Assembly (NCBI GenBank): GCA_023263995.1
Contig: JALQTQ010000008.1
Location: 341-35,843 of the forward strand
Reading direction: 5' to 3'
DNA: 35,503 bases
From: Akkermansiaceae bacterium
GTDB lineage: Bacteria > Verrucomicrobiota > Verrucomicrobiia > Verrucomicrobiales > Akkermansiaceae
Shown here: in pieces, positions 1 through 35,503 of the stretch
Layout: the number at the start of each line of letters is the position of its first letter
Position numbering within the stretch: the stretch's first letter is position 1
Notes under the pieces: model-generated
What the model saw: the letters and a program-made list of their open reading frames with translations, nothing else
Told to the model about the DNA's origin: nothing
Database searches by the model: none
Position numbers and translations under genes: made by a program

Positions 1-2
1 GG

Positions 3-518
3 GCCTGGCTGGCCGGGGTGATCTTCAACAATCCCCCAAAACCACCGCCAGCCGACGTGCCGCCACTCGGAGAAAAACCATCAAAGGGTGAGGAGCATCT
101 CACCCTCCGCGAGCGCCTCGCGATGCACCGCAAACGGGCCGACTGCCGTGGCTGCCACGACAACATCGACCCTCTCGGGTTCGCCCTCGAAAACTTCGAT
201 GCCATCGGACAATGGCGCGAAACCTACGAAAACAATCGTGAGGTCGACATCGCGGGGATTCTCTTCCGTAAGCATCGATTCACCTCGGTGGTGGAGTTCA
301 AGGACGCCATCCTCGCGGAGAAGGACCGCTTCGTCCGCGGCCTCGCCGGCCATCTCATCGCCTTCTCACTCGGGCGTGAAACCCACCCGGCCGACGGACC
401 AGCCCTCGATCACATCATGAACCAGACCGCCGCCGACGGATACCGCCTGAAAACCCTGATCCGAGAAGTGATCCTCAGCGAACCCTTTCGAGGCAAGGCG
501 ATAACATCAACCGAGTAG
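3..518 (+). CDS. C-terminal part of planctomycete-type cytochrome protein (DUF1592/DUF1588/DUF1585 family), truncated by window edge
   Basis: The reading frame is open to the left edge (codons from base 3 read AWLAGVIF before the GTG that the ORF track uses), so this is only the end of a larger protein and the GTG at 18 is not its start. Visible parts: a DUF1588-like segment with CRGCH, a c-type haem (CxxCH) motif, followed by NIDPLGFALENFDAIGQWR, then a DUF1585-like tail (RGLAGHLIAFSLGRE...LIREVILSEPF). Family members are large secreted proteins of Planctomycetes and Verrucomicrobia, thought to act in the cell envelope; the substrate is unknown. The gene ends 9 bases before the DUF1552 gene, the usual partner, so the two are probably co-transcribed. 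Family assignment is firm; function is inference. Confidence 0.9.
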   Translation, partial: AWLAGVIFNNPPKPPPADVPPLGEKPSKGEEHLTLRERLAMHRKRADCRGCHDNIDPLGFALENFDAIGQWRETYENNREVDIAGILFRKHRFTSVVEFKDAILAEKDRFVRGLAGHLIAFSLGRETHPADGPALDHIMNQTAADGYRLKTLIREVILSEPFRGKAITSTE

Positions 519-527
519 ATCCAAACC

Positions 528-1868
528 ATGACGACACGACGAGGATTTTTGAGAGGACTGGGCGGAGCAGCTCTCGCCCTTCCATGGATGGAAAGCCTGG
601 GCTCGCAATCTCTCGCGAGCGGAACAGCCAAACGGATGGCCCATTTCTACGTCCCCATCGGGGTGGTTCGTCGCGGTTTTTTCCCGGGCGAAGCCAACGG
701 CACCATCCCAAAAGGAAACTTGGGTAACATTGCCCGATCCCTCGACAAACAAGATCCTCACTTTAAAGCCTGCCCGCTCGACCAACTCACCCCGACGATG
801 GCCCCCCTCGCGGAGCTGAAGGACAAGGTCAACCTGATCACCGGGATGGACCGTACTTTCCAGCAGGGAACAGACGTCCACGCCCAATGCGCCTCATGCT
901 ACCTCAGCAGTGCCCCACCCTACACCATCAAGGGGACGGCCTGGCCGCTCGACCGCACTCTCGACCACCTCGTTGCCGACCACGTCGGTCAAAAGACCCC
1001 TTTTGCGACCCTCGAATTCAGCTGCAACAGTCACCGGGACAACAAGGAGTCGATCTACTTCGACAACATCTCGTGGTATGGCACCGGTCACCTCGCCCCT
1101 TCCATCCGAGACCCCCGCAAGATGTACCGCCGCCTCTTTTCGACCCGGGAGATCAAGCGTCACCGCGACGTGACCGACCTCGTTCTCGAAGATGCCCGCT
1201 CGATGAAAAGGGATCTGGCGTATCATGACGGTCAGAAGTTCGCCGAGTATTTCGAATCAATCCGGGCCATCGAGAAACAAATGGACCGGCTCGAAGCGAT
1301 GAAGGGCGAGCTCGCCAAAGTCTCCTTCGATGAGCCACCCGAAGCCTACCTGCCGCGCGGTGAATACATCCGCCTCATGGGAGACCTCATGGTGGTGGCC
1401 TTGCAGTCAGGCCTCACCAACGTGGCCACCTTCATGGTGGGACCGGAGCGCTGGGACACCCCTTATCTGTTCGATGGACTCTTCGACAAGCCAATGAGCC
1501 ATCACGGAATGTCCCATAATCAAACGAAGATGATCAACCAGTTGTTGAAGGTAGACCGCTTCCACATGGAGCAATATGCCTACCTCCTCAGGAAGATGGA
1601 TCAGGTGTTGGAAGCCGATGGCTCCACCTTGCTCGACAACACCCTCTTCACCTACGGCTCGGGGCTGGGGGACGGATCCACCCACCAATACAACGACCTG
1701 CCCATCATCATGGCGGGCGGTGGCAAACAGGTGAAAACCGGCCAACATCTCAACCTGCCCGAAGGGACACCCCTCGCGAACCTCTGGCTCACCCAAGCCC
1801 GCATGATGGGAGTCACGATGGAGCGCTTTGCCGACAGCACCGGGGAAATCAACGCCATCAGAGCCTGA
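528..1868 (+). CDS. DUF1552 domain-containing, Tat-exported protein
   Basis: A 446-residue protein of the usual length for the DUF1552 family. The N-terminus has a twin-arginine signal (TTRRGFLRG, RR at residues 4-5) followed by a hydrophobic stretch (AALALPWME), so export in folded form by Tat is likely. The body shows family features: MAHFYVPIGV near residue 38, LIDGMDR-like LITGMDR, and FMVGPERWDTPY in the C-terminal half. The ATG lies 9 bases after the upstream cytochrome gene, and DUF1592-type + DUF1552 pairs recur in Planctomycetes and Verrucomicrobia. The biochemical role of DUF1552 is not established. It is unrelated to the polysaccharide genes downstream and marks the outer edge of that locus. 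Confidence 0.92.
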   Translation: MTTRRGFLRGLGGAALALPWMESLGSQSLASGTAKRMAHFYVPIGVVRRGFFPGEANGTIPKGNLGNIARSLDKQDPHFKACPLDQLTPTMAPLAELKDKVNLITGMDRTFQQGTDVHAQCASCYLSSAPPYTIKGTAWPLDRTLDHLVADHVGQKTPFATLEFSCNSHRDNKESIYFDNISWYGTGHLAPSIRDPRKMYRRLFSTREIKRHRDVTDLVLEDARSMKRDLAYHDGQKFAEYFESIRAIEKQMDRLEAMKGELAKVSFDEPPEAYLPRGEYIRLMGDLMVVALQSGLTNVATFMVGPERWDTPYLFDGLFDKPMSHHGMSHNQTKMINQLLKVDRFHMEQYAYLLRKMDQVLEADGSTLLDNTLFTYGSGLGDGSTHQYNDLPIIMAGGGKQVKTGQHLNLPEGTPLANLWLTQARMMGVTMERFADSTGEINAIRA

Positions 1869-2168
1869 TCAACCCAAGCGGTCCGGAGAAACCGGCCTGA
1901 ATCTCGAAAAAGAACGTGCCAAAGAACCGAAACACGCTTTCCGGGACCGCACCACTTTTCCCTGCGCTTGAGCGCGACAAGCGGAAGTCCGGCGTTGCGG
2001 GACCCAAACGCAGGCCCGTTGATGCGCGGGCCTCCGAGCCCCGCCCGAGTGGATGAATCAATTGTCGCTGAACTGCCCTCGACCTTGAACAAGATTATAG
2101 AAAAAAATTGCACCGCCTTGATCAGAAAAACCCCTTCCATTTCATGGATTTTCTGCGAGGATATTCTC
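1869..2168. other. Intergenic stretch of 300 bases with one small palindrome
   Basis: No convincing gene was found here. The ORF-track entry starting at 1968 runs through it, but its first 67 residues look like non-coding translation; the real gene starts at 2169. A perfect 7-base inverted repeat, AGGCCCG (2012-2018) and CGGGCCT (2027-2033), with an 8-base loop lies in the middle. It has no following T-run, so I do not call it a terminator. The last 100 bases are clearly richer in A and T and may hold the promoter of the small secreted gene, but no good -35/-10 pair could be defined. Confidence 0.5.
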
Positions 2169-2579
2169 ATGAAAATTTTGAAAATCTTTTCGATGATGAT
2201 TCTTCTGAGCTTGCCGTCTCTTGGCAAGCTCCCCGCTGACCACCTGTTCTTCAAAGGGGAAACAGTCGTAGATACCTACACGATCAAAGGGGCAAGTATC
2301 AGGATGATCAGCACGGCCAAGAATTTTGCCACTTTGAACTTAGAGCTCAAGGAGTTCCTTGGAGAAGGGTGGGTCACTGAGAAGCCCAAAGAAATCAAAG
2401 ACCCGACGATCAAAAAAAAGGCTGAAGAGAACGGGCTGACTACCGAAAACATGGTCATTTATGTGGATCCTGCCAATCCAAAGCTCAGGGTTTCGCTTGC
2501 TCTTACCGAGCTACCGGGAAGCGAAGATGGCGAGTCCATCGCCATGCTGACAATCGCAAGGGATTTCGTGGGAAATTGA
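2169..2579 (+). CDS. Small secreted protein of unknown function
   Basis: I shorten the ORF-track entry (1968) to the ATG at 2169, giving 136 residues. This ATG has a GCGAGG Shine-Dalgarno-like stretch ending 8 bases upstream and opens a good Sec signal peptide (MKILKIFSMMILLSLPSLG). The mature part is small, charged and lysine/glutamate rich in the middle (KPKEIKDPTIKKKAEENG), with no cysteine and no motif I recognise. It is the last plus-strand gene and converges on the ligase-like gene. Its base composition is noticeably more AT-rich than the DUF1552 gene before it. Function unknown. Confidence 0.7.
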   Translation: MKILKIFSMMILLSLPSLGKLPADHLFFKGETVVDTYTIKGASIRMISTAKNFATLNLELKEFLGEGWVTEKPKEIKDPTIKKKAEENGLTTENMVIYVDPANPKLRVSLALTELPGSEDGESIAMLTIARDFVGN

Positions 2580-2821
2580 GCGGCGCATTTACCTCCCTCT
2601 GCATCGCGAAAATGGGTCGTCAAAGCCAAACACTTCTCTTGACGGTGATCGAGGGCCTTTCGGGCTCCCTTCTGCGCTTTTCCACTTTCCTAAAGCCTTG
2701 GACGGAATCAACGACTGGACAGCGGCCTTGAGTCGAGGGTGCCAGTTTGCCTATCCCAATTTTGAATGGAGCAAAGGTCCCCAATAATCCTATCGCTCGC
2801 AGATTTGGAAATGTTAAGTTG

Positions 2822-4213
2822 TTAATTGCCACTCGGACCATGATGGGGGCTTCTTCCTGATTTGACCGCTCCCCATAGAAAGCCACAACAGACAATCGCC
2901 ACTAGTTTGAGAGACACGATTCCGAAGGGGAAATCAAAGCAGGAATGGACGCCCAACGAGATCAGGGCAACGATGATTCCGCTGGTTAAGGATCTCGAAG
3001 ATGATTTTCTTTTGCTGCGAACTGTTTTCAGTCCGACAGCAAGGCCTCCAATGGCGAGAATGAACCAGAGTGATGCCCCCAAATATCCCCACTCAGTAAC
3101 TAACTGCACTGGGTCACAGTGACCATGAAGCCAAACCCCCCGAGGGGGATCATCAGCAACGGACAAGAAAAAGGGCACGACCGTGGCGAATGACCCCGGG
3201 CCAAAACCAAACCAGCCTCCCTCGTCAATCGCGGACATCCCCAACATCACACTGATGATCTGTTTCCTACCTTCGAAGGTGGCCGCTCTTCCATCCTGAG
3301 CATCCTCAATAAAGTCGTCCATTCGGACGATCAGCTTCTGCACCCCTACTGCCCCAAAAACAAGGAATAGGACCGCGCTAGTCACCAAGAACAACTTCCC
3401 TTCAAGCTTCAAATTCCGGGGATTCTCCCTAATAGAGCGCAAAACCATCAGGACTTTCCGACGATGAAGAAAGAAAGATAATCCGACAGTGATGGCGAGG
3501 ACCAGGGTCGCGCCCTTGGAAGCGGTCGCCAAGGTTCCAAGAAAGCACATCAAGGTGAGGATGCCCCATCCCAGTGTCTTGGCAGATTTGCCATGTCCCA
3601 TGGCTGAGACCCAAAAGCCAAAACCAATCGCTCCCGCGAAATTCAAATATGCTCCGGCATGCCCGTTGTAAACGAATGGGGCAAAGAAGGTGGGAGGGTG
3701 CCTCGTGTCCATGAACCAAATCGACTCGGCGTCCAAAACCCGGTGATAGAGCCCAATCATAGTGATCGTGGCCCCCAAAATCGGGAAAACGGCCAACAGA
3801 AAGGGCCACGAGTTTGTTCGACGCCATCGGACTGCCGCCCAGAAAACCATTGAAAGCCCGGTGATCTCAATCATTTTTGCGATGCTTGCGTTTCTGGTCA
3901 TGGTCCCTGGACCTCCATCCCAGAGGCGCTGCTGGTATTCCTGAAAAGAAAGCGCCATAAAATCAAAGGAGGCTTTGGAATTCAGAACCATGAGCCAGCC
4001 GTAGCATAAAAGAATCACCAGAGTGATTGTAGCGACCTTGGAGAAAAAATGACCCGTTGATCGAGGGAGAATGAGAAGCGAAAGGAGGGACCATCCCATC
4101 GCCAGCAATACTGAATGTTTTGCGATCTCAGGGTCAGCTGATGCAAAGCGGCCAAGGACCCAGGCAACTAGAAACGCAAATAGGGTCCCCAGAACGATTT
4201 CCAATTTTTTCAT
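2822..4213 (-). CDS. O-antigen ligase/polymerase-like membrane protein (Wzy_C family)
   Basis: A 463-residue polytopic membrane protein with around ten hydrophobic segments, starting at residue 1 (MKKLEIVLGTLFAFLVAWVLG). Family hallmarks are YNGHAGAYLNFAGA (residues about 180-195), a TASKGATLVLAI segment like the S-R/K-G motif of ligases, and the periplasmic-loop motif WLHGHCDPVQLVTEWGYLG in the C-terminal third. Such proteins polymerise or transfer undecaprenyl-linked glycans at the outer face of the inner membrane. It follows the PEP-CTERM gene, as often seen in exosortase-associated polysaccharide loci. The start codon has no Shine-Dalgarno; the bases immediately before it are the U-tract of a hairpin (see terminator). 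Ligase versus polymerase cannot be decided from sequence. Confidence 0.82.
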   Translation of the reverse strand: MKKLEIVLGTLFAFLVAWVLGRFASADPEIAKHSVLLAMGWSLLSLLILPRSTGHFFSKVATITLVILLCYGWLMVLNSKASFDFMALSFQEYQQRLWDGGPGTMTRNASIAKMIEITGLSMVFWAAVRWRRTNSWPFLLAVFPILGATITMIGLYHRVLDAESIWFMDTRHPPTFFAPFVYNGHAGAYLNFAGAIGFGFWVSAMGHGKSAKTLGWGILTLMCFLGTLATASKGATLVLAITVGLSFFLHRRKVLMVLRSIRENPRNLKLEGKLFLVTSAVLFLVFGAVGVQKLIVRMDDFIEDAQDGRAATFEGRKQIISVMLGMSAIDEGGWFGFGPGSFATVVPFFLSVADDPPRGVWLHGHCDPVQLVTEWGYLGASLWFILAIGGLAVGLKTVRSKRKSSSRSLTSGIIVALISLGVHSCFDFPFGIVSLKLVAIVCCGFLWGAVKSGRSPHHGPSGN

Positions 4214-4216
4214 AAT

Positions 4217-4245
4217 AAAAAAGCTACTGGGTTAGAGTAGCTTTT
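4217..4245 (-). terminator. Intrinsic terminator/attenuator hairpin after the PEP-CTERM gene
   Basis: A perfect 10-base inverted repeat, AAAAGCTACT (4219-4228) and AGTAGCTTTT (4236-4245), with a 7-base loop. On the minus strand the 3' arm runs into six T residues (complement of A at 4217-4222) and then, after ATT, directly into the ATG of the ligase-like gene. Location, stem and U-tract fit a Rho-independent terminator for the PEP-CTERM transcript. Its position on the ligase leader suggests partial termination or attenuation. Confidence 0.75.
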
Positions 4246-4282
4246 GGGGGAGTGTGTTTGGAGAAGTTGAGGTAACGGCGAG

Positions 4283-4915
4283 CTATCGTCGACGGCCGAG
4301 AGCGAGCGAGAGCAAGGAAAGCGCAATCAAAAAGCTGCTGGAGGGCTCCGGAATAAAAGCTGGCTCATCGGGTAAGGTGTTATAACCGATCTTATCGACC
4401 AGTGAGTGGGCGGAAGAGTCGCCGATAGTTCCCTGAGGGAGCCATGTGATACGGGCAAATCCATAGTGTATACTTTCGGCAATCTCGAAGCGTAGCCCAA
4501 GATAGCCAGTTCCACCACCACTCCATTCGCCAAGGGAAGAACCAAAAGAACTATCCCAAGCGAGACTCACGAAGCCGCTCTCGAAGCTCAGCGCAGGACC
4601 AATAGAGTCCCCTTCCGAAAAGCGGCGGACCAGACTCAGGCTCCCACCATCGGTAGCAACCTGAGCGCCAGAAAGTCCCCGAGCAATCAGAAACGCTGTC
4701 GTCCCAAAGTCTTGGACCTCGAGCTCCAAGTCATCGGTTGCGTCCAACAGTGGACCTAAAGATGCGTTCAGGTTAAGGGGGGCAGCCGAGACCTCATCGA
4801 ATCTAACAGGACTCATCGCTGTCACGACTGTTGCTGCAAACGACCAAGAAGGGGCCGCTAACAACAAGCATGACAAGACGAGTTGTCTATTTAGACCATT
4901 GGAGGTGTTGATCAT
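4283..4915 (-). CDS. PEP-CTERM sorting-domain protein
   Basis: A 210-residue secreted protein. It has a Sec signal peptide (QLVLSCLLLAAPSWSFA, cleavage expected near residue 27) and a textbook PEP-CTERM tail over the last 23 residues: IPEPSSS, a hydrophobic helix LIALSLLSLALG, and a basic end GRRR. Such tails are processed by exosortases, linking the protein to surface polysaccharide export. The mature region is rich in Ser, Gly and acidic residues (SFGSSLGEWSGGGTGYLGLRF), resembling other Verrucomicrobial PEP-CTERM proteins, which end in a beta-rich domain. It is 24 bases downstream of another secreted protein gene. No exosortase gene lies in the window. AGGA sits only 1 base before the ATG, too close to be a normal ribosome site. 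Confidence 0.88.
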   Translation of the reverse strand: MINTSNGLNRQLVLSCLLLAAPSWSFAATVVTAMSPVRFDEVSAAPLNLNASLGPLLDATDDLELEVQDFGTTAFLIARGLSGAQVATDGGSLSLVRRFSEGDSIGPALSFESGFVSLAWDSSFGSSLGEWSGGGTGYLGLRFEIAESIHYGFARITWLPQGTIGDSSAHSLVDKIGYNTLPDEPAFIPEPSSSFLIALSLLSLALGRRR

Positions 4916-4939
4916 ATCCTAAGACACGGGCACTATCGA

Positions 4940-5329
4940 CTAGTTGCAGTTGTAGTCCACGCGGAGTTGAATTTTGAGAAACGCGAAAACTGCAGCTGAG
5001 TCAAAACCTTGGTTGACGAGGAAAGTGGCCATGTAAGCGGTCTTCAAAGCATCTGCGTTCTCCGTGGCCGTGGTATCAGCACCAGCTCCCGAGCCAAAAA
5101 AGAAGGCAACGGCCAAGAGGCGATTGAGATCGCCGTCGCTGACTTCATCGATCGCGTAACAAGGGGTGCTGACCGCGGGGATCAAACTACCCGGCTTGAT
5201 GATCGGAGGATTGGGAGTGTCTGCGCTGGTTTTGAAAGTCTTCAAGGTTTTCCCCGTGAAGTTCGCGAGAGAGACGGAAGGCGTCATCACAAAGACGGAG
5301 AGGACAATCACGTTGAGGAGTTTTTTCAT
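4940..5329 (-). CDS. Small secreted protein of unknown function, upstream of the PEP-CTERM gene
   Basis: A 129-residue protein with a clear Sec signal peptide (MKKLLNVIVLSVFVMTPSVSLA, cleavage near residue 22). The mature part begins with a Thr/Lys/Pro-rich linker and contains exactly two cysteines, Cys57 (STPCYA) and Cys128 (DYNCN, next to the C-terminus), which could form a disulfide. The middle, LNRLLAVAFFFGSGAGAD, is hydrophobic and Gly/Ala-rich, and the C-terminal half looks helical. No family recognised. The 24-base spacing to the PEP-CTERM gene suggests co-expression and a shared envelope role. Prediction of export is solid; function unknown. Confidence 0.75.
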   Translation of the reverse strand: MKKLLNVIVLSVFVMTPSVSLANFTGKTLKTFKTSADTPNPPIIKPGSLIPAVSTPCYAIDEVSDGDLNRLLAVAFFFGSGAGADTTATENADALKTAYMATFLVNQGFDSAAVFAFLKIQLRVDYNCN

Positions 5330-5665
5330 GAGTTCTTGGATTTGTGGAGGGTTGGCTGCCTCGCTCAGGCTTATTCCCTTCGAGACGCTTCCAAGTTGCC
5401 CCCAACGAAAATTTTTTTCAAGATTTTTTTTGGCGCTCCCAAAGAATAAATTCGGGCGAGGACTCAGCGCAGCGTTGAGAGGCTGAATTGTAGCTTTTTA
5501 TCATCGGCACGAAGGACGCCGAAAAATCATTCATCTCCCTCATGATTTGTTCTGATTTTTGGCAAGAGCTCTGAAACAAGGACCTTGCAGACGGGACAGA
5601 GGAAATTTGTGGTCCCAACTAAGGCGATGCTTGGGGCCGACTTCCTCTCGACATGCATCGGTGTC
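5330..5665. other. Intergenic region separating the large glycosyltransferase cluster from the PEP-CTERM genes
   Basis: About 336 bases lie between the end of the minus-strand GT4 gene and the start of the small secreted gene. It must hold the 3' end of the big transcript and probably a promoter for the PEP-CTERM group. The half nearest the secreted gene contains A/T runs (ATTTTTTTC, GATTTTTTTTGG at about 5410-5431). I found no strong hairpin-plus-T-run terminator and no convincing -35/-10 pair. The half nearest the GT4 gene contains a possible 43-codon ORF, listed separately. Confidence 0.5.
5527..5658 (-). CDS. Possible small ORF (43 aa) with a CPVC motif, doubtful
   Basis: This frame is too short for the ORF track. 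On the minus strand an ATG 7 bases after the GT4 stop opens a 43-residue frame reading MHVERKSAPS and then FLCPVCKVLV, ending NHEGDE. The single CxxC pair resembles half of a zinc ribbon, and the spacing to the GT4 gene is operon-like. Against it: there is no clear Shine-Dalgarno, only one CxxC, and the length is within chance expectation. Another frame (5418-5618) overlaps it. It may be a degraded remnant. Confidence 0.2.
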   Translation of the reverse strand: MHVERKSAPSIALVGTTNFLCPVCKVLVSELLPKIRTNHEGDE

Positions 5666-6955
5666 TCAGTGGACTTGCAGAAGTCGCTTGGCGATTTCCG
5701 CCCGGTTGTGGAGGCGATGAAAGTGGTTCTTCCCGAACCTCAGAGCCCGTTCCCCCTTATGGCACCTCAGGTTTTCATCGAGACATTGGTCCAGACAAGC
5801 CCTCATTTTTTCGTGATCGCCGGGAGCCACCACCCAGCCGGCTTCGGCGTCGTTAATCCACTCGCCGATCGCACAGGTTTCGCTGCCCACAAAAAGAAGA
5901 GGGCGACCCGAGGCAAAAATACCCTGGACCTTTGAAGGCACCATGCACCCGTCCCATTCAGGCTTCAGCGAGGCGAGGTGGACGTCCGCACTCAGGAGAT
6001 GGGGAGTCAAAAGCTCCTCCGCGACATAATCCCCCAGTTCCAGCGCCACGCCGGGATTCTTATCTCGGAAATCTTTCACTTCCTGCCGTCGCTTGCCATC
6101 GCCATAGAAAGCAAACAGAAGGTGCGGCCGATTTTCGCTCCATTTGGCCATGGCCAGAAAGTCCTCCAAAGAATGGCCCAGACCCATGTTGCCGGAATAG
6201 AGGAAAACGAGCTTGTTCTCCCACCCTCGCTGCTTGCGGAGCTCCCGGCTTTCGATCAAGGCATTCTCCTTGAGATCCACCCCGCTCCAAAGCGGGACGA
6301 CCGCGCAATCCTCCACGCCGTGTCCGTTTTCCAGCTTGCGGGCCATATCCGGCCCGAGGGCGATGGTGCCTTGATTCCGCTTGCCTCCGAAACCCCACCG
6401 GGAAAGACCTCGAAGAACTCTTGCTTTCAGGCTGCCTTCTTTGAAAAGGCCGTGGGCCACCATGACATCGGGATAAAGATCCATGACCCAATGGGCATGC
6501 CGGGCTCCGCGGAACTTTGAGACAAAGCGGGCGAGAACCCCAAGATAGGGCGGCGTGGTCATCGCGACATAACAAGTCGGTCGACCTCTCACCGTCAGGG
6601 CACCGAAGAAGGCGAAAAGATAAAAGCTGGCGTAGTCGCAAAGCTTCCCGAGGACGGTCTGACGCCCGAAGCGAAACGTCGGAACGCGGATGACCTCCAC
6701 CTGCCTTGAGGAGTCTGGCGGCTCGTTCCTATTGCTTCTCCCGGCCCCGGAATACCCGCCCCGGGAACAAAGAATGGTGACCCGGATTCCCCGGGCCACC
6801 ATTTCATCGGCGACATCCCGCAACATCACTCCAGTCGGAGCAAGGTCGGGAGGGTAATATTGATTGAGAAAGACGAAGTGTGGCTGTTTGGCGGTCACGA
6901 GGGGTTCGGGTTGCGTGAAAGTAGGTTCGGACCTTGATGTTTCTGTTTTTGTCAA
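5666..6955 (-). CDS. Glycosyltransferase family 4 (WcaI/WbuB-like)
   Basis: A GT-B glycosyltransferase of 429 residues. The N-terminal acceptor domain begins FVFLNQYYPPDLAPTG near residue 27, characteristic of WcaI/WbuB-type enzymes. The C-terminal donor domain has YSGNMGLGHSLEDF and KVQGIFASGRPLLFVGSE. It would transfer a sugar from a nucleotide donor to a lipid-linked glycan on the cytoplasmic face of the membrane. The start is a TTG: no ATG or GTG lies sensibly near the domain start, and an AGGAG sits 9 bases upstream. It is the last gene of the large cluster and is separated from the GT2 gene before it by 163 bases, so it may have its own promoter. Sugar specificity unknown. Confidence 0.9.
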   Translation of the reverse strand: MTKTETSRSEPTFTQPEPLVTAKQPHFVFLNQYYPPDLAPTGVMLRDVADEMVARGIRVTILCSRGGYSGAGRSNRNEPPDSSRQVEVIRVPTFRFGRQTVLGKLCDYASFYLFAFFGALTVRGRPTCYVAMTTPPYLGVLARFVSKFRGARHAHWVMDLYPDVMVAHGLFKEGSLKARVLRGLSRWGFGGKRNQGTIALGPDMARKLENGHGVEDCAVVPLWSGVDLKENALIESRELRKQRGWENKLVFLYSGNMGLGHSLEDFLAMAKWSENRPHLLFAFYGDGKRRQEVKDFRDKNPGVALELGDYVAEELLTPHLLSADVHLASLKPEWDGCMVPSKVQGIFASGRPLLFVGSETCAIGEWINDAEAGWVVAPGDHEKMRACLDQCLDENLRCHKGERALRFGKNHFHRLHNRAEIAKRLLQVH

Positions 6956-6964
6956 GAATTTTTA

Positions 6965-6969
6965 CTCCT
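6965..6969 (-). promoter_or_regulatory. Shine-Dalgarno deciding the TTG start of the GT4 gene
   Basis: AGGAG on the minus strand (CTCCT on the plus strand), 9 bases before the TTG at 6955. It is one of the few clear ribosome sites in this locus and is the main reason for accepting the TTG start. Confidence 0.65.
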
Positions 6970-7104
6970 AAACGCATCGCGTGAATTTTTGCATCTTTAG
7001 GAAGTTTTTCGCCGAGAGGCGGAGTAAATCTTAAAAAGAATGAATTTTATTCGCTTTGAAAAGAGCTTCACCTCACGCAACTGTGGCCTGTGCTGAGAGT
7101 GTTC

Positions 7105-7941
7105 TCATCCACCGCCGCGTGAGCCAAGCGATTCCTTCTCAGATTCCCCCTCGGTCACCTTAGCGGTGATCAGGAAATCGTAAAAGCCTTGGAGTAAGCA
7201 GTAGACAAAGCCGGGGTAGCCATCGAGAAATCCTCGTTTCCAAAGGTAGAGGTAGCAAAACTTCAGCAACCACCGCCCCGGCATCCGGGCATGCAGTCGC
7301 TTCATGGCCCGCTTGCGCGCCATCCCTCCGCGGAACAAATCACCCAGCGGGATCGGGCCGGTGATTAAATCGCTGGCCTCGGCCGCCTCCTCGGACGAAT
7401 AGCGATTGTGCTTGGCGACCCAGTCGGTGATTCCCTTCGAAAAGTTGTAGTGATCGTAGGGAGTCCCGATGGACCCAATCCCCCGTTTGGCCTCGCCTTC
7501 CCGTTGGCCGTGTCCCGATTTTTGAAAGCGAACCTCGCCCACCTTCAACAAGCGGACTTGGGGGTAGGGATACTGGGTAGAGCGACGAATCCAGCGCCCG
7601 AGGAAGATAATGCGATTGGGAACAAAAAAGGCGCTATGACGGTCCTCCCGGATCGCCCGTTCACATTCCTCTCGGAGATCGTCGTTGAAGTGCTCATCGG
7701 CATCGAGATGAAAGACCCATGGGTGTTTAAAAGGAATCTCATCAAGGGCGTAATTGCGCTGCGCTCCAAAATCATCAAAAGGACGCTCGAAGACCCTCGC
7801 CCCGCTTTTTCGAGCGACCTCACGGGTTTCGTCTTCACTCAGCGAATCGAGTACGACCACATCGTCGCACCAGGCAACGCTCTCAAGACACGAAGGAAGA
7901 TTTTTTTCCTCGTTTTTGGTGAGAATAAGAACGGAAAACAT
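7105..7941 (-). CDS. Glycosyltransferase family 2 (WaaE/KdtX-like)
   Basis: A 278-residue GT-A enzyme. I start it at the ATG at 7941, where FSVLILTKNEEKNLPSCL opens the canonical GT2 fold; the ORF-track extension to 8190 only reads into the upstream gene in a wrong frame. Donor-binding residues: VVLDSLSEDET (about 29-39) and the DxD motif HLDADEHF (residues 80-82). The C-terminal part (FCYLYLWKRGFLDGYPGFVYC) is a hydrophobic tail common in the LPS-core beta-1,4-glucosyltransferase-like subgroup. It starts 16 bases after the aldo/keto reductase stop, so it is co-transcribed with it. Specificity unknown. Confidence 0.88.
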   Translation of the reverse strand: MFSVLILTKNEEKNLPSCLESVAWCDDVVVLDSLSEDETREVARKSGARVFERPFDDFGAQRNYALDEIPFKHPWVFHLDADEHFNDDLREECERAIREDRHSAFFVPNRIIFLGRWIRRSTQYPYPQVRLLKVGEVRFQKSGHGQREGEAKRGIGSIGTPYDHYNFSKGITDWVAKHNRYSSEEAAEASDLITGPIPLGDLFRGGMARKRAMKRLHARMPGRWLLKFCYLYLWKRGFLDGYPGFVYCLLQGFYDFLITAKVTEGESEKESLGSRGGG

Positions 7942-7957
7942 GGCTGACGTGCAGTCT

Positions 7958-8794
7958 TCAGGCGTCCCCGGCAGCCGCGGCATTCTCACGGATGTGCTCC
8001 GGGTTGAACATGGAACAGAGAACCACGCTGGCGGGGAAGTCGGACCAAAGCTGGGACAAGACCGATGAGGCTGGAGTGCTCCCGGCATGGCGAAGAGGGG
8101 AAAACAAGACGTTGGGCGAGGCGGCTCGCTCCTGCCGGGCCGCTTCATAGTGAGCAGCTCCCGGCGAAGCGTTAAATTGGAGGAGATCAAAGCGGGAAAA
8201 AGTGGACCTTAAAAGAGCCTCACTCGACCAATCGAAGGCGAGACCCCAAGCACGGATTTTTCCTTCCTTCTTTAGCTCTGCGGCCATTGCGACAAGATCG
8301 TCGATCCGCTTGATCTCGCTTGGAGGTTCGTGCACGAAAAAGAGGTCGAGATAGTCGGTTCCCAGAGCTCGGAGGGATTTTTCGAGACTTCCCCGCATTT
8401 TGTCTGGAGTGAGATCAACCCGTTCGTGAAAGGGATCGGACGACTTTGCAGGAGCCGCGGCAGCGGGCGCCGGAAGAGATGCTTTCCGTGATCCCTTGAG
8501 CTTTCGCACCACTGGTTTGAGAGGCCGCAGGAGACCGGCCTTCCAGGTCGCTCGAATGCCGAACTTGCTCGCAATCACGACCTCCCCGCGGTGCCCTTTC
8601 AAAAAGCGGCCGACGAATTTCTCGGCCTCTCCGTATCCGTAGGATCGCGCGAGGTCGAAGTGGTTGACGCCACAATCGAGAGCGGTGGCCATTGCCCTCG
8701 CCGCAGCAGCTCCCCCCACTGCACCGAGGATCGGGGCACAACCGAAGCCGAGAACGGATGAAGAGATTCCGGGAGCCAGTTCAACTTGTTTCAT
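7958..8794 (-). CDS. Aldo/keto reductase family protein
   Basis: A 278-residue NAD(P)H-dependent reductase. The start is the ATG at 8794 (MKQVELAPGISSSVLGFGCAP), overlapping the GMC oxidoreductase end by 14 bases; the ORF-track extension is a shadow. The full AKR catalytic tetrad is visible: Asp47 and Tyr52 (FDLARSYGYGEAE), Lys77 (VIASKFG), His155 (LFFVHEP). A Pro/Ala-rich insert (SLPAPAAAAPAKSS, about 107-119) sits between Lys77 and the YLDLFFVH strand. AKRs reduce carbonyls to alcohols. The tight link to a flavin oxidase suggests the pair acts on the same sugar or polyol, possibly oxidation then re-reduction. The substrate is not known. Confidence 0.9.
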   Translation of the reverse strand: MKQVELAPGISSSVLGFGCAPILGAVGGAAAARAMATALDCGVNHFDLARSYGYGEAEKFVGRFLKGHRGEVVIASKFGIRATWKAGLLRPLKPVVRKLKGSRKASLPAPAAAAPAKSSDPFHERVDLTPDKMRGSLEKSLRALGTDYLDLFFVHEPPSEIKRIDDLVAMAAELKKEGKIRAWGLAFDWSSEALLRSTFSRFDLLQFNASPGAAHYEAARQERAASPNVLFSPLRHAGSTPASSVLSQLWSDFPASVVLCSMFNPEHIRENAAAAGDA

Positions 8795-10448
8795 GTCGCT
8801 CGGAAAGATGGCGGGCCAACCGGAGGGCAAAGACCCCCAGCATGAAGGTTGGGTTGGCTTGGCCGGAAGTCGGGAAAGCCGAACTACTGCAAAGATGAAG
8901 GTTCCGAGTTCCCCAGACCCGGAGATTCCGGTCAACCACCCCCTTCTCGGGCTCATCCGCAATCCGGGTGGTACCGGACTGGTGAATCCCGTCCCGGGAC
9001 ATTGCCCGGATGGCCTCGGGAAGTTCTTCGCGCGAGAACCAATATCGCAACTCCCCACAGCCGTTCTTTTGTAAGGATTGGTCGAGGACCTCGTGGAGCC
9101 GAATCACCGATTCGACATCCCGGTCAGTGAGATGATAGTGAATTTCGAGGGTCTCTCCGTCAGGCGCGAGCACCATGCGGTTCTCAAAATGCGGGATCTG
9201 CTCGGCATGGAAATGCAAAGCATAACGGTTTTTCCGGTTGTAGAGAAAAATGCCGGGCAACTTCCGCTTCAAACAGTACCGCCGGAAAAAAATCGAGGCG
9301 GGAATCCAAAGCGACCCGGGCAAACCCTTGAGGACGTTCCAGACGTGTCGCGGCAGGCGATTGACCCGGCCCTTGGTGATCGAATGGGCAATCGCGGGTG
9401 GAGCCAGACGTTTCCCCAAAACCGGAGTGACCATGGCGAGATACATGGCCGACATCGCTCCACTACCGTGAGAAGGATCATGATAAAGCGGGTTGTCCAA
9501 CCAGATCGCGGTATTGAGTAGATCTTCGCGGACAAGGAATTCAGGGTCGAACTGAAAACGTCGGCGATAGTAGCATCCATCGGAATCACGCCCAAAATCA
9601 TAGTCGGTCTGGCGAGGATCTCCGTGGAACTGAACACTGGCGATTTTGCCCGAAAGATGGCCTTGGTAGTAACACCCGAGCGCCGTGGGTACGCCCCCCC
9701 GGCGCACAAACACGCGAGGGTTGCGCAAGAGGAGCCGCGTCGTTTCCTGAGTCCCGGCCGCGACCACAAAGTCCCGCGCCCGCACGGTCATGTTCCTGCC
9801 ACCATCGAGGCTTCGGAAGTCGAGCGATTCGATGATTTGCGCATCGGAGACCTCGCCAAAATCCCGGGCCTCCCAGCCGGTGAGCAGGTGAATGTTTTTG
9901 GACTTGGCAAGGTCATCACGATATCGAACCCCAAACCGTGTCGGCATGCTCCAACGCTCCAACGCGGAATCCGTGACCTCGTCGGATGAAAAGCCCTGAG
10001 CGATGGGACCTACGCGGGCTTCCTTGATATCCCGAAGATCAAATCCGCCCCGCCCACACTCGAAATAGGCGGCCGCAGCATCCACGTAAGGCCGACATTC
10101 CTCAAAGAGCGATGGGTCCCAAGTGCAACCACCATTAAGAGAAGGGCGATCGATAAAATCGACCGGATCATAGAGCACACAACGCCCCCCCCAGGTCGCC
10201 GAGGTCCCTCCAAACCCCTTGTTGGTGCATTCATAGGGGTCGTGATGGTTGGTGGGGTTATGATTGATGATACCATCGTCGAGGCCGTTCTTACCAGTCC
10301 CCCCGAGCTCGCCGTATTCCACCAAAAGCACCTTTTGGTCAGGATTCAGGCGGGCATACTCCATTGCCACCATCAGGCCGCCCGGACCGCTTCCCACGAC
10401 ACACAGATCATAGACCTGCCCAAAAACCTGTTCCTGCGAAATAATCAC
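8781..10448 (-). CDS. GMC family FAD-dependent oxidoreductase
   Basis: A 555-residue flavoprotein starting at GTG (10448), 1 base after the acyltransferase stop (TGA-A-GTG). The N-terminal FAD-binding Rossmann motif is CVVGSGPGGLMVAMEYA (residues 16-32) with the ribose-binding Glu in LLVEYGELGG. GFGGTSATWGGR fits the GMC signature region. The C-terminal GMC domain ends with IHQSGTTRI (His489) and TSGQANPTF (Asn532), the usual His/Asn active-site pair, and VVDRNLRVWG. GMC enzymes oxidise alcohols in sugars, choline or polyols. No signal peptide, so cytoplasmic. Here it is clearly embedded between a hexapeptide acyltransferase and an aldo/keto reductase, which argues for a role in sugar modification rather than catabolism. 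Confidence 0.9.
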   Translation of the reverse strand: MIISQEQVFGQVYDLCVVGSGPGGLMVAMEYARLNPDQKVLLVEYGELGGTGKNGLDDGIINHNPTNHHDPYECTNKGFGGTSATWGGRCVLYDPVDFIDRPSLNGGCTWDPSLFEECRPYVDAAAAYFECGRGGFDLRDIKEARVGPIAQGFSSDEVTDSALERWSMPTRFGVRYRDDLAKSKNIHLLTGWEARDFGEVSDAQIIESLDFRSLDGGRNMTVRARDFVVAAGTQETTRLLLRNPRVFVRRGGVPTALGCYYQGHLSGKIASVQFHGDPRQTDYDFGRDSDGCYYRRRFQFDPEFLVREDLLNTAIWLDNPLYHDPSHGSGAMSAMYLAMVTPVLGKRLAPPAIAHSITKGRVNRLPRHVWNVLKGLPGSLWIPASIFFRRYCLKRKLPGIFLYNRKNRYALHFHAEQIPHFENRMVLAPDGETLEIHYHLTDRDVESVIRLHEVLDQSLQKNGCGELRYWFSREELPEAIRAMSRDGIHQSGTTRIADEPEKGVVDRNLRVWGTRNLHLCSSSAFPTSGQANPTFMLGVFALRLARHLSERHETS

Positions 10449-10449
10449 T

Positions 10450-11058
10450 TCACTCCGTTGGTTGAGGCAATTTGCTGGTCAGCCCCGGGCGTTCACCCCG
10501 ATCCCGGATACCACATTTTCGGGCGGGATTCCCGGCATTAACCGACCACGCTTCGAGGTCCCGACTGGCCACTCCGCCCGCCCCGAGCACCGCGCCTTCG
10601 CCGCAGGTGACTCCGGGAAGAATGATGGCCCGGGCACAGATCCAGGCATAGGGTTCGATGCGGATTGCCTTGCTGATCAATTCGAAGTCGGCACTCTGGT
10701 AGTTGTGGGTGGCCCCACACACGAACGCCTCCTCCGAAACAATGGCGTGGTGGCCGATGGTGACGCCTCCCACATTGTAGACGAAAGCCTTGCGAGCGAT
10801 TGTGACGACTTCGCCGGTTTCCAATAACCAGGGAGCCCAAATTCGGGCACTGGGATAAATGAAATTATTGCGACCCAAGCGGGCCCCAAAACGCCGCAGA
10901 ACCCAGCAGCGCCAGCGATGCATCCCCGGGGGGGTGGGCCGACACAGGAAGGTCCAGGTGACATTCCACAAAGCCCGGCCGATCTTGCTTGGCCAGCTTT
11001 GAGCGGGCCTCATCAGGGCATCAGGGTGATCCGCACGATGTTGTTCAAGAAAGGCCAT
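10450..11058 (-). CDS. Left-handed beta-helix acyltransferase (WcaF-like)
   Basis: A 202-residue hexapeptide-repeat O-acetyltransferase. After an N-terminal helix region (SKIGRALWNVTWTFLCRPTP, typical of WcaF-type colanic acid acetyltransferases) come hexapeptide turns: ARLGRNNFIYPSARIWAPW, VTIARKAFVYNVGGVTIGHHAIVSEEAFVCG, then the THNYQS loop and IILPGVTCGEGAVLGAGGVASRD. The catalytic His is expected in the CGATHNY segment. It would use acetyl-CoA to acetylate a sugar hydroxyl in the cytoplasm. The stop is 1 base from the GMC start, so the two are translationally coupled; 53 bases separate it from the DUF218 gene upstream. Confidence 0.88.
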   Translation of the reverse strand: MAFLEQHRADHPDALMRPAQSWPSKIGRALWNVTWTFLCRPTPPGMHRWRCWVLRRFGARLGRNNFIYPSARIWAPWLLETGEVVTIARKAFVYNVGGVTIGHHAIVSEEAFVCGATHNYQSADFELISKAIRIEPYAWICARAIILPGVTCGEGAVLGAGGVASRDLEAWSVNAGNPARKCGIRDRGERPGLTSKLPQPTE

Positions 11059-11111
11059 TCACGCAAAGGACGATGGAGGAGAGATAGGGACCAAAAGCGC
11101 CACGGGAAAGA

Positions 11112-11753
11112 TCAAAAAATCCAGATCCCATGGACGAAAAGGTTGTGGAGAACCGCAAGACGCTCTCGCCGTTCGCAATAGGTGTACCAATTGCTCGGCT
11201 CTGCCGGTCGGCCATCAAAGACGGCCTGAAACTCCCGATCGGGGGATTCATCCGAAAAGATCGCCAAGGCACGCGGAGCGTGAAATCCATCGGTCACCAA
11301 GGCCACCCGACGCGCCTTCAAGCGGGCCAGCCAATCTCGCGTGAACCGAGCATTTTCCACAGTCGAGGTGGCCTCAGTTTCATGAGTGAGGCGGGACTTC
11401 TTCACTCCACCGTCGATCAACTGCTGATAAAGCACTCCACCATCTCCGGTAACAACGAGCGGAACGTCAGGGTATTGCTTCGCCAGAGTGATGGCCTGCT
11501 TACCCCGTGCCAAGTCTCCGCCACCGAGAACGACAATCGCATCAGGTTTCCAAGAAAGCGGCTCCGGAAGGGGATCGGGCCACGTTCCCCACATGATCCA
11601 CGATCCCAAGAGCAGCCCAATGACGAAAAGCAGCAAAGCACCACGGCGAACCCATGGGAAGATGCGCGTGGTCAGCGACTCACCGGATTGACTCGTCGTC
11701 GTCTTCAAATCGTTTCCACGAAATCCGGCGGGGCTCCTCCGTTGAGAACCCAC
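11112..11753 (-). CDS. DUF218 (YdcF/SanA-like) membrane-anchored protein
   Basis: A protein of up to 213 residues with one N-terminal transmembrane segment (ALLLFVIGLLLGSWIMWG, about 39-56) followed by a periplasmic DUF218 domain: PDAIVVLGGGDLARGKQAI, VVTGDGGV, TSTVENARFTRDWL, and ALVTDGFHAPRA. DUF218 proteins are linked to envelope or polysaccharide functions in several bacteria, but their reaction is not well defined. The ORF-track GTG overlaps the upstream GT4 by 49 bases; a TTG at 11708 forms a TTGA overlap with the GT4 stop, a junction type seen elsewhere in this cluster, and may be the true start. Confidence 0.82.
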   Translation of the reverse strand: MGSQRRSPAGFRGNDLKTTTSQSGESLTTRIFPWVRRGALLLFVIGLLLGSWIMWGTWPDPLPEPLSWKPDAIVVLGGGDLARGKQAITLAKQYPDVPLVVTGDGGVLYQQLIDGGVKKSRLTHETEATSTVENARFTRDWLARLKARRVALVTDGFHAPRALAIFSDESPDREFQAVFDGRPAEPSNWYTYCERRERLAVLHNLFVHGIWIF

Positions 11754-12928
11754 TGGTAGAGTGTCTTCATCTGAGTCGCGACCTGCGGCCAGGTGAATTG
11801 CTTCTCCACAAGCTGACGTCCATTCGCGCCCACTCTTTGCAGGGCCTCGGGTGAGGCCTGCAAGAGCTCCCGCATTCCCGCTGCGATGCTTTGCACATCA
11901 GTTCCAAGCAGGAAGGCGGCCTCGGCCGCAAAGCCCTCGGGCAGGTTGCAATGCTCCGTCATCAGGACCGGCAGTTCGTAGGCCCAAGCCTCGAGCACTG
12001 CCACCGGCAGGCCTTCGCTGAAGCTTGGGAGGATAAAGGCACTGGCATGCCTGAGCAGCCGGTCTTTTTCTTTTCCGAAAGCCGGGCCGGTGAAGACCAC
12101 CTGCGCGCCCTCTCCTCCGGTGTCTGGTGCCCGGTCCCGAGCCGCGAGATGCTCCTCGACCGAGGTCTTGGCGAACGACAATCCGAGTTCCCGACACAAG
12201 CTCTCCAGTTCTTCCTGATGCCCCCCTTGATCCCAACCCGCCACCACCAGCTGCCAGGCCTGATGTCCCGTTGCACCATCTTGCCCCGACTGCATCTGGG
12301 CAAACGCCTGCAAGGCATTGGGAAGTCCCTTTTTAGGATGCAACCTTCCCAAAAAGAGCAAGACCTTGCAGCCCTTCAACTTTTCTCTCCCGATCACCCG
12401 AGCGGGCAAGTCCACGCCATTGGGAATGATCGCCACCGGATTGCGCAAACCCAGTGCACGAATCGATTGAGCCTCCGAACGGCAAAGGGCGTGAAGGCAA
12501 TCCGCTTTCCCAAGGCAACGACGCTCAAAAAGAAGCATGGCCAGCTTCTTGCGCAGACGACCATTGCCCAACGCCCACGGATCCAACATCCCGTGTGGGC
12601 TCACCACCCTCTTGAGTTGTGGAGCACACCGAGAGCCGACCACAATCGAAGGCTGCCCCCACAGGCCGTGGGTGTGAACGAGATCAGGCGCGACCTTTTC
12701 CAAGTGCCTCGGGAGGTTCTTGCCCCACAGCACGGGACCGAATCGACGGGCGGGCAAGATCTCCGGTAGGCCAGGCGGCCATTCAGGCAAGGTCTCGCCT
12801 CCGTCCTCCGGCGCAAAGACCAGGGGGTCTATCCCACACGCTTGCTGAGCGTTGACCAAGGAACGAAGAGCAAGAGCAATGCCTCCCCCAAGGGTGGACA
12901 CCGATCCGGTAAGATGGGCCACTTTCAT
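11705..12928 (-). CDS. Glycosyltransferase family 4
   Basis: A 407-residue GT-B enzyme. Acceptor domain: AHLTGSVSTLGGGIALALRSL at the start, VHTHGLWG near residue 85 and SPHGMLDPWALGNG near residue 115, a motif shared by a broad GT4 subgroup. Donor domain: FLGRLHPKKGL and PSFSEGLPVAVLEAWAYELPVL, with the E-x7-E pair that binds the nucleotide sugar. A spacer of about 30 residues (SVEEHLAARDRAPDTGGEGA) interrupts the donor domain before VFTGPAFG. The ATG overlaps the polymerase stop as ATGA (12925-12928), so translation is coupled. Specificity unknown. Confidence 0.92.
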   Translation of the reverse strand: MKVAHLTGSVSTLGGGIALALRSLVNAQQACGIDPLVFAPEDGGETLPEWPPGLPEILPARRFGPVLWGKNLPRHLEKVAPDLVHTHGLWGQPSIVVGSRCAPQLKRVVSPHGMLDPWALGNGRLRKKLAMLLFERRCLGKADCLHALCRSEAQSIRALGLRNPVAIIPNGVDLPARVIGREKLKGCKVLLFLGRLHPKKGLPNALQAFAQMQSGQDGATGHQAWQLVVAGWDQGGHQEELESLCRELGLSFAKTSVEEHLAARDRAPDTGGEGAQVVFTGPAFGKEKDRLLRHASAFILPSFSEGLPVAVLEAWAYELPVLMTEHCNLPEGFAAEAAFLLGTDVQSIAAGMRELLQASPEALQRVGANGRQLVEKQFTWPQVATQMKTLYQWVLNGGAPPDFVETI

Positions 12929-14433
12929 GGGCGGGGAGATTCAGAAAGAGGCGGGGCGGACCGCTCCCCATTGGGCTCGGAGGAAGTATTTCGCGGGCGG
13001 AGATTTGTGCCCTTTCGTCGGGGCGGGACCGGTGGAACAGGCCGATACACTCCAAAATACATCGCCGCCTGCAGCCCTCCCCACCCGAAAACGAAGGGAT
13101 AAAGCACCAACAAGGTAATGTCGCGCCCCATGTTGAAGGTCAAGATCATGCCCACCGAGAAAAGAAGCATGCGGGCCGGATCACGCCCCAGCAAATCCTG
13201 CCGGGCTAGAATCGACACCCAGAGCGACATCAGAAAGGCCGCCGCCATGGGCCCCAAGAAAGCCCCGAAATTGACAATCCCCTGTCCGATCATTCCAGTG
13301 GCAATAGACGCATGCACTCCTCCGGAAGCCCCGGAAGCGTTTTCCGAAGCAAACCCCCTCGCCACCGCATAATCCAAACCAACGGTCGGCTTACTGGGCC
13401 ACAGGGCGCGGGGAATGGGATTGACCAGCTCGGCAAAGTAACGTCCTCCCCAATTCGGTTTCAACGTCCCTTTCTCAAAGAAGGAATTGATGTAACCCAA
13501 CTCCGAGAACATCGACAAGCCCTCGTGACGCGTTTCCTCGACCCGCTTCAGGGCACCTTTTTTTCCGATCTGGGATGAAATTGACCCTTCGTTTCGATTC
13601 GCAAGGACGAAACTGAACCAGAAGTTGATGGCCAGAAAGGCGCCCGCGAGAATGGCGGCTTTTGTCCAGGGGCCGGACCGGAGCCGGAGGAAGACCCAAG
13701 CCAACAGCCCAGGCAAGGCCACCGCAATCATGGTGTTGCGGGTGCGGTCGAGGAAATAGTAGGGCAAGGCCAAGACACAAACCGTCAGAGCCATGGTCCG
13801 AGTCGAGGAATTGCGACACACCGCCCCAAAAATTCCAAAGGAAGCCGTGAGCAGGATTTGAAGGTAGCCCGCCAAAGACAAGACAGCATCGACCCCTCCA
13901 CCCATTCGCCCCCGGAACCACGGGTTCTGCTTCTCTCCAAGATAAGGTGCAAAAAGACCGATGAAATCAAACTTCACCCGCAGGAGGGCAACTCCCATCA
14001 AGAGCAACCAAGCGTAAAAGAGTAACCACGCCACCTTGTCCAATTGTCGCTGCATGTCCCGGGTCTGCAGCATGTTGGTCTCGTAGTAGAGCATGGTGCG
14101 GCTCCGATACCGCAGAAAGCGCTGGTTGAAGAATTGGTTCACCGGCTGCACGATCACCCCGAATACCACCAGAAACCACAAGACTTGCCACCAGGCGGCC
14201 TCCAAGGCTTCGTTGCCCATCTTCTCCTGATACTCAGCATAGTCGTTGTAGAGCCCGTCCCCGTAATACCAGGCCCCCACCGTGGCCAAAACCATACCGG
14301 TGGGAATCCCCCAGCCCTCCTGACGACCATTCCAAGCGTAAAGCAAGAGAATCCCAATCAAAATCAAACCCAAAAAGAAGGGCGTCGGGAAGAGAGCGAG
14401 TTGGTCCATACTTTCAGGGGGGCTGAAGAACAC
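12925..14433 (-). CDS. Wzy-like O-antigen polymerase
   Basis: A membrane protein of about 500 residues with roughly ten to twelve transmembrane segments, beginning FFLGLILIGILLLYAW. It contains Wzy-type features rather than strict domains: ALPYYFLDRTRNTMIAVALPGLLAW mid-protein, a long loop with NRNEGSISSQIGKKGA, PIPRALWPSKP, and a late membrane motif NMGRDITLLVLYPFVFGWG. The C-terminus is a Pro/Arg-rich cytoplasmic tail. It would polymerise repeat units in the periplasm. The GTG at 14433 is 8 bases after the APH-like gene; the ATG at 14409 (MDQLALFPTP) is an equally possible start. It is quite different from the ligase-like protein at 2822, so the locus has two membrane polymerase/ligase candidates. 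Confidence 0.72.
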   Translation of the reverse strand: MFFSPPESMDQLALFPTPFFLGLILIGILLLYAWNGRQEGWGIPTGMVLATVGAWYYGDGLYNDYAEYQEKMGNEALEAAWWQVLWFLVVFGVIVQPVNQFFNQRFLRYRSRTMLYYETNMLQTRDMQRQLDKVAWLLFYAWLLLMGVALLRVKFDFIGLFAPYLGEKQNPWFRGRMGGGVDAVLSLAGYLQILLTASFGIFGAVCRNSSTRTMALTVCVLALPYYFLDRTRNTMIAVALPGLLAWVFLRLRSGPWTKAAILAGAFLAINFWFSFVLANRNEGSISSQIGKKGALKRVEETRHEGLSMFSELGYINSFFEKGTLKPNWGGRYFAELVNPIPRALWPSKPTVGLDYAVARGFASENASGASGGVHASIATGMIGQGIVNFGAFLGPMAAAFLMSLWVSILARQDLLGRDPARMLLFSVGMILTFNMGRDITLLVLYPFVFGWGGLQAAMYFGVYRPVPPVPPRRKGTNLRPRNTSSEPNGERSAPPLSESPRP

Positions 14434-14441
14434 TCCTAAGG

Positions 14442-15488
14442 TTACTTGGCAAGTTGTGCCAAGAACTCTTTAAAATCCGGTCGTTGACAGGCTTGAAGGA
14501 GGGCGCTGGCCGGAGAAAAACGAAGGAGGTGTAGGAAAGCGAGCGCCAAAATCAGTTCGGCCCGACTCGTCGAATCTTTCCCGGCAAAGAGGGCCTGAAA
14601 GAAACGCCGACACTCCGCCGCACCGGGGTCGGGATTCTGATTCCACCATTGATCAACTTTCAGGCACAACTCGTCGGTGCGCCGAGGGCCATCCTCCCGA
14701 CTTTGCTCCCAATCGATAACCCAGAGATCCGACCCATCCCGCAGGACGTTCGTCCGATTCAAATCGCCGTGCACCCGACCAACATTCCAACCCGAACGGG
14801 AAACCTCCCGGATCACCTCCTCAAAGCCCGGGAAATCCCGGCAGCCTTGTAAGAGCTTGTCCCACCACGACGGTGGATTCGGGGCCCCCAGCACGAAGGG
14901 AGCAGTGTTGATTTCCGCGACCAGAGCACTCACCCCAGCCTCTTTTTCCCAGTCCACTGCCGACGCCGAGGCGGGCAGACAAGCCGTTACCAGAAAATCC
15001 GCGCCTTCCCACGCCCCCGAAGCCAGAAGACGAGGCACGCAGAACGATTGAGGCGGTGAGGCTTGAAAAGACTCCAGAACGCGAGCCTCGTTGCGGATCT
15101 TCTCCCCGTTGGCCTCGTTCAGGGCCAACTTCCCAAAAGCCCGCGGAACGCCATTCGCTCCCAAAAAATAAAGATAAAGACGCCCCCGTCCAGGATCGCC
15201 AGGCCAAATGACGAAGGGCCAGATAGGAGTGCCTCCCAGTATCTCGACCACCCGATGAAGCCAATCGTCGAATCCAACCGACGACATCCCGGGAGGCGCG
15301 AAGGGCCTAGACGGTCTGAGGAGATTCAAGATCCTGCTGCGAAATCCCAATCGAATCAGTCGCCGCAACAGACGCTTTTTCCCGGTATGCCCGGGATAAC
15401 ACGCCACGGCCGCACGTTGCAGCAAGGAGCTGCCTTCGGGCACGGCCATCAGGGGCCTGCCCCCAAGCTGGATCTGATGAAACCTCAC
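14442..15488 (-). CDS. Aminoglycoside phosphotransferase/choline-kinase-like protein
   Basis: A 348-residue protein with an APH-type kinase fold in its C-terminal two thirds. The catalytic loop GRVHGDLNRTNVL (His240, Asp242, Asn247) and the metal-binding LWVIDWEQS (Asp259) are intact. A candidate ATP-binding Lys is in AFGKLAL (Lys120), with Glu in NEARVLESF. The first 80 residues are Arg/Leu-rich and unassigned. Family members phosphorylate small molecules such as sugars, choline or aminoglycosides. Its ATG overlaps the stop of the nucleotidyltransferase-kinase fusion (ATGA, 15485-15488), so the two proteins are likely to work together, perhaps adding a phosphorylated substituent to the glycan. 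The substrate is inferred only from context. Confidence 0.8.
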   Translation of the reverse strand: MRFHQIQLGGRPLMAVPEGSSLLQRAAVACYPGHTGKKRLLRRLIRLGFRSRILNLLRPSRPFAPPGMSSVGFDDWLHRVVEILGGTPIWPFVIWPGDPGRGRLYLYFLGANGVPRAFGKLALNEANGEKIRNEARVLESFQASPPQSFCVPRLLASGAWEGADFLVTACLPASASAVDWEKEAGVSALVAEINTAPFVLGAPNPPSWWDKLLQGCRDFPGFEEVIREVSRSGWNVGRVHGDLNRTNVLRDGSDLWVIDWEQSREDGPRRTDELCLKVDQWWNQNPDPGAAECRRFFQALFAGKDSTSRAELILALAFLHLLRFSPASALLQACQRPDFKEFLAQLAK

Positions 15489-16876
15489 CCCTCTTGATTC
15501 TCCTTCCCGCGGGGAGGCACAAACTCCGGGACCCGATTCAAAAAGACTTGTTCCACCTTTTCCCGCACCTCTCTGACTGTCGCTTCAATTCCACCCGAAG
15601 CATCCACGATCAAGCCATGAGACCGTTTCTCCACCAGTTGCCGGATCCGCTCCTGCTGGCGGGCGATTTCAGCCACCTCAAGCTCGGGCTTGCCATCGTA
15701 AATGGCCTGCGGGTCACGCTCCAAGGCAATGACAAGATCAGGCTTCGGCAAAAAGAGCTCGAGCAAACGAAGATACCAACGCGGCACCCGCTGATACCCT
15801 CGCTGGTAATGGTAGTCGTAAAAGTAACGGGCAAACATCAAGAGCGCCCCCTGCCCACGCAATTTTTTCACCAACAGATGACCCAAGAAGAAATCGAGAG
15901 CATAGTAAGTGACGTAAAACATACCCACCAATGGCGGGTGGTCCCGATTCATTCCTGAGCCCCTGGTTCCCGGTTCCACGACCTCGACCGGCTTCACCGG
16001 ACGACCGAGGAGCCGAGCCAGGCGCGCCTTGATCTGCTTCATTTCCGGCAAAATCCGGAACTGGTATTCGAAGCGACGGCAAATCTTGTAGGGCTTCTGA
16101 TAGAGCTCTTCCGCCACTTGGTCAGCAATCGTGCTCTTACCCGAACCATCAGGCCCGAGCAAGACCACGAAGGCGTGCATCGTCGGACTGAGGGTGTGCC
16201 GCAGGGTCGAAAAGAAAAAGCGAATCCCATCTCCCGAAAAAGGACTCACGGTCGCTTCCACGCTCTCCCGGATGCGCGGAGCAAGCGCCTCCACCCCATC
16301 CCAATCACCATCTTGGCAGCACCGCAAAAGATCCTCGCAGAGGTCTTCGCCGAGGATGTCGCCCACCGCTTCCCGAAAGCTCACGGCATCTTTTTGAACA
16401 CCACTCCGGGTCTCCTCCCGAGAGTTTTCCTTGTAGCGCGGATGACGCGTCAATTCCTTCAATAGGGAAACAGCCGCCCCGAACCCCTCCGGCACGACCC
16501 AGACCCCGGCTTCGTTTCGGTGACGCTTTTGCAAACCAACCTCACTGCGGGCAATGGGATAAAAGCGATGGAGACAGCCCCCGAAAAGATCGACCGGAAG
16601 ATAGCACCGGGTCGGCCCGGGACTGATCGCCAAGCAGCACCGATACCGGTCTTTGTCCACAATCGGAACGATGGTCCACCCGACAAGACGAGCAGCCCGG
16701 CGCAACACTCCTTCGACCCGATCCAAATCCTTGGGGTCAATCAGGAGGTCGATATCGTATCGGGTCTCATTCGGTAAGCCCTCAGCTCCGCGAAGGACCG
16801 CCCAAGGCAAGCCTGCCGTATCAAGATCCGCAAAAAACCGTTGGACCAGAGGCCCGATAGAAGGTGGGGCATTCAA
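15485..16876 (-). CDS. Fusion of nucleotidyltransferase-like domain with thymidylate-kinase-like P-loop domain
   Basis: The N-terminal part resembles a nucleotidyltransferase: LPWAVLRGAEGLP then YDIDLLIDPKDLD, where the Asp pair DID (residues 41-43) would bind metal. The C-terminal part is a P-loop kinase with Walker A LLGPDGSGKST (about 240-249), a lid-like Arg-rich region and PDLVIALERDPQ, as in thymidylate kinases. The ORF track starts at a GTG (16993) that overlaps the upstream GT4 by 76 bases, which is unlikely; I use the TTG at 16876, leaving 41 bases between genes. A CTG overlapping the GT4 stop (CTGA at 16918-16921) is another option. The domain pairing occurs in other polysaccharide loci but its reaction is unknown to me. 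Confidence 0.78.
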   Translation of the reverse strand: MNAPPSIGPLVQRFFADLDTAGLPWAVLRGAEGLPNETRYDIDLLIDPKDLDRVEGVLRRAARLVGWTIVPIVDKDRYRCCLAISPGPTRCYLPVDLFGGCLHRFYPIARSEVGLQKRHRNEAGVWVVPEGFGAAVSLLKELTRHPRYKENSREETRSGVQKDAVSFREAVGDILGEDLCEDLLRCCQDGDWDGVEALAPRIRESVEATVSPFSGDGIRFFFSTLRHTLSPTMHAFVVLLGPDGSGKSTIADQVAEELYQKPYKICRRFEYQFRILPEMKQIKARLARLLGRPVKPVEVVEPGTRGSGMNRDHPPLVGMFYVTYYALDFFLGHLLVKKLRGQGALLMFARYFYDYHYQRGYQRVPRWYLRLLELFLPKPDLVIALERDPQAIYDGKPELEVAEIARQQERIRQLVEKRSHGLIVDASGGIEATVREVREKVEQVFLNRVPEFVPPRGKENQEG

Positions 16877-16917
16877 AATGGAAAAGAAATTGTGAGACGA
16901 AGGGTAGGAAGCGGAGA

Positions 16918-18075
16918 TCAGGGGATCAACCTCTGTTCGCCCTCCACGGCCACGGCGGCCCAAAAACTCCGAGCAAAGTCCGCCGGTGTCCACTCGGAAA
17001 TAATCTCGAGGGATCGCTGACCCATCGCGTCGCGATCGGGAGAAGTCGCCATGGCGGCCAGAACACCACCCATCGATGAAATTTCACCCGGATCAAAGCG
17101 AAAACCATTTTCGCCTTCCCGGACCAGATCGTAACAGGCACCGACTGTTTCTGAACAGAGGACCGGAAGCCCACACGCCATGGCTTCGTTGACGACCAAA
17201 CCCCACTGCTCCTGCAGGGCCGGATGAACGAAGGCCCCGGCAAGAGCGTAGTAAGCCACCAGTGACTCAAATTGTTGAAATCCGGCAAAGGTGACATCAG
17301 GGACCCGGCCTGACTCGACCTGCGACCGCAACTGCCCCTCGTCAGGGCCCGTTCCCAGAATGACAAGACGCCAGCCGTCCGAATGATCCCCCCGATAAGC
17401 CGCATATGCCTGGATCAATCGAGGAAGATTTTTTCGGGCAATAAAACGGCTCGAGACCAAAAAAAACGGGCGCTCGTCCTCGAGGCCCGGTAACTGGCGG
17501 TAGGGAACGGGATCCGCCCTGACCCTTTCGGCCGCCGCCCGAAATCGTTCGTTATCGACGACGTCGTAACGGTCAAAAATGCGGCCCGGTGGCATCCCGA
17601 GTTGTTCAAGATAGGCACGATGAGGGCTACCTCCACATAAGGCACTGTCGAAGCGACGCACCAAGCGGCTCTTGAGCCACTCCTTCCACCAGACCCGCGG
17701 TGCATCGTCGGCTTTCGACTCCGTCATCATGACACGACAGACCCTTTTGCGGCGGGCCCACTCGAGCGCGGCCCGCGAGTCAGTCATACCATAACCCGAA
17801 ATCCCCACCACCGCAGGGCTCAACTCAGCGAGAATTCCCTGCATCGCTTGACGCACCCTCGCCTTTGGGAGTTCGTGGTACATTTCGTCCGGGAAAAGAG
17901 TTTCCACCCGGAGATCCTTCCCGTCTTCACCCGCTTCCCAAGGCCGCCCCTGCACCTGGCCTGCCACCGCCAAGCCAATGACTTCCACTCCGGCAGGCGC
18001 GGCTTCAACGCAAGCTCGCAAGCGAGCAGTATGATAAGGCCCAAAGCTGGGCCAATGTAAGACGACGCGCGACAT
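16918..18075 (-). CDS. Glycosyltransferase family 4
   Basis: A 385-residue GT-B enzyme. N-terminus VVLHWPSFGPYHTARL; the acceptor half includes GISGYGMTDSRAALEWAR and MMTESKADDAPRVWWKEWLKS, a segment I associate with a subgroup that has FDSALCGGSPHRAYLEQLG. Donor half: FFLVSSRFIARKNLPRLIQAY, ILGTGPDEGQLRS, and the donor-binding EQWGLVVNEAMACGLPVL. It starts 6 bases after the next upstream GT4 stop, so the two GT4 genes are co-transcribed. It probably adds one sugar of the repeat unit on the cytoplasmic face. Specificity cannot be read from sequence. Confidence 0.92.
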   Translation of the reverse strand: MSRVVLHWPSFGPYHTARLRACVEAAPAGVEVIGLAVAGQVQGRPWEAGEDGKDLRVETLFPDEMYHELPKARVRQAMQGILAELSPAVVGISGYGMTDSRAALEWARRKRVCRVMMTESKADDAPRVWWKEWLKSRLVRRFDSALCGGSPHRAYLEQLGMPPGRIFDRYDVVDNERFRAAAERVRADPVPYRQLPGLEDERPFFLVSSRFIARKNLPRLIQAYAAYRGDHSDGWRLVILGTGPDEGQLRSQVESGRVPDVTFAGFQQFESLVAYYALAGAFVHPALQEQWGLVVNEAMACGLPVLCSETVGACYDLVREGENGFRFDPGEISSMGGVLAAMATSPDRDAMGQRSLEIISEWTPADFARSFWAAVAVEGEQRLIP

Positions 18076-18081
18076 AGATTC

Positions 18082-19308
18082 TCAAGAACTCGTTCCCCCT
18101 TTGATCTTGCGGGGCGCAGTATCCTCCAAGGCCGCGAGCAATCGTTCCCCCCAGCGCTCTTCGGACAATTCTACGGCCAGTTCCTCGCACGACTCCGCGA
18201 GGCGATTTCGTTCGTCCCGATCCTTCACCAAGGAATCGATGGCCGCCGCCAAGGCCTCTGGATCCCGTTCAGGCACGATCTTCCCTCCCTGCCCTTCCTT
18301 CACCAAGGTCCCCGATGCCCGAGTCGTAATCACCGGGCACCCCGCCATCACCGCTTCATGGACCACGCTCGCACAGCCCTCGGCAAGGGTCGGAAGCACA
18401 AAAAGATCAGCCGTCAAAAATTCCTCGATCATCTGAGACCGGGGAATCCGACCCAAGAAGGTCAGATCCTTCATCAAAGGATGAGAACGCAACTTCTCTG
18501 AAACATTTCCGGCCACCCGAAATTCATAACCACGCCCTGCCAGCTTCCCCGCCGCCATACCGAGATAATGAATCCCTTTCCGCAAATCAGCAGTCCCGGC
18601 AAACAAAACCCGTCCTCGGACCGGCTGGTTCTTCCTTCCCTCAAACGAGACCCCACTTCCGTATGGCACCACCGCAAAGGCCTTCCCTGCAGCTTCCGGG
18701 AAGCTCGCAAGCCCCTCCACCACATTCTCTCCGGGGCACAGCAAAAGATCCGCCTGCGCGATCTCCAGGCGGGTCCTCTCGTCCTCTCGCTCCAAGGCTT
18801 CTTCGTCGTTGCCAGGAGCTTCGATTTCCGGATACCTCCGACGTTCTTCCTCCAAGATCCGGTGGGCGGTAGGCGTGATGAAGACATCCACCACCACCCG
18901 CAACCCCTCCCGCCGTGCAGCCTCCAAGACTTGAGTCCCGTGCTTCTGCATCGCATACAGGGTGTCAGCTCCGGAAAATCCCCACCCAGCCGTGATGCGA
19001 TCAAAGAGATGATCATCCTCAAGGTAGCCACGAGGCATTGGCCCCAAGCGCAGCACTCCCCGAAGACGACGATTCAAGAGAACATCAGTCTGCCGGATTT
19101 TCTCGAGCGGCACCCCAACCGGCACGCGTTGGCCCAGCTTGGCCACCAAGGGATGCCCCCGAAGACCAGGTAAGCGAGGCAATACCCGACCCAAACCTTT
19201 AACCGCCAAAGCATCAGTGTAGAAGGCCGCCAACTTGTCCGCTCCTGCAAGAATTCGCGGAACGGCGTAATGATGACGCGCCCCAATCTGGACAACTGTA
19301 ACTTTCAT
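18082..19308 (-). CDS. Glycosyltransferase family 4
   Basis: A 408-residue GT-B enzyme. N-terminus VTVVQIGARHHYAVPRIL suggests an acceptor domain of the subgroup that opens with an ARxHYAVPR-like loop. Mid-protein: VVDVFITPTAHRILEEER and LLLCPGENVVEGL. Donor domain: FAGTADLRKGIHYLGMAAG, FLGRIPRSQM and PTLAEGCASVVHEAVMAGCPVITT, the E-x7-E equivalent. The C-terminal helix is rich in Arg and Glu. It follows the GT2 gene after 38 bases. The ATG sits right at the domain start, so the start is secure. Confidence 0.92.
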   Translation of the reverse strand: MKVTVVQIGARHHYAVPRILAGADKLAAFYTDALAVKGLGRVLPRLPGLRGHPLVAKLGQRVPVGVPLEKIRQTDVLLNRRLRGVLRLGPMPRGYLEDDHLFDRITAGWGFSGADTLYAMQKHGTQVLEAARREGLRVVVDVFITPTAHRILEEERRRYPEIEAPGNDEEALEREDERTRLEIAQADLLLCPGENVVEGLASFPEAAGKAFAVVPYGSGVSFEGRKNQPVRGRVLFAGTADLRKGIHYLGMAAGKLAGRGYEFRVAGNVSEKLRSHPLMKDLTFLGRIPRSQMIEEFLTADLFVLPTLAEGCASVVHEAVMAGCPVITTRASGTLVKEGQGGKIVPERDPEALAAAIDSLVKDRDERNRLAESCEELAVELSEERWGERLLAALEDTAPRKIKGGTSS

Positions 19309-19346
19309 TGAATGTGCTGGATTTTTCGCCTGATTGATTTTTCAGC

Positions 19347-20213
19347 CTAAACCTGAGAGCGCGAATAGCGAAGCCAACGCCGATATCCAGACCACGTCAG
19401 CGCCTTCCTGCGCCGCAGGGCCCGGGGAATCCCAAGGAAAGCTTGCCACCACCACAGCGGTTCCCGGACCACCCAGGATGGCCCCCTTTTGCAAGCATAC
19501 CTCGCTTGGGAAAAAGCCCGATAAAACATCATTCCAAGCAAATAGGGAAATGGGCAACGCATCAAAGTACTCCAAAACTCATTCCGGGAATGACGATGAT
19601 GATTCCTCATCTCACTTCGGGTCAGCCCCGAATAATGATGTCGAATCACAACCGCCGGACAAAAGAGAACCTCCCAACCATTGCCAATGCACTGCAAAGC
19701 GTAATCCGGTTCCTCATACATATGAAAGAACATGGGCTCAAATCCCGGGAGTTCGCGGTAAGTCGACACACGCAAACATGCTCCGGAATTGGGAAAGGAA
19801 CGAACCATCTTTTCCTTCCCAAAGTCGGTTTGCTCCAGGCTCTCAGGGTATTCGTCCGTCCTCTGCGGAAACGTGGCAATCGCAACCTCAGGCCGCTCCT
19901 CAAAGAGGGACACCAAGGTCGACAGGCAATCACCTTGCTCAGGATAACTATCATCATCAAGGGCCAAAACAAGCTCCCCGGAAACCTGTTCCATCACTTC
20001 AGCCCGGGAAGCGACCGACCCTTGCGATTCCTCGTGGACAATCAAACGCACCGCAGGAAATTTCTCCCTGACGACCTCCGGAGTCCCGTCAGTGCAACCA
20101 TCAGCGACCACCCAGACCTCATCAGGAGGAGGCTGCAATTCCCCAACCCTGGCAAGGGTCCGCTCCAGCTCGGTCACCCGATTCAGGGTGGTGATCATCA
20201 CGGAAATCTTCAT
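19347..20213 (-). CDS. Glycosyltransferase family 2
   Basis: A 288-residue GT-A enzyme. KISVMITTLNRVTELERTL opens the fold; VWVVADGCTDGTPEVV is the nucleotide-binding strand and LVLALDDDSYPEQGD carries the DDD metal-binding motif (around residues 87-91). NSGACLRVSTYRELPGFEPMFF and YEEPDYALQCIGNGW are the usual acceptor-site and ED-like motifs. The C-terminal half is aromatic and basic, possibly membrane-associated. ATG (20213) overlaps the stop of the upstream gene (TGATG); a GTG one codon earlier is equally possible. Specificity unknown. Confidence 0.92.
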   Translation of the reverse strand: MKISVMITTLNRVTELERTLARVGELQPPPDEVWVVADGCTDGTPEVVREKFPAVRLIVHEESQGSVASRAEVMEQVSGELVLALDDDSYPEQGDCLSTLVSLFEERPEVAIATFPQRTDEYPESLEQTDFGKEKMVRSFPNSGACLRVSTYRELPGFEPMFFHMYEEPDYALQCIGNGWEVLFCPAVVIRHHYSGLTRSEMRNHHRHSRNEFWSTLMRCPFPYLLGMMFYRAFSQARYACKRGPSWVVREPLWWWQAFLGIPRALRRRKALTWSGYRRWLRYSRSQV

Positions 20214-21151
20214 CACTTACGAAAACGCTCCATCCGGCCCCTCACCTTTTGGCCCAAAATCCGGACCTCCTCCTTGATCACGGCAAACCAAGCTCCCAAC
20301 TCTCCCCTGCTTCGTCGATAGTGCTCCAGTCTCGCAATCGTGAAAGGTCGGGAGTAGGCATGACGGTCAAACAGACGGGGCTTCCGGCCGCAAAAATGAC
20401 CGATTCGGGGACGAGCCACTTTTTCCGGAAATCGCCACCCGCAATGGACACAATCAGACTCGAACTCCTCAGTGCCATGATGCATCCAAATGTGCTGAAG
20501 ATCGGTCATTCCCGACTTTATCTCGCCCTTTTGGGATAGCGAATGCACCAAGTAATTGAGGATACCCATGTCACCAAATGCAAAAAGCCCCGGATTGCGG
20601 TCCGAAAGCTCCTTGATTTCCAAGTACCGATCGAAACTAATCGCATTGCGGCGAGCCGCAAAGACCCCTGCTGAAAAATAGGGAAGCCCCTGCCATTTGA
20701 ATTCCGGATCAATTTGTAAGAGCCGGTCCAAATCAAAATAATAGTGCCTCAGCCATCCAGGTGCTTCGATTGACTCTTCCGGAATCGAGATTTCGCTCCA
20801 TAAAATCTGAAAATCGAGGTCGTTCCGGATTTGCTCGAGAAAATCCCCCCACACAATTGCATCAGAATCGAGCCAGACAAAGCGCTCAAAGGGGCCTTCC
20901 CACATCACCACCTGTTTTGCATGGAAGCTTCCACTAAATTCCCGCATTGCCAAGGAGGGCAACTCGGAAACCCTGAGAACAATCAAATCGTATTCGGCCT
21001 CGAGAGCCGAAACATCAACCTCCCCGTCTGCCACCAAACAAATGGGGACCTCGGGCAGATACTGTCGCACACTCGCCAGGGTCGCCTGCACCATGAAACG
21101 GTCCCCGGCATGGCAGCCAGTGATAATTCCAAACGGAGATACAACTTGCAT
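20213..21151 (-). CDS. GT-A type glycosyltransferase with DxD motif (GT8-like)
   Basis: A 312-residue protein with SPFGIITGCHAGDRFMVQATLASVRQ at the start, FVWLDSDAIVWGD (DSD at residues 95-97) as the metal/nucleotide-sugar site, and QGLPYFSAGVFAARRNAISFDRYLE as an acceptor-side motif similar to GT8 enzymes. The C-terminal region DLQHIWMHHGTEEF and PRIGHFCGRKPRLFD holds His and Cys residues resembling the GT8 H-x-G end motif. Family placement is weaker than for the clear GT8 gene at 23518. It overlaps the GT2 start and is 55 bases from the acyltransferase-3 gene upstream. Confidence 0.75.
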   Translation of the reverse strand: MQVVSPFGIITGCHAGDRFMVQATLASVRQYLPEVPICLVADGEVDVSALEAEYDLIVLRVSELPSLAMREFSGSFHAKQVVMWEGPFERFVWLDSDAIVWGDFLEQIRNDLDFQILWSEISIPEESIEAPGWLRHYYFDLDRLLQIDPEFKWQGLPYFSAGVFAARRNAISFDRYLEIKELSDRNPGLFAFGDMGILNYLVHSLSQKGEIKSGMTDLQHIWMHHGTEEFESDCVHCGWRFPEKVARPRIGHFCGRKPRLFDRHAYSRPFTIARLEHYRRSRGELGAWFAVIKEEVRILGQKVRGRMERFRK

Positions 21152-21206
21152 TTTCCTTAAAGCTTCTCAGCATCCACTAAGGATGACTCAAAGGCAAAAC
21201 CAGCAT

Positions 21207-22334
21207 TCAATTCACTTGCTTTCGAGAGCAGGCAGACTGCCGCGCCCATTTTCTCCGCCAATTTTCCACCCTGAGCTCAATCTGTCGGTAAAAAATCCAA
21301 CTGGCACCAAGGGCGACAACGACTGCAACCCCGACCGGGGCAAAAGCCCAGAGCGTATCAGGTCGGAAAAACCGAAGTCCGCCATTCACGATCCGGGTCG
21401 TGAGGGGCTGGTGAATTAAGTAGAGGGTGTAGGAGAAAGTCCCACAAAGCGCGACCGGCCCCAGAAAGCGAACAGCACAAACATTCCGATCAAAGGATTT
21501 CAGGGCCATCAAAACCAAAGAAAAAACAACAGCGACCAAAAACGAGGCCGCCCCCTCCCATCCATGCAAGGACACTGCCAGAATTCCCAAGGCACAAGGA
21601 ATCACGCAGCTCAGTGCGGCAAAAACAGGACGCTCGAGGCGAAAATGCACGAAAAGAAAAACGGCAAGACCACAATAAAAATCAGGCCAATGATTGAGAA
21701 GATAAAAGACTCGAAAGCTTCCCATCCCAACAACTCCCACCACAGCCAAGATCCCTCCGGCAACAACAACCAGATCAAGGCGCTTACATCGCGCTGCCAA
21801 AGAAAGCCCTGCTGCAGTCATTAAATAAAAACCGACCTCATAGACAAGAGTCCAACTGACCCCTAGCACGGGTGGAACGTTCAGATAAGGATGAATCAGA
21901 AACACATCTCCAAGGAGGCCTAACGGGCCGGCCGGAAGACTGGCAACGAGCTTCCCGGCCGAAAAGGGAGAAGCCATCACAGCGACCAGAATCGCGAACA
22001 AACAAGCCGCCCAGTAGGTCGGAAAAATTCGCAAGACCCGGTCGACGGCAAAGTGTCGGGCGGTTTCATTCTTCTTCAGGGTCGCGACACCCTTCACCGA
22101 AATGCAATAGCCACTTAAGACGAAAAAAATGATGACTCCATACCCCCCATACTCCGATAGGAAGACGAAAAATCGAACCACAGGGTGGAGAACCTGATCC
22201 GTTACCGTCATGGGGTAGAACCCATGCCTGAAAACGACGGCTAAGGCTGCAATCCCACGCCAGTGTTCGAGGGACTCATAGCGGTAGCTCTGCCCCGAGT
22301 CCGCGTTTTTCAAAGTTGCTTGGGAAATATTCAT
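21207..22334 (-). CDS. Acyltransferase family 3 membrane protein (OafA-like)
   Basis: A 375-residue integral membrane protein with about ten transmembrane segments. The family signature is intact near the N-terminus: SLEHWRGIAALAVVFRHGF (conserved Arg and His), then YGVIIFFVLSGYCIS and ARHFAVDRVLRIFPTYWAA. The end, GTFSYTLYLIHQPLTTRIV, is the usual late AT3 motif (SY-x-LYL-x-H). Such proteins O-acetylate polysaccharides at the membrane. Unlike OafA there is no C-terminal SGNH domain. It lies 32 bases after a GT4 gene's partner on the same strand. The acyl group and site are unknown. Confidence 0.9.
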   Translation of the reverse strand: MNISQATLKNADSGQSYRYESLEHWRGIAALAVVFRHGFYPMTVTDQVLHPVVRFFVFLSEYGGYGVIIFFVLSGYCISVKGVATLKKNETARHFAVDRVLRIFPTYWAACLFAILVAVMASPFSAGKLVASLPAGPLGLLGDVFLIHPYLNVPPVLGVSWTLVYEVGFYLMTAAGLSLAARCKRLDLVVVAGGILAVVGVVGMGSFRVFYLLNHWPDFYCGLAVFLFVHFRLERPVFAALSCVIPCALGILAVSLHGWEGAASFLVAVVFSLVLMALKSFDRNVCAVRFLGPVALCGTFSYTLYLIHQPLTTRIVNGGLRFFRPDTLWAFAPVGVAVVVALGASWIFYRQIELRVENWRRKWARQSACSRKQVN

Positions 22335-22366
22335 ACATCATTTTTCTAGAGCCTACATGAATGCCA

Positions 22367-23521
22367 TCAAAGCGCCTGGTAGATCTTTCCAAGCTTTTCG
22401 GCAACTGAAAGGGCACTGTTTCTTTCCACCAGTTCCCGGATTGCTGTTTTCGGCACCCTTGGCAGAGAGGACAGCATCTCCTCAACTGCCTCCCGTATCG
22501 CTGAGACATCGCCCGGAGGACAGAGTCTTGAAAAAGGCCCTTCCAAGACGGCCTCGGGAATCCCCCCAATCCGATAGCCCACGACGGGCGTTCCACATGA
22601 CAAAGCCTCAACGAAGGTCAACCCGTAACTCTCCATTTTGGATGCACTGACGAAAAGGTCGGCCGCATTGTAAAGTTGCGCTGCCTTCTCCCTGGAATTG
22701 ATTGGGCCGGTGAAGGTGACATCCAATCCTTCTGGAGCCACAATCGTTCCTTCTCCAAAAACAATCACCTTGAGGTGTGCTGCTTTGACTGATGCCAAGA
22801 TTTTAAGGAGGCTTGGAGTGTCCTTGTTCTTGTCGGTCAGGGAAGCACAGCCGGTCGCCACAACCAGGTGCTCTTGCCTGAATCCAAAGGTCCGCCGACA
22901 AAGAGCACGGTCGAGCGGGCGAAAGACCGCAAAGTCAACAGGCGGCGGCAAGATGGAAACATCACACCCATCGGTAATTTTACTCAGGCGCGCAATCCGC
23001 TCCAGCCAGCCACTATTAGCAATAAAATGAACAGGGCGGCCGCGATAGGCTTTGGCTTTTCGCCGAAACTCGTCACGGGCAAAGATCATCTTTGCCGGAA
23101 ATTTGAGAAGCGGACACGAGCGACATCCTCGCGAAAAATCGTCACAACCGTTGTAGACAAAACAACCCCCGCTGAGGTGCCAGAGGTCATGGAGACTGAT
23201 AACGACCTTGATGTGCTTGGGTAAAGAACAGAGCCACCGGGGCACATCAAACCAATCCGCTACCGTATGAAGATGAACTAGATCGACTTCCTGTAAATCG
23301 AGCTGGTCTATGGGCAAAGAAGCACGTCTGGTCCCGTGCCAAGGCCCTTTGGCGAACCTTAAGGTGACCTTTCTCCAAAGACGGTCACTCCAAGACCCCA
23401 GAGCTTCGCGGCGGGTGACAATCTGACTTTGATAACCCTTGGTAACCAATGTTGCACTAAGACACTTGGCGTACTCCCAACTTCCTCCTTCAGGAAAGGT
23501 ATTGAAATGAACGATCTTCAA
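22367..23521 (-). CDS. Glycosyltransferase family 4 with four-cysteine cluster
   Basis: A 384-residue GT-B enzyme started at the TTG at 23521, which forms a TTGA overlap with the GT8 stop; the ORF-track start at 23734 adds 71 residues that are only the GT8 gene in another frame. KIVHFNTFPEGGSWEYAKCL is a GT4 start. ISLHDLWHLSGGC begins a cluster C-x5-C-x6-C-x2-C-P (Cys120, 126, 133, 136) that could bind zinc. Donor site: SASKMESYGLTFVEALSCGT and GYRIGGIPEAV. The same cluster spacing occurs in the GT4 at 25793. Probably WcaC-like. Specificity unknown. Confidence 0.88.
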   Translation of the reverse strand: MKIVHFNTFPEGGSWEYAKCLSATLVTKGYQSQIVTRREALGSWSDRLWRKVTLRFAKGPWHGTRRASLPIDQLDLQEVDLVHLHTVADWFDVPRWLCSLPKHIKVVISLHDLWHLSGGCFVYNGCDDFSRGCRSCPLLKFPAKMIFARDEFRRKAKAYRGRPVHFIANSGWLERIARLSKITDGCDVSILPPPVDFAVFRPLDRALCRRTFGFRQEHLVVATGCASLTDKNKDTPSLLKILASVKAAHLKVIVFGEGTIVAPEGLDVTFTGPINSREKAAQLYNAADLFVSASKMESYGLTFVEALSCGTPVVGYRIGGIPEAVLEGPFSRLCPPGDVSAIREAVEEMLSSLPRVPKTAIRELVERNSALSVAEKLGKIYQAL

Positions 23522-24597
23522 ATGGACGAATTCTTGGGGAGGAAAAAATCTTTCTCTTTGATTTTTTGGATCTCTCTTTGATAAAGGAAAATCCGAAAGG
23601 GCCCAGCGCAGAAAAAGCGGAGCCAGTATCCTGCCACATGACGAGAAGCAAAGGCCCGGTCTTTCCTGTTTCCAAAACCTGCCAAGATCATTCTTCCGAA
23701 ATGGAGACCTGCTCTTGGCAAGGCGAAAACCCAATTGAAAAAAGAGGAAAGAGCGAAGTGGCCCTGCCCTCTTTCCGGCTTGGGAAGTTGCACCCCAAGT
23801 TCGGTCGCCACCTTTTCAAACAATGCCTGCGATGGTGTCCATGTCCTGGTGATCCACGGGGCTCGATTGGTGAAATGCACAATCCTGGGAGGCACGGCCC
23901 TGGCTTTCCCGTCGAAGGCCCACGAAGGTGTGTTCCAGCTCTGATCGACGGCTGTCCACTGGTTGGCCAACAGGGCATTGAGAGCAGATTGGTCAGCAAA
24001 CGAGGCATACTGACCAAGTCGGCTCAGCAAATCGAGGGAGCGGTTTGTGAAGTCGTTTTCACGAAGGGCATCGAGGTTGAGAACCATTACCCCGGCGTTA
24101 AAATAGGTGGTTACCCCGACAACCTTGCATTCAGTGGCAATTTCCAGGGAATCTTGCGATGGCCTGGTGGTTTCCCAATCCGGGCAGGCCGCAAGCGGAT
24201 TGTTGCCGACGCGAAACTGCCGAAAAATGGCCGTAATATCCTCCAAAACAATGGTGTCTGCATCGAGATACATGACTTCATCGATTTCGTAGAGAATCTC
24301 GGGTAGGGCAAGTCTGAGGTAAGAAGCAAGATGGTAGCGCCGAATTTTAACCGTCCGAAACCGATCTTCGGGAGGTGTCAAGAAACGAACTTGAGCATCC
24401 GTCTTTAGTTCACTGATTTTTGAAACGAAGGTGTCACGATGATCGCGACTCAAGCCAGCATCAAGGATATGAAAATGAGGAGTCACCGAGCCATCCACCG
24501 TTTTCAGGAGGGAGAGAGCCGCGATTTGCAGTCCGGGAGCAAATCGATCATTCGCACAAAGAGCGATGTGAAGATTACTTTGTTTTTGGTTGTTCAA
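23518..24597 (-). CDS. Glycosyltransferase family 8
   Basis: A 359-residue GT-A retaining glycosyltransferase. GT8 landmarks are all present: LHIALCANDRFAPGLQIAALSL at the start, YHLASYLRLALPEIL, the DxD motif MYLDADTIVLED (112-114), TYFNAGVMVLNLDAL, FADQSALNALLANQW and the late IVHFTNRAPW. Enzymes of this kind add glucose or galactose to LPS or capsule. The last 70 residues (basic and aromatic) are an extension likely to touch the membrane. The stop overlaps the TTG of the following GT4. It is 32 bases after the GT4-like gene's stop. Confidence 0.92.
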   Translation of the reverse strand: MNNQKQSNLHIALCANDRFAPGLQIAALSLLKTVDGSVTPHFHILDAGLSRDHRDTFVSKISELKTDAQVRFLTPPEDRFRTVKIRRYHLASYLRLALPEILYEIDEVMYLDADTIVLEDITAIFRQFRVGNNPLAACPDWETTRPSQDSLEIATECKVVGVTTYFNAGVMVLNLDALRENDFTNRSLDLLSRLGQYASFADQSALNALLANQWTAVDQSWNTPSWAFDGKARAVPPRIVHFTNRAPWITRTWTPSQALFEKVATELGVQLPKPERGQGHFALSSFFNWVFALPRAGLHFGRMILAGFGNRKDRAFASRHVAGYWLRFFCAGPFRIFLYQREIQKIKEKDFFLPKNSSI

Positions 24598-24629
24598 GTC
24601 ATTGAAATTTTTAAGCTTGCCGCGTGTTG

Positions 24630-25793
24630 TTAATCTTTTCTTGAGCGACTCCCTAAATTGCGGATTAGATTTTCAAAATCTTCTTTGATTATCCTTGGAT
24701 TCAAGTTCTCCCTGATCTCTTGCAAAGTTTTTGTGACCGCTATTCTTTGAGCATCACAAGACTCAGCCAGCATCTTGATCTCTTGAATCACCTTTTCAGG
24801 ATCCTCACTGGTTACGGTGAGATGGTAACCGTTCACGTGGGCCCAGCGAATGGCCGAACAATCGTCGGGACCCCACACAATCAGTGGCTTCCCGAGTTGG
24901 GCGAATTCGATCAATTTTGACGGAAAACTGGTCCGCATCCGGCGGCGCATTTTCGGGTCGAAGACCATCGGTACGATAAAGGCATCGGCGGTTCGCAACC
25001 AATCGTTGAATTCGTCGCGTGGAGCAAAGGGGAGTAACCTCCCTTCTTGGGTCATCGCTTCGATGAATTCACGATCCCACTCGGGATTGGCGCCTCGAGC
25101 CTGAATGAGAAGTTCAGGGTGATTCAACGATTCACGAATCAGGGACTCCATCATCGGGCCGTATTCCCCAAGGGTCCCGGAATAGATCACTTTGAACTCA
25201 GAAGAGATTATATTTTTTTCTTCTTTCCCTGCTCCTATTTGGCCGTCATCGGAGACCGGAGGAAGCACGACAGCATTCCGATGAGGACCCAGTTCTTCTT
25301 TCATTCCTTCGCAGATACAAAGGGCGAGATCTGCCCCCTGGTAAAGCTCTCGGAAGTGCCGCTCCAACAAGGGGCGGAAACATCTTGGCACGTCTGCAAG
25401 ATCGGGCCACCAGTCCTGAAACCAGACCACCACGGGCAGATGGTGTCGGCGAGCAAAGCGTTGAGCCGTATGACAAGCATCTCCATGGGCCACGGTCAGG
25501 ACCACCGTGGTTTGACTTGGATCAACTTCTCGAGGAAGGTGCTCATCCAGCCAACGGCCTTTCCATAAACTCCAGAGGACCTCGCTCCATCTTCCCAGGG
25601 CGATTTTCTTCAATTGGCCAATCCCACGACGTATGAGCGAGCGAAAAGTACGGCGGCCTGGTTCGGCACCGTAAATCTCAAGGTCGATCCACGGCTGGCT
25701 GACAAGGTGACGGTGCAGAACGATTGGCCCCGCGCTGGTCGGCTCGGGGCGAACCGAAGAAATCACGATGATGCGTATTTTTTCTGCAGACAT
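24630..25793 (-). CDS. Glycosyltransferase, GT4-like
   Basis: A 387-residue GT-B-type enzyme, more divergent than its neighbours. IRIIVISSVRPEPTSAGPIVLHRHL starts the acceptor domain. VVWFQDWWPDLADVPRC is followed by ALCICEGMKEELGP, as in several GT4s. The donor half has VIYSGTLGEYGPMMESLIR and SFPSKLIEFAQLGKPLIVWGPDD, giving the single Glu of the usual donor site. The ATG at 25793 shares bases with the stop of the upstream GT4 (TGATG). The start region of this gene is of ordinary composition, but its 3' end and the gap after it are AT-rich. Specificity unknown. Confidence 0.82.
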   Translation of the reverse strand: MSAEKIRIIVISSVRPEPTSAGPIVLHRHLVSQPWIDLEIYGAEPGRRTFRSLIRRGIGQLKKIALGRWSEVLWSLWKGRWLDEHLPREVDPSQTTVVLTVAHGDACHTAQRFARRHHLPVVVWFQDWWPDLADVPRCFRPLLERHFRELYQGADLALCICEGMKEELGPHRNAVVLPPVSDDGQIGAGKEEKNIISSEFKVIYSGTLGEYGPMMESLIRESLNHPELLIQARGANPEWDREFIEAMTQEGRLLPFAPRDEFNDWLRTADAFIVPMVFDPKMRRRMRTSFPSKLIEFAQLGKPLIVWGPDDCSAIRWAHVNGYHLTVTSEDPEKVIQEIKMLAESCDAQRIAVTKTLQEIRENLNPRIIKEDFENLIRNLGSRSRKD

Positions 25794-27070
25794 CAGGGCA
25801 AAGCAGGCACTTCTATTTTAGCATGGCCGCTCGATTGCAGGAGTGATTGATAGAGCTTACGATACTTTTTGGCATTTTGGGCATAGGTAAATTCATCGAC
25901 CACCATCGCGCGACCGGATTGTCCAAGTTGTTGGGCGAACTGCGAGTTGCCAAGGAGTTGGCGAATGGCTGATGAAAGTGCACGCGAGTCTTTTTTCGGA
26001 ACCAGAAGCCCGGTTTTTTCGGACCGGACCATGTCCGGGATGCCCCCGACCTCGAAGGCCACCACTGGCACGGCACAAGCCAATGCTTCAAGAGCGGTCT
26101 GACCAAAGGCTTCTTCGAGCGAAGGCATGACAAAGAGATCCGCCGCATTGTATGTCAAAGCCATCAAGTGCTCCGAATCAATGTGTCCCAAGTGGAGATG
26201 TGGGACTGTCTCAAGAGCCTTCGGGAAACTGCGTCCCCAAGTGAGAAGGAAAGGCTTCTCTGGCAGTCCTTCCATCGCCTCCACCAAATGCTTCATCCCC
26301 TTCCTTTCATCCGTCACTGAGGCCGCACAGAAAGCGACCACCGGGAGATGATCGGGAATGCCGAAGGCGTGACGCGAAGCCTGACGGTCCAAAGGTTGGT
26401 AAACCGCGGTATCAAGTCCGTAGTGAATCACGCTCACGGGATAGTCCTTGAGGAGGCCACTCGCCTTGGCCTGTTCAGCAATCCAGCGGCTGTCGGCAAC
26501 AAAATGCAGCGATCCGGCTGGACGACGGGCGAAAGCCTCTTCCCGGCGGAGCCAGGCGCGACGCGAGAAGTCATTTTCACCAGGATTCGCCAAAAGCGGG
26601 CAGTGCCCACAGCTTTCCCTGAAGTTGACACAGTCCCCAGCATAGGAACAACCACCAGTGAACCACGACATTTCATGGAGGGTCACCACGACCGGGATAG
26701 AGGGGTCGAGAGCCCGAAAGAAACTGGGATGATCAAGGAAACCTTGGCTGAATTGGACATTGATAAGATCGCACTCCGGAATCCCGGCTCTTTCCTGTCC
26801 CCCGTGTTCCGAGCGATCATCGAAAAGCTCGCCAAGAAACCCGGCCCGCTTTTGTTGGGATGCCAGGTAATAACGTCGCAGGAGCCGCCGGAGCCGCCCG
26901 GAAATCCCGGCGGGGGGACAATGAGCCATGACTGCTGGATCGGCCGTTTCTTTATGCCTGACCCACATCCGCGAATCCACTCCGGCCCGCAGGAGGGCTT
27001 GGTGCTGACGGTAAGCCGCAATACAGGCACCACCTTGCCGATCATAATGAGAGATCTGCAGAATTCTCAT
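25793..27070 (-). CDS. Glycosyltransferase family 4 with four-cysteine cluster (WcaC-like)
   Basis: A 425-residue GT-B enzyme. I start it at the ATG at 27070 (MRILQISHYDRQGGACIAAYR); GGAGG lies 13 bases upstream and the TAG stop of the preceding gene 4 bases upstream. Acceptor domain includes INVQFSQGFLDHPSFF and LHEMSWFTGGC, opening a cysteine cluster C-x5-C-x6-C-x2-C-P (141, 147, 154, 157). Donor domain: FCAASVTDERKGMKHLVEAM and PSLEEAFGQTALEALACAVPVVAFEVGGIPDMV. This arrangement resembles WcaC-type colanic acid glycosyltransferases. It shares the cluster spacing with the GT4 at 22367. Confidence 0.9.
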   Translation of the reverse strand: MRILQISHYDRQGGACIAAYRQHQALLRAGVDSRMWVRHKETADPAVMAHCPPAGISGRLRRLLRRYYLASQQKRAGFLGELFDDRSEHGGQERAGIPECDLINVQFSQGFLDHPSFFRALDPSIPVVVTLHEMSWFTGGCSYAGDCVNFRESCGHCPLLANPGENDFSRRAWLRREEAFARRPAGSLHFVADSRWIAEQAKASGLLKDYPVSVIHYGLDTAVYQPLDRQASRHAFGIPDHLPVVAFCAASVTDERKGMKHLVEAMEGLPEKPFLLTWGRSFPKALETVPHLHLGHIDSEHLMALTYNAADLFVMPSLEEAFGQTALEALACAVPVVAFEVGGIPDMVRSEKTGLLVPKKDSRALSSAIRQLLGNSQFAQQLGQSGRAMVVDEFTYAQNAKKYRKLYQSLLQSSGHAKIEVPALP

Positions 27071-27074
27071 GAGC

Positions 27075-28100
27075 CTATAAAAACCTCCTCCACGCCAACC
27101 GCCATACTCCGGCCCCCACTTGCCAATCACTTTTCGCGATCTTCAAGCACTGACGCAGAATGTTGAAACCACGCTCCCAGATTGCGGTATCGAGGGCTTT
27201 GATCAATCGCAGGCGCAGCCGCTTGAGCGACGCCCCCCCTGTCCCTCCCTTTTTAGCCCACCGAATCAACGTCGCGGTTATTTTGGTCAGATCCTCGGAA
27301 CCCGTTTTCTGACCCCCAACGAACAGGGACGAAACCCCCAACAAGGCGGCCGAAACTGAGGTGTCGACTTCTTCGTGAAAAAGCGCCCTGCAATGATCAT
27401 GGTGAATCCGGATGAGGTTCTCGCAGTGAGCTGTTCGCTTTTCCTGATCCTGGGAAAGGCCGCTTTCGTGAAGACGATACCGCAGCAGGATTTCTGGGAG
27501 ATTTCGAATTTGAGTCTGCGTGACAGCGCGAGACCAGAGGTCGTAATCCTCGCCAGAGAATTGCTCTCGCCCTCGAATCGTCGGCGAGCCATACCAGTCC
27601 AAACTCTCGAGGACGGACTTTCGGAGCATCACGGTCGGATGCCAAAGCGGACACCCAAAAAAGAGACTCCAGGCAATTTCCTCATGGGTTTCGGGCTTTC
27701 GGAGAGGCTCCGCGGGAAGGGCCGCCCCCTTCGAATCGATCGGTTCGACCTGAGTCCCCAAAATGCCAACCTCGGGATGCTTGCGGAGGAAGGCGAGCTG
27801 CGCCTCCAGCCGATTGGGCAGGGCGATATCGTCGGCATCCATTCTCGCCACCAGATCAGTCGTGACCTTTCCCCCTCCGTGATTCAGGGCCCCTGCAATC
27901 GATTCGGGACGCGGCGGACTGGTGATAACGATGCGCGAGTCTCGGTAAGTCTCCAGGATTTCCCGGGTCCGGTCACTGGAATGATTGTCGATGATAATGA
28001 ATTCAAAGTCCTCAAAGGTTTGGGCGAGGATGCTCTCAACTGCTTGGCGCAGATAGGCCTCGCCATTGCGAACCGACATGAGAACACTGACCTCGGGCAT
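27075..28100 (-). CDS. Glycosyltransferase family 2
   Basis: A 341-residue GT-A enzyme. PEVSVLMSVRNGEAYLRQAVESIL is the canonical start, FIIIDNHSSDRTREIL follows, and LVARMDADDIALPNRLEAQ carries the DADD metal site (around residue 88). GCPLWHPTVMLRKSVLE and FSGEDYDLWSRAV supply the late HP-x-V-M and ED-W motifs. The C-terminal 100 residues are basic helices. It ends 4 bases before the GT4 ATG and begins 51 bases after the RmlD-family gene. Similar proteins add hexoses or deoxyhexoses, but specificity cannot be predicted. Confidence 0.93.
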   Translation of the reverse strand: MPEVSVLMSVRNGEAYLRQAVESILAQTFEDFEFIIIDNHSSDRTREILETYRDSRIVITSPPRPESIAGALNHGGGKVTTDLVARMDADDIALPNRLEAQLAFLRKHPEVGILGTQVEPIDSKGAALPAEPLRKPETHEEIAWSLFFGCPLWHPTVMLRKSVLESLDWYGSPTIRGREQFSGEDYDLWSRAVTQTQIRNLPEILLRYRLHESGLSQDQEKRTAHCENLIRIHHDHCRALFHEEVDTSVSAALLGVSSLFVGGQKTGSEDLTKITATLIRWAKKGGTGGASLKRLRLRLIKALDTAIWERGFNILRQCLKIAKSDWQVGAGVWRLAWRRFL

Positions 28101-28151
28101 GGCTCCAATGAGTCGTGATAGCGAAAGACGAAAAAAAGGCCAAAGTCCACG

Positions 28152-29036
28152 CTAATCCCCGAGACTGCGATAGGCCATCGTGACATAGCGCCTCAGGGCA
28201 TCCTTCCAATCTGGCATGGCCCCGATGCCCCACTCGTCGAAGCGCTCGCTGGCCAAAGCCTCGAAATCAGGGACCGGGGCAGACCGGGGAAAGTGAGAGG
28301 AATCCACACCTTCCACCAACCGACCGGGTTCAAAAGTTTGCACGATGGCAGTGACGTAATCCTGCCGGGAGGCAATTCCGGAGTTGGCAACATGACAAAC
28401 CCCGGAGGCATCTACCTCAAGGAGTCTGACGATGCGATCAGCTGCATCCCGCGCCCAAGTCGGACTACCCCATTTGTCATTGGCCGAGACCATTTCCTTT
28501 CCGGTTGCGGCCTCTTTTCGACGGGCTTCCACGAAATTCTTACGCTGCCCGGTGTCTCCGCCGAAAAGCCACCCAACGCGACACACCAGGTTGCCCGCAT
28601 CAACCGTCAAACACTCGGCCTCCCCGCGAAACTTACTCGATGCATACTGCGTGAGCGGTTGGGGAAGGTCCGACTCCAGATAGGGGGTTCGTTTCTTTCC
28701 ATCAAAAATCCCACAGCTACCGATGTAAACGACCTTGGCTCCCACCTGATGGGCGGCGCGAGCCAAGGCACCCGTGGCTTCCGCATTGATTCGGTTGGCC
28801 CAAGCCGGCTCCCTTTCGCATAAATCAACGTTGGTCTCCGCAGCACAGTGAATGACCGCATCGGGCGAAATCCCTGTCAGGATTCCCGGAAAATCCTCAA
28901 ACGCCTCAAGATCAAGTTCATTGCGACTGAGCGCGACCACTTCCCAGCCCCGTTTGGAGCAAAGTTCCACACACTCGGAGCCAAGAAGGCCCCGTGCCCC
29001 CGTGACCGCGACTTTCTGAAGAGAAGGTTTACCCAT
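28152..29036 (-). CDS. RmlD-family sugar-nucleotide 4-ketoreductase
   Basis: A 294-residue extended SDR. Cofactor loop VTGARGLLGSE (residues 11-21), DAVIHCAAETNVDLCE and the catalytic YASSK (Tyr131, Lys135). In the loop where RmlD has STD-x-VFDG, this protein reads GSCGIFDG: the catalytic hydroxyl is a Ser (107), and the Asp is replaced by Cys. This fits related 4-ketoreductases acting on CDP- rather than dTDP-sugars. Its start overlaps the 3,5-epimerase-family gene by 8 bases, and rfbG/rfbF follow upstream. The predicted product is a CDP-6-deoxyhexose reduced at C4. Confidence 0.85.
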   Translation of the reverse strand: MGKPSLQKVAVTGARGLLGSECVELCSKRGWEVVALSRNELDLEAFEDFPGILTGISPDAVIHCAAETNVDLCEREPAWANRINAEATGALARAAHQVGAKVVYIGSCGIFDGKKRTPYLESDLPQPLTQYASSKFRGEAECLTVDAGNLVCRVGWLFGGDTGQRKNFVEARRKEAATGKEMVSANDKWGSPTWARDAADRIVRLLEVDASGVCHVANSGIASRQDYVTAIVQTFEPGRLVEGVDSSHFPRSAPVPDFEALASERFDEWGIGAMPDWKDALRRYVTMAYRSLGD

Positions 29037-29493
29037 GTTTCAGCTCCCAATTGTATGGAATTCTGTCGGTGAAAGGATCCATGCGGGAAATTTCATCGGG
29101 ACGGTGGGCAATGTCGGTGCAATTGGCTACGATGGCCATTTTGTCAGCGATCCCCTTGAAGCCATTCCAAACCCCGGGGGGCACCGTCACCAAGGCATAG
29201 TTGGATTCCCCCAAAAAGAGTTCCTGAATCACACCTTTCGTGGGAGAATCCTCCCGATCATCGTAAAGGACGAACTTGATCATTCCCCACGGCACGGCAT
29301 AATTCAAGGTCATCTCAGAGTGAATGTGCCAGGCTTTGATTGCCCCGGGATGGACGCAGGAAAAATACACTTCCCCGAACCCCTTGAAATGAGGGGCATC
29401 ACTGCGGAGCATATGCATGATTTTCCCCCGTTCGTCGGGGATCTGGCGCAAGGGAGTGACGATGACGCCGTCAATGGTAGTTTGCTTTTTCAT
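29029..29493 (-). CDS. dTDP-4-dehydrorhamnose 3,5-epimerase family protein (RmlC-like cupin)
   Basis: A short, 154-residue cupin (RmlC enzymes are usually about 180). The segment AIKAWHIHSEMTLNYAVPWG holds the catalytic His56 equivalent to the LH-Y motif of RmlC. Where RmlC has GFAHGF the protein reads GVWNGFKG. FVLYDDREDSPTKG and ELFLGESNY fit the core. Proteins of this type next to rfbF/rfbG are thought to epimerise CDP-4-keto-6-deoxyglucose at C3 and/or C5. It lies between rfbG (27 bases away) and the RmlD-family gene (8-base overlap), forming one pathway cassette. Confidence 0.85.
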   Translation of the reverse strand: MKKQTTIDGVIVTPLRQIPDERGKIMHMLRSDAPHFKGFGEVYFSCVHPGAIKAWHIHSEMTLNYAVPWGMIKFVLYDDREDSPTKGVIQELFLGESNYALVTVPPGVWNGFKGIADKMAIVANCTDIAHRPDEISRMDPFTDRIPYNWELKHG

Positions 29494-29520
29494 GATTACG
29501 ATATTTCAGTCTCCACCGGA

Positions 29521-30597
29521 TCAACCCCGCGAGGAGTATTCTGCGATTTGTTCTTGGGTCAAGCGAACGGGGTCGTCACCCGCAAAGACCCGCCGATACC
29601 AATCAGCGGTCCGAATGATGGTCTGGGCAAAATCCCACCGTGGTTGCCAGTTGAGCAGGTGGTGTGCCTTGTCGATGGCCAAATTCAACTTCGAGGCCTC
29701 ATGGGGTGCCCGAGGATCACTCCGGTCTTCCCAATCCCCAGGCCAAGACTTCAAGAGTTCTTCGACCAAAGCGGCCACGGTGCGATTCGAGTCCAGCGTC
29801 GGTCCAAAATTAAATCCAGACGCCAGAACCTCGGCCTCAGCCGGACTAGCCAGAGCCAACTGGGAAGCCAATGTGAGGTAGCCCCCCAAGGGCTCCAACA
29901 CGTGTTGCCAAGGGCGGGTTGCCACTTTGTTTCGGACCGGGATGGAATGCCCACCCTGCAGGGCCCGGATGGCATCGGGGACGATTCGATCCGGCGACCA
30001 ATCCCCGCCCCCAATGACATTGCCTGCCCGGGCGGAGGCCAATCTCACCTTTGAATTTGAGCCGCTGAAAAAAGATCGCCGGTAGCTCGCAATCGCAATT
30101 TCAGCCGCCCCTTTGCTGGCACTATAAGGGTCATGCCCCCCCATCGGGTCTTCTTCACGATAGGCATGAAGCCACTCCCGATTCTCATAACATTTATCGG
30201 TGGTGATGCAAACCACCGTGCAGGGCTGATCCCCCAGCCTGACCGCCTCCAAAAGGTGCACCGTGCCAAGAACATTGGTCGCAAAGGTCTCCACCGGGCA
30301 CTCGTAAGATTCCCGGACCAGAGCTTGCGCCGCAAGATGAAGCACAACTGCGGGTTGGGTCTCCTTGACCACCTCCTCCAAAAGATTCCGGTCCGCGAGA
30401 TCGCCCCTTGTGTCAGACGCAAGCCGTCCAGCAAGACCCAACTGATCAAAGAGCACCTCGTGCGACTTCGGGTCGAGGGCATAACCGTGAACCTCGGCAC
30501 CCAGCTGAAGAAGCCATTCACACAGCCAACTTCCCTTGAAACCGGTGTGACCGGTGACAAGAACTTTCTGCCCCCTAAAATACTCAATACCACTCAT
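29521..30597 (-). CDS. rfbG: CDP-glucose 4,6-dehydratase
   Basis: A 358-residue extended SDR, the expected length. Start at ATG 30597 (SGIEYFRGQKVLVTGHTGF); the ORF-track extension adds 12 unsupported residues. NAD-binding motif GHTGFKGSW (residues 16-24), active-site ITTDKCYEN (Thr133, Asp134, Lys135), and YSASKGAAE (Tyr158, Lys162). RSGNVIGGGDWS-like ARAGNVIGGGDWSPDRIVPD and RPWQHVLEPLGGYL are diagnostic of RfbG. It converts CDP-D-glucose to CDP-4-keto-6-deoxy-D-glucose. 54 bases after rfbF, 27 bases before the epimerase-family gene. Confidence 0.95.
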   Translation of the reverse strand: MSGIEYFRGQKVLVTGHTGFKGSWLCEWLLQLGAEVHGYALDPKSHEVLFDQLGLAGRLASDTRGDLADRNLLEEVVKETQPAVVLHLAAQALVRESYECPVETFATNVLGTVHLLEAVRLGDQPCTVVCITTDKCYENREWLHAYREEDPMGGHDPYSASKGAAEIAIASYRRSFFSGSNSKVRLASARAGNVIGGGDWSPDRIVPDAIRALQGGHSIPVRNKVATRPWQHVLEPLGGYLTLASQLALASPAEAEVLASGFNFGPTLDSNRTVAALVEELLKSWPGDWEDRSDPRAPHEASKLNLAIDKAHHLLNWQPRWDFAQTIIRTADWYRRVFAGDDPVRLTQEQIAEYSSRG

Positions 30598-30651
30598 TGT
30601 TCGTAAGTGTAAGACGAAGACCACACGATACAAATGCCGACTCCTGTCTGA

Positions 30652-31419
30652 CTACCAAGTCTTCCAAGGCGCATCCCCTGACTCCCAAAGCCCCTCAAGT
30701 TCGTGTTTATCGCGAAGGGTATCCATCGGACGCCAAAATCCGTGGTGTTTGAAGAGACCGAGTTGCCCCCGAGCAGCCAAAGCCTCCATGGGCTCACGCT
30801 CCCAAATCGAGGAATCCCCGTCAATCAGCTCGAACACTGCTGGATCCAGCACGAAAAAGCCGCCATTGATCCAGTTTCCGTCGCCCTGTGGTTTTTCCTG
30901 AAAGGAGGTGACACGCCCCTCTTCCCACTGAAACGACCCAAAGCGTCCTGGGGGTTGCACCCCGGTCATGGTGGCATGCAAGCCGGACTCTCGATGATGA
31001 CGAACCAAGGCCTTGAGATCCACATCCCCTACCCCGTCACCATACGTGCAACAAAATGGCTCATCCCCGACATAGGACGCGATCCGCTTGATCCGCCCAC
31101 CAGTCATGGTGCCTTCCCCCGTATCAACAATCGTCACCCGCCAAGGCTCAGCATTGCGTTGATGAACCTCCATTCGGTTCTCTTTCATATCGAAAGTGAC
31201 ATCGGACATGTGGAGGAAATAGTTGGCGAAGTATTCCTTGATGAGATAGCCCTTGTATCCGGCACAAATCACGAAATCATTGATCCCGTGAGCACTGTAA
31301 ATCTTGAGAATGTGCCACAGAATGGGACGCCCCCCAATCTCCACCATGGGCTTGGGCTTGACTGCCGTCTCTTCCGATAAACGCGTTCCAAATCCACCTG
31401 CGAGTATGACTGCTTTCAT
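30652..31419 (-). CDS. rfbF: Glucose-1-phosphate cytidylyltransferase
   Basis: A 255-residue nucleotidyltransferase, the family's usual size. Start at ATG 31419 ([25 protein letters not shown]), which places the GGxGTRL activation loop correctly. [49 protein letters not shown], and [19 protein letters not shown] are typical of RfbF. It makes CDP-glucose from CTP and glucose-1-phosphate, the first step of the CDP-deoxyhexose path continued by rfbG. The ORF-track start (31446) adds nine residues with no support. Confidence 0.95.
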
Positions 31420-31451
31420 TTGATTTTTTCTTTTTGCTTTCACCAACGACC

Positions 31452-32345
31452 CTACTCAACCGCGAGCTTCATCCAGCTCTCGGGTAGAAACCCCTCAGAC
31501 ATTTGATAGCGATCTCGATACCATTCAAGCGGACAAATCACCCGCTTTTCAGGATGTTCAGCAAGCCAAGCTGCCCACCAAGCAAAGGTGCTATTGGGAA
31601 TGATAAAATGCCGACACTGCCGCATCAGCCAAAAATGAACGGAACCTTTGACACCAGCTTCATCCTCCGGAATCCACGTGACCGGACGCGGCAATCTCAA
31701 GTTGGCTTCACACCAAGCAATATCATCGGAAAAACCGAAAAGCCGAATCTCTCCCTGCTCCTTTTCCAGACTCTCAACCGCACGGCAGTAATAGTCCTCA
31801 CCACATTGCACCCGTAACTCCGCCTCGCTCGTGCTATTGACAAAGTCTGTTCTCCTGACGTGAAGGCAAACCGAAGGCGAGTTCCGGATCGCCTCGAGGT
31901 AGCGGGAATGATAATCTCCCCGCATCTTGAAATCCGTCCGGATCGTCTTCTCAAAATCTCGGAAATATCGCTCATCATGCCAGTAGCCCAATAAATAGGC
32001 GTTGTTTTTAACAGTCTCCAGAAGAGCCGGTTGAAACTGCTGATCCCTCTCTAGAAAGGTGCTTTTTGCCAGCAGTTTCTTCCGATATCGCAAGTAAAGG
32101 CGGGTTGCCAAACTTCTTGGCTTTTCGCTTGCTCTTCCCAAGTCAGCCAACGAAGCAAAATCAAGGGGGGCCATCAAGAGGCCCAAGTCACAATCGCGAT
32201 GAACAAAGTCCTCGCGAGGCGTCCGATCCACTAGGTCGTAGATGTCAAGCTGCAGTGGAACAGCATTCCTCAAAGACATGGCCCTCCCAGCGGCATACTG
32301 GAACATTTGATTTCCCAATCCACCCCATAGTCGTGTGATAATCAT
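31452..32345 (-). CDS. Glycosyltransferase family 11 (alpha-1,2-fucosyltransferase-like)
   Basis: A 297-residue GT-B fold enzyme. GT11 signatures are clear: [18 protein letters not shown] at residues 6-23, the donor motif HVRRTDF (HxRRxD, His162 to Asp167), and the late [19 protein letters not shown]. Such enzymes transfer fucose from GDP-fucose in alpha-1,2 linkage to galactose. No gmd/fcl genes for GDP-fucose are in the window, so either they are elsewhere or the enzyme uses another 6-deoxyhexose donor, such as the CDP-sugar made next door. 32 bases before rfbF in transcription order. Confidence 0.92.
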
Positions 32346-32361
32346 ACAATTCAGAAAGAGA

Positions 32362-33621
32362 TTAATCCCGATGATTTGATCTCACTTGATCTCTTATTGC
32401 TATCTTTAAGATTCTACCCTTGAGTCGGCGAATGAGATAACTCGGGATCCCCGCCTGAAATGGCGAATTTAAAAACGACTTCGGCTGCGTGAGAACCCGT
32501 GCGACTATTTCGTCGTTCAATGCAGAGATGGCCATTTTCCCAAGCCACGAACCATCAATGAATCGCGACTCCGGAGGCAGGACCTTCGTGAGGCAATCAA
32601 CTGCAAAATCACCGACCATTCGACGATGATTTTTGAGAGCGACCTCACCCCAAAAATAAGCAGCTGGACTTACCTGCCCGTGGTTCAAGGCATCTTGCCA
32701 TAGCAAAAGAGCTCTCTCGATTTCTTCCTGACCATGTAACTCCAAGATCATCAGGGCGTGAAAGAAAAGGCGTCCCGCGATCAGCGCCGAGTAATCCTCC
32801 CTCATTGCAGGATCCCCTCGCTTGATGAACATGCGGGCAATTTCGGCATGGGCCAACTGCCCTTCAACGGTCATGGATTTCGTGCCAAGCGAACCCCGCT
32901 CGATGTTGTCCATTCGGATGAAATGATCAATTTCCGAACGATGGAGATAAGAGGGCCGCGCCACAAGAGCCCGCAAGTGGAGCTCGCTGTCTTGGCCACA
33001 CAGAAGCGTCTCGTCCCATCCCCCTATTTTGAAAAAAAACTCCTTTCGCCAAATCGGACCTGAAGTCTGCCAAGGCACATCCCGGCTCAAAAACCGTTCA
33101 ATCACAGGCCGCTCTGTCGGCACATTCCACACGAAAGGGGAGTCCCCGGGCCTTTCTCGAAACATCCCACCAGTGTAGGCCACAAAATCATAGGCACTCC
33201 CGGACTCCATGAAGGCCAGACGATTTTCAAGAGCAGTGGGAGCCAAGAGATCATCGGAGTCCAGAAAGACCAGATAATCGGTCGTCGCCAGCCGGGCACC
33301 ATCATTCCGGGATGCCGGTGCTCCTTTTCTCCCGATAGGAGCCTGATGATATTTGACACGGGAATCCTCCGTGCTCAGCCGTCTCATCACCTCGGGCGTC
33401 CGATCAGTTGAGCCATCATCAACAACCAGACATTCCCACCTTTCGTAACTCTGCGACCTCACCGATTCCAGAGTCTCTTGCAAAAGATCACACCGGTTGT
33501 GAGTCGGAATAATGATTGAAACTTTCGCAGTCTGAGAAGCTGACATAGCAGGTGAACTGATGGGCTGAGATCCCGGAATCAAGGAGAGATTGGGGGACCT
33601 CCGGACTCCTTGAAGCGTCAC
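32362..33621 (-). CDS. Glycosyltransferase family 2
   Basis: A GT-A enzyme of up to 419 residues. KVSIIIPTHNRCDLLQETLESV begins the fold; CLVVDDGSTDRTPEVM and DYLVFLDSDDLLAPTALENRL contain the DD and DSDD motifs. GASRN-like GAPASRNDGARLA is present. WDETLLCGQDSELHLRALV gives the late acceptor motif. A long helical C-terminus of about 170 residues is unassigned. Two starts are possible: GTG at 33621 forms a GTGA overlap with the GT4 stop and has AGAGG 6 bases upstream, adding 25 non-family residues; ATG at 33546 (MSASQTAKVS) begins right before the fold. Confidence 0.9.
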   Translation of the reverse strand: MTLQGVRRSPNLSLIPGSQPISSPAMSASQTAKVSIIIPTHNRCDLLQETLESVRSQSYERWECLVVDDGSTDRTPEVMRRLSTEDSRVKYHQAPIGRKGAPASRNDGARLATTDYLVFLDSDDLLAPTALENRLAFMESGSAYDFVAYTGGMFRERPGDSPFVWNVPTERPVIERFLSRDVPWQTSGPIWRKEFFFKIGGWDETLLCGQDSELHLRALVARPSYLHRSEIDHFIRMDNIERGSLGTKSMTVEGQLAHAEIARMFIKRGDPAMREDYSALIAGRLFFHALMILELHGQEEIERALLLWQDALNHGQVSPAAYFWGEVALKNHRRMVGDFAVDCLTKVLPPESRFIDGSWLGKMAISALNDEIVARVLTQPKSFLNSPFQAGIPSYLIRRLKGRILKIAIRDQVRSNHRD

Positions 33622-34736
33622 TGGGGACCTCTGGCAACCGAACGGAGTAAGCCCGCTAATCGATCCAGAGTCTGCTCTTTTCCAAAAAGCGTGCGGATCC
33701 GTTGCCGGGCTGAATTTGACATCGCAATGAGTTCATCATCCTTCATCTGCAAAACATCGACCATTTTGGCAGCCATCGTTCGATAGTCACCTTCCTCACA
33801 AAGAAAGCCGGTTTGTCCCTCTGCCACCACATCGCATATCCCAGTGTGCCGGGTAGCCACGACCGGGAGTCCGCAGCACTGGGCCTCTAGGATGGCCACG
33901 GGCGTGCCTTCACTGTCGCCATTGCCAGCTTCCACTGAATGCTGAACAAACAAGCGCGCCCGCTGCATCGCTTTCTGGACCCAATCGTGGCTTTTTGCCC
34001 CATGAAAAACGACCGCTTCCGATATTCCAAGTGCCTTGGCCAGCCAGCGACATGGCCCGAGAAGGGGTCCCTCACCTGCCATCTCTAATCGCGCTTCGGG
34101 AATCGATTTGAGAGCCTCAGAGAAGGCCAGCAAGGTCAAATGAGGGGCTTTCTTCTCAACAAAACGTCCCACCGACAATACGGACTTCCCCCCGCGGCTG
34201 GGATCAATTGCCCCAAATTGAGCCTGATCAACGAAGTATGGGATGTAATGAACACGGTCCCGGGGCGCCCCTACGGATACCAATTGTCTGACCATACTTT
34301 GCGAGACCCCAACGATTGCTGCCGACTCCGCAAAGAGGCGGGAATAATTTTCACGGTTTTCAGCCAAAGCTTCCCGGTTATGAGCGTCGTACCCATGAAA
34401 ATGGGTCACCAAGGGCAGGCCCGCCTGGAGACATGCCGGTAGGATCATCGCCCCGGTGGGCCCGTACTCCGCGAGCACCACCTCTATCCCCTTTTTTTTG
34501 AGCCAGCGAGCCTGTCGCTGGACCAAAAACTTGGCATCATTGAAGGTTCCCATTTTACGGATGGGATATCGCCAAAGCCGCTCAAACAGTGCTTCTTTCC
34601 GAAGGGAACCATCGCTGACCTGATCGAGGGCCACCCCGTGAAGAGTCAAAATCTCATAAGGCAAGCGATCAACGTGGGTCTGAATGAAGGTCTCGGAATA
34701 GGTTCCCAAAACCTGACTGACAATCGCGACTCGCAT
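33618..34736 (-). CDS. Glycosyltransferase family 4
   Basis: A 372-residue GT-B enzyme. Start at ATG 34736 (MRVAIVSQVLGTYSETFIQTHV), 1 base after the methyltransferase stop. The acceptor domain includes THFHGYDAHNREAL and AIVGVSQSMVRQLVSVG. Donor domain: LSVGRFVEKKAPHLTLLAFSEAL, LEMAGEGPLL and GNGDSEGTPVAILEAQCCGLPVVATRHTG, with the E-x7-E pair. The layout resembles colanic-acid WcaL/AmsK-type enzymes, which open with FSETFI-like motifs. Specificity unknown. Confidence 0.92.
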   Translation of the reverse strand: MRVAIVSQVLGTYSETFIQTHVDRLPYEILTLHGVALDQVSDGSLRKEALFERLWRYPIRKMGTFNDAKFLVQRQARWLKKKGIEVVLAEYGPTGAMILPACLQAGLPLVTHFHGYDAHNREALAENRENYSRLFAESAAIVGVSQSMVRQLVSVGAPRDRVHYIPYFVDQAQFGAIDPSRGGKSVLSVGRFVEKKAPHLTLLAFSEALKSIPEARLEMAGEGPLLGPCRWLAKALGISEAVVFHGAKSHDWVQKAMQRARLFVQHSVEAGNGDSEGTPVAILEAQCCGLPVVATRHTGICDVVAEGQTGFLCEEGDYRTMAAKMVDVLQMKDDELIAMSNSARQRIRTLFGKEQTLDRLAGLLRSVARGPQ

Positions 34737-34737
34737 C

Positions 34738-35460
34738 TCACTTATTGGGCTTGACCGTAGCAACTCTTGCGGTCCCAGTAATCCCGGGCATCAGATATGG
34801 CACATTGGAGAATTGGTCCACCGGACGGTCCTTCCGCACCAGCCATCGATAAACGGGAAAACTGATCCGGGATAGCCATTTCCGCTGGGTCTCCGTCATC
34901 GGCCTCCGACGCACCCAGAGCCCAATCGCTTGCGCCAAGGCAGCATCCCATCCACCCGTTGGCCTAATCTGGATATCAGTAAATCCCGAGTTTTTGAGGT
35001 GCCTTTCGAGCGACCAAGGGGTGTAGCGATATTCATCATGAGGGCAATCATGCAAAGGCCAGAGGAAAGGAACTGTAAAGAAAAGCAACCCCCCGGTCTT
35101 CAGGACACGCGCGATCTCGCCCAAGGTCACTTCCGGCTCCGGACAATGCTCCAGCACCTCGGTCGCCATCGCACAGTCAAATTCTTGATCCCGAAAAGGC
35201 ATGGTGACCCCATCCCAAGTGTAATCCGCATCCTGATAATGGAAGTTATCCAGCAAATCGAGAGGGACGTACTCGGTAATCCGAGACTCCCCTGAAGTCA
35301 GCAACGATCTGTAGGGCTGATTCCCAGCTCCAACGTCCAGAAATCGCCCTCCCATCATGGGAATGACGCCCTTGAGGTTGCGCAGAATCGCCGACCGGAT
35401 CACATATAGATCCTGGTTTGTCGATGACAGTTGAGGATCTAGAAAAGGCTGATTATCCAT
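34738..35460 (-). CDS. Class I SAM-dependent methyltransferase
   Basis: A 240-residue methyltransferase (Methyltransf_11 type). SAM-binding motif I is RFLDVGAGNQPYRSLL (residues 39-54), VPLDLLDNFHYQDADY carries the acidic residue, EFDCAMATEVLEHCPEPEVTL is motif II-like and VLKTGGLLFFTVPFLWPLHDCPHDEYRY is motif III with post-motif residues. It probably methylates a sugar or the reducing-end acceptor of the glycan. It is the first complete gene of the cluster inside the window; only 43 bases remain upstream, with no promoter visible, so the transcript may start outside. Confidence 0.88.
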   Translation of the reverse strand: MDNQPFLDPQLSSTNQDLYVIRSAILRNLKGVIPMMGGRFLDVGAGNQPYRSLLTSGESRITEYVPLDLLDNFHYQDADYTWDGVTMPFRDQEFDCAMATEVLEHCPEPEVTLGEIARVLKTGGLLFFTVPFLWPLHDCPHDEYRYTPWSLERHLKNSGFTDIQIRPTGGWDAALAQAIGLWVRRRPMTETQRKWLSRISFPVYRWLVRKDRPVDQFSNVPYLMPGITGTARVATVKPNK

Positions 35461-35503
35461 AAGCTTTTTAGTCTTCGAAAAAGTTTGTGTCGAATCCTAG
35501 TCA

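Follow-up and report, generated by a model that had tools for sequence, protein, structure and literature searches.

The locus described here raises the question of why an oxidase gene and a reductase gene are coupled within a cluster of glycosyltransferase genes, and what the two enzymes might do together. The window (the whole stretch of DNA that was analysed, 35,503 nucleotides) is largely occupied by a polysaccharide locus at 2822..35460 (-), which encodes an O-antigen ligase/Wzy-like protein, many glycosyltransferases of families GT2, GT4, GT8 and GT11, acyltransferases, a CDP-glucose 4,6-dehydratase pathway and a methyltransferase. Within this locus, one block is transcribed in the order WcaF-like hexapeptide acyltransferase (10450..11058 (-)), GMC-type FAD oxidoreductase (555 aa, 8781..10448 (-)), aldo/keto reductase or AKR (278 aa, 7958..8794 (-)), GT2 glycosyltransferase (7105..8190 (-)) and WcaI-like GT4 glycosyltransferase (5666..6955 (-), 3' of the GT2 gene). 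A 14-base overlap of the GMC and AKR genes and a one-base gap to the WcaF-like gene had been noted in the preliminary description, and the coordinates bear out both: the end of the GMC gene and the start of the AKR gene share 8781..8794 (-), with the sequence ...CGACATGAAACAAGTTGA..., and the acyltransferase gene, directly upstream, ends one base before the GTG start of the GMC gene, just 5' of which lies a GGAG motif. The gene arrangement suggests that the overlap likely provides translational coupling. The AKR gene ends with a stop at 7958, and its listed open reading frame opens further upstream than the ATG at 8794, where we placed the start because homologues show that start. The open frame of the GT2 gene, directly downstream, extends to 8190; since homology begins near 7940, its true start probably lies after the AKR stop.

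Both proteins can be placed in known superfamilies. The oxidoreductase has the GMC C-terminal domain PF05199 (2e-17, 64 bits against a cut-off of 24.6) with the catalytic His and His/Asn pair, and thus falls within the GMC superfamily; the N-terminal FAD-binding domain PF00732 gave no match to the window protein at E 1e-3 and a relative scores below its cut-off, with a GxGxxG motif nevertheless present and GMC enzymes as the nearest folds. The reductase matches PF00248 (5e-29, over profile positions 18-161 of 291 only) and carries the Asp/Tyr/Lys/His tetrad on a TIM barrel, with AKR folds among its Foldseek matches, as expected of the AKR superfamily. The active-site residues named beforehand, GMC His489/Asn532 and AKR Asp47/Tyr52/Lys77/His155, are found at those positions and are conserved among relatives: position 489 of the GMC protein is H in 53/53 and position 532 is N in 50/53, and the tetrad D47/Y52/K77/H155 is invariant in 21/21 AKR relatives. 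AlphaFold2 models were confident for both proteins (pLDDT 91 for GMC and 90 for AKR). For GMC, Foldseek returned fructose dehydrogenase, C-glucosyl oxidoreductase, FAD glucose dehydrogenases, C-glycoside oxidase and pyranose 2-oxidases as the nearest solved folds, all remote (about 16% identity, TM about 0.6); judged by the predicted model, the nearest structural relatives of the window GMC act on sugars, and the bacterial pyranose 2-oxidases, the C-glycoside oxidases and the large subunit of fructose dehydrogenase, the closest of these folds, oxidise sugar hydroxyls. We know of no AKR partner of any of these three. The pyranose oxidase equivalog TIGR02462 was matched by the GMC protein far below its cut-off (32 bits against 544.9) and over a C-terminal stretch only. 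In the AKR model the tetrad is ordinary and the C-terminal half is shortened. The protein shares its fold and catalytic tetrad with PA4992, perakine reductase, L-galactose dehydrogenase and an Agrobacterium AKR with NADPH and glucose (7bc1), from which it differs by its low identity (about 19-23%) and by the longer C-terminal half that most of them possess; to our knowledge, none of these four has a GMC partner. The adjacent acyltransferase scores below the curated cut-offs of the WcaF models (111 bits against 326 for the colanic acid acetyltransferase model TIGR04008, and 152 of 192 bits for NF007797), a result for which the earlier label 'WcaF-like' is apt; on these profile scores, it is a general hexapeptide acyltransferase, and plain 'WcaF' is too strong.

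We determined how far the arrangement extends by a scan of 85 thousand genomes with three closer GMCs as query, which yielded about 50 good relatives of the GMC protein. One particular GMC subfamily and one particular AKR clade, to which the window AKR belongs, are neighbours, whichever gene comes first, in Verrucomicrobiota, Acidobacteriota, a "Bacteroidetes" MAG, Burkholderiales and Hyphomicrobiales. The AKR gene directly adjoins the GMC gene in, among others, L014, L016, L027, L031, L033, L034, L041, L050, L052, L063, L070, L071 and L072, is convergent with it in L036, L043 and L082, and lies 6-12 kb away in the same locus in L028 and L053; the two genes overlap or abut in, for example, L033, L034, L041, L052, L063 and G825. 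In a genome of the window's genus (G020), the GMC end left on the contig is 72% identical over 39 residues and the AKR is 61% identical, and the order GMC-AKR-GT2-WcaI-like GT4 is that of the window; L016 keeps the order of the window block as far as its contig extends, with a GT2 and then a WcaI-like GT4 gene after the pair. The order acyltransferase-GMC-AKR-GT2 is repeated in the MAG titled Bacteroidetes (L031; 54, 60, 51 and 37% identity), acyltransferase-GMC-AKR occurs in Aquabacterium (L033), and in a genome of the window's class (G133) the acyltransferase gene is followed by AKR and then GMC. L031 and L033 have a homologue of the WcaF-like acyltransferase gene upstream of the pair, and L112 has one upstream of AKR-GMC. 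In G006, another glycosyltransferase locus carries AKR and then GMC, the reversed order, with proteins about 30% identical to those of the window. Because it recurs across phyla, the GMC/AKR coupling is not due to chance. A search for adjacent GMC and AKR genes inside glycosyltransferase loci had been proposed in the preliminary description, with a lack of conserved neighbourhood named as the outcome that would tell against the pair; the search found such pairs, mostly in polysaccharide loci, and their recurrence across phyla speaks against that outcome. The GMC gene was present in 4/97 close relatives and 2/388 genomes of the phylum sample (counts that include the window's own genome), and therefore its presence is patchy and a simple vertical lineage trait is ruled out; transfer is probably responsible for this distribution. 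No GMC relatives were found on viral contigs.

The strength of the association was quantified in 318 Hyphomicrobiales genomes, drawn evenly across the order, by comparing the coordinates of matches to an AKR-clade profile and a GMC profile. The former detected 21 genes in 20 genomes and the latter matched in 50 genomes. Fourteen of the 21 clade AKRs were adjacent to a GMC gene, 13 of them within about 300 bases and one 1.3 kb off with a glycosyltransferase gene between, and all 11 of the top-scoring GMCs had an AKR beside them (11/11). The AKR profile was built from paired AKRs, a possible bias in these counts that is reduced, not removed, by the bimodal scores (147-407 vs <=105 bits) and by a separate Pfam scan. 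Chance adjacency, at about 0.001 per gene, is ruled out by 14/21 in one order and by the fact that the paired AKRs form a clade. The remaining clade AKRs comprise three from genomes in which no GMC was found (G806, G796 and G767), the second AKR of G467, and three from genomes with a GMC gene elsewhere (G667, G639 and G608); among the GMC relatives, an AKR is absent in 45/76 rows. Given these lone GMC relatives and the 7/21 clade AKRs with no GMC nearby, either protein may act alone or with other partners. A clade AKR with no nearby GMC is also found on the Mesorhizobium plasmid pMLb (L030, 10001-11008), close to genes for an FkbM methyltransferase and an AMP-binding protein.

The phylogenies of the two proteins are also linked. 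AKRs beside GMCs fall within a 22-row set (SH-aLRT 98; 17 paired, 4 from the same or similar loci and 1 second copy), outside which fall the 27 other AKRs of those genomes and two divergent paired AKR rows (L014 and L112). Among 22 genomes that carry a GMC relative with no AKR beside it, a clade AKR is present in one only (313 bits), and the others score <=105 bits. GMC and AKR distances were correlated over 24 adjacent pairs (r 0.83, with 0 of 10000 permutations as high), a value to which shared species history contributes, and r was 0.68 when the set was thinned to 14. The adjacency label clusters strongly on the GMC tree, where it requires at least 8 changes on well supported branches. In addition, GMC and AKR are fused in one frame in Curvibacter lanceolatus (L046; PF05199 at 446-568 and PF00248 at 615-791) and in a second Comamonadaceae genome (L188), whose 832-aa single frame has the same make-up and is 71% identical to L046. 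A frameshift artefact behind the fusion is ruled out by this second genome, in which the same single frame runs through GMC and AKR. Thus, adjacency across phyla, fusion, co-varying trees and a single AKR clade indicate, at the level of gene and protein comparison, that GMC and AKR are a real, conserved functional pair, in agreement with the coupling proposed earlier.

The genomic context is mostly that of polysaccharide assembly. Polysaccharide-assembly markers occur in 24/29 paired loci, against 9/35 GMC-only loci (Fisher p 6e-6) and 0/8 distant GMC loci; several of these markers themselves derive from paired loci, and several paired loci are close relatives of each other, so that the effective number is smaller. 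When only markers derived from the window were used and the window was left out, the effect was smaller and held (15/28 paired vs 5/35 unpaired, p 0.001). Two recurrent types were seen in alphaproteobacteria: in one, GMC-AKR accompanies an alginate-lyase-family protein, an undecaprenyl-phosphate sugar transferase and a polysaccharide deacetylase; the other comprises a sugar transferase, a deacetylase, Wzy, GT4, WecG, GMC, AKR and a GNAT acetyltransferase, in a locus conserved in several genomes (L172-L176). Five of the 29 paired loci (L027, L034, L046, L072 and L043) have no polysaccharide marker, and the pair is therefore not confined to glycan assembly. These five, among them the Cupriavidus metallidurans locus (L027) with a second GMC and further oxidoreductase genes in its vicinity, would fit a pair that acts on a non-sugar or free small molecule, such as a polyol, a cyclitol or a lipid head group, with its presence in sugar loci being incidental; set against the markers in 24/29 paired loci and the action of the nearest GMC folds on sugars, this explanation appears very improbable.

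With some preference over its alternatives, we favour the view that the pair is a two-component oxidoreductive sugar epimerase, fused in some species; no other reading accounts as well for a fused oxidase-reductase pair. The GMC flavoenzyme would oxidise a single secondary hydroxyl on the ring of a sugar building block, giving a ketone, with the electrons passing to the enzyme's FAD and on to a further acceptor, and the AKR would then use NAD(P)H to reduce this ketone from the other face, yielding the epimer. Oxidation followed by reduction of one hydroxyl would change the stereochemistry only. Because the two proteins are fused and co-evolving, a shared intermediate is most likely for an FAD-dependent oxidase and an NAD(P)H reductase, and linkage, fusion and context all support the epimerase reading. 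For the window locus and most of the others, the predicted product is a rare sugar that forms part of a surface polysaccharide or of its precursor, and the adjacent hexapeptide acyltransferase may acetylate that precursor. Action on the precursor is assumed to be in the cytosol; no export signal was obvious by eye at the N-terminus of either GMC or AKR. That both enzymes act on one substrate and one carbon, by way of a ketone and with inversion, is inferred, as are a carrier, an acceptor and a place in the cytosol. A narrower proposal, which we advance tentatively, is that of an undescribed and widespread GMC/AKR epimerase, sometimes a single fused protein, that would act in polysaccharide assembly by inverting one ring hydroxyl on a sugar linked to a nucleotide or to undecaprenyl.

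The main rival to the epimerase reading is redox isomerisation or two-site tailoring, in which GMC oxidises one position and AKR reduces another carbonyl of the molecule with no inversion, for example C2 oxidation plus C1 reduction to convert an aldose into a ketose. Pyranose 2-oxidases are among the fold neighbours of GMC, and fusion and co-variation would fit isomerisation equally well; the anomeric carbon, however, is blocked in a nucleotide- or lipid-linked sugar, and a free sugar is less expected at that point of a polysaccharide locus, and we regard this rival as unlikely. To judge by a title cited in PMC4513209 (Leitner 2001), an in vitro cascade of pyranose oxidase, a GMC enzyme, and aldose reductase, an AKR, exists for redox isomerisation of disaccharides. 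Face selectivity also counts against the epimerase reading, as AKR reduction can be poorly selective (DepB gives 67:33; PMC9427786). Another alternative is that the two enzymes serve non-consecutive steps of one pathway, the GMC keto sugar being used by others, such as an aminotransferase, while AKR reduces a different intermediate. Genes for DegT/DnrJ aminotransferases lie directly beside AKR-less GMC relatives (L008, 6584-9734; L035, 8356-11731), an arrangement which suggests that the GMC ketone may be aminated there instead of reduced, and 7/21 clade AKRs have no GMC neighbour, both in keeping with separate steps; yet the fused genes of two species, the existence of adjacent pairs in either order and the strong co-variation favour direct cooperation, and we think separate steps quite improbable.

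The epimerase reading has parallels in known systems. By its proposed function, the window pair resembles DprE1/DprE2, the mycobacterial decaprenylphosphoryl-ribose 2'-epimerase, in that an FAD oxidase and an NAD(P)H reductase act in turn on one sugar hydroxyl for a cell-envelope glycan. DprE1 is a VAO-type (FAD_binding_4) enzyme and DprE2 is an SDR, whereas the window proteins are GMC and AKR, with no family common to either part; the earlier suggestion of the same logic in different protein families thus holds for the families, with inversion itself remaining the proposed part. For DprE1/DprE2, oxidation and then reduction of one hydroxyl is established (PMC9993113, PMC4366402), and the two proteins co-purify as a complex (PMC9993113). 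In the epimerisation of deoxynivalenol by DepA/DepB, oxidation to the 3-ketone is followed by re-reduction by an AKR to the epimer, and an AKR thus already serves as the reducing half of a two-step epimerisation (PMC9427786); the oxidase there differs in being a quinone-dependent (PQQ) dehydrogenase, the substrate is a mycotoxin and not a glycan, and DepB belongs to AKR18. The preliminary description knew of no described example of a GMC/AKR version. In the open-access literature searched, which does not amount to proof of absence, we likewise found no natural, genetically linked GMC/AKR pair in polysaccharide loci; DepA/DepB (PMC9427786) and, as far as its title tells, the in vitro work with pyranose oxidase and aldose reductase are partial precedents. 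If true, the epimerase reading would add a further, independently evolved inversion of sugar stereocentres by oxidation and re-reduction in bacteria, carried out by two families not known to do so together in nature, and would account for the repeated occurrence of this gene pair in polysaccharide loci from several phyla. The pair could then serve to flag rare sugars in polysaccharides that are as yet uncharacterised, and the fused protein would be a one-protein catalyst for rare-sugar synthesis.

Several other features of the window deserve mention. Genes for glucose-1-phosphate cytidylyltransferase (TIGR02623, 458 bits) and CDP-glucose 4,6-dehydratase (TIGR02622, 475 bits) are located at 28152-31446 (-) and are accompanied by RmlC-like and RmlD-like genes; based on this gene content, the locus probably yields an unusual sugar, a CDP-linked 6-deoxyhexose. 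At the window edge lies a gene for a DUF1552 (HXXSHH) protein (528-1868 (+)), and a DUF1800 protein is encoded at the end of the G006 locus. Among the glycosyltransferase genes, the region 12925-16993 (-) encodes a 502-aa protein with no family match, an APH/RIO-like kinase and a thymidylate-kinase-like P-loop domain protein, the last of which is also present in the G006 GMC/AKR locus (L014, 14997-16265, E 4e-10).
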